This document shows, piece by piece, positions 1 through 57,307 of a DNA stretch of 57,307 bases. The stretch's first letter is position 1, and the number at the start of each line of letters is the position of its first letter. The stretch covers positions 1 through 57,307 of the forward strand of contig JAFGFL010000016.1 in the NCBI GenBank assembly GCA_016931055.1, read 5' to 3'. Source of the DNA: Candidatus Omnitrophota bacterium (GTDB lineage Bacteria > Omnitrophota > Gorgyraeia > Zapsychrales > Zapsychraceae). The notes beneath the pieces are model-generated. The model saw only the letters and a list, made by a program, of their open reading frames with translations, had not been told where the DNA came from and made no database searches. A program made the position numbers and the translations under genes.

Positions 1-92
1 ATGACATAGGAGCATATTGCTTGTCGTCGTATTATTGCTAAAGAACAGAATTTTTATCAACCAAATTTCCGTGTCATTATCAATTAAGTCAT

Positions 93-185
93 TGTGTCCC
101 AGTTTTTTTCTCCCGCCAGGTGAACGTGATCAAAATCCGCGCCAAAAATCGGGGGACACACGCCGTAACCCGGACTAATTACTCC
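93..185. repeat. Dispersed repeat, copy A (REP/RAYT-like flank pieces)
   Basis: Two blocks here recur at 7251-7340. Block one (93-143) runs from TGTGTCCC through CTCCCGCCAGGTGAAC to CCGCGCC. Block two (151-185) starts GGGGACACACG followed by CGTAAC. At the second site the same blocks occur in the other order and form a hairpin. The pattern resembles ends of REP-like elements mobilised by IS200-type transposases, but no transposase gene is visible here. Confidence 0.6.
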
Positions 186-217
186 CTACGCGATGCTTCG
201 GGAGCGACGGCGGTCAA

Positions 218-272
218 CAGATTTATGGTATGAACTTCGTTCGTTCCATAAATCTGGACCTTGTCGAGGTCC
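218..272. other. Two adjacent perfect hairpins in gene-free DNA
   Basis: CAGATTTATGG (218-228) is perfectly complementary to CCATAAATCTG (246-256), and GGACCT (256-261) pairs with AGGTCC (267-272). The stretch 1-537 carries no supported gene; it holds this structure, repeat copy A, and a terminator-like hairpin near 433-466. It may be the inside of a small non-autonomous insertion that separated a receiver gene from its 5' part. Confidence 0.4.
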
Positions 273-319
273 AGTCATGTCCCTGGGATTCTCTGTTTGC
301 CTTTTTTTATGCAAAAAGC

Positions 320-350
320 AGAAAAAGGTCAGTTTTCGGGTTTAAAAGCC
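320..350. repeat. Shared AGAAAAAGGTCAGTT motif, copy 1
   Basis: The 15-mer AGAAAAAGGTCAGTT occurs exactly here (320-334) and at 9464-9478, in both cases followed by AGCCTA about 15 bases later. A third, diverged copy is at 16674-16711. Function unknown; all three are intergenic. Confidence 0.4.
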
Positions 351-432
351 TAGTGACAATCAAAATTAAAAACGTAAAATAATATAAATATTAATTTTAA
401 CGCACGGAGTTTTGGGATATTGAGCCCAAACT

Positions 433-466
433 CCTCGATACATAAAAATGTCGAGGGGGTTTTTAA
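433..466 (+). terminator. Possible rho-independent terminator
   Basis: CCTCGA (433-438) pairs with TCGAGG (451-456), followed by a T-rich run. A second stem, GGAGTTTTGGG with CCCAAACTCC (406-434), lies immediately upstream and shares two bases. No intact gene precedes it in the window, so it may belong to an inserted element. Confidence 0.45.
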
Positions 467-537
467 TTCTGAAGTAAAATTACGAAAACACCATACTTAA
501 CGATTAGACAAATAGGTATGTTGTCCCCCGAATTTGT

Positions 538-639
538 GTCCAGCAGGACTTGGAGAAAAGAGGCATGGCGGCTGGAGCCGATGAAGTGATTATGAAACCT
601 TTAAAGACCGCTGAACTTTTGGAGTTGATTAATAAATGA
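538..639 (+). pseudogene. 3' fragment of a response-regulator receiver gene
   Basis: An open frame with no start codon of its own encodes the end of a receiver domain: an AAGAD turn, then VIMKP (the conserved Lys-Pro of beta-5), then helix alpha-5 ending ELINK before TGA at 637-639. Everything upstream, including the phospho-acceptor Asp, is missing and is replaced by repeat-rich DNA (TTGTCCCCC at about 513). The next receiver gene starts 18 bases downstream, so this was probably a member of the same receiver series. I infer that an insertion or deletion removed its 5' part. Confidence 0.7.
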
Positions 640-657
640 CTGCAAGGATATCAGAGG

Positions 658-1029
658 ATGCCGGTAAAAAGAATTCTAGTAGTTGATGACGAGCCCGAAC
701 TTGTCAAAACAGTACAAATTAGACTTCAACAAGCTGATTATGAAGTACTGGTTGCTCATACTGGTCTGGAGGGCTTGGAGAAAGCACGCAAAGAGAAGCC
801 GGATTTAATAATCTTGGATTTAACTCTTCCTGAAATGCCGGGAGAGCAGGTATGCAGGGAAATCAGGAAGGATGATGCCATAGCCGCAACGCCGGTGATT
901 ATGCTGACGGCAAAGGGCTCAGAGGTAGACAGAGTGATCGGCAGGGTGATCGGCGCGGATTATTACATGACCAAGCCGTTTGAACATCAAGCACTATTAG
1001 ATAAGACAGAAGAATTATTGAAAGAGTAG
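658..1029 (+). CDS. Receiver-only response regulator (CheY-like)
   Basis: A 123-residue protein made only of a REC domain. The acidic pair is in VVDDEPE, the phospho-acceptor Asp is in IILDL, the conserved Thr is in MLTAKG, and the Lys is in MTKPFE. There is no output domain, so it should act by protein contact, as in chemotaxis or phosphorelays. The first half is strikingly similar to the protein at 6841, including a nearly identical DNA block around 711-755, which indicates recent duplication or gene conversion. It precedes the CheB/CheR kinase gene and probably serves in the same network. Confidence 0.9.
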   Translation: MPVKRILVVDDEPELVKTVQIRLQQADYEVLVAHTGLEGLEKARKEKPDLIILDLTLPEMPGEQVCREIRKDDAIAATPVIMLTAKGSEVDRVIGRVIGADYYMTKPFEHQALLDKTEELLKE

Positions 1030-1096
1030 GCCGATTTAATGATCACGCTATAATCATGCGATCCAAGTATCGTTATAAGAAGGAGGATATTTGGAT

Positions 1097-1219
1097 ATGA
1101 TCAATGAACCAATAAGCAAGCACGTAAGTAAGGATAACTGGTTTAACAGGAATACCCTAAAATTTAAGCCCAGGTTTTCCCGCGGTGAGGGATGGCCTGG
1201 TTTTTTTATTTCAGCATAG
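1097..1219 (+). CDS. Possible 40-residue small protein overlapping a terminator
   Basis: An ATG lies ten bases after a strong AGGAGG ribosome site (1081-1086) and opens a 40-codon frame ending in TAG at 1217-1219. The C-terminal half is basic and aromatic (PRFSRGEGWPGFF). The catch is that its last codons run through a hairpin and T-run that look like a terminator (1166-1207), so the frame could be accidental or a leader peptide. I know of no family for it. The good Shine-Dalgarno sequence is the only real support. Confidence 0.25.
   Translation: MINEPISKHVSKDNWFNRNTLKFKPRFSRGEGWPGFFISA
1166..1207 (+). terminator. Rho-independent terminator-like hairpin
   Basis: CCAGG (1170-1174) pairs with CCTGG (1196-1200), with an inner CCC/GGG pairing, followed directly by seven T residues (1201-1207). 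It would end transcription from the receiver gene at 658. Confidence 0.55.
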
Positions 1220-1253
1220 GAAAGCACAATGAAAACTTTCGTTTTCTTTGCGG

Positions 1254-1335
1254 CACTGTTTTTCCTTAATTTTTATTTAGATGAAAACATGACGTGCTTG
1301 TTTCATCTCAATCATTTTGGAAAACAAGTACGAAC
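1254..1335 (+). promoter_or_regulatory. Hairpin module copy A (degenerate, tandem to copy B)
   Basis: Starts with GTTTTTCCTTAATTTT like copy B, but its 3' arm reads ATGAAAACATGACG, losing the GG of AGGAAAA. It is followed by a long second stem in which CGTGCTTGTTT pairs with AAACAAGTACG with one G-U pair. Together with copy B this makes a tandem array in the leader of the CheB/CheR gene. The 408-base gap 1030-1437 is otherwise filled by the terminator-like hairpin. Confidence 0.5.
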
Positions 1336-1406
1336 GTATGTTTTTCCTTAATTTTGATTTATTAGAGGAAAACATTACGCACCCCATTGTAAGACAAATG
1401 GGTACG
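1335..1406 (+). promoter_or_regulatory. Hairpin module copy B, leader of the CheB/CheR gene
   Basis: Hairpin 1: a CGTATGTTTTTCCT arm (1335-1348) pairs with AGGAAAACATTACG (1366-1379) through two single-base bulges. Hairpin 2: CGCACCC (1378-1384) pairs with GGGTACG (1400-1406), one mismatch, enclosing ATTGTAAGACAAA. The same module precedes genes at 33221 and, truncated, 46000, with compensatory base changes. It ends 31 bases before the start codon. Probably a cis-acting RNA element; ligand or protein partner unknown. Confidence 0.6.
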
Positions 1407-1437
1407 AAGTGAGGATTTTCTTGTAGGAGGAAATCAT

Positions 1438-4400
1438 ATGCTTAGGAAAATTAAAGCAACGCGAAGAAAAGACAAAACACGCCTGCTGGCCCCCCCAAAA
1501 AAGCTTTTTCCCATCATTGGTATCGGTGGTTCCGCCGGAGGGCTTGAAGCATTCCAGGAACTGCTTAAAAATATATCGAATAATCCGGGAATGGCGATTG
1601 TATTTATAATGCATTTAGCCCCGGGCCATAAAAGCATGCTGAGGGAACTGCTTGCCAGATTAACAAAAATGTCAGTAAGTGAAATAACCAACGGCATGCC
1701 CCTGGAAGTCAACCATGTTTATGTAATACCACCGGGCGTTGATGTTTCTATCGCCGGCGGAAAACTCGTCCTCAGTAATATGAAAAATGCCGGGTTAAAA
1801 CGCATGCCGATAGACTATTTTTTCCGTTCACTTGCGGAAGCACAAGGGAACAGGGCTATCGGAGTTATCCTTTCCGGAACAGCGACAGACGGGACGCTGG
1901 GAGCAGAGGCCATTAAGGCCGAAGGGGGCATTACTTTTGCTCAGGACGAACAATCCGCTAAATACGCCGGTATGCCGCAAAGCGCGGTTGCCGCCGGATG
2001 TGTGGATTTTGTGCTTTCGCCCAAAAAGATCGCCAGAGAGCTTGAGCGTATAGCAAGACACCCCTTTATATCGCCCGCGGGGGCCGTTAAAACAGATAAG
2101 CCCATCATAACGGAAGATAAGGGGCTGGAAAGTATTTTTGACATATTGCGATCAGGTCACGGCCTGGATTTCACTCATTATAAAGCCTCCACCATTATGA
2201 GGCGCGTATCGCGGCGGATGGTTTTACTGAAATTGGAAAAACTCCAACACTACGCAAAGTTCCTGATAGGAAATAAGGACGAGGCAGAGAGGCTTTATGA
2301 AGACCTGTTGATAAACGTCACCAGCTTTTTCCGCGACGGAAAAGTTTTTCATACATTGAAAAAACTGGTTTTATCGGGAATTCTTAAAAACAAGACAAAA
2401 GGTCAGGAGGTAAGGATATGGGTGCCGGGATGTTCCAGCGGCGAGGAAGCTTATTCTATCGCCATATGCCTTATTGAGCTGATGGAAAACAAAAAAAGCG
2501 AGGTTCCTATCAAGATTTTTGCTACGGATGCAAGCGAAAGCGGTATTCATAAGGCGCACCGGGGTCTCTATGGTGAAAATATAAAAAACGATGTTACCCC
2601 TGAGTGTTTAAAACGGTTTTTCACAAAAGAGGGTCATTCTTATAAGATCTCTAAAAGATTAAGGGAGATGTGTATTATTTCCAAACATAATGTGTTTAGC
2701 GATCCGCCTTTCTCCAATTTAGACCTGATAAGCTGTAGAAACCTGCTGATATACCTGCAGCCGGTTTTGCAGAGGAGTGTATTCTATAAATTTCATTACG
2801 GCTTAAGGCCTGGCGGGTTTCTCTTTTTAGGAAACTCGGAATCCGTAAGCGGTTATTCAAATCTTTTTAAGGCGCTGGACAGAAAGCAGAGAATTTTTGT
2901 AAAGAAATATCTGCCCATAGAGCCCGAACTTGAATCAGGTCAGAAATATTCTCCGCCAAAGAAATTAGAAATTAAGGAAAAGGCCGGTATCAAGAAAGGC
3001 AAAGAAATGGATATTGAAAGCATGATAGAGCGGCTTGTGCAAAGCGTTTACGCTTCTTGCGGGGTGCTGATCGACAGCGATATGGAAGTCGTTTTGTTCC
3101 GCGGGCACACCGGCCGTTTCCTTGAATCAGAGGCCGGCAAACCGAGCCTTAACATATTCAAATTGGTGCGGGAAGGCCTGTGCATGCCTTTGCGGGCGGC
3201 GATATATAAGGCCAGGGGAACAAAACATACGGTAAAAAGAGAAGCCCAGGATGTAAGTTATAACGGCCGCAAGGTGCGGGTTAATATAACCGTTGTCCCT
3301 GCGAAATACGGACCCCTTAAAGAAGAATTCTTTCTGGTGCTTTTTGACGAAATTGGCAGGGCGGCGGGGCTTAAGAATTTGCCAAAAGGGCGCGGCAGGA
3401 GTTTATCCTTAAAAGGAAAATCCGCCCAAAGCGGTGAGTCTATCGATATTCTTCAGAAAGAACTTGCAGAAACAAAAGAATATCTCCAGACGATTATAGA
3501 AGAACATGAGAACGCGCTTGAAGAAGTCAAAACTACCAATGAGGAAATACTCTCAAGCAATGAAGAGCTGCAAAGCATTAACGAGGAGCTGGAAACCGCG
3601 AAGGAGGAACTGCAGTCTTCAAACGAAGAATTAATCACCTCTAACGAGGAACTGCAGAACCGTAATGCAGAGACCTTTCTCTTGAGCAATGACCTGATCA
3701 ATTTACTCGGCAGCATCAATATCCCGGTCATCATGATGGGGACAGACCTTGCGATACGCAGGGTAACTTCCCAGGCGGAAAAGGTGCTGAATGTCATTCC
3801 GTCTGATATCGGCAGGCCGATCAGTAAAATTAAACTCAATGTCGATATTCCGGATTTAGAGAAAACACTTACGGATGTTATGGAGTCCCTTCATCCAAAG
3901 ACATTTGAACTAAAAGATAGAGGAGAAAACTGGTATTCGGTATATATCAGGCCATACCGCACCTTAGATAATAAGATTGACGGCGTGGTTGCGGTCTTTA
4001 TCGACATCACCGAGCGTAAGAAGATAGCGAGGGAATTAGCGCAGGCAAAAGAGCAGCAATACAAGACACTTATTGATAATCTCCCTCAAAAGGTATTCTT
4101 AAAAGACAGGAATTCAGTGTACATATCCTGTAATAAAAATTACGCAAGAGACTTGAAGATCAAACCTAAGGAGATCGCGGGAAAGACAGACCGTGATTTC
4201 TTCCCAACGCCTTTGGCTGAAAAATACAGGGCCGACGATAAGATGGTGATGGAATCCGGGAAAACCAAAAATATAGAAGAGGATTACATCGTAATAGGAA
4301 AATTTCCGGGAGGCTCTCGAAAGGCTATTGTTAACACAGTCAAAGCCCCTGTTTGGGACAAGGCCGGCAACGTTACGGGGCTAGTCGGCATCTTCTGGGA

Positions 4401-5946
4401 TATCACCGAACACAAGCAAGCGGAAGAAGCCCTGCGCGCAAACGAGATGCTAAAGAAACTTAACCAGATAAAATCCGATTTTGTCTCTACCGTCTCTCAT
4501 GAACTGCGCACGCCCTTGACCACGATGAAAGAATTTACGTCTATCATTTTAGATGAAATACCCGGCAAACTTACTAAACAACAAAAAGAATATATGGATA
4601 TTATTGGCGGGAATATTGACCGCCTGGCCCGGTTAATTAATAATCTCTTGGATATTTCTAAGATTGAGTCCGGAAGGCTAGAGCTAAAAAAGGCGCTTGT
4701 AGATATGGCTAATTTAGCCAACGGCGTAATTTCTATATTAAAGCCTGAAGCGCAGGCAAAGCATATTGAATTTAAAACCTTGTTTCCCGCAGCTGCATTA
4801 AATGTATATGCCGACTCTGATAAGATGGTCCAGGTTTTTACGAATTTAATCGGAAACGCGATTAAATTTTCGAAAGAGAATGGGGAAATTACAGTTGAAA
4901 TTAAAGATGCTGCGGAAGAGGTGGTGTGTAGTATTGCTGACACAGGAATAGGCGTTGCGCCAGAGAATCTTGATAAGCTATTTGATAAGTTTCGGCAGAT
5001 TAACCGTGCCGTTGGTGCCGGAGCAAAAGGGACCGGCTTGGGACTAGCCATAAGTAAAGAGTTGATAGAGATGCACAATGGCAGAATTTGGGCCGAATCA
5101 GAACTCAGCAAAGGCAGCAAGTTTATTTTTACCCTGCCCAAGCATAGCAAAAAAAGCATCCTGTTCGAAACAGTAGAGAAGAATATTACGGGAGCCCAAA
5201 AAGAAAATAAGAAATTTTCAATATTTGTTATCCAGTTGGATGATTATTCAGAGTTTGAGGAAGGGCTTGGAAAAAATAGAGCGCAAAAAGTTTTTTTCCC
5301 GATATTGGCGAGCTTTGAAGAGGCTGCGTCCAGCGAAGGTTTTCAAACTATAAGAAGCGAGAGTGAGGTTGTTGTGTTCGCGCAAGTGAACAGACAAGAG
5401 GCATGCGGAATAAGCGCAAGATTAAAGAGGATGATCAAAGAGCATATTTTTGAAATTAACGCGCAACTTAAAAAAGGTTTTTCCTATGGATGCGCCATCT
5501 ATCCCGATGATGCGGATAATGCCAAAGATTTACTGGAGCGGGCCTATAAATCTTGTGTTCAAGAAAGAGAGGCAAGATCAAGGAAGAACATCATGATCGT
5601 TGATGATGAGCCGGAATTGAGAAATGTTTTAAGGAAAATTTTACAGGCAAACGGGTATTCTAATTTTACCGAGGCCGGCGATGGAAAAGAAGCGCTGGAA
5701 AAAATAAAAACCGCCGTCCCTGATTTGTTGATACTTGATTTGAAAATGCCGCTTATGGGTGGTTATGAAGTCATCGGGATGCTTAAGGAAGACGCACAGA
5801 CAAAAGATATGCCAATATTAATCATGTCGGGAGATGCGGCGGAAATTGAGAAGCTGGGGGAATATGTTAAGGCGAAAGCGATACCGTTAGTGGGTAAGCC
5901 ATTCAATACAGAACAGCTTAAGAAGTTGGTCAATTATCTCTTGTGA
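1438..5946 (+). CDS. CheB-CheR-PAS-histidine kinase-degenerate GGDEF-receiver protein
   Basis: A 1502-residue soluble signalling protein. Residues 24-205 are a CheB methylesterase with catalytic Ser32 (GGSAGG), His59 and Asp151. Residues 230-490 are a CheR methyltransferase with the SAM site VPGCSSGEEAYS. A heptad-repeat coil (about 670-745) leads to two PAS-like regions (750-860, 870-995), a HisKA domain with His1021 (SHELRTP) and an ATPase with DTGIG. Residues 1258-1375 look like a GGDEF domain whose signature is replaced by SESEV, so it should be inactive. A C-terminal receiver carries Asp1434 and Lys1487. The CheB-CheR-PAS-kinase order is a known architecture; the appended dead GGDEF plus REC is unusual. 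No CheA or CheW is nearby. AGGAGG at 1426-1431 fixes the start. Confidence 0.92.
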   Translation: MLRKIKATRRKDKTRLLAPPKKLFPIIGIGGSAGGLEAFQELLKNISNNPGMAIVFIMHLAPGHKSMLRELLARLTKMSVSEITNGMPLEVNHVYVIPPGVDVSIAGGKLVLSNMKNAGLKRMPIDYFFRSLAEAQGNRAIGVILSGTATDGTLGAEAIKAEGGITFAQDEQSAKYAGMPQSAVAAGCVDFVLSPKKIARELERIARHPFISPAGAVKTDKPIITEDKGLESIFDILRSGHGLDFTHYKASTIMRRVSRRMVLLKLEKLQHYAKFLIGNKDEAERLYEDLLINVTSFFRDGKVFHTLKKLVLSGILKNKTKGQEVRIWVPGCSSGEEAYSIAICLIELMENKKSEVPIKIFATDASESGIHKAHRGLYGENIKNDVTPECLKRFFTKEGHSYKISKRLREMCIISKHNVFSDPPFSNLDLISCRNLLIYLQPVLQRSVFYKFHYGLRPGGFLFLGNSESVSGYSNLFKALDRKQRIFVKKYLPIEPELESGQKYSPPKKLEIKEKAGIKKGKEMDIESMIERLVQSVYASCGVLIDSDMEVVLFRGHTGRFLESEAGKPSLNIFKLVREGLCMPLRAAIYKARGTKHTVKREAQDVSYNGRKVRVNITVVPAKYGPLKEEFFLVLFDEIGRAAGLKNLPKGRGRSLSLKGKSAQSGESIDILQKELAETKEYLQTIIEEHENALEEVKTTNEEILSSNEELQSINEELETAKEELQSSNEELITSNEELQNRNAETFLLSNDLINLLGSINIPVIMMGTDLAIRRVTSQAEKVLNVIPSDIGRPISKIKLNVDIPDLEKTLTDVMESLHPKTFELKDRGENWYSVYIRPYRTLDNKIDGVVAVFIDITERKKIARELAQAKEQQYKTLIDNLPQKVFLKDRNSVYISCNKNYARDLKIKPKEIAGKTDRDFFPTPLAEKYRADDKMVMESGKTKNIEEDYIVIGKFPGGSRKAIVNTVKAPVWDKAGNVTGLVGIFWDITEHKQAEEALRANEMLKKLNQIKSDFVSTVSHELRTPLTTMKEFTSIILDEIPGKLTKQQKEYMDIIGGNIDRLARLINNLLDISKIESGRLELKKALVDMANLANGVISILKPEAQAKHIEFKTLFPAAALNVYADSDKMVQVFTNLIGNAIKFSKENGEITVEIKDAAEEVVCSIADTGIGVAPENLDKLFDKFRQINRAVGAGAKGTGLGLAISKELIEMHNGRIWAESELSKGSKFIFTLPKHSKKSILFETVEKNITGAQKENKKFSIFVIQLDDYSEFEEGLGKNRAQKVFFPILASFEEAASSEGFQTIRSESEVVVFAQVNRQEACGISARLKRMIKEHIFEINAQLKKGFSYGCAIYPDDADNAKDLLERAYKSCVQEREARSRKNIMIVDDEPELRNVLRKILQANGYSNFTEAGDGKEALEKIKTAVPDLLILDLKMPLMGGYEVIGMLKEDAQTKDMPILIMSGDAAEIEKLGEYVKAKAIPLVGKPFNTEQLKKLVNYLL

Positions 5947-6005
5947 TGCAAAACAGCTTAAACTTTTTAGGATTCGTCGGGTAATTCATGGAAGGAGGTT
6001 AAGAG

Positions 6006-6377
6006 ATGCCGGTAAAAAAAGTTTTAGTAGTCGATGACGAACCGGAGCTTTTAAAAGCGATGCGCATTAGGTTGGCCTCCTGGGGCTACGCTGTCCTCAC
6101 GGCTGCTAATGGTAAAGAAGCCGTCCGGCTTGTTAAGAAGGAAGATCCCGATGCCATAATCCTGGACATCATGATGCCAGAGATGGACGGCATAGAGACC
6201 CTCAAACGCATAAGGCGTTTTAATAAGAAAGTTCTTGTTTTCATGTTAACGGCTTATGGCGATAAAGAAAGGTTTGAAAAGACAAACAAATTGGGCATAG
6301 CGGGTTTTATTCATAAAGGGAGTGAATTTGAAAACGCCTCAGAGTTTGTCCGCGTGGCCCTAAAGGGCCAAAAATAA
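6006..6377 (+). CDS. Receiver-only response regulator
   Basis: A 123-residue single REC domain. It keeps the acidic pair (VVDDEPE), the phospho-acceptor Asp in IILDIMMP and the Thr in MLTAYG. The usual KP pair near the end is replaced by HKGSEF, so Lys is present but the cis-Pro is lost, which may alter the switch. It starts 59 bases after the large CheB/CheR kinase gene with a strong GGAGG site, and is followed 18 bases later by another receiver gene, suggesting one transcript and phosphotransfer from that kinase. Confidence 0.9.
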   Translation: MPVKKVLVVDDEPELLKAMRIRLASWGYAVLTAANGKEAVRLVKKEDPDAIILDIMMPEMDGIETLKRIRRFNKKVLVFMLTAYGDKERFEKTNKLGIAGFIHKGSEFENASEFVRVALKGQK

Positions 6378-6395
6378 TAAAAGGAGCAAAGCAAG

Positions 6396-6797
6396 ATGCC
6401 CAAGAAAAGAATTTTAATCGTTGATGATGAACCCGAAATTATCAAAGCCATAGAGATTAGGCTCAAGCTATCCGGCTATGAAGTCATGGATGCTTGCGAT
6501 GGCCAAATGGCATTATCAAAGGCACGCAAAATGAAGCCCGATCTAATCATTCTAGATTTACTGCTTCCTAAGATGGACGGTTTCCAAATCTACAAGGCTC
6601 TGAAAGCCAATTGCGCCACAAACCATATCCCCATCATAGCCTATACGGCTCAAAATCCGGAAGTTGTGGCAGAAAAAGGCATAGAGGCAGTAGATATGGT
6701 AGATTTTGTATTGAAGCCATTTGATACAACGGTGTTAGTTTTGGCAGTAGAAAAAGCCCTTAGAAAAGGCGGGGAGAATGACAATACTCATTGCTGA
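6396..6797 (+). CDS. Receiver-only response regulator
   Basis: A 133-residue REC protein with VDDEPE, phospho-acceptor Asp in IILDLLLP and Lys in LKPFD. AAGGAG lies upstream of its ATG. Its last residues (after ALRKGG) run out of frame through what looks like the start of a further receiver gene (6778-6831), so the natural C-terminus may have been changed by a deletion. Fourth in the series of receiver-only proteins that began at 538. Confidence 0.88.
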   Translation: MPKKRILIVDDEPEIIKAIEIRLKLSGYEVMDACDGQMALSKARKMKPDLIILDLLLPKMDGFQIYKALKANCATNHIPIIAYTAQNPEVVAEKGIEAVDMVDFVLKPFDTTVLVLAVEKALRKGGENDNTHC

Positions 6798-6831
6798 TGA
6801 TGAGGCAGAGCCAGCAGAGACCATAAAATAA
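6778..6831 (+). pseudogene. 5' stub of a receiver gene
   Basis: A 17-codon frame beginning ATG at 6778 encodes ILIADDEAE, the classic first strand and acidic cluster of a REC domain, and then stops. It overlaps the end of the gene at 6396 in another frame and has GGGGAG just upstream. The rest of the domain is absent because the next complete receiver gene starts at 6841. I infer a remnant of one more tandem receiver gene. Confidence 0.5.
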
Positions 6832-6840
6832 GGAATAAAG

Positions 6841-7212
6841 ATGGCCAAGAAAAGAATTTTAATAATTGATGACGAACTCGAACTTATCAAAGCAGTACAA
6901 ATTAGACTTCAACAAGCTGATTATGAAGCACTGGTTGCTTATGACGGCCAGGAGGGGTTAGAGAAGGCAAAAAAGGAAAACCCGGATTTGATTATTCTTG
7001 ACCTTATGCTATCTAAAATGGATGGATACAAGGTCTGTGGTTTGCTTAAGGCCGATACAAGGTATCATAAAATTCCTATTATCATGTTTACTGCCCGGGT
7101 TCAAGAGTCTGATAAAAAAATGGGCAGGGAAATGGGCGCAGACGCATATATCACCAAACCGTTTGATCATCAAATACTACTGGATAAGATAAAGGAACTT
7201 ATCCAAGAGTAA
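6841..7212 (+). CDS. Receiver-only response regulator
   Basis: A 123-residue REC domain with IIDDE, phospho-acceptor Asp in IILDLML, Thr in MFTAR and Lys in ITKPFD. The region QIRLQQADYE and the following thirty residues match the protein at 658 almost exactly, also at DNA level, while the C-terminal halves differ more. That mosaic pattern suggests partial gene conversion between the two copies flanking the CheB/CheR kinase. Partner kinase presumably that large protein. Confidence 0.9.
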   Translation: MAKKRILIIDDELELIKAVQIRLQQADYEALVAYDGQEGLEKAKKENPDLIILDLMLSKMDGYKVCGLLKADTRYHKIPIIMFTARVQESDKKMGREMGADAYITKPFDHQILLDKIKELIQE

Positions 7213-7250
7213 CATATAAGGGCGAAAAAAAATTAAGGGAAAAAATTAAG

Positions 7251-7340
7251 GGGACACACGACGTAACTCGAATTAATTAAGGATCGGTCGTGTGTCCCAA
7301 TTTTTTCTCCCGCCAGGTGAACATGATCAAAATCCGCGCC
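7251..7340. repeat. Dispersed repeat, copy B, with perfect 12-bp hairpin
   Basis: GGGACACACGAC (7251-7262) is the exact reverse complement of GTCGTGTGTCCC (7287-7298). The segment CTCCCGCCAGGTGAAC to CCGCGCC (7307-7340) matches 110-143. Copy A contains the same parts rearranged. Likely a short non-autonomous REP-like element lying between the receiver series and the TonB receptor gene. Confidence 0.65.
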
Positions 7341-7459
7341 CGGCACCGATTATTTCTCACCTTTTTTATCCCCCGCGGTTGTTTCTGTTGCTTTTGCAAT
7401 TGAAATATAGTAATATGAAATCCCTTTTTCACACATCAACATCATATTGTGGAAAGGAA

Positions 7460-9394
7460 ATGGTTGTGAGCGCAAAGAATGTGATGATGGCTTTGTTGTT
7501 GCTTTCTGCGTTAAGCGGAATTACATTCGTTTATGCGGAGGAGAGGGCCCCTGTTTCCCTAACCCTGTCGGAAGATGCGGGTATAGAGGGCTATCAGACA
7601 CCATTGTATCGTGAGTTGGAAACGGTCGTTGTGACGGCCAGGCGGGTGCCGTCGGATATCAAACAAACGGCCGAAACGATCACGGTCTATACGGAAGAAG
7701 ACATCGGCAGATGGCCTGACCGGGACCTGGGGGAGGCCCTCTCGTATATTCCGGCGGTTGACGTCCAGTTAAACGGCCAATTCGGCCAGGCAACAGCGTT
7801 ATCCGTCAACGGCTCCAGCGCCCGCCAGGTTTTGCTGATGGTCGACGGAATCCCTTTCAACACGCAACTCTCCGGCCAGGCCAACCCCGCACAAATACCC
7901 TTGGAACATATCCAGCGCGTCGAAGTGATCAAAGGTGCCTCCTCAAGCGCGTGGGGTTCCGCTTTGGGCGGCGTTGTGAATGTCATTACCAAAGATGCCG
8001 GGGAAACGGAGGTGCCAACGGGGAATTTCACGAGCTCCTTCGCGGAGTTCGGCACAACAAAAAACAGCCTTGATTTGGCTGGGAAAATAAAAGGGCTGGG
8101 ATATTTACTCACCGGCAGTTATTTCAAGACCGACGGTGCCCAATACATTTCGGACGCCGAAGAGAAGCAATTCTTCGGCAAGCTCCAGCTTCCTTTAGGC
8201 GACGCCGCCAAACTGCTGGGGGAATTCGGCTACAGCGGGACCGATGTTCGCTATGCGCTTTCAACCAGCACGTTTTGCATATCCCAGCCTCAGATCGCCC
8301 GTTACGGAAAAATGTTGATCGATGTCCAACAGGACGGTTACCAATGGAATGCCGCTTATAAATATAACGACCAGGATATCACGACGGACAGCACGTTTGT
8401 CTCAAGCGGGGCCCTCTTTTCCTCAACGGACAGCGAAAATGTCTATCACGGCATCAGCTTAAACGGCAGCGTGGATGTTTTGGAAAGCAGCGAGCTGGTC
8501 ATGGGCGCCGATTTCGACTGGCACCGGCTGAAATCGAACCAGTACCTGGATAAAGCCGAAAGCATCAACATGCAGGCTCCGTACGTGAATTATACCGCTC
8601 ATTTGGGGCCCTGGGACGTCATCACGGGCCTGCGTTATGACCATAACCGGCACTTCGGGTCGCAAGTCAGCCCGAGCGTCGGCAGCGTCTACCACTTTGG
8701 CGACGCGCAAAAGACGCTGGTCAGGGCCAGGGTCTCCCGCGCGTTTAACGCGCCGCCTTTGCTGAAGGTGTATAACGACGGGGTTGCCTTCGGCTTCACC
8801 ATCTTGCCCAACCCCGATCTTAAGGCGGAACGCGCGACGATGGTTGAGCTCGGGCTGCAGACGACTCCCTTTGAGCCCCTGAAGATGGATTTAAGCGCCT
8901 ACCGCGCCGACGTCAAAGACGGGATTGCCGATGTGATGGTCAGCCCCCTGACCACACAGACGCAGAACATCCGGAAGTTCCGCCGGCAGGGGGGCCAGCT
9001 GCTTTTCAGTTATGACGCGGGTGAACACGTAACGCTCTACGGCAGCGGCGCGTTTAATGACGCCGAGAACCGTGCGACAGGGGAAACGGTCCGCGACGCG
9101 GGAATCGCCCGGCAGAAGTTCACCTTCGGCGGCCGGTATAAAAATGAGCGCGGTTTTGGGCTCGATGTATCGGGGTATTACATCCGCTGGAGTTCGGATC
9201 CCTCTTCCCGGCCCAATGACCGCAAGCCGATTTTCGATTTGAAGCTTGTCCGGGAATTCAAAGGCATCCGGGAGGCCTTCGACGCGGAAATCTTCCTCAA
9301 TGTCCGCAACCTGACCAACAGCAAATATTGGTCCAACATTTCCTTCCCCTTGCCCAGGCGCTATTTCGAAGGCGGCTTTTCCATGACGTTTTGA
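7460..9394 (+). CDS. TonB-dependent outer-membrane receptor (BtuB/Cir-like)
   Basis: About 644 residues from the ATG at 7460, chosen because AAAGGA precedes it and the protein then begins with a clean signal peptide ending VYAEE. A frame opens further upstream but would put 56 extra residues before the signal. ETVVVTARR resembles a TonB box. The plug domain (about 45-170) contains VLLMVDGIPFN and IQRVEVIKGASSSAWGS, both typical. The rest is beta-barrel sequence ending in an aromatic residue. Such receptors import metal chelates, cobalamin or peptides using TonB energy. It stands upstream of a peptide-type binding protein and a RiPP maturase, so import of the cluster's product is a reasonable inference. 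Confidence 0.9.
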   Translation: MVVSAKNVMMALLLLSALSGITFVYAEERAPVSLTLSEDAGIEGYQTPLYRELETVVVTARRVPSDIKQTAETITVYTEEDIGRWPDRDLGEALSYIPAVDVQLNGQFGQATALSVNGSSARQVLLMVDGIPFNTQLSGQANPAQIPLEHIQRVEVIKGASSSAWGSALGGVVNVITKDAGETEVPTGNFTSSFAEFGTTKNSLDLAGKIKGLGYLLTGSYFKTDGAQYISDAEEKQFFGKLQLPLGDAAKLLGEFGYSGTDVRYALSTSTFCISQPQIARYGKMLIDVQQDGYQWNAAYKYNDQDITTDSTFVSSGALFSSTDSENVYHGISLNGSVDVLESSELVMGADFDWHRLKSNQYLDKAESINMQAPYVNYTAHLGPWDVITGLRYDHNRHFGSQVSPSVGSVYHFGDAQKTLVRARVSRAFNAPPLLKVYNDGVAFGFTILPNPDLKAERATMVELGLQTTPFEPLKMDLSAYRADVKDGIADVMVSPLTTQTQNIRKFRRQGGQLLFSYDAGEHVTLYGSGAFNDAENRATGETVRDAGIARQKFTFGGRYKNERGFGLDVSGYYIRWSSDPSSRPNDRKPIFDLKLVREFKGIREAFDAEIFLNVRNLTNSKYWSNISFPLPRRYFEGGFSMTF

Positions 9395-9460
9395 TAAGGC
9401 GGCCGGTTAAAAGAGTTTTCCATTTTTCCTTTGGGATTTCGCAATGGTCCATATATGATA

Positions 9461-9500
9461 GGTAGAAAAAGGTCAGTTGTGCGTACTTTCAGCCTATTCA
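9461..9500. repeat. Shared AGAAAAAGGTCAGTT motif, copy 2
   Basis: The exact 15-mer seen at 320-334 recurs at 9464-9478, again followed by AGCCTA. GGTAGA upstream also matches copy 3 at 16674. It lies between the TonB receptor and the binding-protein gene. TCAGTT may also pair with AACTGA downstream. Confidence 0.4.
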
Positions 9501-9556
9501 AGTATGGTAAAACTGATGTAATGTAACATTCACATGGCTTAATTCACCTTTTTCTG

Positions 9557-11236
9557 ATGCCATTTACAACAAAATCCCTAATTGCCTTGATAATGGTTGC
9601 CGTGATCACAACCCCCTATCCTGCGGAGGCCGAACAGAAATCCCCACCGAAGAACAGAATTTACCCCGAACAAAAGACGCTTAACGAAAACCGCCCTGCC
9701 AGCCGCACGCACCCCTACGGCGGGACCCTGGTGTGGGGGGACACTCATCAGCCAACGATCATAAATCCTATCCTTACGACAACAAGCGCTTCTGCTGTAT
9801 TAGTGGATCTCATCTTTGATTCTCTGGTTCGAATCGACAGTAACGGAAAAATTGTTCCAGGATTGGCCAAATCATGGGATATTTCCAAAGACGGACTAGT
9901 TTATACGTTTTATTTGCAAGAAGGAGTGTTGTTTCACGATGGTGTAGAGTTAACAGCAGAAGATGTTAAATTCACTTATGAACAAATTGCCAATCCGAAG
10001 AACAATTCTCCCTTTCGTTCTCACTTCGAATTGGCCGAGAGGTTTGAGGTTGTGGACAAATATATCTTTCAGATAGTTTTAAAGGAATCGTTTCCGCCGC
10101 TTTTGTATAAATTAGATAGAGAAGAGATCATTCCCAAACATATTTTGGAAGGAACAGATATAAACGAAACGACCTTTAATTATCATCCTATAGGCACTGG
10201 TTCATTTAAGTTTAAGGATTGGAATAAGGAAACTAATCAAATTGAACTGGAAGCCAATCTTCACTATTTTGAAGGGAAACCGTATTTAGATAAATTCATT
10301 GCGAAGATTTATTCTGATAATTCGCAACTATGGGCGGCTTTTATGCGCCGTGAAGTGGATTTAATGTTCTTTATTAATCGGGAAGATTATTCGATTATTG
10401 AACGTGATCCGGCATTCAGGGCTTATGCCGTGGCCGGCAGTATGTATTACGCGATTGTTTACAATCTGGACGACCCTGTCTGGCATGACCGGGAGCTCAG
10501 GCAGGCCATAGCTCTTGGGCTCAATATCGAGCAAATTATGAAAGATTTGCCGGGTGTTGACGGGATAAAGGCAACAGGACCGTTTCACCCGGATTCTCCA
10601 GGGTATAATCAGGAAGTTAAACCGTTTGAATTTGACCCTGTTAAAGCCAGGATGATGTTGATGCACCGCGGCTGGCTGGATATGCCGCAGGACGCGCGCG
10701 GCCGGGAAAACAGCGTGCGCAGGAAAAACGGCCGGGAACTGGAACTGCGGATGCTGGTTGACGAGCGGAATGACACCTACAAAAGGATGGCCCGGATCAT
10801 CCGTCAACAGCTCGCGGAAATAGGGATTAAGGCGGTCATTCTGCTTTATAACGATGAAAACGAATTGACGCAGGAATATTTTAATCAAAACAAACCACAG
10901 GCCTGGTTGCGGCTATTTCAGGGATTTGGCCCTGACCCCTATGAAGCTGCGGGAAGCTGGTACGGATTATCAAGTCAATTTGGTAATTTATGGGCTTATA
11001 GAAATAGACAAGTCGACGAACTTTTTGAGTCGGGAATGATGAGCGTCGATCATGATAAACGGTCAGAGATTTATAAAAAAATCCACAAGTTAATCTATGA
11101 GGATCAGCCGGCTTGTTTCCTTTTTTACCCGGCCGGCTATTTTGCTGTGAATTCGGATTTTAAAAATACGGATGAATATTTCAGCTTGTATATGCCGAAC
11201 TATATGATGAAGGATTGGTATATATCAAAGAATTGA
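9557..11236 (+). CDS. Family-5 extracellular solute-binding protein (peptide/nickel type)
   Basis: A 559-residue exported protein with a signal peptide ending PAEAEQ. It matches the SBP_bac_5 layout: GGTLVWG near the N-terminus, a SWDISKDGLVYTFYLQEGVLFHDG-type region (about 110-135) with the family's conserved FHDG and LTAEDVKFTYE, and PIGTGSFKF in the middle. Such proteins bind oligopeptides, nickel chelates or opines in the periplasm and usually feed an ABC importer, but no permease or ATPase for import is nearby. It sits between the TonB receptor and the Cys-Cys peptide gene. Methanobactin clusters are known to pair a TonB receptor with a binding protein of this family, which makes an uptake role plausible. 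Base composition shifts from AT-rich to GC-rich around 10640-10790. Confidence 0.88.
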   Translation: MPFTTKSLIALIMVAVITTPYPAEAEQKSPPKNRIYPEQKTLNENRPASRTHPYGGTLVWGDTHQPTIINPILTTTSASAVLVDLIFDSLVRIDSNGKIVPGLAKSWDISKDGLVYTFYLQEGVLFHDGVELTAEDVKFTYEQIANPKNNSPFRSHFELAERFEVVDKYIFQIVLKESFPPLLYKLDREEIIPKHILEGTDINETTFNYHPIGTGSFKFKDWNKETNQIELEANLHYFEGKPYLDKFIAKIYSDNSQLWAAFMRREVDLMFFINREDYSIIERDPAFRAYAVAGSMYYAIVYNLDDPVWHDRELRQAIALGLNIEQIMKDLPGVDGIKATGPFHPDSPGYNQEVKPFEFDPVKARMMLMHRGWLDMPQDARGRENSVRRKNGRELELRMLVDERNDTYKRMARIIRQQLAEIGIKAVILLYNDENELTQEYFNQNKPQAWLRLFQGFGPDPYEAAGSWYGLSSQFGNLWAYRNRQVDELFESGMMSVDHDKRSEIYKKIHKLIYEDQPACFLFYPAGYFAVNSDFKNTDEYFSLYMPNYMMKDWYISKN

Positions 11237-11326
11237 GTGATATGCGGATAAAGAGTCAATCCAGCAGGCATTTTTACTCTGAAAGTTCCGGGTGGGGAAA
11301 TGCTGTGCTGTGGAAAGGAGGAAAAA

Positions 11327-11434
11327 ATGGAAGTTATCAAAGAGGGAACAGAAATTGTTCATGAAATATCGGTATTAGGCTGCTGCTGGCCGCCAGGGAC
11401 AGTGAGCTGGACAAATCCCGAGCCGGAAGAATAA
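11327..11434 (+). CDS. Candidate RiPP precursor peptide with Cys-Cys core
   Basis: A 35-codon gene with a strong AAAGGAGG site seven bases or so before its ATG. The N-terminal half is a plausible leader (MEVIKEGTEIVHEI, acidic and amphipathic). After a Gly comes the putative core with CCWPPG, then a second Trp and a Glu/Pro-rich tail. It lies 91 bases after the binding-protein gene and 143 bases before a radical-SAM/SPASM peptide maturase and an ABC exporter, the canonical RiPP context. The two adjacent cysteines, two tryptophans and the Pro-Pro are candidate modification sites, but the chemistry cannot be deduced. I do not recognise a named RiPP class. Evidence is the ribosome site, the position and the composition. 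Confidence 0.72.
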   Translation: MEVIKEGTEIVHEISVLGCCWPPGTVSWTNPEPEE

Positions 11435-11477
11435 AATGCTGTTAGAGCGATTTTTCTAACAAATCCGGTTAACAGTT

Positions 11478-11527
11478 GACAGGACGGCTGTGGCGGAAGA
11501 CAACTCTTCCGTCACGGCCGTCTTGTC
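11478..11527 (+). terminator. 23-bp hairpin between precursor and maturase genes
   Basis: The arm 11478-11500 pairs with 11505-11527 over 23 positions with only G-U wobbles, closed by a CAAC tetraloop. A weaker stem (TGTTAGA with TCTAACA, near 11440-11461) lies upstream. The downstream sequence is only moderately T-rich, so this could be a partial terminator or an RNA-stability hairpin. Either would give many precursor transcripts per maturase transcript, as is common in RiPP operons. Confidence 0.7.
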
Positions 11528-11547
11528 ATTCTTAATTAAAGAAGAAA

Positions 11548-11560
11548 CGTCAGAATGACG
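11548..11560. promoter_or_regulatory. 13-bp near-palindrome before the maturase gene
   Basis: CGTCAGAATGACG, a CGTCA-N3-TGACG dyad, lies 17 bases before the maturase start. Its exact reverse complement lies at 12986-12998 before the exporter gene. Candidate operator or RNA hairpin. Confidence 0.4.
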
Positions 11561-11577
11561 ATGTTCGTATTATTCAT

Positions 11578-12957
11578 ATGCGGCTTTCCAACCACACGAT
11601 TATCGTAAGCCACTACCCCCGGCCCGGGGAACATCTTCTTTTCAGCACGCGCACGCAGGCTATGGTCAAGATCGATCAAGACTTAAGGGATATTCTGGGC
11701 TCTCTCGAAAGATACGGCGATGATCTCTCCCTGCAGCGTGCGGAAGACTTGAGGCGGCTTCACACAATGGGCATCCTTGTGCAGAATGAAGAGGAAGAGC
11801 AGGCGAAATTAAAAAATTTTTTTCACCAGCTGAAATACGGATATAATCGGGCTGTTTTTCCCGTCACGATCCTGACAACGGCGTCCTGTAATTTCAAGTG
11901 CGTTTATTGTTTTGAAGAGAGCTCGCGCGAGGGCGGCAATCTGGATTTTGAGACGCGGGAGCTTGTGATCGGCTGGCTGAAAAGGCGGGTCGAACGGCTC
12001 GGATACAAAGGGCTGGTGCTGAACTATTACGGAGGGGAACCGCTTTTATATCCGCAGGCGATCGAACATATCTCCTCGGAGATGAAACAGTGGTGCCGGT
12101 CAAAGGGGCTCAACTTTGCCGTCACGCTCCAGACGAACGGGTACCTGATGACGCCTGAAGCGGTCGCGAAATTGACGGCCTTAGGATTAAAAAGGGTCCG
12201 GGTGAGCGTGGACGGCGCCAGGGAACGGCATGACCGTAACCGGCCTTTGCGCGGCGGCGGGCCGACGTTTGACCGCATTATCAGGAATATCCAGGACTGC
12301 GCCGACAAGCTCGAAATATGCGTTTCCATGGGCTACGAAAAAGATGATATCGGGCCGATCGCGGCATTGGTCGAATATCTGGATGAGTTGGGAGTCCTGC
12401 ACAAATTGGGGGAATTCATTTGTTCTCCGATCATCCCTTCGCTGGGGCCGAAAGGCCGTCCCCAAGCGATCCGGGGGTCCGAATGCATGTTCAATCAGGA
12501 AGATCATATGATGGCAGCGGCCGTGGGGAAAATCAAAGAACTCATGGACCGCCATCACCTGAAATATACCTGCAACATGTCCGTCAACGCGTGCGGGTTG
12601 GTCCGTGAAAACAGCGGCGTGACGATCGACCAGCACGGGCGCCTCTTTAGGTGCAACTCGCTCTTGGGCCATCCGGAATTCGCCGTCGGGGACGTGCGCC
12701 ATGACGAATTCAATGAGACGCAAAAGGAGTTCAGGGACCTCGATGCGTGGAAGCAGTGCCCGGTCGATTGCACGTACCTGCCGATGTGCAGCGGCGGGTG
12801 CCGCCTGCTGTCCTTTGTCGGCGGCAACAAGAATTTTAAGACCGTCTCCTGCAAGGAGCTTTACTTAAATGAGATGGCGCCGCAGTTTATTAAACGGCAG
12901 TATGAACAGACGCAAGCGCAAAAAAAGGAGCTCGAACAAGAAAATATTATGGTATGA
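11578..12957 (+). CDS. Radical-SAM/SPASM peptide maturase
   Basis: A 459-residue protein. Residues 1-80 form a small N-terminal region of the type seen in RiPP radical-SAM enzymes (possible leader-binding part). The radical-SAM barrel starts near residue 95 with the [4Fe-4S] triad Cys104-x3-Cys108-x2-Cys111 (CNFKCVYC), followed by YGGEP (151-155). A C-terminal SPASM domain holds seven cysteines (339, 359, 394, 398, 404, 408, 425), including CSGGC, enough for auxiliary clusters. Family members install thioether, C-C or epimerised residues in ribosomal peptides. Immediate neighbours are the Cys-Cys peptide and an exporter. The ATG at 11578 has no clear Shine-Dalgarno sequence, so translation may be weak or the start may differ slightly. 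Confidence 0.9.
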   Translation: MRLSNHTIIVSHYPRPGEHLLFSTRTQAMVKIDQDLRDILGSLERYGDDLSLQRAEDLRRLHTMGILVQNEEEEQAKLKNFFHQLKYGYNRAVFPVTILTTASCNFKCVYCFEESSREGGNLDFETRELVIGWLKRRVERLGYKGLVLNYYGGEPLLYPQAIEHISSEMKQWCRSKGLNFAVTLQTNGYLMTPEAVAKLTALGLKRVRVSVDGARERHDRNRPLRGGGPTFDRIIRNIQDCADKLEICVSMGYEKDDIGPIAALVEYLDELGVLHKLGEFICSPIIPSLGPKGRPQAIRGSECMFNQEDHMMAAAVGKIKELMDRHHLKYTCNMSVNACGLVRENSGVTIDQHGRLFRCNSLLGHPEFAVGDVRHDEFNETQKEFRDLDAWKQCPVDCTYLPMCSGGCRLLSFVGGNKNFKTVSCKELYLNEMAPQFIKRQYEQTQAQKKELEQENIMV

Positions 12958-12985
12958 TGATTATATTGGAAAAGCCCTTCTGCGC

Positions 12986-12998
12986 CGTCATTCTGACG
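12986..12998. promoter_or_regulatory. 13-bp near-palindrome before the exporter gene
   Basis: CGTCATTCTGACG is the exact reverse complement of 11548-11560 and lies 16 bases before the exporter start codon. The spacing to the start codon is almost the same at both sites, favouring a regulatory role over chance. Confidence 0.4.
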
Positions 12999-13014
12999 AA
13001 AAGATGGAGATAAA

Positions 13015-14775
13015 GTGCCTGCCCAAAAAACTTCCATTACGTTTTGTTCGCTTCTCTCACCTTACCGCGCCAGGATCGCGGCGGTCCTTTTTTTGATGTT
13101 GTCCGCGAACCTGCTGGCGCTCGTCCTCCCGTGGGCGATCAAAATCATTATTGACGATATCCTCACCGGCAAAGACGCGGATTCTCTGAACCTCATGATG
13201 CCGGCGTTGGTGGCGATCCTCGGCCTGCGCTCCGTTTTCGGCTTCTTGCGGGCATACTTAAGCGGCAGTACCGGCGAGAGGATCGTTTGTGATTTGCGGC
13301 AGGAGATCTGCGATCATATCCCGAGGTTATCGCTGACGAGCATTAATAAAATCTCCCCCGCCCAGATATTGACCAGGATCACGCAGGATGTCAACAGCCT
13401 GCGCCGTTTTCTTTTCGGGGATGCCGTTGAGTTTATCTACGCGTTTCTCAATATCGGATTCATTGCGGCCATCCTTTCCTTTGTGAACGTAAAACTGACG
13501 GTCCTTTCTTTATCCGCATTACCCCTGTTTGCCGTTATCTATTTCCTGTTAATTCCGGAACTGAAGAACAGACACAGCCGGCTGCGGGACATGCACGGGG
13601 TTTTAAGTTCCAGGTTCAGCGAGGTTTTAAACGGGATACGGATGGTGCGGTCTTTCGCCGGGAACGCGCGCGAGAGACAACTCTTCGAGACCAAACAGCG
13701 CGATATTCTAAGCGTGGCGACCCGGACGCACTATCTTCATTCATGGCTGTGGGTCGGCATCGAGTTTTTTACGTCGCTGGGAATAATCGGGATTTTGTGG
13801 ATCGGCGGGAGCGATGTGATGGCGGGCCGGATGACGGCGGGGGAACTGGTCGCGTTTTACACGTACCTGGGGATGTTGTTTTCTCCGGTCATCCGCATGG
13901 TCGTCATCAACGCATCCTACCAAGAGGCCCTGGCCGCGCTGAACCGTATTAATGATGTGATGAATATTGATGACGAAGTCCCCGAGGCGGAACATTCCGC
14001 CGGTCCGGGCAAGATCGAAGGGCGCGTTGAATTCAAAAAAGTATCTTTTCATTACACGGCCGGAGACCCCGTTCTTAAAGACATCCATTTTGCGGCCGAG
14101 TCCGGAGAAACCATCGGTATTGTGGGGGCAAGCGGGGCGGGAAAGACGACGCTCGTCAGCCTTTTGCTGCGGTTTTTTGACCCTGACGAAGGGGAAATCC
14201 TCATTGACGGAAAGAAGTTAAAGGATCTCGGCCTTGACGCGTACCGCCGCCAGATCGCGGTCGTATTGCAGGATGATTTTCTTTTCAGCGGGACCGTTGA
14301 AGACAACATCAAGTACGGCAAACCGCAGGCGTCCCGGGAAGACATCGTTCAGGCGGCCAGGATCGCCCAGGCCCATCCGTTTATTTCGGAACTCGCCGAC
14401 GGTTATAAAACGGAAGTCGGCGAACGGGGATTCAACCTTTCCTGCGGGCAAAGGCAGAGAATCGCGATTGCCCGGGCCGTGATCAAGAACCCTTCCCTTC
14501 TGATTCTGGATGAGGCGACTTCAAGCGTCGATGCGTTGACGGAAAACGACATTCAGAGGTCCATCCGGCGGTTCATGAAGGGGAAAACGGTCTTCCTTGT
14601 GGCCCACCGCTTTTCAACGGTCATGGAAAGCGACAAGATCCTTGTGTTGGATAAGGGGAGAATTGTCGAAGCCGGCGGCCACAATTATCTTTTGAACAAA
14701 CGGGGATTCTATAGTAGCCTATATCTCGAACAGTTTAAAGACGAGGACAGGGCTTCCCTGTCTCAAAGGCAGTGA
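13015..14775 (+). CDS. ABC exporter (fused membrane and ATPase domains)
   Basis: A 586-residue half-transporter of the MsbA/LmrA type. Residues 15-300 hold about six membrane helices; the ATPase follows with Walker A GASGAGKTT (about 372-380), Walker B LLILDEATSSVD and the switch His in VAHRFST. The signature motif reads LSCGQ rather than LSGGQ, Cys477 replacing a glycine. There is no N-terminal C39 peptidase, so leader removal must be done by something else. The start is GTG with GGAG five bases upstream. It lies 57 bases after the maturase and ends shortly before a sensor kinase. Likely cargo: the modified peptide. Confidence 0.9.
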   Translation: MPAQKTSITFCSLLSPYRARIAAVLFLMLSANLLALVLPWAIKIIIDDILTGKDADSLNLMMPALVAILGLRSVFGFLRAYLSGSTGERIVCDLRQEICDHIPRLSLTSINKISPAQILTRITQDVNSLRRFLFGDAVEFIYAFLNIGFIAAILSFVNVKLTVLSLSALPLFAVIYFLLIPELKNRHSRLRDMHGVLSSRFSEVLNGIRMVRSFAGNARERQLFETKQRDILSVATRTHYLHSWLWVGIEFFTSLGIIGILWIGGSDVMAGRMTAGELVAFYTYLGMLFSPVIRMVVINASYQEALAALNRINDVMNIDDEVPEAEHSAGPGKIEGRVEFKKVSFHYTAGDPVLKDIHFAAESGETIGIVGASGAGKTTLVSLLLRFFDPDEGEILIDGKKLKDLGLDAYRRQIAVVLQDDFLFSGTVEDNIKYGKPQASREDIVQAARIAQAHPFISELADGYKTEVGERGFNLSCGQRQRIAIARAVIKNPSLLILDEATSSVDALTENDIQRSIRRFMKGKTVFLVAHRFSTVMESDKILVLDKGRIVEAGGHNYLLNKRGFYSSLYLEQFKDEDRASLSQRQ

Positions 14776-14794
14776 AACACAACGCGGTGTTCCC

Positions 14795-16651
14795 ATGAAG
14801 TTACCTTCATCAGGCATCAGGCGCATCCTTCCCAGGCGGATCTGGCAGCAGATCTTCTTCCTGTTAGTTTTTTTTGCCATCATCCCGCTCGGCGCTCTCG
14901 GTTTTTTCTTATTAAATGCCAGCCAAGGCGCGATCAAGACGGCCATTCTCCGGGGCCATAAAGAAATTGCCGTTCATACGACCGGCGAAATTCGGGAACA
15001 TGTCAAAGGCGCCAGGGAAACTCTGCTTGTGACGGCGTCCATTTTAGGGACCTTGCACGCCGATCCCTGGCGGCAGGAAACTGTTGTCGTCGAACTTTCG
15101 TTAAAAAATCCGGCCTTTCAGCGGATCTCTTCACTCAATTTGAAAGGTGAAGAAATCGCGACTTCACAGCTCGGGACGGAATTGCGCGACAGGTCGCGTG
15201 AGCAGGCCTTCCGGAAAGCGGTCCTGGGCGAATCGTATCTGTCCGAAGTGAAAATATCGGACAACCGTATCCCTTTTCTAACGCTCGCTGAACCCATAAG
15301 GCAGTTCGGGAAGGTCCAGGGGGTCCTGATCGCTGATTTGAATGTCAGAAACATATGGGACACGGTGGACGGCATTCAGGTCGGCCGGCTTGGAAAAGCC
15401 TATCTGATCAATCAGCAGGGGCGGATCATTGCGCACCATGACAAAAAGAAAGTGCTGAAGAACGCGGGCTTGACACAGCCCCAGGTCATGCATGATATTT
15501 TGTCGGGACAGGCGGGGAATCTTGAGGAAATCGGCGAGCGGGGGGAATCATGGCTTGTTTCTTACGCGCCGGTTGGGAAGCTGAATTGGGGCTTGATCAT
15601 CGCGCGGCCCAAAACAGAGGCCTTTGCTTTTTTAAGAGAGATGAACGCGCGGTCGCTGATCGTTATTGCTTTGAGCCTTCTGGCGGCTCTTCTGATCAGC
15701 CTGATCCTGACGCGTTATATGAGCCGGCCGATGAATGATATGATCCAAGGCACGCAGCGGGTTTCCAGAGGGGATTTTTCTCATTTCTTTCAAGTGCACG
15801 GCAAAAGCGAAATCGATAAACTGTTATTTTCGTTCAACCGGATGATCCGTAAATTGCGCAAGGCGCAAGAGGATGAAAAATTAGCCGTGATCGGCAAAGC
15901 CGCCACCGCCATAGCCCATGAACTGAAAAATTCGCTCCAGCTGATAGACACCTTTATCAAGCTGTTGCCCCAGCGGCAGGGGGATAAACAATTTATCAAG
16001 GAGCTCTCGGATACGATCCCCAGGGAATTAGACTCCTGGAACGCGTCATTAAAGAACATGATGACCTACTCGAGAGATGCCGGGTTTCCCGTCAAAGAAA
16101 TTGACGCTAATGAGATTGTCAGAGAAATAGCGCTGTTGACGAAATTCAAGGCCCGGCAATCGGATATTCGTCTGGAAGTTGCGCTGGAAGACATCCCTCT
16201 ATGGGTTATGGGGAATCAGGAGAAGTTAAAACAGGTCCTGCTGAATATCGTGACCAATGCTTTGGAGGCAACTCCGCAGGGCGGCCAGATCGTTCTGCGC
16301 TCCAGGTTATCCGGCGGCTTCGGTTCCAAGTCCAAGGAGCCTTGTTTTGCGGAAATAGAGATCATAAACACAGGAGAGGGGATCGAACGAAATCAATTGG
16401 ACAAAATCTTTGAACCGTTTTATACAACCAAAACAGGCGGGTTAGGGCTGGGACTGTCCATCAGCAAAGAGATCATGGACCGCCACCATGGAAAGATCGA
16501 AGTGGTGAGCATCAAAAATGAAACGACCTCATTTATTGTGCGTATCCCGGCCGTGAGTACCGTTTTCCAGAGAAATGCCCCGGGGCATAGCCGGGGGCCG
16601 AAGGCCATCGAAAAGACCTCGACCTCCGGCCCATTTTCGTCTTTGTCTTGA
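14795..16651 (+). CDS. Membrane sensor histidine kinase (Cache-HAMP-kinase)
   Basis: A 618-residue protein. A first membrane helix (about 20-42) is followed by a periplasmic double-Cache-like sensor (about 43-280; GKAYLINQQGRIIAH is typical), a second helix (about 288-310), HAMP, and a kinase core with His375 in AHELKNS and the ATPase motifs NIVTNALEA, GEGIERN and GLGLGLS. It begins 19 bases after the exporter gene and is followed by an AraC-type response regulator. By position it should sense an extracellular or periplasmic signal linked to the peptide cluster. A Pro/Ser-rich tail after the ATPase (about 595-618) looks like extension into unrelated sequence. Confidence 0.9.
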   Translation: MKLPSSGIRRILPRRIWQQIFFLLVFFAIIPLGALGFFLLNASQGAIKTAILRGHKEIAVHTTGEIREHVKGARETLLVTASILGTLHADPWRQETVVVELSLKNPAFQRISSLNLKGEEIATSQLGTELRDRSREQAFRKAVLGESYLSEVKISDNRIPFLTLAEPIRQFGKVQGVLIADLNVRNIWDTVDGIQVGRLGKAYLINQQGRIIAHHDKKKVLKNAGLTQPQVMHDILSGQAGNLEEIGERGESWLVSYAPVGKLNWGLIIARPKTEAFAFLREMNARSLIVIALSLLAALLISLILTRYMSRPMNDMIQGTQRVSRGDFSHFFQVHGKSEIDKLLFSFNRMIRKLRKAQEDEKLAVIGKAATAIAHELKNSLQLIDTFIKLLPQRQGDKQFIKELSDTIPRELDSWNASLKNMMTYSRDAGFPVKEIDANEIVREIALLTKFKARQSDIRLEVALEDIPLWVMGNQEKLKQVLLNIVTNALEATPQGGQIVLRSRLSGGFGSKSKEPCFAEIEIINTGEGIERNQLDKIFEPFYTTKTGGLGLGLSISKEIMDRHHGKIEVVSIKNETTSFIVRIPAVSTVFQRNAPGHSRGPKAIEKTSTSGPFSSLS

Positions 16652-16673
16652 ATGGGCCTCCGGCGAGGCTGTA

Positions 16674-16711
16674 GGTAGAGAAAAGTCAGCTGTTCGCCGC
16701 GAGAAGCCATT
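16674..16711. repeat. Shared motif, copy 3 (diverged)
   Basis: GGTAGAGAAAAGTCAGCTG matches copy 2 at 19 of 23 positions counting the next four bases, and AAGCC follows at a similar distance. Intergenic between kinase and regulator genes. Confidence 0.3.
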
Positions 16712-16771
16712 CCCATTAAAACGGGTTATGTCAGAATAGCGGATATGACTCAACAATCTGCCGAGGAAAAT

Positions 16772-17512
16772 ATGATTTCAGAGAAAATTGTTGTTATCGA
16801 TGACGATCCGCGGATTGTTAAAAGCATCCGGTTGGCCTTTCCCGAGTATGAGTTTATGGATTTCAGCAACGGGGAAGATGCCTTGGATTATTTAAGGAAA
16901 CCCAACAACATCAATGTGGTCTTACTGGATTTTATGATGCCTAAAATGGACGGGATCAGCGTCCTGTCAAGGATAAAAAAACACATGAATAATATCGGGG
17001 TTATCCTCATGACGGGATACGGCTCCAAGGACATTATTCTTGACGCGTTGAGAAATCATGCCGATGATTTTATCGAAAAGCCGATTCAAATGCCTGAACT
17101 CAAGGACAAGCTGCGCTTTCTTATAAAGGAAAGGCTGTATGCCCAGAATATAAGAAATGATAAACACGACCGAATGGGACGCATTAAGCGTTTTATTGAG
17201 CGCAATTGCAGCAATGTCAATCTTGATTATATCGCCAATGAGCTGTGTTTGAGCCCGAGATATGTGAGCCGTTTCTTTAACCGCCATAATGACGTGAGCT
17301 ACCGCGGTTTTAGGCTTCAAATGAAGATGAACCGGGCAAAAAAGCTCCTTGCCGAAACCTGCCTTGATGTCTGTGAAATTGCCATTGAATTAGGGTATCA
17401 GAACCCCGAATCCTTCATGCGCATCTTTAAACGAATGACCAAAATGACCCCGACCCAGTACAGAAAGAAAAACGGCAGCAAGAGGGTCAGGAAATCGTGT
17501 CAATCAGGGTAA
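16772..17512 (+). CDS. Response regulator with AraC-type DNA-binding domain
   Basis: About 246 residues from the ATG at 16772, preferred because GAGG lies five bases upstream and the receiver begins at once; an ATG at 16745 would add nine residues. The REC domain has VIDDDP, phospho-acceptor Asp53 (LLDFMMP), Thr in MTGYG and Lys in EKPIQ. A linker leads to an AraC/XylS double helix-turn-helix (about 136-235) containing YIANELCLSPRYVSRFF and the family's ELGYQNPESFMRIFKR region. Partner of the kinase upstream; a transcription activator of the peptide cluster is a natural inference. Candidate targets are the 13-bp dyads at 11548 and 12986. Confidence 0.9.
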   Translation: MISEKIVVIDDDPRIVKSIRLAFPEYEFMDFSNGEDALDYLRKPNNINVVLLDFMMPKMDGISVLSRIKKHMNNIGVILMTGYGSKDIILDALRNHADDFIEKPIQMPELKDKLRFLIKERLYAQNIRNDKHDRMGRIKRFIERNCSNVNLDYIANELCLSPRYVSRFFNRHNDVSYRGFRLQMKMNRAKKLLAETCLDVCEIAIELGYQNPESFMRIFKRMTKMTPTQYRKKNGSKRVRKSCQSG

Positions 17513-17536
17513 GGGAATATCCCAAAAGGCCCCGTC

Positions 17537-17917
17537 ATGGACCAAAAAGTTTTGATTGTCGACGGACATCCGGTTTATGCGCAAAGAGTCATAACGTTTC
17601 TTCAGGGACTCATGTTCACGGATATTCATTTGGCCAAAACAGGGAAACAGGGAATGGATGACGCTCGGGACAAAAAACCTGATTTAGTGATCTTGAGTTC
17701 CGTGCTTCCGGACATGGACAGCTCTTTAGTCTGCAGGGAGATCCACGCGTTGACAAAAGGAGCGTCAAAAATCATTGTTCAGATCGGATTGTTCACGGAA
17801 GCGGAGACCGTTAACAAATTTCATGACCATGGCGCCAGTGCCGTTTTGATGCGTAAAGAAAAAGATCTGCAGCCTTTACAGAAGGCCATCGAAAGACTGC
17901 TTTTAAGTGAAGTGTAA
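17537..17917 (+). CDS. Degenerate receiver without phospho-acceptor Asp
   Basis: A 126-residue REC-fold protein. The acidic pair is reduced to VDGHP, the phospho-acceptor is replaced by Ser54 (VILSSVLPDMD, where a normal receiver has ILD), and the KP pair is replaced by RKEKD. It should not be phosphorylated in the usual way. It follows the AraC-type regulator by 24 bases and probably belongs to the same operon. Such pseudo-receivers can bind small molecules or dimerise constitutively; what this one does is unknown. Confidence 0.8.
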   Translation: MDQKVLIVDGHPVYAQRVITFLQGLMFTDIHLAKTGKQGMDDARDKKPDLVILSSVLPDMDSSLVCREIHALTKGASKIIVQIGLFTEAETVNKFHDHGASAVLMRKEKDLQPLQKAIERLLLSEV

Positions 17918-18157
17918 ACACATATTCCCCATCGCTTTTTCCCCGAATTTTCAGGCCCTCCCATTCTCGTTTTATTCAAGCTGACCGGAGTGCCCTTCAA
18001 ACTGACTTATATCGACGGCGAAATAAGTCAATTCAAAAACCCTTTATCCCATTACAAATTTGTTGTATCCGGTTATTCTAGGCAGGGTTAGAAAATAGGA
18101 AAACCTTAACTGATATTTATTTCTTATTTTAGTGTTCATCGATGAAAAATAATCGTA

Positions 18158-18433
18158 ATGAAAAGTAACAACGACAATAAATTCGGGACGGTCGAGGCCG
18201 TTAAACAGGTCGGAGTGTCTCCGGAACGTCTTCGTTATTGGGAACAGGCGGGGATTATTAAACCGCGCTATGTTCAATGCGGCACGCGGCGGTACAGGAG
18301 GTATTCCCAAGAAGATATCGATCGGAGTATTTACATCAGGATCCTGGTGGATGGCGAGAAATATTCTCTCGAAGGCGCGAAAAGAAAATTGGAAGACAAA
18401 AGCGGCGCTCAACGAAGCAATAATGCAAAATAG
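18158..18433 (+). CDS. Short MerR-family DNA-binding protein
   Basis: A 91-residue protein containing only the MerR winged helix: GVSPERLRYWEQAGII and RRYRRYSQEDID are the classic motifs (about 19-60). The effector-binding C-terminal part and the long dimerisation coil are missing or very short. It precedes two TonB receptor genes by ten bases and so is likely their regulator. The 240 bases upstream hold no supported feature beyond AT-rich sequence suited to a promoter. Confidence 0.85.
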   Translation: MKSNNDNKFGTVEAVKQVGVSPERLRYWEQAGIIKPRYVQCGTRRYRRYSQEDIDRSIYIRILVDGEKYSLEGAKRKLEDKSGAQRSNNAK

Positions 18434-18442
18434 GAGATAATC

Positions 18443-20410
18443 ATGAAACGGGATTTTATTGTCACTGTACTTATTGTGGGTGCGGTGAGCATGACCTTTG
18501 TCCCTAAAGTTTCTTCCGCCGACGATGATGGGACTCACGGATTTGAGGCCATGTTGTTCGAGGAAGTTCCTGTTGTTGTGATCTCTGCTATGGGGCGGGA
18601 ACAAAAACAGCAGGATGTCTCGCAGCCGATGACCGTCCTCACCCAGGAAGACATCCGGCGTTCCGGCGCGAAATCCCTAAGCCAGTTGTTTTTAAGGGTG
18701 CCGGGGATGCAGGTCCGTTCCGATAACGGCTATCATAATTATGTCAGCGTCCGCGGCGAGGCCGGGACCCTGACGAATAATCTGCTTGTTCTTGTTGACG
18801 GCGCGGTCGTTTTTAATCCGGCGTTTAACGGCACGCGCTGGCACGCGATTCCCGTGACTCTCGATGAGATCGAGCGCGTCGAAATTATCCGCGGTCCCGG
18901 AGGCGTGCTGTACGCCTCCAACGCCGTTTTAGGTGTCGTTAATATCATCACCAAGTCTTCACGGGCAAAGGAGAAAAACAGCGTTGAGGCCAAAGGAGGA
19001 AGCCTTACCTATAACGGAGAAGCCTTCGGTGTGAACCATCAGTTCAAAGAGGAAAAATGGGGCGTCCGAGGCTACGGACAGCATGATAAACAATTCGGCT
19101 GGGATGATCAGCATGGGGTAAAAGCGCATCAGCGTTTGGAACGGTACTTGTTCGGGGTGCGTTCGGATTATCAAATCAACGACCAGGGACAGGTGAGCTT
19201 TTCGGCGCGCGGCAGCGAAGTGACCTCGTTTCCGAATATTGTGCTTACCGCCATCAAGACACATGCCAGTACGTTTCTGGGCAACCTTGACCTGAATTAT
19301 AAGTTCAGTGACTTCTATGATATGTCTCTTAAAAACAATTTTACTTATCATATCGCCTCGATTCTCGGACTTAATGATGAAGACACGTATACCAATGATG
19401 TGACCATGCAAAACAATTTTACTTACGACCTTATGGGGGATCACGTGACCTCGCTTGGGACCGAGTACCGGAATACGCGCGTCATAACAACGCCTGATCT
19501 CGTGAGAAACACAGACTATACTCATAACACGACATCGTTCTTCCTGAACGATGAATACAAACCATCGGAGAATTGGGTTTTTACCGCGGGCGTTCGCGCC
19601 GACAAACCTTCGTCCCTGAAGAACAATGACCCGAAATTGGACGCCTGGCTGCTTTCGGAACGGGTTTCGGGGATTTACAAGTTTGACGAACATCACAGCG
19701 TTTCCGCCTCGGTGACGAGTGAATACCGTTTTCCGTCTTATAACGCGGAAGAGGAACTGTATTGGGAATTCTTTCCGGGATTCGCCATCGAAGGAAACAT
19801 TAATCTGGAACCGGAAAAGTTGTGGAATTACGATCTCGGATATCACGGGCTTTTTCTCGAAGATAAACTCAATGTCAACCTCGCCGCCTATTTCTATACG
19901 CTTGAAGACGTGATCGTTTGCGATATATTCGGCCCTCAATTCATTTATCGTAACCACGGCGAAATCGACGGTTATGGCGTGGAACTGGATAGCCGGTATC
20001 ATATTAACAATCGATGGAGCGTCTACGGGGATTATTCGTATATCTTGCTTTCCGATGACAAAATCAATACACCCACCCCCTACACGGCGCTTCAGGGAAA
20101 AACAACCAATCTCAGCCGCCATATGATCGGCTCCGGCGCGCGCTACACGGCCGGTCCCTGGGAGGCGGATTTTTACGTCAAATATTTCAGTGGATTGCGC
20201 GCGGCCGATTTCTTTGGGGCTGAAGGCGTGCACATTGACGGTTACTGGAAGCCCGCGTTTCGGGCCGCGTACTCCTTTAAACTGGCAGGGAAATACGACA
20301 CGACCACGGAGCTGGTCGTCAATGACTTTTTCAACAGCAACGTCTATGAAACCGTTTCCCGTTATGAACGTGAAGCCCAGGTTTTTCTTGGGGTCAAGGT
20401 CTTGTTCTAA
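18443..20410 (+). CDS. TonB-dependent receptor, paralogue 1
   Basis: A 655-residue outer-membrane receptor with signal peptide ending VSSADD and AGGAG before the ATG. The plug has the hallmark EDIRRSGAKSL, VLVDGAVVF and IERVEIIRGPGGVLY (about 65-165). The barrel follows and ends VLF. The next gene is a paralogue with the same N-terminal pattern (FEEVP or FAEIP, then GREQKQQ or GRQQQQS), so the pair arose by duplication. Substrate unknown. Both are linked to a periplasmic binding protein and a sensor kinase rather than to a visible importer. Confidence 0.92.
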   Translation: MKRDFIVTVLIVGAVSMTFVPKVSSADDDGTHGFEAMLFEEVPVVVISAMGREQKQQDVSQPMTVLTQEDIRRSGAKSLSQLFLRVPGMQVRSDNGYHNYVSVRGEAGTLTNNLLVLVDGAVVFNPAFNGTRWHAIPVTLDEIERVEIIRGPGGVLYASNAVLGVVNIITKSSRAKEKNSVEAKGGSLTYNGEAFGVNHQFKEEKWGVRGYGQHDKQFGWDDQHGVKAHQRLERYLFGVRSDYQINDQGQVSFSARGSEVTSFPNIVLTAIKTHASTFLGNLDLNYKFSDFYDMSLKNNFTYHIASILGLNDEDTYTNDVTMQNNFTYDLMGDHVTSLGTEYRNTRVITTPDLVRNTDYTHNTTSFFLNDEYKPSENWVFTAGVRADKPSSLKNNDPKLDAWLLSERVSGIYKFDEHHSVSASVTSEYRFPSYNAEEELYWEFFPGFAIEGNINLEPEKLWNYDLGYHGLFLEDKLNVNLAAYFYTLEDVIVCDIFGPQFIYRNHGEIDGYGVELDSRYHINNRWSVYGDYSYILLSDDKINTPTPYTALQGKTTNLSRHMIGSGARYTAGPWEADFYVKYFSGLRAADFFGAEGVHIDGYWKPAFRAAYSFKLAGKYDTTTELVVNDFFNSNVYETVSRYEREAQVFLGVKVLF

Positions 20411-20523
20411 AAGGTTCATGACAAAAGGGTACTAACGTAAAAGGAAGGATGGCCGTGAAGATCCATGCCATAAATTTGTTCAGCCCCACACAATAATTGC
20501 GTGAGAAGGAATGTTTTGATACG

Positions 20524-20545
20524 CGATGTTATTAGAAACATCGCT
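20524..20545. other. Perfect 8-bp hairpin between the receptor genes
   Basis: GCGATGTT pairs with AACATCGC across ATTAGA. No T-run follows, so it is more likely a processing or stability hairpin than a terminator. Confidence 0.35.
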
Positions 20546-20606
20546 ATAAGTAGGAATAGGGGAAATCCGGCACTCAACCAAGCAATCATACAAACAGAGG
20601 TCGCAT

Positions 20607-22547
20607 ATGAAGAAACAATTTGTTTTATTCCTCATTTTCATGTCGGCGCTTGTTCTGATTCCAAAGAATGCAATAGCACAGGATGTCGAATCGTTTGAAG
20701 AACTCCTGTTTGCCGAAATTCCTTCAGTGGTTTCAGCCATCGGCCGGCAACAACAGCAGTCTGAGGTGTCGTTGCCGATGTATGTGATTACCAAGGAGGA
20801 CATCCGGAGGTCCGGGGCAAAGACGTTAAGCCAGTTGTTTTGGCGTGTGCCGGGCGTTCAAATGCGTTCTGATTCCGGGACATTCAACCAAGTTGGTATC
20901 CGCGATCAGGCGAATCTCACAACAATGAATCTATTGACTTTGATTGATGGAGTTGTTGTTTTTAATGCGCTTCACAATGGGACGAATTGGAATTCAATGG
21001 CTATTACGCTTCCGGAAATAGAGCGCATTGAGATTATTCGCGGCCCGGGGGGCGTGTTATATAGCTCAAATGCGGCCTATGGGGTTATCAACATTATTAC
21101 AAAATCGGCGTTGGAAAAGAGGGAAAAGAAAAATTACGCGTCTGTAAAAGGCGGGGATCACCAGTACTATGAAGGAGGCCTGGGGTTAGGATATGCTTCT
21201 GAGGAAAAGGATCTTGGGATAAGAGCTGCTTTTCAACATCATTGGCGCAAAGGTTGGGATAATATGCATGGGGTAGAAGGGATTGAGCAGGAAGCTAAAC
21301 TTTCCGTAGGCGGAGGGCGCTTGGATGGCAATTTTAAGGAAGGGAAGGGGCATTACTTTATTACGGCGCGCAAGAGTGATTTTGGCGGCCGCACGTTAAA
21401 GTTATTTCCTCCTCCCATGAAGGACAATGAAGGCATGGTTCTTCTCTCGGGACATGTTTCGTACCAAGTTAACGATTTTTATGATATCTCCATGGACGCG
21501 TCTATGAATAAGCAGAGCCATACTCAAATTCTGTGCAACGACATGGACCTGTACCGCCTGGCCGACAAATTTCAGAATAATTTTACCTATTCTCTGTGGG
21601 GGGAGCACATCACGGCACTGGGAGTGGAATTTGACTTCCGAAAGATTAATGGTTCCGAAGATGCCCTCGTCAATCCGGATGACAGCCACAAGACGACCAG
21701 TTTTTTCTTTCAGGATGAATATCGTCCGACCGACAAATGGATTTTTACCGCAGGAAGCCGCGCGGAACGCCACAGTATTTTAATCAACAATCCCACGAAT
21801 ATTGACGATTGGCTTTGGTCACCCCGATTCTCGGGGATTTATAAGATTAACGATAACCAGCGTCTCACCACGTCTGTGTCGAGGGCATATCTCATGCCTT
21901 CTTTTATCGATGAAAATTTTTTGGTGAACGGCGTACGAGTCGGCAATATCGATTTAGAGCCTTTTAAAGTATGGAACTATGATTTCGGCTACCATGGCTC
22001 ATTCTTGGACAATACGCTTTTTCTTAATACCAATGTCTTCTATATGGATCACGCGGATATGCTCGCCATTCTAGCCGGTTTACCGAACGAGAATTCCGGC
22101 GAAGTAAAGACATACGGGTTTGAAATGGGCACGAAATATAATATTACGGCACACTGGTCCGTGTTTGGGGACTATTCGTTTCTTAATAAAGATTATGATC
22201 CTCAAGACATTTTCAGCGCGGCTACGCAAGGAAGCGTCGATGGCATCAGTACCCACATGATTGGGGCAGGCACACGCTATACGCGTAACCGGTGGGACTA
22301 TGATTTCTACATCAAGTATTATAGCGGCTATATGGGCGCGAACAGCATTTATGAAACACCAAGCATCAAGATCGACGGTTTCGTAAAACCCATCGTGCGG
22401 ATAGCGTATCATTTCGCCTGGGCGGAAAAATATGATGCCGTGCTGGAATTCGTTGTCAATGATTTTCTGGACGGACGCGTTTATGAAAGTGCCCATCGTT
22501 TCCAGCGTGAGCCGCAGGTTCATTTAGGCTTAACCGTTGAATTCTGA
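20607..22547 (+). CDS. TonB-dependent receptor, paralogue 2
   Basis: A 646-residue receptor paralogous to the one at 18443. Signal peptide ends AIAQDV. The plug contains EDIRRSGAKTLSQLF, LIDGVVVFN and IERIEIIRGPGGVLY; the barrel ends in an aromatic residue. GAGG precedes the ATG. Its base composition is more AT-rich than that of the first copy, so the duplication is not recent. The extracellular loop regions diverge most, suggesting a related but different ligand. It is followed by a binding-protein gene. Confidence 0.92.
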   Translation: MKKQFVLFLIFMSALVLIPKNAIAQDVESFEELLFAEIPSVVSAIGRQQQQSEVSLPMYVITKEDIRRSGAKTLSQLFWRVPGVQMRSDSGTFNQVGIRDQANLTTMNLLTLIDGVVVFNALHNGTNWNSMAITLPEIERIEIIRGPGGVLYSSNAAYGVINIITKSALEKREKKNYASVKGGDHQYYEGGLGLGYASEEKDLGIRAAFQHHWRKGWDNMHGVEGIEQEAKLSVGGGRLDGNFKEGKGHYFITARKSDFGGRTLKLFPPPMKDNEGMVLLSGHVSYQVNDFYDISMDASMNKQSHTQILCNDMDLYRLADKFQNNFTYSLWGEHITALGVEFDFRKINGSEDALVNPDDSHKTTSFFFQDEYRPTDKWIFTAGSRAERHSILINNPTNIDDWLWSPRFSGIYKINDNQRLTTSVSRAYLMPSFIDENFLVNGVRVGNIDLEPFKVWNYDFGYHGSFLDNTLFLNTNVFYMDHADMLAILAGLPNENSGEVKTYGFEMGTKYNITAHWSVFGDYSFLNKDYDPQDIFSAATQGSVDGISTHMIGAGTRYTRNRWDYDFYIKYYSGYMGANSIYETPSIKIDGFVKPIVRIAYHFAWAEKYDAVLEFVVNDFLDGRVYESAHRFQREPQVHLGLTVEF

Positions 22548-22610
22548 AGGATAGATCATGGCCACAGGCTATATCCAATGTTAATGCGTACCATATCGAG
22601 GAGAGTCATA

Positions 22611-23558
22611 ATGGCGAAAATACAGAGAACAGTTTGTTTGCTTTTCGGGATGATACTTATTTCTTCGAACGTGTGGGCCGGAGAACCAGTCATCGCGGTG
22701 GTCCTTGGGAAAGCAATTGGGCCTTATCTTCAGGCCCTTTCCGGATTTGAAACAGAGCTTAAGGAAAACGGTTACCAAATATCTCCGCATCATTTTGACC
22801 TGGATGAGTATGAAGGCCCGGAAGAGCGGATGATACAGGAAATCAGGGATTTAAAGCCGGCGCTCATATTCACGATAGGGACGAAGGCCACCTTATTTGC
22901 TCAGGGACATTTTCAGGATTTGCCCGTTGTTTTTTCCATGGTCCTTAATCCCGTCAAGGCGGGAGTGATAAAATCTTTCACGACTCCGACGCACAATCTT
23001 ACCGGCGTTTCTCTGGATATTCCGCCCGAAAAGCAGTTTGAAAAATTAAAGGAAATCCAACCCAAGGTGAAAAGGGTGGGGGTCATTTACGACGCCAAAG
23101 AAAAAGAATGGATAAAAGAGATTGAGGCAGTGGCGAAAAAAGAGGGATTATTGTTAGTGGCTAAGCCCGTTCATTCCGAATCGGACGTGCCGGTGGCATT
23201 GGATGACATCCGGGATAAGATCGATGCTCTTTGGGCGCAGACGGACGCGATGATTTATAACGCCAACTCATCTCAGTATATCTTGCTGACCTTGTTAAGA
23301 CATAAAATCCCGTTGATGGCGTTTTCGGCGTCTTACGTCAAAGCAGGCGCACTGCTTGCTTTAGAATGCGATTATGATGCCATTGGCCGACAAGCCGGGA
23401 GAATCGCCATAAAGATTCTGATGGGAGAAGATCCTTCTACGATTTTAGTCTCTTTTCCTGAGGATCCGAATCTGGTGGTTAACAAGCGGATTTCCAAACT
23501 CGTCGGAATAGATATTCCTGCGGATGCGCTGAAGGAAGCCTCTGAGGTTTACGAATGA
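22611..23558 (+). CDS. ABC_sub_bind-type periplasmic binding protein
   Basis: About 315 residues from the ATG at 22611, preceded by GAGGAG; an upstream ATG at 22578 would put charged residues before the signal peptide. Signal ends NVWAGE. The fold is that of the type-1 periplasmic binding proteins of the ABC_sub_bind (DUF534) group, known from TrpX-like amino-acid systems: LIFTIGTKATLFAQ, PVVFSMVLNP and NLTGVSLDIPPEKQFE are typical. No permease or ATPase accompanies it. Its stop codon overlaps the start of a membrane sensor kinase (ATGA), so I infer that it presents a ligand to that kinase instead of an importer. Confidence 0.85.
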   Translation: MAKIQRTVCLLFGMILISSNVWAGEPVIAVVLGKAIGPYLQALSGFETELKENGYQISPHHFDLDEYEGPEERMIQEIRDLKPALIFTIGTKATLFAQGHFQDLPVVFSMVLNPVKAGVIKSFTTPTHNLTGVSLDIPPEKQFEKLKEIQPKVKRVGVIYDAKEKEWIKEIEAVAKKEGLLLVAKPVHSESDVPVALDDIRDKIDALWAQTDAMIYNANSSQYILLTLLRHKIPLMAFSASYVKAGALLALECDYDAIGRQAGRIAIKILMGEDPSTILVSFPEDPNLVVNKRISKLVGIDIPADALKEASEVYE

Positions 23559-25570
23559 AAGCTTTTAAGGAGAAAAAAGGACTGGGTCTGGCGGCAAAAT
23601 TCATTCTTTCTATAACGCTGTTATTGATTACGGAGATTGCCGTTTTAAGTATTTATATTTTGGATCATGAGAGACAGATTTTATATGACACTCTTCAAGA
23701 GAAGGGTTTGGCGTTAGCCAACAACTTGGCTTACAACTCTCAGTATGGCATGTTGACGGCGAATGAGAGGATCCTTTCCAATCTTGTCGAAGGGGTCATA
23801 AAACAGCCCGATGTCGCGTATTGTATCATTGAAGATTTGAACGGGAACATGTTGGTCTCGAAGCAGAATAAACCTGAGTTCAGGGTGCCGCGGGAGATCG
23901 TCCGCGCGGCGCAGGAATCACAGGAATCGATCAGTCAATATTTCGAGCTGCCTTCCGGCCGGGACTATTATGAGATCAGCGCTCCTGTGACGGCCGAAGT
24001 AAGAGCGGCAACCGGCGACGAAGAGGTCCTCTTCCAGGACCGTCAGGCGAGCGTCAAAGAGAAGCAAGGGGTGGTCCGTATCGGGATCTCTTTGGAACGT
24101 GTTGACATCGCGTTCAAACAGGCTCAAGAAATAATTTTTTCCATTGGGATTGCGGTCACATTGCTGGCGATCATTGTGGGCATTTTCTTAACACACATGG
24201 TGTTAGCTCCGGTTAAACAGCTGGTGAATGCCACCCAGATTGTCGCCGGAGGAAACTTGGGACATAAAGTCTCGGTGAAAGCCTCAGACGAAATCGGACT
24301 TCTTGCCCGATCTTTTAACCAGATGATCGAAACCTTGCGGAAGACGATGACTTCCATCGATCGTTTGAATAACGAAATTGCGGAACGCAGGAAAGTGGAG
24401 GAAGAACTGCGTCAAGACCGGGAGTATGTCGCATCGATCCTCGAAACAGCGAACCAGGCTTTTGTCGGAAGCGATTCCGAAGGCCTTATTACAAATTGGA
24501 ATAGATGTGCAGAAAAAACCTTCGGCTGGTTGTCTAAAGAAGTTGTCGGCCGGCGGTTATCGGATGTCATCTTCCCAAGGTCGGTCAGGGCGGATTATGA
24601 AAGAGATATCAAACATTTTCTGGCGACGGGGGAGGGGGCTTTTTTGAATAAGACGCAGGAATCAATGGGCCTTCATCGCGGATGTCGTCCATTCCCGATT
24701 GAAATGACTATCTGGCACCATAAAATAGGGCAACAGCGGCATTTTTTTGCCTTTATAAGTGACATCACCGAGCGTAGGAGGTCTGAGAAACTGATTTTTC
24801 AGAAAGTTGAAGAATTGAATCGTTCCAATCGGGAATTAGAAGAATTTGCATACATTGCCTCCCACGATCTGCAGGAACCGCTGCGGAAAGTCAAAACGTT
24901 CGGGGATCGGCTCATACAAAAATACAAAGACGTTCTGGAAGAACAAGGCCGGGACTATCTCATGCGGATGGAAAGCGCCATCAACCGCATGCAGACCCTT
25001 ATTAACGATTTATTGACATATTCCCGCGTGACCAGCAGGGCCCAGCCGTTTACGCTCATTGACCTCAACGGCATCCTTCATGAAGTTCTTTCGGATCTTG
25101 AAATAAAAACGGAAGAGACCAATGCCCAAATCCACGTGGATGATTTACCGGCGATAGAGGCAGATCCTGTACAAATGCGCCAGTTGTTCCAGAATCTTAT
25201 TGGCAATGCCCTGAAGTTCTGCAAACCGGAGGTTCCCCCTTGCGTGGAAATCCGAAGGGTTGTGGACGTTCCCAGAGAAGAAGACACGGATGACGCACCA
25301 GGGATCGATAAAGAGACCTGCATCATTCGCGTGATCGATAACGGTATCGGATTTGAGGAAAAGTATAAAAAACAGATATTCCGTGTCTTTCAGCGCCTCC
25401 ATGGACGCAAAGAATATACAGGAACGGGGATCGGATTGGCGGTTTGCCGGAAGATCGTTATCCGCCATGGAGGGCTTATCGAAGCGGAGAGCGTGCCGGA
25501 GAAGGGTTCCACATTTACAATCATTTTGCCCTTGCGGCAATCCAAGAAAGAAGAACAAAAGGAGGCGTGA
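23555..25570 (+). CDS. Membrane sensor kinase (HAMP-PAS-HisKA, phytochrome-like core)
   Basis: A 671-residue protein with membrane helices near 14-36 and 191-212 enclosing a periplasmic sensor, a HAMP domain (about 213-265), a PAS domain (about 285-405, DITERR at its end) and a kinase core with His437 in ASHDLQEPLRKV. This H-box variant is that of Cph1-like kinases, whose usual partner is an Rcp1-like receiver; exactly such a receiver follows. ATPase motifs: NLIGNALKF, DNGIGFEEK, GTGIGLAVC. Starts within the stop of the binding-protein gene and ends overlapping the next start, so the three are translationally coupled. Confidence 0.92.
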   Translation: MKAFKEKKGLGLAAKFILSITLLLITEIAVLSIYILDHERQILYDTLQEKGLALANNLAYNSQYGMLTANERILSNLVEGVIKQPDVAYCIIEDLNGNMLVSKQNKPEFRVPREIVRAAQESQESISQYFELPSGRDYYEISAPVTAEVRAATGDEEVLFQDRQASVKEKQGVVRIGISLERVDIAFKQAQEIIFSIGIAVTLLAIIVGIFLTHMVLAPVKQLVNATQIVAGGNLGHKVSVKASDEIGLLARSFNQMIETLRKTMTSIDRLNNEIAERRKVEEELRQDREYVASILETANQAFVGSDSEGLITNWNRCAEKTFGWLSKEVVGRRLSDVIFPRSVRADYERDIKHFLATGEGAFLNKTQESMGLHRGCRPFPIEMTIWHHKIGQQRHFFAFISDITERRRSEKLIFQKVEELNRSNRELEEFAYIASHDLQEPLRKVKTFGDRLIQKYKDVLEEQGRDYLMRMESAINRMQTLINDLLTYSRVTSRAQPFTLIDLNGILHEVLSDLEIKTEETNAQIHVDDLPAIEADPVQMRQLFQNLIGNALKFCKPEVPPCVEIRRVVDVPREEDTDDAPGIDKETCIIRVIDNGIGFEEKYKKQIFRVFQRLHGRKEYTGTGIGLAVCRKIVIRHGGLIEAESVPEKGSTFTIILPLRQSKKEEQKEA

Positions 25571-26052
25571 TGCATTCAGCTCCCGGGAAAGAATCGGTCC
25601 TTATATTAATGGCGGATGATGACGAAGATGACCGTCTGATGGCCAAAGAGGCCTTGGATGAGGCGCGCTTAATCAATGAGATGGATTTTGTAGAGGATGG
25701 GGAAGACCTGATGGACTATTTAAACAGGCGGGGGAAGTTCGGAGCGCTGAAGGATAAGCCGCTGCCGGGATTGATTCTGCTGGATCTGAACATGCCGCGC
25801 AAAGACGGGCGGGAGGCCCTTAAAGAAATCAAGGCCGACCGTCGGTTACAGATTATTCCCATTGTTGTTTTGACAACCTCGAAGGCTGAAGAAGATGTCC
25901 TGCGGACCTATGACCTGGGGGTGAGCTCATTTATCACCAAACCGGTGACCTTTGAAGGCTTGGTGGATATTATGAAGTACTTGGCAAAATATTGGTTTGA
26001 TATTGTCACACTGCCGCCTGAGGTAGAGGGACGCCGGAATGAACGAGAATGA
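25570..26052 (+). CDS. Rcp1-like single-domain response regulator
   Basis: A 160-residue receiver. The start at 25570 shares one base with the kinase stop and has GGAGG upstream; a longer upstream frame would overlap the kinase heavily and is rejected. Features: MADDDEDDR acidic cluster, the extended DLMDYLNRRG loop typical of Rcp1-type receivers, phospho-acceptor in LLDLNMPRKDG, and ITKPVT. Its last 14 bases overlap the next kinase gene. It should accept phosphate from the Cph1-like kinase core and pass it on. Confidence 0.93.
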   Translation: MHSAPGKESVLILMADDDEDDRLMAKEALDEARLINEMDFVEDGEDLMDYLNRRGKFGALKDKPLPGLILLDLNMPRKDGREALKEIKADRRLQIIPIVVLTTSKAEEDVLRTYDLGVSSFITKPVTFEGLVDIMKYLAKYWFDIVTLPPEVEGRRNERE

Positions 26053-28054
26053 TCCAATAAAGATTCTTATCGTTGATGACGATGAGGACGACCACGTGGT
26101 GATCCGGGAATTACTTTCCGAAATTAAGAGGCAGGCGTATCATTTGGATTGGGTTGCCGATTACGACAATGCGCTTAAGGCCATGGGACGGAATTACCAC
26201 GATGTGTATTTCTTTGATTATCGCCTTGGCGCGCGAACGGGCCTGGATCTTCTTCGCACGGCGGTTCACAACGGGTGCAAAGCGCCGATCATATTGCTGA
26301 CGGGGCAGGGTGATCACGATATCGATCTGCAGGCGATGAAAATGGGGGCGGCGGATTATCTGGTTAAGGGAGAGATGAACGCGTTATTTCTGGAGAGGTC
26401 TATCCGCTATGCGCTGGAACATAAGAAAATGGAAAATAGATTGCGGGTGATGCTTGAAGATTTACAGAGATCACATGAGGAATATAAAAAAGCCGAAAAT
26501 GCCGTGAAAGTCAAAGGCAACTTTTTAGCGAACATGAGCCATGAAATACGCACGCCGATGAATTCGATCTTGGGTTTTTCAGAACTGCTTGGAAGAACCC
26601 GTTTGGATACGCAGCAGCAGGGTTATCTGAACATCGTTTTATCGAGCGGAAAATTGCTGGTAGGCATTATTGACGATATCTTGAACATATCGAAGTTGGA
26701 ATTCGGAAAGATCGTGCTGGAATCATCGGAATTTAACTTAGAGGATCTCATCCTGGATGTTTTTAAGATGATTGTGATACGGATGAAGGACAATCCTTTT
26801 GACACGTACTTTATGATTGCGGAGGATGTCCCCAAGAGAATTATTGGCGACCCGATGAGGTTAAAACAGATTTTAGTGAATCTATTGGGCAATGCCGTCA
26901 AGTTCACAACGAAAGGCGAAATCGGCGTTATTGTGCAATTAGAAGACGGCGCCGGGCATAATACGGATCATGTTCGTTTACGTTTTATCGTAAAAGATAC
27001 GGGGATAGGGATCCCGAAAGACAAGCAGGACATTGTTTTTAAATCTTTCAGCCAGGCCGATGAGACAACGACAAGGAGATTCGGGGGGACAGGTTTGGGG
27101 CTGGCGATTTCAAAAGCAATTGTGGAAGTAATGGGGGGAAAAATTTGGGTCGAATCGGAAGAAGGAAAAGGGAGCCGATTTATTTTTTCTGTTGCGTTTA
27201 AGGAAACAACAAAACCCGGCCAAGCGCAACAGGAACCGGACACCGCAAGGCTGCTTAAGGGTAAAAAGGTCTTTATTATAGATGATAATCAGACGGCAAG
27301 GGAGATTATCAACAAATACTGCGAAGGGATGGGATTGAATGTCGTTGGGATCGCCGATTCTCCAGCGTCCGCGCTGGTTCAAATCGAAAGTCTTATAACA
27401 AAAAAGGATCTTATTCCCGACCTGGTTTTATGCGACCTTATTATGAAGGAAATGGATGGCTTTGAATTGGTTAACAACATCAGAAGAAACCCGGAATTTA
27501 AAGGCGTCAAATATGTTGCCGTTACGGCGGACATGGTAGCTGAAATTTCTGAAAGGGCCGCCAAAGGGACGTTTGACGCTTATATCACGAAACCTGTTTC
27601 TTTGACGGGCTTGATGCGGGTTATTAACAAAGTGATGAATATACGGGAAGAAAGAGAGGAAATAAAGGACGAGTTGGCAGGCTGTGAGGGGGTCAAAATT
27701 TTGGTTGTCGAAGATTCTTCGCCGAATCAGGCGCTTATGCGGGCTTATTTCAATGAATTAAAATGCGAAGGCGATTTTGCGAATAACGGCCAGGAGGCGA
27801 TTGATAAACTGAGAACGAATCGATATCATCTGTGCTTGATGGATCTTCATATGCCGGTCATGGGCGGCGTGGAAGCGACAAAAATTATCCGCCGGGAAAT
27901 CAGCGCGCACATGCCGATCATCGCTTTGACGGCGGCGGTTTTGGAGGAGGATCAAAAAGAAGCGAAGACGGCAGGCATGGACGATTTTTTGGCCAAACCG
28001 ATCGATCTTGCGCTGCTGGCCGAAAAAATTATGAGATATTGTAAACATCGATGA
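26039..28054 (+). CDS. Hybrid histidine kinase REC-HisKA-HATPase-REC-REC
   Basis: A 671-residue soluble hybrid. The N-terminal receiver has Asp60 (FFDYRLG); HisKA has His168 in MSHEIRTPMNS; the ATPase carries NLLGNAVKF, DTGIGIP and FGGTGLGLAI. Two C-terminal receivers follow with Asp466 (LCDLIMKEMDG) and Asp602 (LMDLHMPVMGG). No membrane helix and no HPt domain. With receivers on both sides of the kinase it looks like a hub of a phosphorelay fed by the preceding receiver. The start overlaps the previous gene. Confidence 0.93.
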   Translation: MNENDPIKILIVDDDEDDHVVIRELLSEIKRQAYHLDWVADYDNALKAMGRNYHDVYFFDYRLGARTGLDLLRTAVHNGCKAPIILLTGQGDHDIDLQAMKMGAADYLVKGEMNALFLERSIRYALEHKKMENRLRVMLEDLQRSHEEYKKAENAVKVKGNFLANMSHEIRTPMNSILGFSELLGRTRLDTQQQGYLNIVLSSGKLLVGIIDDILNISKLEFGKIVLESSEFNLEDLILDVFKMIVIRMKDNPFDTYFMIAEDVPKRIIGDPMRLKQILVNLLGNAVKFTTKGEIGVIVQLEDGAGHNTDHVRLRFIVKDTGIGIPKDKQDIVFKSFSQADETTTRRFGGTGLGLAISKAIVEVMGGKIWVESEEGKGSRFIFSVAFKETTKPGQAQQEPDTARLLKGKKVFIIDDNQTAREIINKYCEGMGLNVVGIADSPASALVQIESLITKKDLIPDLVLCDLIMKEMDGFELVNNIRRNPEFKGVKYVAVTADMVAEISERAAKGTFDAYITKPVSLTGLMRVINKVMNIREEREEIKDELAGCEGVKILVVEDSSPNQALMRAYFNELKCEGDFANNGQEAIDKLRTNRYHLCLMDLHMPVMGGVEATKIIRREISAHMPIIALTAAVLEEDQKEAKTAGMDDFLAKPIDLALLAEKIMRYCKHR

Positions 28055-28072
28055 TCTCAGGGGCGGTTTGTG

Positions 28073-28861
28073 ATGGATAAACTCGAGAATGGAAAAGAAC
28101 CGTGGGATGAACAACGGCGGCAATGCCAGGAGCTGAAATATATCGGGCTCATCACCAACGGCATTGTTCACAGTTTTAATAATGTTATCGGCATTATTCA
28201 CGGATACGCGGATTTAGCGTTAAGGCTCTCGTCTCCGAATGATCGTAACCATGAGTATTTAAAACAAATCATTGAGGGGGCGGAATCTGCCAGAGAGATA
28301 GCCGAGAGAATCAGGATCTTTACCAAACAAAAAGAACCGAATAATCAGGTATTGCAAATCGGCCCTGTTATTGAACGGTCTATAACAAGGTTCCGCGGAT
28401 CATTGCCGGCTTCGATTGAGGTTTTACAAGATATCAATGCCGCTGACGCGGCGGTCGTGGCCGACAGGGACCAAATAGACCTGATGGTCACAAGTCTTTT
28501 AAACAATGCGTATGAGGCTACCCGCGAGCAGGGAGGCTCCATTAAGATCGCCTTAAGGGAAGTCGATGTTGACGCTTCCATGGCAGGGGAACGCAAAAGT
28601 TTAAACACAGGACGATATGTGAAACTGACGGTCAGTGATACGGGTTGCGGCATGGCGCAGGATCTATCCATGAGAATTTTTGAGCCGTTTATTACCACGA
28701 AGAAAGCGGGGGAAGGCGCCGGATTGGGACTCACCGTGGTTTATGCGATCATCAAGGGGCTTAAAGGAGAGATCCTTGTCGACAGCCAACTGGGCAAAGG
28801 AACCATATTTGATATTTATCTGCCTTTGGCCAAGAAGGGCAATGAGAAAACGGAAGGATGA
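28073..28861 (+). CDS. Small soluble histidine kinase
   Basis: A 262-residue kinase with no sensor domain: the phospho-acceptor region begins almost at once (His33 in VHSFNNVIG, the NtrB-like H-box form AHDFNN) and the ATPase follows with NNAYEAT, DTGCGM and GAGLGLTVVY. An in-frame GTG three bases upstream is an alternative start. Lacking an input domain, it must be controlled by a partner, probably one of the receivers encoded on either side. The gene at 28865 follows by three bases. Confidence 0.9.
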   Translation: MDKLENGKEPWDEQRRQCQELKYIGLITNGIVHSFNNVIGIIHGYADLALRLSSPNDRNHEYLKQIIEGAESAREIAERIRIFTKQKEPNNQVLQIGPVIERSITRFRGSLPASIEVLQDINAADAAVVADRDQIDLMVTSLLNNAYEATREQGGSIKIALREVDVDASMAGERKSLNTGRYVKLTVSDTGCGMAQDLSMRIFEPFITTKKAGEGAGLGLTVVYAIIKGLKGEILVDSQLGKGTIFDIYLPLAKKGNEKTEG

Positions 28862-28864
28862 TTT

Positions 28865-29233
28865 ATGGCACGAATCCTTGTTATTGAAGACGACACCCGA
28901 TTCAGAGAAATGCTCTGCCGGTGTCTTGAACATCAGGGGTATAAGGTGGTCATGGCATCGGATGGAAAGGAAGGGGTCGATCTTTACCGTAGGGAACCGG
29001 CGGATTTAATTATTACGGACGTGAATATGCCTGAGAAAGCCGGGACCGAAGTCATCTTTGAGCTTCAAAAAGACTTCCCGGACGTGCGCATTATCGCCAT
29101 CTCAGGGGGATCGGATCATTCAGAAAGCTATCTAAAGGACATCACTGTGCTCAGCTCTGTCAAGCATGTTTTCACCAAACCCCTTAACTTGGACAAGATG
29201 TTTGAAGCCGTCAAAGAACTTTTGAACCAATAG
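28865..29233 (+). CDS. Receiver-only response regulator
   Basis: A 122-residue REC domain with VIEDDT, phospho-acceptor Asp in IITDVNMPEKAG and Lys in FTKPLN. The conserved Thr/Ser is in AISGGS. Only three bases separate it from the preceding kinase gene, its likely partner. The motif LIITDVNMP and the position of the loop resemble receivers that end phosphorelays. No output domain. Confidence 0.9.
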   Translation: MARILVIEDDTRFREMLCRCLEHQGYKVVMASDGKEGVDLYRREPADLIITDVNMPEKAGTEVIFELQKDFPDVRIIAISGGSDHSESYLKDITVLSSVKHVFTKPLNLDKMFEAVKELLNQ

Positions 29234-29254
29234 CCGGCGCGGCCGTTGTTGGGA

Positions 29255-30595
29255 ATGAGAAGGCTAAACAATTGGCTACAACAGTTATCTATACATAAAA
29301 AAATGGAAAAAGAGCTCCAACGATTGAAAGCGGCAAATGCACGGCTGCGCGAGAGGAATCGGCAATTACGCTCTAGAGAGCAAACCCTTCAGGCAAATAA
29401 TCGACGACTTAGGGCAAACGAACAGAAACTCAAAGCAACGAACCGGCGGCTCAGGGCAAGCGGACAACAATGGAAGGCGGCTAATCAACAGTTAAGGGCA
29501 AAGGAACGGCAGCTTCAAAAAGAGATAACCGGGCACAAGGAGGCGGGTGAGGCGTTACAGCAAGCGGCCGAAGAATGGAGAATCACATTTGACTCAATTC
29601 ACGATTTGGTTTCCATTCATGATAAAAATTACAAGTTTGTTAGAGTCAATCAGGCTTTTGCCGATCAATTCAATATGAAACAGAAAAATGTTATCGGCAA
29701 AACCTGTTATGAACTGGTCCATGGGACAGAGGGGCCTCCGCCCCAGTGTCCTCACCGGCGCACCTTAGAAACAAAAAAGCCTCAACACAGCGAATATTTT
29801 GAACCTCACCTTGATATGTTCGTGGAGGTATCAACCTCGCCGGTCATGAATGCGGCAGGTGAACTGGTGGCGACCGTTCATATCGTCAGAGATATCACGC
29901 CCCGTAAAAAACTCGAACAAAACCAGCGTCTTTCGGAACTCGGCAAGCTTGTCGCGGATATGGCCCATGAGGTCAACAATCCCCTGATGGTGATCTCTGG
30001 CAGCGCCCAGCTTTCCCTTCTTGACGGGGCATCCGGCGGGGATATCAGAAATAACCTTAAGATCATCCATGAAGAATCAAACAGGGCAAGAGACATCATC
30101 CAAAGGCTTCTTAAATTCTCGAGGCCGACGAAAGGAGACCGCAAAGGAATAAACATCAACCAAAGCCTGGATTCCATCATCAAGCTCATTGAACACCAAT
30201 TCAGTTTAAGTGATATAAGAATAAGAAAAACCTTAGCGGATGGTCTGCCTCTGATCGTCGTAGACGAAAAACAAATTCATGAAGTTATCGTGAATCTTCT
30301 GAACAATGCGCGCGAAGCTATGACCGCAGGAGGCACGATTGATATCCGTTCATCGAAAGAAGGTGACTTTCTCAGAATCGACGTTAAAGATTCGGGCGCG
30401 GGAATGGATGATGAAACCTTGTCCAAGATATTCGAGCCGTTTTATACTACGAAAGAAAAAGGGACGGGGCTGGGTCTTTCCGTATGCCACGGCATTGTCA
30501 GTGCCCATAACGGAGAATTGAAATTCGAAAGCCAAATGGGACAGGGCACGACCGCCACCATTCTGTTGCCAGTCGGGGATAAAGGTGAAGACTAA
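29255..30595 (+). CDS. Coiled-coil PAS histidine kinase
   Basis: About 446 residues from the ATG at 29255; two TTG codons just upstream are alternatives and no clear ribosome site decides. Residues about 20-95 are a highly charged coiled coil built of 14-residue repeats (KAxNRRLRA type; see findings). A PAS domain (about 105-215) contains the CPHRRTLE element, with Cys residues also at CYELVHG. The kinase has His238 in MAHEVNNPLMVISG, NLLNNAREAM, DSGAGM and GTGLGLSVCHG. Soluble. Its stop overlaps the start of the next receiver gene (ATG within TAATG), a tight pair. Confidence 0.9.
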   Translation: MRRLNNWLQQLSIHKKMEKELQRLKAANARLRERNRQLRSREQTLQANNRRLRANEQKLKATNRRLRASGQQWKAANQQLRAKERQLQKEITGHKEAGEALQQAAEEWRITFDSIHDLVSIHDKNYKFVRVNQAFADQFNMKQKNVIGKTCYELVHGTEGPPPQCPHRRTLETKKPQHSEYFEPHLDMFVEVSTSPVMNAAGELVATVHIVRDITPRKKLEQNQRLSELGKLVADMAHEVNNPLMVISGSAQLSLLDGASGGDIRNNLKIIHEESNRARDIIQRLLKFSRPTKGDRKGININQSLDSIIKLIEHQFSLSDIRIRKTLADGLPLIVVDEKQIHEVIVNLLNNAREAMTAGGTIDIRSSKEGDFLRIDVKDSGAGMDDETLSKIFEPFYTTKEKGTGLGLSVCHGIVSAHNGELKFESQMGQGTTATILLPVGDKGED

Positions 30596-30969
30596 TGCCC
30601 AGGATTCTGGTTGTGGATGACGAGCCGCGTATCGCCGATATCATAGAAAAGTATTTATCACTGAACGGATTCGAAGTTATTAAAACAATAGGCGGTGAAA
30701 AAGCGCTGGAATTTCTGGAGTCGGGCGCAAAAATAGATTTAATGTGTCTTGATATGAGGATGCCCAAAGTCGACGGCAGGGATATCATTCAAAAGACAAA
30801 AGAAATGGATAAAAAAGTTCCTATTATACTCCTCACCGGTTCTATTGACGCGCAGATATCTCTGGAGGCATTGAAAGATGCCGGGTTTACCGAAGCGGAC
30901 GTGCTTTATAAACCGGTTGACCTGCCTGTGCTGCTTGAAAAGATCAGGCGGAAATTAGCTGCTGTTTGA
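30595..30969 (+). CDS. Receiver-only response regulator
   Basis: A 124-residue REC domain: VVDDEP, phospho-acceptor Asp in CLDMRMPKVDG, Thr in LLTGS, Lys in YKPVD. It begins in the stop codon of the preceding kinase gene, so that kinase is the obvious partner. It closes a run of eight overlapping or closely spaced signalling genes that began with the binding protein at 22611. Confidence 0.92.
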   Translation: MPRILVVDDEPRIADIIEKYLSLNGFEVIKTIGGEKALEFLESGAKIDLMCLDMRMPKVDGRDIIQKTKEMDKKVPIILLTGSIDAQISLEALKDAGFTEADVLYKPVDLPVLLEKIRRKLAAV

Positions 30970-31052
30970 AGCCGGTGACATAACCAAATCATAAGATGGC
31001 CTGATAGATGGGCAAAAGAACACGCTGAAACACCGGTGGGAGTTTAAGAGGC

Positions 31053-31529
31053 ATGATGAAAGAAGAGCGTATAAAATTCCTCATTTCTCGCTACCAACAG
31101 GGGGTCTTCGCCTTGGTGCTGTATTTGATCGGCGGGGATCAAGACAAGACGTATGACATTTGTGCGTCAAGCTTTGCAGAGGCGATGCGCGCGTGTTCTT
31201 CGCCGGAACGAGAAGGGATATTTCTTGCCAAGGTTATCGGCATTGCTGTGGAAAAGGCGCGTGCCATAAAAACGATCCCGGTTTTCAAGGAACTTGAATT
31301 TTTAGATCTTCCCGCTTCGGAACAGGGACCGCTGCGCCTCCTGATAAAGGCATTTTGGAAATTGGCTTTCGACGACAAGGCTTTAGTGCTTTTGCGGGAA
31401 CAGTTGAATCTTTCCTATAGGCAAATCGCAGCGGTCATGCGAAAGACCGAAAGCGATACGAGGTCTGAAGTGAACCAGGCACGCACCCGCCTCAGGGAAA
31501 TCATCGAAGATACTCTGAAATATGAATGA
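31053..31529 (+). CDS. ECF-like sigma factor (weakly conserved region 2)
   Basis: A 158-residue protein. The C-terminal part (about 100-150) has a sigma-4 type helix-turn-helix: LREQLNLSYRQIAAVM followed by a recognition helix ending ARTRLREI. The N-terminal part (RYQQGVFALVLYLIGG, then a helical segment) resembles region 2 but lacks several usual aromatic and acidic positions. The next gene overlaps by eight bases and encodes a zinc-finger anti-sigma-like membrane protein, which strongly supports the assignment. Likely controls envelope genes under signal from the periplasm. Confidence 0.72.
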   Translation: MMKEERIKFLISRYQQGVFALVLYLIGGDQDKTYDICASSFAEAMRACSSPEREGIFLAKVIGIAVEKARAIKTIPVFKELEFLDLPASEQGPLRLLIKAFWKLAFDDKALVLLREQLNLSYRQIAAVMRKTESDTRSEVNQARTRLREIIEDTLKYE

Positions 31530-32988
31530 CGAGATCAAAATGACGTGCGACGACATTAAGGCCAGGCTAACGCCTTTTTTAGATGATTTGCTCATTGAGG
31601 CCGAGTACAAAGCATATTGCGACCATCTAAACGCCTGCGAACAATGCAGAGAGCATGTGCGGTCTATCGGTTCTTTATCAAATCAGCTTTGGAAATTGGG
31701 TAAAGTCAGGGTTCCAGAGGATTTCGGCTCTACCATATTGTATAAATTCAGCCATTTTGAACAAATGATTCAATCATCAAGGGTCATCCTGTCGGCAAAA
31801 CATGTGATGATCGGTTTGACTCTCATGTTACTGGGGATTACAGCATCTTCCGCAATTCATTATTTCAGAAACCGGCAGCCCCCTCCGAAGGAAGAGGATG
31901 TTCCTATCGTCAGGGCACAGATCGTTGGTCCCAGACACCCTCCGAGCGATGAAGAGGCGCGCATCCTTATGAGGCAGCTGGAGGTCATTGCCGCAGGAGT
32001 GGGGATGTTGAGTAAAGTCATGTCCGTTGAGGGAACTCCGCAAGAAACCGCCGCAAAGGAGAATATCACAGATGAGGGAATCCCGATGGAAAAAGAATCT
32101 CCGGTTCAGGAGAACGAGATCATAGATTTTCAAGTCATACCGCTTCACTGGCATTTTCAGTATCCGGAAGAGACCAACGAGGCAGCATTGGACGCAAAGC
32201 GCCAAAGGATTAAACAACAGAAGGAACTTGCGCAAACGAAGTTAGATGAAATTGAAAGTACTATCCGTTTATTGGAAGAAGAAAAAGAGAAAAATCAGAT
32301 TAAACTCGGGCAACCGTATTCTCAAGAATTAAAAGAAACAAAGTTGGCGAGAGAACGCCAAATCGAACTTGGATTGCAGCAATGGGCTGAAGGAATAAGA
32401 CAACAGAACGCTGTCATTGGGCAGTTAGAAGAAAGCAACCGCCAGCTGGAATTTAACCGACAGGAAAGACTTAAAGAGGGGAAACAGAAAGAAACGGCAC
32501 ACAGAACAAAGATATCAAATATCCTCAATATTTCAGGCATTATGCCGGATTACAAAAATGATCATCTCTTCGTTTTCAGTTCCAGCGGAGAAAAATTAAA
32601 AGACGTGCGTGATCAAATATTATTTGCTTCCCAGGGAACTTCTTCTTTCCATGATTATGCAAACGGGGAGGCTGTTCTCCCGGATAGAGAGTACCGGATT
32701 TCCATGTTTTTTGACGATAAAGGGAACTCCTCTTTCCACTGGCATATTAATGCGATCAGGCCTGAACAAAAGTCAAATTTATTGAGGTTGATTGAAGAAA
32801 AAAGCGCATCGATCGATTATAAATCAGAGGAACTGCTGATTTTTTCCGTTCCAAACACGGAACTACAGAAACTGCTTATTCGAATTCAAGCGGCCGGAGT
32901 TCATATTTTAAGATACGGATCTCAGGAAATAAAAAAAGACATTTCACAGAGTAGACTGATATCCATATCAGTCTATTTTGCCAAGTGA
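31522..32988 (+). CDS. Membrane anti-sigma-like protein with long periplasmic coil
   Basis: A 488-residue protein. The N-terminal 50 residues form a zf-HC2-type anti-sigma finger (His and Cys in YCDHLNACEQC). A membrane helix lies near 93-112. The remaining 370 residues should be outside the cytoplasm: a Pro/Glu-rich linker, a long charged coiled coil (about 225-335, EKEKNQIKLG and QLEESNRQLEF), and a small mixed C-terminal domain with two similar-looking halves (around SSGEKLKDVRDQILF and SVPNTELQKLLIRIQ), reminiscent of DUF4349-like modules. Overlap with the sigma-like gene implies coupled production. A long extracytoplasmic part of this kind is larger than usual for anti-sigma factors. Confidence 0.75.
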   Translation: MNDEIKMTCDDIKARLTPFLDDLLIEAEYKAYCDHLNACEQCREHVRSIGSLSNQLWKLGKVRVPEDFGSTILYKFSHFEQMIQSSRVILSAKHVMIGLTLMLLGITASSAIHYFRNRQPPPKEEDVPIVRAQIVGPRHPPSDEEARILMRQLEVIAAGVGMLSKVMSVEGTPQETAAKENITDEGIPMEKESPVQENEIIDFQVIPLHWHFQYPEETNEAALDAKRQRIKQQKELAQTKLDEIESTIRLLEEEKEKNQIKLGQPYSQELKETKLARERQIELGLQQWAEGIRQQNAVIGQLEESNRQLEFNRQERLKEGKQKETAHRTKISNILNISGIMPDYKNDHLFVFSSSGEKLKDVRDQILFASQGTSSFHDYANGEAVLPDREYRISMFFDDKGNSSFHWHINAIRPEQKSNLLRLIEEKSASIDYKSEELLIFSVPNTELQKLLIRIQAAGVHILRYGSQEIKKDISQSRLISISVYFAK

Positions 32989-33028
32989 GGCCGCCCACAT
33001 CCTGCTTTAGAGATGGTGTGCGAGTCCG

Positions 33029-33206
33029 TACCCAATCGGAAATCTGGCTGGGTACCCGGCCTCGCTGAGGCCGTATGTTTTTCCTTATTATTTAGAGGAA
33101 AACATTACGTACTCCATTGCAAGACAAAGGAGTACGAAGGCCGAGGCGGGCGGGATCTCGCCAAAGGCGGACCTCGTTCCGCCATGATTCGTGGCGGAAG
33201 GAAAAA
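33029..33206 (+). promoter_or_regulatory. Structured leader with hairpin module copy C
   Basis: Stems in order: GTACCCA/TGGGTAC (33029-33056); module hairpin 1, CGTATGTTTTTCCT with AGGAAAACATTACG (33072-33109); module hairpin 2, CGTACTCC with GGAGTACG, eight perfect pairs enclosing ATTGCAAGACAAA (33108-33136); and TTCCGCC (33177-33183), which can pair with GGCGGA upstream (33166-33171) or GGCGGAA downstream (33193-33199). The 5' arm TTTTTCCTT (33078-33086) is a perfect complement of AAGGAAAAA (33198-33206) by the start region. This is the layout of a switch that exposes or hides the ribosome site. Confidence 0.6.
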
Positions 33207-33220
33207 TGACGGGAGTTATT

Positions 33221-33991
33221 ATGGCCAAGATTCTTATTGTGGATGACGAGGCCTGTATCAGGGAACTTCTCAGAAAGGCTCTCAGTAGAGAAGGATACGA
33301 AGTCGTCAGCGTTCCCTCAGCCGAGCAGTCCTTAGAACTTATTTTTGAAGAGCCGTTCGATCTTCTGCTTTTGGATGTCAGACTCTCGGGAGAATCGGGA
33401 CTTTCTGTTTTAAAGAAAGTCCGGGAATACCAGAAAGAGGTTCCCATCGTGATTTACTCAGGGGCCCTGACGCCTGAGCTTGAAAAAGAAGCGCGGGAAG
33501 CGGGGGCAAATGAAGTATTAAGCAAGGATATGGATGTGTTGCAGCTTGTAGCGCAAATAGGAAAGATTGTAAAAGCTAAAAATAGAATTTTTCAGAAACC
33601 TTGGGGCAGGGAAGAAAAAACGCTTCTTGTTGTTGATGATGAAGACGGGATCCGCCGTGTCTTGAGAGATTTCTTTAAGGCCAAGGGATACAAAGTTCTT
33701 GAAGCGGGCAATGGCGAAGAGGCGCTTGAGATTGTACGAGCCGAGAAGATATCGGCCGTTTTATTGGACATGAAGATGCCCGGTATGGATGGTTTGGAGA
33801 CTTTAAAGAGACTGTTAGAAATCGATCCCGAGCTTGGAGTTGTCATGAGTACGGCTGTACAAGATGATGACAAGGTCAAGAAGGCCATAGAATTGGGCGC
33901 ATACAGCTATATATTAAAGCCCTTTGATTTTATGTATCTGGAACTCGTCGTGAAATCTAAACTGGTTATAGCCGAAAGAGATCAGAGGTGA
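33221..33991 (+). CDS. Tandem-receiver response regulator (REC-REC)
   Basis: About 256 residues with two complete receivers and no output domain. The first has VDDEA, Asp52 (LLDVRLSGESG), and a divergent end with SKDMD in place of KP. The second has VDDEDG, Asp183 (LLDMKMPGMDG) and LKPFD. The start ATG at 33221 has GGGAG five bases upstream and matches the normal beginning MAKILIVDDE; the ATG at 33206 with GGAAGG upstream is an alternative adding five residues. It lies downstream of a highly structured leader. Its partner could be any of the kinases upstream. Confidence 0.9.
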   Translation: MAKILIVDDEACIRELLRKALSREGYEVVSVPSAEQSLELIFEEPFDLLLLDVRLSGESGLSVLKKVREYQKEVPIVIYSGALTPELEKEAREAGANEVLSKDMDVLQLVAQIGKIVKAKNRIFQKPWGREEKTLLVVDDEDGIRRVLRDFFKAKGYKVLEAGNGEEALEIVRAEKISAVLLDMKMPGMDGLETLKRLLEIDPELGVVMSTAVQDDDKVKKAIELGAYSYILKPFDFMYLELVVKSKLVIAERDQR

Positions 33992-33994
33992 ATT

Positions 33995-34345
33995 ATGAAA
34001 ATCCTTGTTGTTGACAATGAGAAAAGAATTGTCGCTTTATTAAAGAAATTCCTGGTGCAGAAGGGCCATTCCGTAGACATCGCTTATGATGGAAAAGCGG
34101 CGCTGGAATTGATAAAGGAAAAACCCTTCGATATAGCGTTTTTGGATGAGGATATGCCGGGATTAACCGGTCTGGAAATAGCGGAATTTATCAAACACTA
34201 TAACCTTAAAATAAAGAGCATTCTTCTTACCGGTTACCCCTGTCTAAGCAAGAATTTCTCCAAGACTGAAGGAGCCGATGAATATTTAGAGAAACCGATG
34301 GACCTGGATAAGGTTGAAGAGATCGTTAATAAATATAAAATATGA
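33995..34345 (+). CDS. Receiver-only response regulator
   Basis: A 116-residue REC domain: VVDNEKR (the second acidic residue is replaced by Asn-Glu), phospho-acceptor Asp in FLDEDMPGLTG, Thr in LLTGYP, Lys in LEKPMD. It starts three bases after the tandem receiver gene with GAGGTG upstream, so the two are cotranscribed. The altered acidic pocket may weaken metal binding. A strong terminator follows at 34505. Confidence 0.9.
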   Translation: MKILVVDNEKRIVALLKKFLVQKGHSVDIAYDGKAALELIKEKPFDIAFLDEDMPGLTGLEIAEFIKHYNLKIKSILLTGYPCLSKNFSKTEGADEYLEKPMDLDKVEEIVNKYKI

Positions 34346-34504
34346 AATGCCCCTCTCCAGGGGGCCGGGATTCCGGGTATTTTCGCAATGGATGGATAGT
34401 GTATAAAAAAACGTATTGATGAGAATGGGGATAGCGCCCTTATTGAGAATGGACGCGCCGTGTCCATGACAAAAGAAATAGCGCCCGGCTCCATTTTGCC
34501 GCAC

Positions 34505-34548
34505 AAAAAACCCCGTCAGATATTGGTGGCGGGGTTTTTTATTTTTTG
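34505..34548. terminator. Strong bidirectional-type terminator
   Basis: AAAAAACCCCG (34505-34515) pairs perfectly with CGGGGTTTTTT (34530-34540), followed by a further T-run. It closes the large signalling region before the cNMP-fold gene. The 150 bases between it and the receiver gene hold no supported gene. Confidence 0.85.
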
Positions 34549-34591
34549 ATACGATAGCAACAGTCGAATGGAACAATACGGGAGGCATGCC

Positions 34592-35092
34592 GTGAGCGAA
34601 GGAAAAGTGTATTATCCCGTGGTGCATACGGAAGAGATCCTTGCCATCCTGAGCAAGATCGCGGTGTTCGGCGGGCTGAACGACCGGCAGCTTCATGAAA
34701 TATTTTCTTTATTGAAGATGCTTTCCTACGCGCCGGGTGAATATGTTTTTAAACAGGGGGAAGCCCCGAGCTGCATCTATATTGTTTTAACCGGCGAGGT
34801 CAAGATCATTTACGACATTGAAGGTGTTACGCTGGAATTGGCTTCTTTCGGGGCCGGAGATTGTTTCGGCGAGACATCGGTCATCGGCATCCAGTCGCAT
34901 TCTTCCAGCGCGCTTGCCGTCGCGACTTCAGAGTTGATTGTTTTAGAGCACAAGGCGCTCTTGGACATCTTCCAGACGGATAAAGAACTGTTCGGCCTGC
35001 TGATCCTGAACATCGCGCGGGAAACGTCCCGAAGGCTGCATAGGCTGGACGAAGTTGTGGCGAAATACGTATTAAGCAAAAAAGACAACTAG
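34592..35092 (+). CDS. Cyclic-nucleotide-binding-fold protein without output domain
   Basis: About 166 residues from the GTG at 34592, chosen because GGGAGG lies six bases upstream; an ATG at 34568 would add eight residues with no ribosome site. The cNMP jelly roll (about 20-145) shows LSYAPGEYVFKQGEAPSCIYIVLTGEVKI and FGETSV. The Arg of the phosphate-binding cassette is missing (SHSSSALA where PRxA is usual), so classical cAMP or cGMP binding is doubtful. There is no helix-turn-helix, unlike Crp/Fnr regulators. It precedes a CDF transporter by 19 bases. Confidence 0.82.
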   Translation: MSEGKVYYPVVHTEEILAILSKIAVFGGLNDRQLHEIFSLLKMLSYAPGEYVFKQGEAPSCIYIVLTGEVKIIYDIEGVTLELASFGAGDCFGETSVIGIQSHSSSALAVATSELIVLEHKALLDIFQTDKELFGLLILNIARETSRRLHRLDEVVAKYVLSKKDN

Positions 35093-35111
35093 CAGGTCCT
35101 TAAAGGCAGCC

Positions 35112-35990
35112 ATGACACGCGCACAAAAAGGCATAAAGGCAACGATCCTGACGATAGCCGTTAACATGGCCCTGGCGTTCATTAAGGTGTTTACGGGGAT
35201 CATCGGGAATACCTACGCGCTCATTGCCGACGGGATCGAGTCTATCACCGACATTTTTTCCTCGATCATCGTGTTCGGCGGTTTTAAGATCGGTTCAAAA
35301 CCGCCGGACGCGAACCATCCCTGGGGCCACGGCAAGGCCGAATCGCTCGCGGCGTTGTTTGTTTCCCTCATTTTATGCCTGGTGGCCGCCGGGATCGCCG
35401 TGCACAGTATTAAAGAGATCGTTAATCCTCACCAGGCCCCCGCGCCTTACACGTTGGTCGTTCTTGTCGTGGTCATTATTACCAAAGAGCTGATGTTCCG
35501 TTTTCTGACGAAAAAAAGCAAAGATTTGGACAGCCTTGCCCTTGAGGCCTCCGCCTGGGACAGCCGTTCTGATTCGCTGACGTCCCTTGCGGCGTTCATA
35601 GGGATCGGAACCGCGGTCCTCGGGGGAGAAAAGTATATGAACGCCGACGACTGGGCCGCGCTTTTCGCCAGCGGCATCATTTTATTTAACGGTGTCAGGA
35701 TCATGAGGTCGGCGACAGATGAACTCATGGACACGATCCCCGGGCCGGAAGTCATCGGGCGCATACGGACGATCGCCAAGGAAATCGAAGGCATTGTGGA
35801 TGTGGAGAAATGCCTTGTGCGCCAAAGCGGTTCCGGGCTGTTTCTTGAAATCCACATTGAAGTCAATGGGGATATTTCAGTCTCTCGCGGGCACGAGATG
35901 GCCCATCAGGTGAAAGATGCCCTGCTGGGTTCAGACCTTAAGATTATCGATGCCGTTGTCCATGTGGAACCGGCGAAGCGGGCCTCCTAA
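35112..35990 (+). CDS. Cation diffusion facilitator family metal transporter
   Basis: A 292-residue inner-membrane protein with about six helices in the first 210 residues and a C-terminal cytoplasmic ferredoxin-like domain (about 210-290). Motifs: ADGIESITDIFSS (the first metal-binding Asp pair region, here D-x3-D type), HPWGHGKAES after helix 2, and a second Asp motif ASAWDSRSDS in helix 5. CDF proteins exchange Zn, Fe, Mn or Co for protons. Metal specificity cannot be read from these motifs with certainty. The adjacency to the cNMP-fold gene may mean joint regulation. Confidence 0.9.
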   Translation: MTRAQKGIKATILTIAVNMALAFIKVFTGIIGNTYALIADGIESITDIFSSIIVFGGFKIGSKPPDANHPWGHGKAESLAALFVSLILCLVAAGIAVHSIKEIVNPHQAPAPYTLVVLVVVIITKELMFRFLTKKSKDLDSLALEASAWDSRSDSLTSLAAFIGIGTAVLGGEKYMNADDWAALFASGIILFNGVRIMRSATDELMDTIPGPEVIGRIRTIAKEIEGIVDVEKCLVRQSGSGLFLEIHIEVNGDISVSRGHEMAHQVKDALLGSDLKIIDAVVHVEPAKRAS

Positions 35991-36003
35991 AACCCGAACT
36001 ATC

Positions 36004-36792
36004 ATGAAAAATACCGCCATTGTCATTCCCTGTTATAACGAAGGCAACCGGCTGGATCCGTCGGCCCTTCTTAAGTACGCTCAAAGCCATCCGTCCGTAA
36101 CCTTTATTATGGTCAATGACGGCAGTACGGATATGACCGCGCTGGTTATCGAAGATATGCAAAAAGATCTTGGGGGCCAGGTGGCCTGTGTTTCCCTTAA
36201 GGCGAATTGCAAAAAACCGGAAGCCGTCCGCCAGGGATTCTTAAAGGCGTTTCAGATGCCGGTTGATATCATCGGCTATTGGGATGCGGATTTGTCCACG
36301 CCGCTGTACCATATTGACCAGATGGCGGCCATGTTCGACGATCCTTCCATTGAGATCGTCATGGCCTCGAGGGTGCGTTTGCTCGGGCGCAATGTCCAGC
36401 GCAGCCTCTTGCGGCACCTTTTGGGAAGGGTGTACGCGACCCTCGCGTCCTTGACCCTGCGCCTGCCGGTTTATGACACGCAATGCGGGGCGAAATTATT
36501 CCGCAATACCCCGCAGGTGCGGAAGGCCTTTTCGTTCCCGTTTGTGACCAAATGGGTTTTTGACGTCGAGATCCTGGCGAGGGCCATTCTTTATAACCGA
36601 TATAACCAGACCGGCCGCGAAGCGAGCCTGTTTTGCATCGAATATCCCCTTCATGAATGGATCGATCAGAAGGGGTCCAAAAGAAAGTTGGCCGATTATT
36701 TCATCAGCGCGGTCGATTTGTTTAAGATTTCCGGCATCCTGCGTTTAAAGAAGAGGGATTCGGAGTATATCCGGCGGCTCATTAACGGATGA
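36004..36792 (+). CDS. Family-2 glycosyltransferase (dolichyl/polyprenyl-phosphate glucosyltransferase-like)
   Basis: A 262-residue GT-A enzyme starting at the ATG at 36004; an upstream in-frame ATG would overlap the CDF gene by 70 bases and is rejected. Motifs: IVIPCYNEGNRL at the N-terminus, VNDGSTD, and the metal-binding DADLSTP (about residues 96-102). The sequence GAKLFR and the C-terminal aromatic WIDQKGSK region resemble ALG5-type enzymes that load a sugar on a lipid phosphate. The next gene, overlapping by four bases, is a polytopic membrane protein that could use such a lipid-linked sugar. Confidence 0.87.
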   Translation: MKNTAIVIPCYNEGNRLDPSALLKYAQSHPSVTFIMVNDGSTDMTALVIEDMQKDLGGQVACVSLKANCKKPEAVRQGFLKAFQMPVDIIGYWDADLSTPLYHIDQMAAMFDDPSIEIVMASRVRLLGRNVQRSLLRHLLGRVYATLASLTLRLPVYDTQCGAKLFRNTPQVRKAFSFPFVTKWVFDVEILARAILYNRYNQTGREASLFCIEYPLHEWIDQKGSKRKLADYFISAVDLFKISGILRLKKRDSEYIRRLING

Positions 36793-38297
36793 CAAAGACA
36801 TTCATTATCCTTTTTATTTGTTCCCTGATCCTGATCTTCGCGTTTTCCCCGCACGTTTTTCCGTTCACGACGGATTCTCTGATCTACATTTCGGCCGCCC
36901 TGAATTTGAAAGAGGGAAACGGGTTAGTTTTCGATAATGTTTTTGTACAGCCGCCGGAGCCTGACACGCTTCCCCTGAAACTTTACCCTCCGGGATATTC
37001 GTTCCTGATCGCGTTTCTGAACCGGCTGGGAATGGACCCTTATCGGGCGGCTTTGGCCCTGCCGCGGTTCTTTTACCTTTTATTGCCGGCGGGATACTTC
37101 CTGGTTTTCTCCCAAATGATGCCGAAAAAACTTTCCATGGCCGCGGCGGGCTTATGCACGTTTATGTTCCCGTGTTTCCAATGCGCCTTGATGGCGTGGA
37201 CAGATATCCCGTTTTTGTTTTTAAGTTTACTCAGCTTCTTTTTCGCTTTTAAGGCAGCCGGGGCGCAGGGCAAAGAACAATTCCTGTGCGCGTTTTTGGC
37301 AGGCATCTTTACGGGCGGTTCGTTATTGATGAGAAACGCCGGCTACGCGCTCGTATTGAGTTTTGGATTTGGATTTATCCTGCTGGCCGCCTTCAAGGTC
37401 CTGCCGCTTAAAAAGTTTCTTGCCGTTGCGGCTGCTTATACGGTCGGATGTTTGGGGCTTTTTCTGCCTTACCTGATACGGAATTATATGGTTTTCGGCG
37501 AAGCGAATCCCTACCGGCTTCCGCCGGCAAACGTCACATTAACGCAAAACCTCTTTGATTACAGCCATACCCTTTCGCGGATGATCCTGGCCAATGACCA
37601 TTACCATTTGGCCGTGCTGGTTATAATGTCCGGCATGCTTGCGTGGTTTCTGTGCGCTTTCAGGCCGTTGGCCAAAACAGACAAACGGAAAATGATTTTC
37701 GCGGCCGTTCTCATCTTTTATTTTTTGTCCGGGTCGTTCTTGGTGATCCTTTCCAAGACAATCTATTTTATGCCGGAGAGGATCAACGAGCGTTATTTGA
37801 TCCAGTACGCGTGGATCATCGTTGCCGGTTTGAGTTTCAGCGTTAACCGGCTGCTTGGAAAATTAAACGCGCGCGGGCCTGTCGATACAAAGGGGATCGC
37901 GTTGCTGCTTTTGATGGCATTTTTGCTGATACAAATATTTCCGGCAGCCGATTTCTATTTCCAGCAAAGAAGGATCCTTAATATCGCTGAGAAAGTCGAA
38001 GCCCACGTTCCGCTGCTATCGCAGGTCCCCGAAGATCGCGTGATCGTTTCCAATGTCATGGACGTGACGGCTTATTATTCGCGGCGCAAGGTGCGCCTGC
38101 TGAACGGTTACACGCCATACGGGCTGAGCCAGCTTTTGGGAACTAAACGCAAATTCGCTGTGTATATCGTCAAAGAGAGAAGCGAAGATTACCGGGCCTA
38201 CTTGTATCCGTTATCATGGCTGAATCCCGACGGGTACAGGGCTGTTCATGCGGACCGGGATGCCGTTTTATGGCTGCCCGAAGAAACAAGTATCTAA
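36789..38297 (+). CDS. Polytopic membrane glycosyltransferase-like protein (GT39/ArnT-like)
   Basis: A 502-residue protein with about ten predicted membrane helices. The first extracytoplasmic loop carries TTDSLIYIS, an acidic site in the position where GT-C enzymes keep their catalytic Asp, then KLYPPGYSFLI (PPG typical of PMT/ArnT-like proteins). The C-terminal 100 residues are soluble. Overlap with the lipid-sugar synthase gene (ATGA) indicates a two-gene unit that makes and uses a polyprenyl-linked sugar for protein or lipid glycosylation. Exact family and acceptor are not certain. Confidence 0.78.
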   Translation: MTKTFIILFICSLILIFAFSPHVFPFTTDSLIYISAALNLKEGNGLVFDNVFVQPPEPDTLPLKLYPPGYSFLIAFLNRLGMDPYRAALALPRFFYLLLPAGYFLVFSQMMPKKLSMAAAGLCTFMFPCFQCALMAWTDIPFLFLSLLSFFFAFKAAGAQGKEQFLCAFLAGIFTGGSLLMRNAGYALVLSFGFGFILLAAFKVLPLKKFLAVAAAYTVGCLGLFLPYLIRNYMVFGEANPYRLPPANVTLTQNLFDYSHTLSRMILANDHYHLAVLVIMSGMLAWFLCAFRPLAKTDKRKMIFAAVLIFYFLSGSFLVILSKTIYFMPERINERYLIQYAWIIVAGLSFSVNRLLGKLNARGPVDTKGIALLLLMAFLLIQIFPAADFYFQQRRILNIAEKVEAHVPLLSQVPEDRVIVSNVMDVTAYYSRRKVRLLNGYTPYGLSQLLGTKRKFAVYIVKERSEDYRAYLYPLSWLNPDGYRAVHADRDAVLWLPEETSI

Positions 38298-38433
38298 AAA
38301 ACATTTCAAAAAAAAGGATTGTCTAACGTGTAAGGCAAGCCTAAAATAAGCTGTCAATAAGGGGCATGATAAGCGAAATTAGACAAACCATTTTGTTCAA
38401 CAATCAAAAATAGAAGGGGAGGGGTAAAGGGGT

Positions 38434-38649
38434 ATGATCATCAATAGAACGGCGAAAGATTTTTTTGAGAAAGCGTCCTCAGGCCAGTCTTCAGCGAGGC
38501 CAAGGCCTGCCATAAAGATGCTGGACAGATGGGAGATCGAGAATATGATTCGGGAACGTGCGTATAAATTGTTTGAGCAGCGCGGATATATTCACGGCTT
38601 CGATCTCGATGACTGGCTGAAGGCCGAAAAGATAGTCACAAAAGTTTAA
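38434..38649 (+). CDS. DUF2934-like small protein
   Basis: A 71-residue basic protein. The C-terminal half matches the DUF2934 pattern: IRERAYKLFEQRGYIHGFDLDDWLKAE, i.e. an AY-x-LWE-like helix, a glycine turn and DDWLxAE (cited in parts: RERAYKLFEQRG, DLDDWLKAE). Function of the family is unknown. A GGGGAGGGG-rich ribosome site precedes the ATG. It stands alone between the glycosyltransferases and a lipoprotein gene. Confidence 0.75.
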   Translation: MIINRTAKDFFEKASSGQSSARPRPAIKMLDRWEIENMIRERAYKLFEQRGYIHGFDLDDWLKAEKIVTKV

Positions 38650-38671
38650 GGAAGAATTGAACGAAAGAGAA

Positions 38672-39088
38672 ATGATAAGGCTTTTACTCTTTTATGGTTT
38701 CCTTGTTTTTTCTTTAATAGGATGCGAATCCGTAGGGCTCTTGACGTCAATCCGCAACTATTATGAAGTTGCCCCTCAGGTGAAGCTGGGAGAAGATAAA
38801 GAAAAGGCTTTAGGCCTATTGTTACCCGCCCAGGAGAAACTTTATGGCTGGGAAAAGAAAGCGCCTGAGTCTTATAAGGAAGGGGGCAACTTAGTCGAGA
38901 TCTATTATTTCAGGACCGGCTGGCAAACGGATGGGCTGACTACTGATGATGAGTTTGTGCCCTATGTGTTCACCAACGGCGTGTTGACTTCCATCGGATG
39001 GACGGCTTTGGGCGGGCCGAAAACAGTCGGGCAAGTCATCCAACCGGCTCCGGTAACCAATATTGAAGTTAACCAAGAGAAAAACTAA
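38672..39088 (+). CDS. Small lipoprotein of unknown function
   Basis: About 138 residues. A short basic start, a hydrophobic stretch and the lipobox SLIGC mark a lipoprotein signal (acylated Cys near residue 18). The mature part contains a helix-rich region and the motif NLVEIYYFRTGW, followed by TDDEFVPYVF and a glycine-rich turn, as in small lipoproteins that use two short alpha-beta repeats. I do not recognise a named family. A TTG at 38657 with AAGGAAG upstream is an alternative start. The stop codon is embedded in one arm of a foldback element. Confidence 0.65.
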   Translation: MIRLLLFYGFLVFSLIGCESVGLLTSIRNYYEVAPQVKLGEDKEKALGLLLPAQEKLYGWEKKAPESYKEGGNLVEIYYFRTGWQTDGLTTDDEFVPYVFTNGVLTSIGWTALGGPKTVGQVIQPAPVTNIEVNQEKN

Positions 39089-39285
39089 AAAAGGTGACGG
39101 ACCTATTTGCTCTCTAATTCGGCAATCTTTAATGTCAAATACCAAATGACAAAATCCAAATTAATACCAAATGACAAAATCCCAATAGGTTAAGATTTAT
39201 TTGACATTGGGAATTTGTCATTTATTTGGCATTTGTCATTATAAAGTTGCCTAATTACTGAGTATTAAAGTTCGTCACCTTTTTT
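39087..39285. repeat. Foldback element with 13-bp terminal inverted repeats
   Basis: AAAAAAGGTGACG (39087-39099) is the exact reverse complement of CGTCACCTTTTTT (39273-39285). The interior has two direct ACCAAATGACAAAATCC-like copies and their inverted counterparts (ATTTGTCATT), so the whole 199 bases can fold back on itself. It overlaps the stop codon of the lipoprotein gene and ends five bases before the next start codon. It looks like a MITE-type insertion that may also serve as a transcription terminator. Confidence 0.75.
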
Positions 39286-39289
39286 ATTT

Positions 39290-41215
39290 ATGAATCCCGA
39301 ACAGGAACGATACATCCTGAAACAGACCGGCCGCAAGTCAGCCGAGGCGACCGCCAGAGACCTTGGAATCAAGGAAAGGAAGGTCAAAAAGTTTTTAGAA
39401 AGGCAAGAGAGTAGGGGCGGCCGGCCGGCCGGCCCTACAGGGATCCCTTCCCGAAGAAGGAACATTATTCTCTGTGCCGCCTTAATCGCCCTATTGGGAT
39501 TTGCCGTTTACGGCAATTCGATCAACGGGGAATTTATCTGGGACGATACGCATTTGGTCAAAGATAATCTTTACCTGCGCGGCTGGTCGAATCTGCCGAA
39601 ATTCTTTAGCGAAAGCATGGGGGCGGGCGCGGATGCCGCGACCATCTACAGTTTTTACCGGCCGCTGCAGTTGATCACCTACGCGATAGATTATTCCTTC
39701 TGGAAGCTGGATGTCAGGGGCTACCATCTCGCTAATATCTTTTACCATGTTCTCGCGGCTTTGATGGTCTTTTGGTTGATCACGGCCCTTTATAAGGACT
39801 GGCGGCTGTCTTTGTTCGCGGGGCTTTTCTTTGTGGCGCACCCCATCCACACTGAGGCGGTCAGTTATATTTCTGGACGGGCGGACTCCTTGGCGCTCAT
39901 TTTTATGCTCCTGTCTTTTTTGCTGTATATCAAAATATTAGAGCGGGAGAGCACGGTTTATTATTGTTTAATGACGTTAAGTTATCTCGCGGCCATCCTG
40001 TCCAAGGAGCTCAGTCTTATCCTGCCGTTTTTGTTGTTGCTGTATCACTATACGTTTAAGCAGAAAATACGGTTCAAGGCGATGTTACCGATCTTGGTAT
40101 TAAACGTGTCTTATATCATCGCGCGGTTAACGGTCTTGAGATTTTTGGCGTCGCATGTTGTTCACAAAACAACATTCGCACAGAGGCTCGCGGGATTGTT
40201 CATCGCCATGGCCGGTTATGTAAGGATCCTTGTCCTTCCGTTTAACCTGCATATGGAATATGGCAACAGTTTCTTTAGGCTCACTGACCCTAAGGTCGGG
40301 TTGGGCATCATCGTTGTTGTGGCTTTATTTATTCTGATCTTTAAAACAAGAAAGACCCGTAATATCGCCTTTTTCTCTCTGGGATGGTTTCTCATTGGCC
40401 TTTTTCCCGTATCGAATCTTATTCCCATTAACGCGTACATGGCGGAGCACTGGCTGTATGTGCCGTCGATCGGGATTTTCCTTCTTTTGGCAAGAGGGTT
40501 GGCGCTTCTTTATCAGGAAAAAAAATTAAAGGCCTTAAGCGTCACGGCGGTGGTGCTGTTTTTGGGATTTTATTCTTATCTGACCGTCAATCAGAACAGC
40601 TACTGGAAGGCTCCCATCCCTTTTTACCTGCGGACCCTGAAATACGCGAATAAAAGTTCCCGGGTTTATTATAACCTTGCCAACCAGTACCGAGAATCAG
40701 GGCAGAATGAACAAGCCGTCCCTCTTTATCAAGAGGCGCTCAAGATAAGGCCGGATTATATGGATGCCTATTATAACCTTGGGAAGGCTTATGGGGATAT
40801 GGGCAAAACAGGGGATGCTGAAAAGGCTTATCAAAATGTCATCAAAAACGACCCGAAATACTTTAGCGCTTACTATAATCTCGGGAATCTGTATTATGCG
40901 GCAGGGAGATACAATGAAGCGGTTGATGCCTATAAGACGGTGATCCGGATCAATCCTAAGCATATCAAGGCTCACAATAATTTGGGTGTTGCCTATGCCG
41001 GCCTTGGCCAGAAAGAAGAGGCTGAAGGCCTTTTTAAAAAGGCGATTGCCGTAGATTCAAAAGACGCGATGGCGTACGGGAACCTGGCTATTTTATATTT
41101 CGGCCAGCAGAAGTATGATTTGGCCGTGGAATATTACGAAAAGGCGGTCCGATTGGGATTCGTTGATCCCAAATTTTTAGGGAAAATCGCCCCGTACCGG
41201 ACAAAAACGCCCTGA
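39290..41215 (+). CDS. TMTC-like membrane protein with C-terminal TPRs
   Basis: A 641-residue protein. The first 45 residues are soluble and helical (SAEATARDLGIKERKVKKFL resembles a helix-turn-helix). About ten membrane helices follow (about 60-430) with the GT-C-like first loop FIWDDTHLVKDN (DD pair), HLANIFYH and HPIHTEAVSYISGRADSLAL, all typical of TMTC/DUF1736 O-mannosyltransferase-like proteins. The C-terminus (about 455-635) has at least five TPR units (AYYNLGNLYYAAGRYNEAV). No ribosome site is visible before the ATG because the foldback element ends there. A short palindromic repeat is inserted in frame at residues 41-50. Confidence 0.85.
   Translation: MNPEQERYILKQTGRKSAEATARDLGIKERKVKKFLERQESRGGRPAGPTGIPSRRRNIILCAALIALLGFAVYGNSINGEFIWDDTHLVKDNLYLRGWSNLPKFFSESMGAGADAATIYSFYRPLQLITYAIDYSFWKLDVRGYHLANIFYHVLAALMVFWLITALYKDWRLSLFAGLFFVAHPIHTEAVSYISGRADSLALIFMLLSFLLYIKILERESTVYYCLMTLSYLAAILSKELSLILPFLLLLYHYTFKQKIRFKAMLPILVLNVSYIIARLTVLRFLASHVVHKTTFAQRLAGLFIAMAGYVRILVLPFNLHMEYGNSFFRLTDPKVGLGIIVVVALFILIFKTRKTRNIAFFSLGWFLIGLFPVSNLIPINAYMAEHWLYVPSIGIFLLLARGLALLYQEKKLKALSVTAVVLFLGFYSYLTVNQNSYWKAPIPFYLRTLKYANKSSRVYYNLANQYRESGQNEQAVPLYQEALKIRPDYMDAYYNLGKAYGDMGKTGDAEKAYQNVIKNDPKYFSAYYNLGNLYYAAGRYNEAVDAYKTVIRINPKHIKAHNNLGVAYAGLGQKEEAEGLFKKAIAVDSKDAMAYGNLAILYFGQQKYDLAVEYYEKAVRLGFVDPKFLGKIAPYRTKTP
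39411..39438. repeat. In-frame REP-like palindrome inside a gene
   Basis: A 28-base near-perfect palindrome starting GTAGGGGCGG, continuing CCGGCCGGCC, and ending GGCCCTAC. The GTAGGGGC end matches the element at 44341-44404. It contributes a Gly/Arg/Pro-rich linker between the soluble N-terminus and first helix of the TMTC-like protein without breaking the frame. Confidence 0.6.
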
Positions 41216-41256
41216 TCTCTTCCTAAGAGGCAAAAATTTTTAATTGCCACGTATGC

Positions 41257-41275
41257 ATAAGTGATGTACACTTAT
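41257..41275. promoter_or_regulatory. Probable hicB operator
   Basis: ATAAGTG and CACTTAT are perfect inverted copies separated by ATGTA, 19 bases before the hicB-like start codon. Toxin-antitoxin operons are usually autorepressed at such dyads. Confidence 0.6.
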
Positions 41276-41294
41276 AGTGGCTTGGAGGGGCTAT

Positions 41295-41633
41295 ATGCAT
41301 AGAAACCAATATATCTTAAGATGTTACGCTCGCCCAGAAGGCGACCACTTAATTGCCGCATGTATTGATCTCGACATAACAGTTCGAGGGAATACTATAT
41401 CCCAAGTTAAGAGAGAATTAAATAGCGCAATTAAGTCCTACTTAGATTCCATAGATAAGGAAAATATAGTTGATGTTTTTCCTAGACCTTCACCATTAAA
41501 CATAAAAGCAGAATATTATGCAATTTTTTGCCTTGTAAATTGTGCAAAGTTCATAAAAAACATTCGCAATAATTTCCTCACGTTTTGCGAACTAGCCACT
41601 CCTCAAGACTTTAAACTCACTCCTTGTGCCTAG
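41295..41633 (+). CDS. hicB: HicB-like antitoxin
   Basis: About 112 residues from the ATG at 41295 (GGAGGGG four bases upstream); a GTG at 41277 would begin too close to the operator. The N-terminal half matches the partially degraded RNase-H-like HicB fold: YILRCYARPEGDHLIAAC, then IDLDITVRGNTISQVKREL. The C-terminal half is AT-rich in coding and shows no obvious ribbon-helix-helix, so DNA binding is not evident from sequence. It overlaps the hicA-like gene by eight bases. The order hicB then hicA is the reverse of the classical one. AT-rich composition suggests horizontal transfer. Confidence 0.7.
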   Translation: MHRNQYILRCYARPEGDHLIAACIDLDITVRGNTISQVKRELNSAIKSYLDSIDKENIVDVFPRPSPLNIKAEYYAIFCLVNCAKFIKNIRNNFLTFCELATPQDFKLTPCA

Positions 41634-41859
41634 ACTAATCATTTCACAAAAAGACTTCATAACAATACTAAAAAACTATAATTTTGTTATTGCTAGAACA
41701 GTTGGTTCTCATCAAACTTGGAAAGGTTTTGTTGGAGGAAAACATAGAAGCGTCCAAGTGGATTTAGGATACTCAGAATATTTCAGAGCTGTATTAAATT
41801 CAATGATACGCCAATCCGGTATTCCCAAAAAAGTATTTAGAGATTTTGTCTCTAAATAA
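41626..41859 (+). CDS. hicA: HicA-like mRNA interferase toxin
   Basis: A 77-residue protein with a GTG start inside the end of the hicB-like gene. It shows the HicA dsRBD-like pattern: an N-terminal helix (ILKNYNFVIART), the catalytic-His motif GSHQTW, a beta strand with VQVDLG, and a C-terminal helix (LNSMIRQSGIPKKVF). HicA toxins cleave mRNA; His in GSH is the catalytic residue of the family. Translational overlap ensures coordinated production with the antitoxin. Confidence 0.78.
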   Translation: MPRLIISQKDFITILKNYNFVIARTVGSHQTWKGFVGGKHRSVQVDLGYSEYFRAVLNSMIRQSGIPKKVFRDFVSK

Positions 41860-41920
41860 TCATTCAAACTGACCCACTACCGAAATATCAGAAGGATATA
41901 ATTCTCCTCCCCACAAGAGG

Positions 41921-42051
41921 TTGGGTCATATGGTCTTTTGAACGCGAATGGTCGCGAATCAAACGCGAATTTTCGCAAATTTTGATGGTGAATTCGCGAT
42001 TATTCGCGTGCAATTCGCGAAAATTAGCGTTAAAAAAGTCATTTGACCCAG
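41921..42051. repeat. 131-bp full-length imperfect palindrome
   Basis: Outer arms TTGGGTCATATGG and the reverse complement CTGGGTCAAATGA, then matching TTTT..AACGC segments, then three CGCGAA words on the left (41943, 41953, 41964) mirrored by three TTCGCG words on the right (41993, 42003, 42013). It is the first of two palindromic elements in the 512-base gene-free stretch 41860-42371. Looks like a MITE or an RNA that folds end to end; no open frame inside. Confidence 0.75.
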
Positions 42052-42154
42052 TCTGACAAGGGGAGGGAATTTATCGTTTACTTAATAAAAATATTGGTAG
42101 ACAATACGGCCTGTGCTATGATATACAGGTTTAAAAATTCATATAACACTGTTT

Positions 42155-42319
42155 AACGTTATCGAGGTTATAAACGTTGTTAAGGTTATGAAGGTTACCG
42201 TAATTAGATGGTCTTATGTTGCACGAGGTTAAAAAACCAATGAAACTTCAGGTAACCTGAAACCTTCTTTTAACCGGAACCTTTCCAACCTTCATAACGT
42301 CATGCAACATTTATAACGT
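42155..42319. repeat. Nested inverted-repeat element
   Basis: Pairs: AACGTTAT (42155-42162) with ATAACGT (42313-42319, seven bases); GTTATGAAGGTT (42185-42196) with AACCTTCATAAC (42287-42298), perfect; ATGTTGCA (42216-42223) with TGCAACAT (42303-42310), perfect; AGGTTACC (42192-42199) with GGTAACCT (42250-42257), perfect. Some pairs are mutually exclusive. Lies between hicA and the acyl-CoA dehydrogenase gene. Confidence 0.65.
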
Positions 42320-42371
42320 AAACGTTTTGTCAAAACATCCTTTGACATTGCATCAGAAACTTGGAGGACTA

Positions 42372-43526
42372 ATGATCGATTATTTGTTTACTGAAGAACA
42401 GCAGATGATCCGCGACTTATGCCGCCAAATTACCGATGAGCGGATCCGGCCCGTGGCCGCCGAGCTGGACAGGACCGGGAAATTCCCGCGGGACGTCATG
42501 AAGGTGATGGCGCAATCGGACCTTTTTGGCATTTATATTGAGGAAAAATACGGCGGGATGGGCGGCGGCATTACCGAGATTTGTATCGCCACCGAAGAAT
42601 TCTCCAGGGGATGCGGAGGGATCGCCATTTCCTATGGCGCGTCGGCCTTGGGGACCTATCCGATCATCCTTTTCGGGAATGAAGAGCAGAAACAAAAATA
42701 TCTTCCCCTTTTAGCCAGAGGCGAAAAGTTGGCGGCTTTCGGGCTTACCGAACCATCAGCAGGTTCCGATGCCAGCGCGATGTTGACAACCGCCGAGAAA
42801 AAAGGCGACAAGTATATCCTTAACGGCATGAAGCATTTTGTGACCGGCGGCGGGGAAGCTGATCTCTATATCATCATCGCGATGACGGATAAGTCCAAGG
42901 GCGCGCGCGGGGCAAGCCTTTTCATTGTCGAAAAAGGAACTCCCGGTTTTGAATTCGGCAAGAAAGAGGACAAGCTGGGCATCCGGGCTTCATCCACGAC
43001 CGAATTGATTTTTAATGATTGCGCCATCCCTCAAGAGAACCTTCTGGCAAAGGAGGGGATGGGGTTCATCGCCGCGATGAAAACTTTTGACATGTCCAGG
43101 CCCGGCATCGGCGCGCAGGCGGTGGGGATCGCCCAGGGTGCGCTTGACTGCGCCGTCAAATATGCAAGAGAACGAAAACAATTCGGCAAATCGATCTCGA
43201 CCTTCCAGGGCATCCAGTGGATGCTTGCCGACATGGCCACCCAGATTGAGGCCGCCAGGGCCCTTGTTTACGCATCCGCGAGGGAAATCGATGCCGGCAA
43301 GAAGGACGTCGGCAAAGATTCGGCGATGGCCAAGCTGTTCGCCTCCGATGTCGCCATGAAAGTGACCACAGACGCGGTCCAGATTTTCGGCGGCTATGGC
43401 TACATGAAGGAATATCCCGTCGAAAAGTTCATGCGCGACGCCAAGATCACACAGATCTATGAGGGGACAAACCAAATCCAGCGGAACATCATCGGCCTCG
43501 CCTTAATCAGAGAAACTCTCAAATGA
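42372..43526 (+). CDS. Acyl-CoA dehydrogenase (short-chain/butyryl-CoA type)
   Basis: A 384-residue FAD enzyme starting at the ATG at 42372 behind GGAGG; an in-frame TTG 45 bases upstream is not needed. Family motifs: FTEEQQMIRDLCRQ at the start, AFGLTEPSAGSDASAM (FAD/substrate site), GIRASSTTELIF, and the C-terminal IYEGTNQIQRN with the Glu that serves as catalytic base in short-chain members. It oxidises acyl-CoA to enoyl-CoA or works in reverse, exchanging electrons with an ETF. The etfB gene overlaps its stop by four bases and etfA follows, so the three form a Bcd-Etf-type complex. Confidence 0.93.
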   Translation: MIDYLFTEEQQMIRDLCRQITDERIRPVAAELDRTGKFPRDVMKVMAQSDLFGIYIEEKYGGMGGGITEICIATEEFSRGCGGIAISYGASALGTYPIILFGNEEQKQKYLPLLARGEKLAAFGLTEPSAGSDASAMLTTAEKKGDKYILNGMKHFVTGGGEADLYIIIAMTDKSKGARGASLFIVEKGTPGFEFGKKEDKLGIRASSTTELIFNDCAIPQENLLAKEGMGFIAAMKTFDMSRPGIGAQAVGIAQGALDCAVKYARERKQFGKSISTFQGIQWMLADMATQIEAARALVYASAREIDAGKKDVGKDSAMAKLFASDVAMKVTTDAVQIFGGYGYMKEYPVEKFMRDAKITQIYEGTNQIQRNIIGLALIRETLK

Positions 43527-44305
43527 ACGTTGTCGTCTGCATCAAACAGGTCCCTGATACCGCCCAGGTCAGGATCGATCCCGTCACAAAAAATTTGGTC
43601 CGCGAGGGAGTGCAAGCGGTCATTAATCCTTACGATTTCTATGCCATCGAAGAGGGGCTGAGGCTTGTCGAAAAGCATGGGGGGAAAGTGACCGTCATTT
43701 CGATGGGGCCGCCCCAGGCCGAAGCGGCGCTTCGGGAGGCGATATCGCTCGGCTGCGATGAAGCGGTCCTCTTAAGCGACCGCGCTTTTGCCGGTTCCGA
43801 TACGCTGGCGACGAGCTACACGCTCGCGGCGGCCATCAAAAAGATCAAAGACTTCGATGTCATTATCTGCGGCAAGCAGGCGATTGACGGGGATACGGCC
43901 CAGGTCGGCCCAGGCATCGCCGCGCATCTGGATATTCCCCAAATCACTTATGTCCGCAAAATTGAAGGGTCCGAAGGCAACGCTCTTGTTGCGCAGCGGA
44001 CGCTCGAAGAGGGGTATGAAGTCGTCAAGGCGCCTTTGCCGTGTTTGATCACCGTGGTCAAGGAGATCAACAAGCCGAGGATCCCGTCGCTTAAGGGTAA
44101 GATGAAAGCCAAAAAGGCAGAGATTATCAAGTGGGGTGCGGCGCATTTGGACGCCGAAAGCGGACGAATGGGTATTGCGGGCTCGCCGACCGAGGTGTGG
44201 AAGATTTATTCGCCGCCCCCCCGTGCAAAAGGCCAAATTTTTGAAGGGAATATTGAAGAGGCGGTTGACGCCGTTGTCGAGGGCCTTAAGGACCATCTGA
44301 ATTGA
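43523..44305 (+). CDS. etfB: Electron transfer flavoprotein beta subunit
   Basis: A 260-residue protein with the EtfB signature: VVCIKQVPDT at the start, INPYDFYAIEEGLRL, VISMGPPQAEAALREA and the central GKQAIDGDTAQVGPGIA (AMP/FAD-binding loop). It overlaps the acyl-CoA dehydrogenase stop. Together with the ferredoxin-fused alpha subunit it should pass electrons between the dehydrogenase, ferredoxin and a nicotinamide or quinone partner. A REP-like element separates it from etfA. Confidence 0.95.
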   Translation: MNVVVCIKQVPDTAQVRIDPVTKNLVREGVQAVINPYDFYAIEEGLRLVEKHGGKVTVISMGPPQAEAALREAISLGCDEAVLLSDRAFAGSDTLATSYTLAAAIKKIKDFDVIICGKQAIDGDTAQVGPGIAAHLDIPQITYVRKIEGSEGNALVAQRTLEEGYEVVKAPLPCLITVVKEINKPRIPSLKGKMKAKKAEIIKWGAAHLDAESGRMGIAGSPTEVWKIYSPPPRAKGQIFEGNIEEAVDAVVEGLKDHLN

Positions 44306-44340
44306 AACCAACCCCACCGCGTAGGTGGGAAAGAGAATAA

Positions 44341-44404
44341 TGTAGGGGCAGGCCTTGTGCCTGCCCAATGACTGAAATGGGCGCCCGTAAGGGGCGCCCC
44401 TACA
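44341..44404. repeat. REP-like palindromic element between etfB and etfA
   Basis: TGTAGGGGC (44341-44349) and GCCCCTACA (44396-44404) are exact inverted ends. Internal stems GGCAGGCC-like and GGGCGCCC/GGGGCGCCCC lie between. The GTAGGGGC end is shared with the in-frame repeat at 39411. It is inserted within an otherwise tight operon, directly upstream of the etfA start. Confidence 0.75.
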
Positions 44405-44414
44405 AACAAGAATT

Positions 44415-45617
44415 ATGGGTATCTCTGTCGATAAAAATAAATGCACCGGCTGCGGGCTTTGCGCGCTTACCTGCCCTTTTTACGCGATCTCGATGGTCAA
44501 CGGGAAAGCGGAGATTGACCTGGAGAAGTGTACCCTGTGCAATGCCTGCGTCGAGGCCTGCCGCAAGTTCCAGGCGATCCAGATCATCAGGGAAACGACG
44601 AAAACCCCTGATATCGAGAAGTATAAAGGGGTATGGGTTTTCGGCGAGCAACGCAACGGCAATGTCCAGCCGGTTGTTTATGAGCTTTTGGGGAAAGCGC
44701 GCGAACTGGCCGATAAATTGCAGGTTGACGTTTCCTGCGTTTTACTGGGATCGAACGTGAAGGATAAGGCCCAAGAAATAATTCGCCGCGGGGCTGATGT
44801 CGTTTTTGTGACAGACAATCCAAAACTTGAGCATTTTCTTGATGAATCTTACGCAAGGATTTTGACCAATCTGATCCGCAAACACCGGCCGGAGATCCTT
44901 TTAGTCCCGGCCACCGTGACCGGCCGGTCGGTCATCTCCAGGGTTGCCGTGCAGTTAAGAGTGGGGCTTACGGCGGATTGTACCGAACTGGATATTGACC
45001 TTAAAGAGCGGCTGTTTCTCCAGACCCGCCCGGCGTTCGGCGGCAACATTATGGCCACGATCCTCTCGAAATACCACCGCCCGCAGTTAGCCACGGTCCG
45101 CCATAAAGTCTTTCCGGAAAGAGCCGCTGATCCTTCCAGGACCGGCAAAATCATCGAAATGGATTTTGATAAATCGTTCTTTATATCGAGGACACGCGTG
45201 CTTAATGTCGTTGAAGAGATGGCCTCAACCGTCAATATCAGCGAAGCCAATGTGATCGTTGCAGGCGGCAGGGCGCTGGGGTCGGCCGAGAATTTCAGGA
45301 TCCTTCGGGAATTGGCGGACGTCTTGGGCGGGACGATCGGCGCCACCCGCGCCGTTGTCGACAGCGGATGGGTGCCCTATGCCCATCAGGTCGGCCAGAC
45401 AGGCAAAACCGTCTGCCCCAACATTTATTTCGCGTGCGGCATTTCCGGCCAGATCCAGCATCTTGTCGGGATGCAGTCTTCCAAGATCATTGTCGCCGTC
45501 AACAAAGACCCTTCCGCGCCGATCTTCCAGGTCGCGAATTACGGCATCGTCGGCGACCTCTTTGAAGTCGTCCCGCTGCTGACAAAGAAATTCCGGGAAG
45601 TTTTAAAAAGAGCGTAA
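44415..45617 (+). CDS. etfA: Ferredoxin-fused electron transfer flavoprotein alpha subunit
   Basis: A 400-residue protein. Residues 1-60 are a two-[4Fe-4S] ferredoxin domain with two Cys sets ([12 protein letters not shown] and [12 protein letters not shown]). The EtfA part follows: [35 protein letters not shown], then the FAD-binding ARTRVLNV-to-GGRALGS region, [19 protein letters not shown] and [13 protein letters not shown] (cited in parts: [26 protein letters not shown]). Ferredoxin-EtfA fusions are known from caffeyl-CoA reductase and lactate dehydrogenase complexes that bifurcate electrons. An energy-conserving role is inferred here from that precedent. Confidence 0.93.
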
Positions 45618-45639
45618 TTTTCAGCCAAAATTCAAGATT

Positions 45640-45794
45640 TCGGAGGTCTAAAAAATATCCTTGCCATCGCAAAGCGATGGGATTAAAATAGGGGCACTAT
45701 TAAAACGGTACGGAGGGAATCGAGGTTGAACGTCTTCTCGGTACAATTTGGCTAATTTGCGAGGCAACTCTTCTAAAAAGGGTTGCCTTTTTTT
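45640..45794 (+). ncRNA. Possible small RNA ending in a terminator
   Basis: Between etfA and the CheD-like gene, a perfect hairpin CCATCGC-AAA-GCGATGG (45664-45680) is followed by about 80 bases without an open frame and then a classical terminator (45762-45794). No promoter was identified with confidence. It could equally be the 3' UTR of the etf operon. No Rfam-type family recognised. Confidence 0.3.
45762..45794 (+). terminator. Rho-independent terminator
   Basis: AGGCAAC (45762-45768) pairs with GTTGCCT (45782-45788), followed by a run of T residues to 45794. It ends the acyl-CoA dehydrogenase/etf operon or a small RNA just upstream. Confidence 0.85.
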
Positions 45795-45828
45795 ATTGAG
45801 TCCGCCAAAAAGCGTGGCAAACGAAATA

Positions 45829-45930
45829 ATCCCGAGGGAACATTTTTCTCTGTCGTGACCGAGGGATCACGTTAAATTATTATTAATGAGATCCCTCGCG
45901 TTGAAGAAGCATATGAGAAACGCTCGGGAT
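45829..45930. repeat. Nested palindrome upstream of the CheD-like gene
   Basis: Outer ATCCCGAG (45829-45836) is mirrored by CTCGGGAT (45923-45930); inner GAGGGATC (45861-45868) is mirrored by GATCCCTC (45890-45897). Both pairs are perfect. No open frame lies inside. Probably another small palindromic insertion. Confidence 0.6.
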
Positions 45931-45936
45931 CAATTC

Positions 45937-45978
45937 CGTACGCATTTTTCCTTATAAAATTCAGAGGAAAATGCTACG
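45937..45978 (+). promoter_or_regulatory. Hairpin module copy D, leader of the CheD-like gene
   Basis: CGTACGCATTTTTCCT pairs with AGGAAAATGCTACG with the same bulged T as copies B and C. The middle of the stem reads GCA/TGC here against ATG/CAT in the other copies: the pairing is kept while the bases change. The second hairpin is reduced to ATTGAAAGG. It ends 21 bases before the start codon. Confidence 0.6.
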
Positions 45979-45999
45979 TCATTGAAAGGAGCCAACAGG

Positions 46000-46452
46000 A
46001 TGAAGAGACTAGTGGATGTTCACACGGGGGAGATCATGGCCGGATCAAACGGAACAGTGCTTCATTCCGATTCGCATAACCGCTGCCTGGTGATCTGCGC
46101 GTATGACAGTTCGAATAAAATCGGCGGGCTGGCCCATGCGACGTTTTTTCCGGGAAAGGTCAATCATAAGGTTTCAAGCTCGATCCTCAAAGATGCGGGT
46201 GGCGCTGTCGAAGAGATGATCAATGATATGCTTCTTTTAGGAGCCAATCGTGACAGCATAGAAGTTTGCCTGATGACAGGCGAGAATATCCCTCACCGCA
46301 GAGATGATCCTGATTATAACCGGACCTTGCAGGAGGCCATTGAGATCTTGAAAGAAAAACATGTCAGATATAAAGAAGGATTGATAGCTGATGCCGGCGA
46401 CCTGCATGTGTCTTTTGACGTCGAGACAGGTCATATTTCGTATGATAAATGA
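46000..46452 (+). CDS. cheD: CheD-like chemoreceptor glutamine deamidase
   Basis: A 150-residue protein from the ATG at 46000, with AAAGGA ten bases upstream; an in-frame TTG at 45982 would begin inside the leader. It fits CheD: a Cys-His pair in the order HNRCLVICAYD (Cys29, where CheD has GSC) and GGLAHATFFPG (His46), spaced as in known CheD enzymes. The catalytic Thr six residues before the Cys is replaced by Ser. CheD deamidates chemoreceptor glutamines, but no chemoreceptor, CheA or CheW is encoded nearby. It shares its leader hairpin with the CheB/CheR gene, which supports a common chemosensory network. Confidence 0.8.
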   Translation: MKRLVDVHTGEIMAGSNGTVLHSDSHNRCLVICAYDSSNKIGGLAHATFFPGKVNHKVSSSILKDAGGAVEEMINDMLLLGANRDSIEVCLMTGENIPHRRDDPDYNRTLQEAIEILKEKHVRYKEGLIADAGDLHVSFDVETGHISYDK

Positions 46453-46474
46453 ACTATAAAGTTAATTTTTCATT

Positions 46475-46554
46475 TCCCCTCCTCGTGGGAGGGGTTAGGG
46501 GAGGGGATTCTCGGAGATAACACCCCCACCTAACCTCCCCATCATGGGGGAGGA
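46475..46554. repeat. GC-rich inverted-repeat element
   Basis: CCCCTCC-tcgtg-GGAGGGG forms one stem, CCTCCCC-atcat-GGGGAGG another, and GGTTAGGGGAGGGG is complementary, with gaps, to CCCCACCTAACCTCCCC. The element therefore forms either two hairpins or one long one. It fills the gap between the CheD-like and EF-G-like genes. Confidence 0.65.
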
Positions 46555-46591
46555 ACGCGAATCATTTATTTCACGGAAGGGGTTAAGGATC

Positions 46592-48532
46592 ATGGATGTG
46601 AAGAATAAACGCACAGTTGTTTTGGTGGGACACGCGCATAGCGGCAAGACATCGTTAACCGAAAGCCTGTTGTATGTCAGCGGCGCCACTTCGCGTAAAG
46701 GGGATGTCATGCAGGGAAGTTCCTTGAGCGATTATAATGATGACGAACGGGAGAGGCAGTGTTCGATCAATGCCAGCTTTCTGGAAACGACCTACAAGGA
46801 CCATAAGATCCAGTTTGTCGATACTCCCGGATACATGGATTTCATCGGGGAGACGGTGGCGGCGATCCGGGTCGCTGACGCGGCGGTTGTGGTCGTTGAC
46901 GCATTCAGCGGCGTCGAGGTCGGGACCGAAGATGTCTGGCAGAAATTGAACGATCTGAAGGTGCCCAGGATCGTCTTTATCAACAAGACGGATAAGTCCG
47001 AAGCGAATGTCAGGGAGACTATCGCGGCTGTGCAGCAGGAACTCTCCAAAGACGCCCATGAGGTCGATCTTAAGGACGCAAACCTGATCGAATCCGTTGT
47101 CGAGACGGATGATGCCTTGCTTGAGAAATACCTTGAAAGCGGTTCGTTATCGCCGCAGGAGATTAACACCGCCTTTCGCAAAGCCGTTTTAACAGCCCGG
47201 ATATTCCCTATACTGACGGGGAGCGCCGCGACCGATGCCGGCGTGAAAGCCCTGCTGGACGCGATCGTCGATTATTTTCCGTCGCCGGTTGACCATCCGG
47301 ACTTCCAGGTGCGGGACGCGGAAACAAAAGAACCGGCATCGATAACGCCCAGCGAAAACGGGCCCTTCGCGGGGTTCGTCTTTAAATCGATTTTTGATCC
47401 CCATCTGGGGCATTTGTCGATGGTGCGGATCCTGCGCGGGACGCTCAATTCGAACGCGGAATTCTACAACGTGAACAATCACAACAAAGAGCGGATCAGT
47501 TCGATTTCGGTCCTACAGGGAAGGGAGCAAAAAGCCGTTGATAAAGCCAGTTGCGGGGATATCATTGCGCTGCCGAAACTGAAGTACACGCATGTCTGCG
47601 ACAGTTTGACGGACATGAAGGCGCAGATCCTGATCGACCCCATCAATTTTCCGGAGCCGTCCATCTCGGCTTCCATTAAGCCAAAGACGCGTTCCGATGA
47701 GGAGAAGATCTCCAACAGTTTGCATCACCTCTGCGAGGAGGACCATACGTTCCGCGTGAACCGCGACAATGAGACCAATGAGCTGATCATTTCGGGGATC
47801 GGCGACCTGCATCTTAAGGTCATGCTCGACCGCATGAAAAGGCGGTATAATGTCGATGTGGACATGGGAACGCCCAAAGTTTCCTATCGCGAGGCCATCA
47901 CAAAGAAGGCGAGCGCCCGCTACAAATACAAAAAACAATCCGGAGGCCGCGGGCAGTATGGCGATGTGGCGCTTGAGGTCGCGCCGCTGCCTCTGGACGG
48001 CGAGCTTTATGAATTCGTCAACAAGATCTTTGGCGGCGCCATCCCGCGCAATTTTGTCCCTTCGATTGAGAAGGGGGTCATCAAGACCATTAATGAAGGG
48101 GTCTTGGCGGGATATCATATTGATCATGTCCAGGTAACGGTTGTCGATGGTTCCTATCATGAAGTCGACTCATCGGATATGGCCTTTCAGATCGCGGGGA
48201 GCATGGCGCTGAAAGAAGCCATCAAACAGGCCGGGCCCGTGCTTCTGGAACCGATCATGGAAGTGGCGATCACGGTACCGGATGATTTCATCGGGCAGAT
48301 CTCGGGTGATATCAGTTCGCGCCGGGGCCGCATCCTGGTGACCGAAGCCAAGGGCAAAAAACAGGTCATCAAGGCGCAAATCCCACTGAGCATGATGTTT
48401 AAATATGCGACAGACTTACGTTCCATGACCGCAGGCCGTGGTAGCTATACCATGAAGATGTCGCATTATGAGCAAGCGCCGGCAAAGGTGACCGAACAGG
48501 TTGTCCAAGAATCGAAAAAGAAGGAAGGATAA
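46592..48532 (+). CDS. Elongation factor G paralogue (FusA2-like)
   Basis: A 646-residue translational GTPase starting at ATG 46592 with AAGGA and GGAAGGGG upstream. G-motifs: GHAHSGKT (P-loop, about 13-20), DTPG with PGYMDF, NKTD, and SGS-like SGSAAT. The switch-1 segment reads DDERERQCSINASF where canonical EF-G has ERGITI; QCSI is typical of the EF-G-like paralogue group. Domain IV (GGRGQYGDVALEV) and V follow. At about 50 residues shorter than true EF-G it is probably not the housekeeping factor. Members of this group are thought to act in stress or ribosome recycling. Confidence 0.9.
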   Translation: MDVKNKRTVVLVGHAHSGKTSLTESLLYVSGATSRKGDVMQGSSLSDYNDDERERQCSINASFLETTYKDHKIQFVDTPGYMDFIGETVAAIRVADAAVVVVDAFSGVEVGTEDVWQKLNDLKVPRIVFINKTDKSEANVRETIAAVQQELSKDAHEVDLKDANLIESVVETDDALLEKYLESGSLSPQEINTAFRKAVLTARIFPILTGSAATDAGVKALLDAIVDYFPSPVDHPDFQVRDAETKEPASITPSENGPFAGFVFKSIFDPHLGHLSMVRILRGTLNSNAEFYNVNNHNKERISSISVLQGREQKAVDKASCGDIIALPKLKYTHVCDSLTDMKAQILIDPINFPEPSISASIKPKTRSDEEKISNSLHHLCEEDHTFRVNRDNETNELIISGIGDLHLKVMLDRMKRRYNVDVDMGTPKVSYREAITKKASARYKYKKQSGGRGQYGDVALEVAPLPLDGELYEFVNKIFGGAIPRNFVPSIEKGVIKTINEGVLAGYHIDHVQVTVVDGSYHEVDSSDMAFQIAGSMALKEAIKQAGPVLLEPIMEVAITVPDDFIGQISGDISSRRGRILVTEAKGKKQVIKAQIPLSMMFKYATDLRSMTAGRGSYTMKMSHYEQAPAKVTEQVVQESKKKEG

Positions 48533-48800
48533 CCTTCTTTGCCCATTTGCGGTGTTTCCGGCATTTTGACCCTTCAGGGATGGTTGCCCTTACTGTGTAT
48601 AAGCCACATTTGGGTCGGCCACATACCCTCCGGGTGCGATTCGCCTATATTTTAATGATATCTCATCGGGGGTCGGTTCCTGCCATTATTATTTCCAATT
48701 TATAATATTAACTATTCTGGATGGGCATCCCTGATGTATAGGAGAACTACATTCCGCTTGAGTATGATCCGGAATTAAGCCTCCAATAAAGAAAAATGTG
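48533..48800. other. Gene-free stretch
   Basis: No supported open frame, RNA or repeat was found in these 268 bases between the EF-G-like gene and the LexA-like promoter. Local inverted words such as CCTTCAGGG are too short to call. The sequence becomes AT-rich towards its end. Confidence 0.5.
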
Positions 48801-48828
48801 TTGACATGAGACATTCGAAGTGTATACT
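48801..48828 (+). promoter_or_regulatory. Consensus sigma-70-type promoter with internal dyad
   Basis: TTGACA (48801-48806), a 16-base spacer, and TATACT (48823-48828). The start codon of the LexA-like gene is only five bases beyond the -10 box, so transcription should start at or next to the ATG (leaderless mRNA). The spacer contains ACATTCGAAGTGT, a near-palindrome around TTCGAA and a likely repressor box. Confidence 0.7.
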
Positions 48829-48833
48829 GATGT

Positions 48834-49463
48834 ATGGATATGAAAACTCAAGATATATCAAATAAAGAATTAGAGGCTCTTAAAGAAATTCGCAATTCCC
48901 TCATGCACAGAGGGAGAATTCCTTCTATTCGTGAGCTCATGGCATCCTTGGGTTATCGCTCGCCACGCTCTGCTGCAGTAATCTACGAAAATTTGATTGA
49001 AAAAGGTGCCCTGCGCCGCAAACGGGATGGAAATTTGCAGCTTGTAAATGGGATTGCCGATGAAACGGTCCGAGCGCAGACTGTGGATGTGCCTTTAGTG
49101 GGCACCATTTCTTGTGGAATTCCTGTGTTGGCGGAAGAAAATGTTGAGGCCATGATTCCGGTTTCAACAAGGCTGGCTAAGCCGCCAGAGAAATATTTCT
49201 TGTTAAGAGCAAAAGGTGATTCTATGGAACAAAAGGGAATCAATGATGGTGATTTGCTCTTAATCCGGCAGCAGACAACATCTCAGAATGGTGATATAGT
49301 AGTCGCGTTAATTGATGACGAGGCGACAGTAAAGGAATTTCATGCGGCTGGCGAAACAGTTGTTTTATTGCCCAGAACGAGCAACAAGAAGCATCAGCCG
49401 ATTGTTTTGACTAAGGATTTTCAGATACAGGGTGTTGTTATTACAGCTATACCAAAATTATAG
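48834..49463 (+). CDS. lexA: LexA-like self-cleaving repressor
   Basis: A 209-residue protein: winged helix (about 10-70) with RIPSIRELMASLGYRS, then an S24 peptidase domain. The catalytic Ser130 (GDSM) and Lys167 (ATVKEF) are present. The cleavage site is Cys94-Gly95 (SCGIP) rather than the Ala-Gly of most LexA proteins; Cys-Gly is known in some phage repressors. No ribosome site precedes the ATG, consistent with a leaderless transcript. It stands directly before a nuclease and a methyltransferase gene, so it may be a dedicated repressor of that module rather than the global SOS regulator. Confidence 0.88.
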   Translation: MDMKTQDISNKELEALKEIRNSLMHRGRIPSIRELMASLGYRSPRSAAVIYENLIEKGALRRKRDGNLQLVNGIADETVRAQTVDVPLVGTISCGIPVLAEENVEAMIPVSTRLAKPPEKYFLLRAKGDSMEQKGINDGDLLLIRQQTTSQNGDIVVALIDDEATVKEFHAAGETVVLLPRTSNKKHQPIVLTKDFQIQGVVITAIPKL

Positions 49464-49488
49464 TTAATTTTATCCCAAGGATATTGTT

Positions 49489-50856
49489 ATGCCTAAAAGT
49501 GACCTGCCATTTGGAAGTGAATTTTCTCCCTCCCAAATTGATTTGAAAGAATTACTGGAATTAGCCAATGAGAATTCTGGCAATTGGAAGGGGTTTGAGA
49601 AAGCAGTTCTTAAGAAATACTTCAGGGGACACAAAACTAGCGACTACAATAAGCGGAAATTAGCGAATAATACTAAACTGGGAATGATAGCTTATGGCAT
49701 TGTTGACCGAAACGTGAATTTTACAGAATGCGGAAAGAGGCTTAACTCTATTAGAAATGATACAAAAATTTTGTACGAAGAGTTTGCAAGGCATATTTTG
49801 TTAAATTTACATGGCATGACAATGGTCCAATGTGTTCAAGATATGTTCGCCGCCGGCGAGGATGTTAATCTGATCAAATTGAGAGAATGGCTTCAAGAAA
49901 GGGGTATTCATTTCCCTAGGGGAGGGAAACATCCCAGTATGATGCGGTTGTGGTTAGAGAAAGCGGGGGTGTTTATTGATGGCTGGAGGATTGATGAAAG
50001 TAAATTAAAATCCGTGAGTGGTATTAGCTCAACTGATCTGGAATCTTTAGCGGCGTTAACGAGAGAACAGAGGGCATTTCTAAAAACCCTCGCTAATGTT
50101 GGAGATGGCAAATCCTATGCGTCAAACGAAATAGAGAAACTTGCCACAACGACTTATGGAGTTAAATTCAACGAAAAAGGCCTGCCAAAAGATGTGCTTT
50201 ATCCTCTAGAAAAGGCCGGTTATATCCACTTAGAGCGGGGGACAAAAGCATTGGGGAGGGGTGCGAAGCCATTTGTAGTTAAACCTACCGCTAAATTGAT
50301 TTCAGAATTAATAACTCCACTGCTTCAACAACTAGAAAAACAGACCGATAAGCGTTTAAGACCGCTATTACGTAATTCTCTCGGAGATGTATTAAAGGAT
50401 TTAAAATCGAAGGATCGGTATAAGCGGGGCTTAGCACTCGAAGCGTTAGCTTTTAAATTAATGCGTTTGCTGGATTTGAATTATATTGCTACGCGATTAC
50501 GCGGCACTGCAACTGGAGGGGCAGAAGTTGATCTAATATTTGAGTCTTCCCGTTTGGTATTTTCTAGGTGGCAAGTACAGTGTAAAAACACAGCACATGT
50601 AAATCTCGATGATGTCGCTAAAGAAGTTGGATTAACGCATCTTCTTAAAAGTAATGTAATTGTAATGATTAGCACAGGACAAATTGGTCCGGAAGCAAGG
50701 CGTTATGCAAATAAAATCATGACTGATTCGAATTTATGTGTGGTTATGATTGATAAATCCGATGTTTTTGCTATTGAAAAGAATCCGTCTTCTATTGTCA
50801 GTGTGTTTAACCGGGAAGCAGCGCATGCAATGAAGATCAAGAAATTGGACATTTAA
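49489..50856 (+). CDS. Mrr-like restriction endonuclease
   Basis: A 455-residue protein. The C-terminal domain (about 310-435) has the PD-(D/E)xK pattern of Mrr-type nucleases: Glu318 in GLALEALAFK, Asp348 in GGAEVDLIF, and Gln364-x-Lys366 in WQVQCKN, with ISTGQIGPEARRYAN further on. The N-terminal 300 residues are helical with winged-helix-like segments (LREWLQERGIHFPRGG), probably for recognition. AAGGA precedes the ATG. It lies 25 bases after the LexA-like gene and five bases before a DNA methyltransferase gene, the arrangement of a restriction-modification system. Composition is AT-rich compared with the genes upstream. Confidence 0.82.
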   Translation: MPKSDLPFGSEFSPSQIDLKELLELANENSGNWKGFEKAVLKKYFRGHKTSDYNKRKLANNTKLGMIAYGIVDRNVNFTECGKRLNSIRNDTKILYEEFARHILLNLHGMTMVQCVQDMFAAGEDVNLIKLREWLQERGIHFPRGGKHPSMMRLWLEKAGVFIDGWRIDESKLKSVSGISSTDLESLAALTREQRAFLKTLANVGDGKSYASNEIEKLATTTYGVKFNEKGLPKDVLYPLEKAGYIHLERGTKALGRGAKPFVVKPTAKLISELITPLLQQLEKQTDKRLRPLLRNSLGDVLKDLKSKDRYKRGLALEALAFKLMRLLDLNYIATRLRGTATGGAEVDLIFESSRLVFSRWQVQCKNTAHVNLDDVAKEVGLTHLLKSNVIVMISTGQIGPEARRYANKIMTDSNLCVVMIDKSDVFAIEKNPSSIVSVFNREAAHAMKIKKLDI

Positions 50857-50861
50857 ACGAT

Positions 50862-51896
50862 ATGATGGAAAATAGAACAGATATCGCATTGAAAGAGTAT
50901 TATCGGACTAATTATGGGAGAATGTTCCTGGGGAACTGTCTTGATTTATTGAATGAAAGGATTAAAGAGCAATCAGTTGATTTGATTATGACCAGCCCTC
51001 CGTTTGGTCTTGTTCGGAAAAAGGACTATGGGAATGTAGATTCTCATGAATATATAGAATGGTTCAAACCGTTTGCTACCGCATTCAAAAGGGTATTAAA
51101 AATAAACGGTAGTTTGGTTATTGACATAGGGGGGGCTTGGATCCCAGGGCAACCAACAAGAAGTCTTTATCATTTTAAGTTGTTAGTAATGTTGTGTGAG
51201 GAATTTGGTTTTCATCTTGCGCAAGAATTTTATTGGTGGAATCCGGCTAAGTTGCCTACGCCTGCAGAATGGGTGAATGTTCGTAGAGTTCGGGTTAAGG
51301 ACGCCGTGAATTGTGTATGGTGGCTTTCTCCTTCACCTTGGCCTCGTGCAGATAATAAGAGGGTTTTACAACCTTATAGCGATAGCATGAAGGGTCTATT
51401 GAAGAATGGCTATAAAGCTAAAAAGAGACCGTCAGGCCATGATATCAGTAATAAATTTTTAAAAGATAATGGTGCGGCGATCCCACCCAATTTAATTGCT
51501 GTGGCCAACACCGAAAGTAATAGCTTTTATCTGAAGTATTGTAAAGAAAAAGGCATTCATCCGCATCCCGCCCGATTTCCTTCCGGCATCCCGGAATATT
51601 TTATTCGAATGTTAACCGATGCTGACGATTTTGTGATTGATCCTTTTGCGGGAAGCTGTGTTATGGGAGAAGTTGCTGAAAGATTAAAAAGAAAATGGAT
51701 ATGTTGTGATATTATCGAGGAGTATTTGAGGGGAGCGATTGGAAGATTTAAGAAGCAACCAAAACAGATACAAGAAGATATCTTCCAGCAGGATGGAAAC
51801 GGTTCAAATTACTATAAAATTCCCCACCCCGGTATTCTTTGGAATGGTTTCAATTATCCTAAATTAGATTCACTGGGTGGAAGGAAAAGGAAGTAA
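50862..51896 (+). CDS. DNA methyltransferase, N4-cytosine/N6-adenine type (beta-like order)
   Basis: A 344-residue methyltransferase. Catalytic motif IV TSPPF (residues 44-48) comes first and the SAM-binding motif I DPFAGSC lies near the C-terminus (about 262), followed by CCDIIEEYL. That order is of the beta class, and S-P-P-F favours N4-methylcytosine, though N6-adenine cannot be excluded. Motif region GNCLDLL at the start is typical. It should protect host DNA against the adjacent Mrr-like nuclease. A hairpin and a terminator follow at 51903 and 51974. Confidence 0.9.
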   Translation: MMENRTDIALKEYYRTNYGRMFLGNCLDLLNERIKEQSVDLIMTSPPFGLVRKKDYGNVDSHEYIEWFKPFATAFKRVLKINGSLVIDIGGAWIPGQPTRSLYHFKLLVMLCEEFGFHLAQEFYWWNPAKLPTPAEWVNVRRVRVKDAVNCVWWLSPSPWPRADNKRVLQPYSDSMKGLLKNGYKAKKRPSGHDISNKFLKDNGAAIPPNLIAVANTESNSFYLKYCKEKGIHPHPARFPSGIPEYFIRMLTDADDFVIDPFAGSCVMGEVAERLKRKWICCDIIEEYLRGAIGRFKKQPKQIQEDIFQQDGNGSNYYKIPHPGILWNGFNYPKLDSLGGRKRK

Positions 51897-51902
51897 AAGA
51901 AA

Positions 51903-51926
51903 AGCCCAGAGCGCGAACTCTGGGCT
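51903..51926 (+). terminator. Perfect 9-bp hairpin after the methyltransferase gene
   Basis: AGCCCAGAG pairs with CTCTGGGCT across CGCGAA, eight bases after the stop. No T-run follows, so termination would be factor-dependent or the stem protects the 3' end. Confidence 0.5.
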
Positions 51927-51973
51927 AGGGCAATTGCGAGATTAGCTGATTTTTCTATCCCTGAAACTACTTT

Positions 51974-52015
51974 ACCATAGCTCTAAAGCAATTCAAGGGC
52001 TATGGTTATTTTTTT
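51974..52015 (+). terminator. Rho-independent terminator
   Basis: ACCATAGC (51974-51981) pairs with GCTATGGT (51999-52006), followed by a T-rich run to 52015. It ends the LexA-like/nuclease/methyltransferase operon. Confidence 0.8.
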
Positions 52016-52043
52016 GTGTACACAAATCGAAAGGGGAAGGAAG

Positions 52044-52334
52044 ATGAAAATCCGAAACATCAATGGGACTTCGGACACGACATGTCGGTGTGGTTCTTGG
52101 CTGAATCACTGGAAGAATTTCAGTGGACAGAATGTGCCGACCTACTGTCCTGTCAGCAGTTGCATGAACAAGGATGTGCTCGGTGCACACGTCCAGAAGG
52201 GCGGCGGGAGTACGGATCAGAAGTGGTATATCTATCCACTTTGTGGAGAACACAACAAGCACAAGGGAGAACTTGAAGTGCCGGATTCGTACAAGCTTGT
52301 ATCGGCCAACAAGAAGGAGACGTGCGAGAAGTAG
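52044..52334 (+). CDS. Small Cys/His-rich protein (possible zinc ribbon/HNH-like)
   Basis: A 96-residue protein whose ATG at 52044 follows GGGGAAGGAAG. It has paired metal-binding candidates: CRCGSW near residue 13, YCPVSSC near 34-40, then GAHVQKGG and PLCGEHNKHKG. The C-x4-C, AHV and LCxxHN arrangement resembles compact HNH-type folds in which His of AHV and His/Asn of EHN are catalytic, but assignment is tentative. Composition is GC-richer than its neighbours. It lies between the restriction-modification genes and a ClpP-like gene. Confidence 0.65.
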   Translation: MKIRNINGTSDTTCRCGSWLNHWKNFSGQNVPTYCPVSSCMNKDVLGAHVQKGGGSTDQKWYIYPLCGEHNKHKGELEVPDSYKLVSANKKETCEK

Positions 52335-52435
52335 TTCGGCAGAACAATCGCCTTTAGCATACCTAGAAGGGCGGGTGGACGCCCCATGTCCGCCTAAGGA
52401 TCACAAGCATTAATCATCGAGAAAAGGAGAAAACG

Positions 52436-53074
52436 ATGAAAGAAATCTACGTTCGATTTATGGCTCCAGTTTTACCTGCAACCATTGATCATTTGATGAA
52501 AATAGTGGACAAAAAGCTGCACGAGAAATATGAACGTCTTAACCTGCTTCTGTCTTCTCCCGGGGGATCAGTATTTCACGGCCTATCAGTTTACAATTTT
52601 CTTAAAGGAGCTCCTATTGAGGTCTACACATATAATTTTGGAAGCGTAGATTCAATCGGTGTCGTTATTTATTGTGCGGGCTCCAAACGTTTCTGTGTTC
52701 CCCATGCGAGGTTTCTAATACATGGTGTTAAGATGAATTTTCAGGGGCAAGCTAGTTTTGATGAATTTCAGATTCATGAGCACCTAAAATCCTTGCAGAT
52801 TGATCAAAAAAATATTGCCCGCGTGATCGCCGACAATACAGGAAAAGGTTCGGACATTATTGAAAGAGACATGCATGACAGAAAAACGTTGAATCCTAAT
52901 GAAGCGAAGGATTATGGTTTAGTCAATGAGATTAAATCTGAGCTCTTCCCTGCGAATGCTGAGTTTATATCCATCGGCGAACCGATACAACAAATGCCTA
53001 TTCAGATTATGCAACAGGTACCGCATGCAGGGAATTTCACCAGGTCATCTGATTTAGATATCAGCACAATGTGA
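52436..53074 (+). CDS. ClpP-like serine protease
   Basis: A 212-residue protein of the ClpP/crotonase-fold protease group. It keeps the oxyanion loop SSPGGSV (40-46), a catalytic Ser73 in GSVDSIG, His96 in LIHGV and a plausible Asp148 in MHDRKTLNPNEAKDYGLV. The usual GQAAS context of the Ser is changed to SVDS, so it is a divergent accessory member and not the housekeeping ClpP. AAAGGAG precedes the ATG. The C-terminal 40 residues (QQMPIQIMQQ) are extra. Location beside a restriction-modification module suggests a defence or mobile-element role. Confidence 0.82.
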   Translation: MKEIYVRFMAPVLPATIDHLMKIVDKKLHEKYERLNLLLSSPGGSVFHGLSVYNFLKGAPIEVYTYNFGSVDSIGVVIYCAGSKRFCVPHARFLIHGVKMNFQGQASFDEFQIHEHLKSLQIDQKNIARVIADNTGKGSDIIERDMHDRKTLNPNEAKDYGLVNEIKSELFPANAEFISIGEPIQQMPIQIMQQVPHAGNFTRSSDLDISTM

Positions 53075-53135
53075 AGGATCTGAGAATTATCAGGTCAGGT
53101 TGACGTTGTTAGGGCATCACGGCCGATACATGACA

Positions 53136-53366
53136 TTAGGTAAAGAACTCCCTGTCTAAACTTCTATACTGTATAGCTTCCGCTAGGTGTTCGGTTTTAA
53201 TCTTTTCAGATCCTTCTAAATCTGCAATTGTACGGCTTACCTTTAAAATTTTGTCATACGCCCTTGCGCTGAAATGAAGTCCCAGCATAGCCTGCCACAA
53301 CAAGTCACTTTCAGCCTTTCCAAAAGCAAAATATTTCTGTAATAATATTAATATTGAAATCGACAA
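53136..53366 (-). pseudogene. 3' remnant of a comM/yifB (Mg-chelatase-type ATPase) gene
   Basis: On the minus strand, an open frame encodes the C-terminal end of the ComM/YifB family: [21 protein letters not shown] followed by [15 protein letters not shown] (cited in parts: [31 protein letters not shown]). Only about 60 residues match. The remaining four hundred or more residues, including the ATPase, are absent, and the reading frame runs into the promoter region of the htrA-like gene. It is a leftover of a rearrangement that brought in or removed DNA here. Confidence 0.85.
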
Positions 53367-53381
53367 ATTGGCAGGTACAAT
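53354..53381 (+). promoter_or_regulatory. Sigma-70-type promoter for the HtrA-Hsp20 gene
   Basis: TTGAAA (53354-53359), 16-base spacer, TACAAT (53376-53381). Transcription would start near 53388, giving a 34-base leader before the ATG at 53422. It lies on the opposite strand of the comM remnant. Confidence 0.55.
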
Positions 53382-53421
53382 GAGTATAAGTTTTTGGAAC
53401 CCGTATAGAAGGAGCGGAACA

Positions 53422-54696
53422 ATGAGGCTAAAACACTATAAGTTCTTTTTAATTGTTTTCTTATGGTTATTATTGCCCGGCAGTGTTCAGGCTGAAATGA
53501 GCAGCGCCCGGGAAACTCCCGTGGTTAAAGTGGTCAGGGATAACGCGGAAGCGGTCGTCAACATCAGCACCGAACATATCATCCTTCTGCGGGAGAACCC
53601 GTATTGGGGGCAATACGGCAGCGAGTTCGATTACTTTTTTGACCAGTTCTTCGGGATCCAACGCCCGCGGCGTGCCTTAAAATTGAACAGCGTGGGTTCG
53701 GGCGTGATCGTTGATGCCCAAGGCGTCATTGTGACCAATGCCCATGTCGTCCATATGGCCAGCAACATCTTCATTGTCCTTAATGACGGGACGTCGGTTC
53801 CGGGCAAAGTTGTTTATGAAAATTTAAAGGACGACCTTGCGATCGTCAGGATCCAGCCGCCGAAACCTCTTAAGCAGGTCAAGCTTGGAACGACAGGAGA
53901 CATTATGATCGGGGAGTCTGTGGTCGCGATCGGCAATCCCCTGGGACTGGAAAATACGGTCACATTAGGGGTCATCAGCGGCAAGGACCGGGAAATCAAT
54001 TCCCCTCAGGGCACCACTGTTATGGGTGAACTCCTGCAAATCGACGCGCCCATCAATCCCGGCAATAGCGGGGGAGCTTTGATTAATCTAGATGGGGAAC
54101 TGGTTGGTATTAATGTCGCTGTCGTTCAGAACTCACAGAGCATCGGTTTCGCGATTCCGGTTGAGAAAGTCAAAGCGGCATTGAAGTCCCATGAGGATAA
54201 CAAAAACCTTGCAGTGAAGTATCGAAAGGCGGCGGGTGAACCGAGGCAAGCCTTATCCCAAAACAAGCCTGAACCTGCGCAGCCGGTTGACCGGTGGGAC
54301 CCTTTTGAGGAAATGGCCCGTATGAGTGACGAGATGGACCGGATGTTCCAGGGGGCCTTCGGAAGAGGCGGCAGCCCGGGAAAGGGGATGTTTAACAGCA
54401 ATATTTTTTATGATTCGGACTTCGATATTGAAGATAAAGGGAATGAATACGTTGTGAAGGTTGAGGTCAAGGGCGTTGATAAGGACAAGATCAATATTGA
54501 GATTAACCAAGGCTCCTTGACCGTTTCGGGCGAACATTCGGCCGTTGAGGAAGAAAAAGGCCCGGACGGATATTATAGTTCGCAAAGCATCGGGTCGTTT
54601 TTAAGGACCATTCCCCTTCCTGATGACGCGGACACGGAAAAAGTGAAGACGGAATTTGAAGGTGATCTTATTGTGATTACAATTCCAAAAAAATAA
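53422..54696 (+). CDS. Exported HtrA/DegP-type protease fused to an Hsp20 domain
   Basis: A 424-residue protein from ATG 53422 (AAGGAG seven bases upstream); an upstream ATG would spoil the signal peptide, which ends SVQAEM. The trypsin-like protease domain (about 35-255) has the full triad His108 (VTNAHVV), Asp138 (DDLAIV) and Ser216 (PGNSGG). Where HtrA proteins carry PDZ domains, this one has a linker with [18 protein letters not shown] and then an alpha-crystallin domain (about 332-424: [40 protein letters not shown]). So a periplasmic protease and a small heat-shock holdase are in one chain. I infer that the Hsp20 part captures unfolded substrate for the protease. Confidence 0.92.
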
Positions 54697-54726
54697 CAAA
54701 AGAAAGGTTAAATTTTCAGGTGACCT

Positions 54727-55677
54727 ATGGCAAAAAAATACCGATATCTCATTGGAATAATATTTTTCTTGGCCGTTTGTGTGGGGACTGGATTTGCCGC
54801 GCCGGTCAAAGACGCGCATACGCGGGTTGAGTTGATCACGGAAGTTTCCGGCATTCAACCCGGGCGCCCGTTCTGGGTTGGGCTTCATATGAAAATGGAC
54901 GACAAGTGGCAGGTCTATTGGAAGAATCCCGGCGACTCGGGCTTGGCGACGGTTATCCAATGGGAACTCCCCGAAGGATTTAACGCCGGCGATATCCAGT
55001 GGCCTTTTCCGATAAGGATGGACTATCCCGAGGTGACCAGCTATGGCTATGAAGGCGAGACCATCTTGCTGTGTGAACTGAAGCCTCCAGCCGGCCTTCC
55101 AGATGGAAGCGTTCAAAAGATCAAGGCGCATGTGACGTGGCTGGCATGCGGGAATATCTGCGTTCCCGGGAAAGCGGATCTCTCTTTATCGTTAACTGTC
55201 GGGCTCCAGGAGCCTTCGGTTAACGAACCTGTCCGGGAGATGTTCAAGAAAACCATGATGGATTGGCCATTGACGCAAAGCGATTGGGTTGTTAAGGCCT
55301 ATCATGAGGGAGAATATTTCCTTCTGCATTTGATGGCGCCTCAGAGGCGTTTTTCTGTGCCGAAGCAAATTGAGTTTTTTCCGGACGCGAATGATGTTAT
55401 AGATCACAAGGCAAGCCAGAGCTTCAGGAAGGTGGCGGATGGCTATGACTTGGTTGTCAGCAAGTCAAGCGCCGCCAAGGGAGATATTTCACAATTGAAA
55501 GGCGTGTTGTTTTTGGATTCAGATGAAGGGTGGCAGGAAGGAAGGCGCGCCTTGGCGGTCGATACGGCCGTCCTTGATAAAAGCACAGAAGAAGAGGCAT
55601 TAGAAAAGGCCGCACCCAGTGCACTCAACAGGGTGCGAGCCTCGTCATTTCCTTCAAACGGAAATGTGGAAAAATGA
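54727..55677 (+). CDS. DsbD N-terminal-domain-like exported protein
   Basis: A 316-residue protein with signal peptide ending FAAPV. It matches the N-terminal periplasmic domain of DsbD/ScsB-type thiol reductases: WVGLHMKMDDKWQVYWKNPG, then GEPE-like WPFPIRMDYPEVTSYGYEG, and LACGNICVPG with the active Cys pair (C-x3-C). The membrane domain and the C-terminal thioredoxin domain of DsbD are missing. Such stand-alone domains may shuttle electrons to a partner. The next gene, whose frame touches its stop, encodes a thioredoxin-fold protein. Both probably act in periplasmic redox with the HtrA-like gene upstream. Confidence 0.82.
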   Translation: MAKKYRYLIGIIFFLAVCVGTGFAAPVKDAHTRVELITEVSGIQPGRPFWVGLHMKMDDKWQVYWKNPGDSGLATVIQWELPEGFNAGDIQWPFPIRMDYPEVTSYGYEGETILLCELKPPAGLPDGSVQKIKAHVTWLACGNICVPGKADLSLSLTVGLQEPSVNEPVREMFKKTMMDWPLTQSDWVVKAYHEGEYFLLHLMAPQRRFSVPKQIEFFPDANDVIDHKASQSFRKVADGYDLVVSKSSAAKGDISQLKGVLFLDSDEGWQEGRRALAVDTAVLDKSTEEEALEKAAPSALNRVRASSFPSNGNVEK

Positions 55678-55688
55678 CGGGAGACGAC

Positions 55689-56303
55689 ATGAACATTCGT
55701 GTCCGTGCACTTTTTTGGGTGATTGTTCTTATGTCCGCGGTTGTTTTTCCCAGGCAAACCGCGGCGCTTACAGTCGGCGAGCAAGCGCCGGATTTTACGG
55801 CCGTCGATATTAACGGCCAGGAACAATCATGGTCTGCTTACAAGGGGAAGTATGTTGTCCTTGAATGGTTCAATTTTGACTGCCCTTTTGTCAAAAAGCA
55901 TTACGAAAGCGGCAACATGCAGAGGCTCCAGAAGAAATATACGGAGCAAGGGATCATCTGGATTTCCATATGCTCTTCGGCCGCTGGGAAACAGGGATAT
56001 TATAACCCTCAGGAATTAAGCCGGCTAGCGCAAGAGAAAGGGGCGAACGCGACAGCCGTGATTCAGGACGCCGACGGCGCGATCGGCCGGTTGTATGGGG
56101 CTAAAACAACGCCGCACATGTTCATCATCGCTCCGTTGGGCCGGCTGGTTTATGATGGGGCCATAGACAGCATTCCCGGGACGGACCAGGAAGAAATCGC
56201 GGGAGCGATTAATTACGTTCAAGAGGCTTTGAACGCGCTGTTGCAAGGAAGGTCGGTCGCGGTTGGATTAACAAAATCGTACGGCTGCTCGGTGAAATAT
56301 TAA
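55689..56303 (+). CDS. Exported thioredoxin-fold redoxin (AhpC/TSA-like)
   Basis: A 204-residue protein from ATG 55689, chosen because GGGAG lies five bases upstream and a signal peptide follows (MNIRVRALFWVIV to AAL); the ATG at 55674 overlaps the previous stop. The domain has GEQAPDFTAVDINGQ, then WFNFDCPFVKKHY with a single active Cys, and the cis-Pro in TTPHMFII. CPF-type redoxins of this kind lack the second Cys of thioredoxin's CxxC. A lone Cys near the C-terminus (YGCSVKY) may be the resolving one. Partner of the DsbD-like protein by position. Confidence 0.85.
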   Translation: MNIRVRALFWVIVLMSAVVFPRQTAALTVGEQAPDFTAVDINGQEQSWSAYKGKYVVLEWFNFDCPFVKKHYESGNMQRLQKKYTEQGIIWISICSSAAGKQGYYNPQELSRLAQEKGANATAVIQDADGAIGRLYGAKTTPHMFIIAPLGRLVYDGAIDSIPGTDQEEIAGAINYVQEALNALLQGRSVAVGLTKSYGCSVKY

Positions 56304-56624
56304 TATACGAACATAGAAGTTATATGTTGGAAATGTCGGAGCGACAATATACAAAACCAAGCCTTTTGATTGGGATGACTTGCTTGAAACGGCAAGGAAG
56401 TGTCTGAATTGACCCTGTTTATGCGGTTGTTTCGCATGATATGTGGGAAAAAGGATGTATAAATCCTAGCTGTTTTTATCCTTGCCAAATCATGTAAATC
56501 TGGTTAAAATCCCATATATTGCCTATTGGAAAATCAGTTCAAAATTCACCGTTGGTTATTGAAACGGTTTATATAAATCGGCAAAGCGGGTCATTTTATT
56601 AATGTTGGACGATTGGAGAAAACC
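56304..56624. other. Gene-free stretch with a short interspersed repeat-like segment
   Basis: 321 bases with no supported gene. AAGGAT (about 56452) and ATCCTT (about 56479) are inverted copies, followed by AAATCATGTAAATCTGG, a word typical of short interspersed repeats in environmental bacterial genomes. TAATG-rich AT sequence before 56625 may hold the promoter of the last gene. Confidence 0.35.
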
Positions 56625-57182
56625 ATGAACAAACGAGCAGTCATATTGTTGATATTCCTTTTGGTTCTCATTGGGATTATCATTATCGGCAAACAAAGAG
56701 AACAAGCTATTCAATTGGAGCAAGTTGAGACGCAAGCGGCCAATGAATTAAGACGGGTTGCTGCCGAAGCCCAAAAAGCAAGGGAAACCGCCCTGATAGA
56801 AACCAGAAGAATTGAGGCTGAAGCCGAAAGAGCAAAGCAAGAAGCCATCGAAAAGGCCAGGATAGCTGAAGAAGAGGCCCAGAGGGCTAGGGAAATGGCA
56901 GTAGATGCCGTAAAGCAAAAAGCGGATGAAATACAGGCTAAGATCAACGAGTTAGCTGCCCAGTCCACGGCGCTGTTAGATGGCGGCGAATACCAAAAAG
57001 CCATTGACATGGCTCAGCAGATCCTTACTTTAGACCCCAATAGTCCTGAGGGCCAATCGATCATCGAAAGAGCCACCGCCAAGCTGAAAGAGATTGCGGC
57101 TCAGCAAATTGGGACCCTTACAGAAGGAGTTCAAGGGACACTCGAAGCACCAGTGGATGTCCCGGCTATTCCTGGCCAATAA
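56625..57182 (+). CDS. Membrane-anchored coiled-coil protein with TPR-like end
   Basis: A 185-residue protein from ATG 56625 (TGGAG upstream; the in-frame TTG at 56613 is rejected). One membrane helix at residues 5-22, then a long Ala/Glu/Arg-rich coiled coil (about 28-115, with EAERAKQEAIEKARIAEEEA-like heptads, cited in part as AEAERAKQEA), then a TPR-like pair of helices around DGGEYQKAIDMAQQILTLDP. The end is Pro-rich. No named family recognised. Such proteins often act as envelope scaffolds. The window ends 125 bases downstream with nothing recognisable. Confidence 0.72.
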   Translation: MNKRAVILLIFLLVLIGIIIIGKQREQAIQLEQVETQAANELRRVAAEAQKARETALIETRRIEAEAERAKQEAIEKARIAEEEAQRAREMAVDAVKQKADEIQAKINELAAQSTALLDGGEYQKAIDMAQQILTLDPNSPEGQSIIERATAKLKEIAAQQIGTLTEGVQGTLEAPVDVPAIPGQ

Positions 57183-57307
57183 TGGGGAGCCTATTTGAAT
57201 AGAAAAAGCCTGGAAAGTGGTTTGGTAATGTCAAATAAATTGTGTAAATTGGTCAAGGGTTTTAGCCTTCCAGTTTGTGTTTAAGCGATAAAAGACAGCA
57301 TAGATAA

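Follow-up and report, generated by a model that had tools for sequence, protein, structure and literature searches.

A Cys-Cys precursor peptide related to geopeptides in Omnitrophota, with an operon that suggests its secretion, recapture and sensing

A short unannotated open reading frame in the genome of an uncultured Candidatus Omnitrophota bacterium, located at positions 11327–11434 of the 57,307-nucleotide stretch of DNA analysed here (the window), is a real gene under protein-level selection. The original prediction, that this frame is a RiPP precursor adjoining a radical SAM/SPASM maturase, finds strong support in conservation, in the selection on its codons and in the surrounding operon. 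The conserved operon suggests a secreted peptide that is taken back and sensed by the cell, and with modest confidence we favour the view that the gene encodes the precursor of a geopeptide-like RiPP in a closed loop of synthesis, export, recapture and sensing. The operon-wide context of receptor, binding protein and kinase, which was absent from the original prediction, is more informative in this respect than the peptide alone.

The precursor gene and its conservation

The precursor gene (11327..11434, forward strand) comes after a binding-protein gene that ends at 11236 and is followed by the radical SAM/SPASM gene, which begins at 11578. Its translation is MEVIKEGTEIVHEISVLGCCWPPGTVSWTNPEPEE, 35 amino acids in length, in which the leader comprises approximately residues 1–18 and the core begins at Cys19. 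A Shine-Dalgarno sequence is present as predicted, AAAGGAGG at 11314–11321 on the same strand, 5 bases ahead of the ATG. The start was assigned to 11327 because in most relatives a start codon, preceded by a ribosome site of its own, occupies the same position; a second in-frame ATG at 11300, giving the N-terminal extension MLCCGKEEK, was rejected as it has no backing from relatives.

Maturase orthologues were collected from 13 genomes, the window's own included, among 190 near relatives, and from 11 further genomes in a phylum-wide draw of 384, giving a total of 24. A CC peptide is encoded immediately 5′ of the orthologous maturase in all 24 of these Omnitrophota genomes, and an interrupted frame beside an intact maturase was seen at no locus examined. 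One genome among the near relatives (G025, loci L020 and L113) was left out of this count and set aside as a different system, with a maturase of 27% identity and without the CC peptide, the receptor or the solute-binding protein (SBP).

Scanning the 190 genomes for the CCWPPG codons returned 25 matches. Thirteen are short leader-bearing frames, 12 of them adjoining the maturase and one (in G005) at the end of a contig, following the same binding-protein gene, so that no leader-bearing copy was found outside the operon in the genomes scanned. The other 12 matches are unrelated frames that lack a leader and were rejected as chance occurrences. Extra copies of the peptide were not found in the window's own genome.

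The core codons (11381..11398, forward strand) encode CC[WFYM]P in 22 of the 24 loci and exactly CCWPPG in 12. The variants are CCMPPG, CCWPPM, CCFPTG, CCYPPG, CCYPTG, CCFPAG (twice), CCFPMG, CCWPAG and CCFPVG, and the two most distant loci carry CCGFDV and CCVSDI. The adjacent Cys pair is invariant across loci, which bears out that element of the core as first described (adjacent Cys, Pro-Pro and two Trp), whereas the second Trp is unconserved in relatives. In a comparison of 22 loci, synonymous sites of the core codons are near saturation (pS 0.81), against a pN of 0.15; in the other two reading frames of the same DNA, pN equals or exceeds pS. Between the close pair G022 and G005, which belong to one genus, dN/dS is 0.23, and the 60 bases upstream are unrelated except for the ribosome site. 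The codon-substitution analysis that had been suggested as a check indicates protein-level selection. As expected of a RiPP precursor, the frame is short, conserved, co-inherited with a SPASM maturase and under such selection.

Two further features ascribed to the peptide did not extend to its relatives. Acidity is not a shared trait, as net charge ranges from −8 to +3. The suggestion that the Glu/Pro tail is a follower peptide was rejected, since tails are unconserved: they vary in sequence as well as in length and charge, and those of families f9 and f46 are basic.

A 24-bp hairpin lies in the intergenic region between precursor and maturase (11477..11528, forward strand); the fold of this region has an energy of −61 kcal/mol and a z-score of −8.7. 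A hairpin occurs at the equivalent place in nearly all relatives, with unrelated stem sequences; this retention of position suggests a partial terminator that would yield more precursor than enzyme, and the element is likely to be either such a terminator or an mRNA-stabilising structure. Families f9, f46 and f51 share the loop GCGGCCGAC on top of altered stems. This loop is found at loci L174, L175, L176, L177, L178 and L179, and in the form GCGGCCGGC at L181, in each case between the CC peptide and the maturase, and the stems below it change with compensation (CCUGG/CCAGG, CUUG/CAAG). The conserved-loop hairpin is possibly a regulatory RNA element in its own right. No Rfam match was obtained in the window or in relatives, conserved-loop hairpins included.

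The maturase and its kinship with geopeptides

The gene at 11578..12957 (forward strand) encodes a radical SAM/SPASM peptide maturase with an N-terminal RRE-like domain. The radical SAM cysteines 104, 108 and 111 and the SPASM cysteines 339, 359, 398, 404, 408 and 425 are invariant in 34 maturase sequences, providing both the CxxxCxxC motif and the SPASM cluster ligands of this enzyme class. Its AlphaFold model (pLDDT 89.7) begins with three strands followed by helices, resembling an RRE domain, and a Foldseek search with the model returned CteB (5why/5wgg) as top match over the full length, including the N-terminal domain. Because CteB makes thioethers in SCIFF and likewise carries an RRE at its N-terminus, the modelled enzyme would probably form a thioether at the CC core. 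The fold of the enzyme is also what points towards a ranthipeptide or sactipeptide, in which a Cys sulphur is bonded to a beta/gamma or alpha carbon. CteB, a ranthipeptide/SCIFF maturase, shares with the window enzyme the entire arrangement of RRE-like, radical SAM and SPASM domains at a sequence identity of 18–19%, and differs in its substrate, which contains many spaced Cys in place of one CC pair.

The precursor had at first not been matched to a named RiPP class. Formally this stands, as it scores 7.3 bits against the geopeptide model TIGR04229 (cut-off 30), and the maturase scores 258 bits against the corresponding NCBIfam model TIGR04280 (cut-off 400), where Nitrospirota geopeptide maturases reach 460–625. 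Two sister precursors also fall below the TIGR04229 cut-off, at 20.4 and 18.6 bits, as does the peptide of locus L027, which lies beside an above-cut-off Nitrospirota maturase. Kinship is nevertheless evident in leader, CC core and maturase. The CC precursors carry the leader motif [M]EIIxKG, and leaders of this type are also found in precursors beside Nitrospirota TIGR04280 maturases, for instance MVKEEIEVLDGGIDLTVVGPMGACCGAALIPIK (L138). The geopeptide trait of an IIxKG-like leader followed by vicinal Cys is present in the window peptide. Both families consist of a short precursor with an I-I/V-x-x-K-G-like leader and a vicinal Cys core next to a SPASM maturase of orthologous type; the geopeptide core reads CCxGA and that of the window family CC[WFYM]PxG. 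A tree of the maturases separates the CC[WFYM]P group of Omnitrophota from the geopeptide clade (support 98/95 versus 100/100). Receptor clades correspond to peptide type, the receptors of CC[WFYM]P operons forming one clade (98/97) and those of geopeptide loci another. The window precursor is therefore a relative of the geopeptides that falls outside the family under the curated cut-offs.

The surroundings of the two families are also comparable. In Nitrospirota geopeptide loci, a TonB receptor adjoins the CC peptide. The counterparts of the window operon's SBP_bac_5 protein and dCache kinase are, in most of these loci, a binding protein of the PF04392 type and a different kind of kinase. As the receptor is kept and the other two components are mostly exchanged, the set of receptor, binding protein and kinase recurs with different parts.

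A third group, also from Nitrospirota (L166, L168, L169, L171 and L172), has a SPASM maturase followed by the peptide and then by an SBP_bac_5 protein and a dCache kinase; its peptides, encoded downstream of the maturase, are 22–25 amino acids long and have a leader with the same recurring motif, MKIIKKG, and only one Cys, close to the C-terminus (MKIIKKGEKKVKSTPVHCTFLIG, L171). Some Nitrospirota geopeptide precursors (L126, L128, L141, L142 and L143) combine long Lys/Ala-rich, histone-H1-like N-terminal repeats (KKAAKKKATKKK) with a short CC core. A search of 284 genomes around G190 with TIGR04280 at E ≤ 1e-60 gave no match, which is not evidence of absence in Geobacter.

The operon and its possible function

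Upstream of the precursor lie a TonB-dependent outer-membrane receptor (7292..9394; Pfam Plug and TonB barrel), whose true start is probably further in, ahead of the signal peptide, and a periplasmic solute-binding protein of the peptide/nickel/heme type (9557..11236; Pfam SBP_bac_5, 266 bits) with a predicted Sec signal peptide. The maturase is followed by an ABC exporter lacking a C39 peptidase domain (13015..14775), a histidine kinase with a periplasmic dCache_1 sensor domain (14795..16651), a response regulator with an AraC-type DNA-binding domain (16745..17512) and a stand-alone receiver domain protein (17537..17917), the last three assigned by Pfam; all these genes are on the forward strand. 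The order of receptor, SBP, peptide and maturase is kept in 20 of the 21 loci with sufficient contig, the exception being G793, where the receptor is on the opposite strand, and the kinase is present in 21/21 loci whose contig extends that far. The exporter usually comes between maturase and kinase, being adjacent in 18 of 24 loci; for five of the other six, searches elsewhere in the genome found only ABC proteins of 32–38% identity. The AraC-type regulator follows the kinase in most loci and is swapped for a different 215-aa regulator in several, and the receiver protein is kept in a subset. In families f11, f57 and f63, most of the operon is retained at 25–35% protein identity.

In the proposed mechanism, the maturase would bind the EIIxKG leader with its N-terminal RRE-like domain and cross-link the Cys-Cys-aromatic-Pro core, through a thioether or in another way. 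Once the leader has been cleaved off, by a protease for which no candidate was identified, the ABC transporter would export the product. A dedicated TonB receptor would return it, alone or with a metal, across the outer membrane, after which the SBP_bac_5 protein could capture it in the periplasm and present it to the Cache kinase; kinase and response regulator together may then adjust expression. Such a loop would resemble the binding-protein and kinase pair LuxP/LuxQ, with the TonB receptor as an outer gate. More specifically, and only tentatively, we propose a Gram-negative autoinducer system in which a radical SAM-modified Cys-Cys peptide is exported, returned through its own TonB receptor and read by a periplasmic binding protein and a Cache kinase, the Nitrospirota geopeptides being a parallel version with another binding protein and kinase.

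The surroundings of the operon were also surveyed. Unusually many response regulators, receiver-only proteins and histidine kinases are encoded around it, at 1438–5946 and over much of 1–35000. A second set at 18443–25570, which includes neither a peptide nor a radical SAM gene, combines two TonB-dependent receptors with a binding protein of the PF04392 type and a kinase of the sCache/PAS type; as binding proteins and kinases of these types adjoin geopeptides in Nitrospirota, it might sense a peptide produced by others. Outside the phylum, a Zixibacteria contig (L025, VGJU01000003.1) has an SBP_bac_5 gene, a CC frame (MKLVVVKKCAKK...RCC...), a SPASM maturase and a dCache-type kinase in order. 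It was set aside as a supporting locus, as the SBP and maturase genes flanking the CC frame carry apparent assembly frameshifts.

The main rival to a sensing loop is a metallophore, and the gene set fits both readings. Metallophore systems such as that of methanobactin comprise a TonB receptor, a NikA/CntA-related binding protein, an exporter and a thiol-rich small peptide, and the locus contains the same set. The modified peptide, with its invariant Cys pair, would here be a secreted chelator (of copper, nickel or zinc, for example), the receptor and SBP would import the complex, and the kinase would report metal status or the arrival of the complex. The SBP matches the nickel and staphylopine-metal models NikA (171 bits) and CntA (142 bits), and SBP_bac_5 proteins bind metal complexes and heme as well; its best solved relative, however, is the oligopeptide-binding protein AppA. 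Furthermore, among the loci compared, the conserved operon includes no metal transporter or metalloregulator, and no permease gene lies beside the SBP at any locus. Searches with OppB_N and OppC_N found one permease set in most genomes, irrespective of the presence of the operon, so uptake may occur through an Opp/Dpp-type permease encoded elsewhere in most operon-bearing genomes. In four of them (G905, which is 98% complete, G865, G919 and G793), neither OppB_N nor an above-cut-off OppC_N permease was detected that could complete uptake. This pattern tends to favour sensing rather than uptake. We regard a metallophore as the less likely of the two readings.

A redox cofactor or other small molecule excised from the peptide, comparable to PQQ (PqqA/PqqE, imported by the TonB receptor PqqU) or mycofactocin, is improbable. 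Both are made with SPASM maturases, the core contains an aromatic residue, and a PQQ receptor exists and appears among the solved relatives of the window receptor (9c4o). However, W, F, Y and M all occur at the position after the Cys pair, a variation that a fixed cofactor chemistry would not allow, and the conserved operon includes neither a dehydrogenase nor an additional tailoring enzyme. An antibacterial peptide accompanied by a cognate sensing and self-protection module seems, if anything, less probable still: ABC exporters and two-component systems are common in bacteriocin clusters and cores differ between families, but no immunity gene was recognised, a TonB receptor and an SBP are atypical of producers, and the core, instead of being diversified, is strongly conserved from family to family. 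Finally, a regulatory leader frame acting as an attenuator of the maturase gene, which would yield no product and to which the strong intergenic hairpin might point, is highly improbable, being largely refuted at the sequence level by an amino-acid core conserved amid free synonymous change and by the homology of its leader motif to Nitrospirota radical SAM-associated peptides, some of them encoded downstream of the maturase.

Significance and comparison with known systems

Geopeptides are so far known only as model names in a curated database, NCBIfam, and no relevant paper on geopeptide function, TIGR04280/TIGR04229 or CCWPPG was found in the literature searched (subscription papers lay outside its scope). 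Within the libraries and literature searched, both the CC[WFYM]P family and its association with a receptor, a binding protein and a kinase appear new. They add a precursor family from a mostly uncultured phylum, and the conserved receptor, binding protein and kinase provide a first testable idea of what geopeptides may do, namely to act as peptide signals that cross two membranes or to capture metal in combination with sensing.

Three known systems share parts of the sensing loop that we favour. LuxP/LuxQ pairs a periplasmic binding protein of the sugar-binding type with a sensor kinase. It is a functional analogy for an SBP whose possible signalling partner is a kinase with a Cache/PAS-like sensor in the periplasm, in an operon without a permease; its ligand is AI-2 rather than a peptide, and it has no TonB receptor. 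Methanobactin is likewise a Cys-containing RiPP with an exporter and a TonB receptor, but it is made by the iron enzymes MbnB/MbnC and not by a SPASM radical SAM protein. The Itf cluster of Bacteroides thetaiotaomicron (ItfA-F) brings together a RiPP precursor, a SPASM-type radical SAM enzyme, an ABC exporter and a TonB-dependent transporter, as does the window operon, and differs in having a YcaO protein, a C39 peptidase-ABC transporter and a precursor ending in Ile-Thr-Phe (PMC11002830). A binding protein and a kinase are not described there (PMC11002830), whereas the window operon has both.
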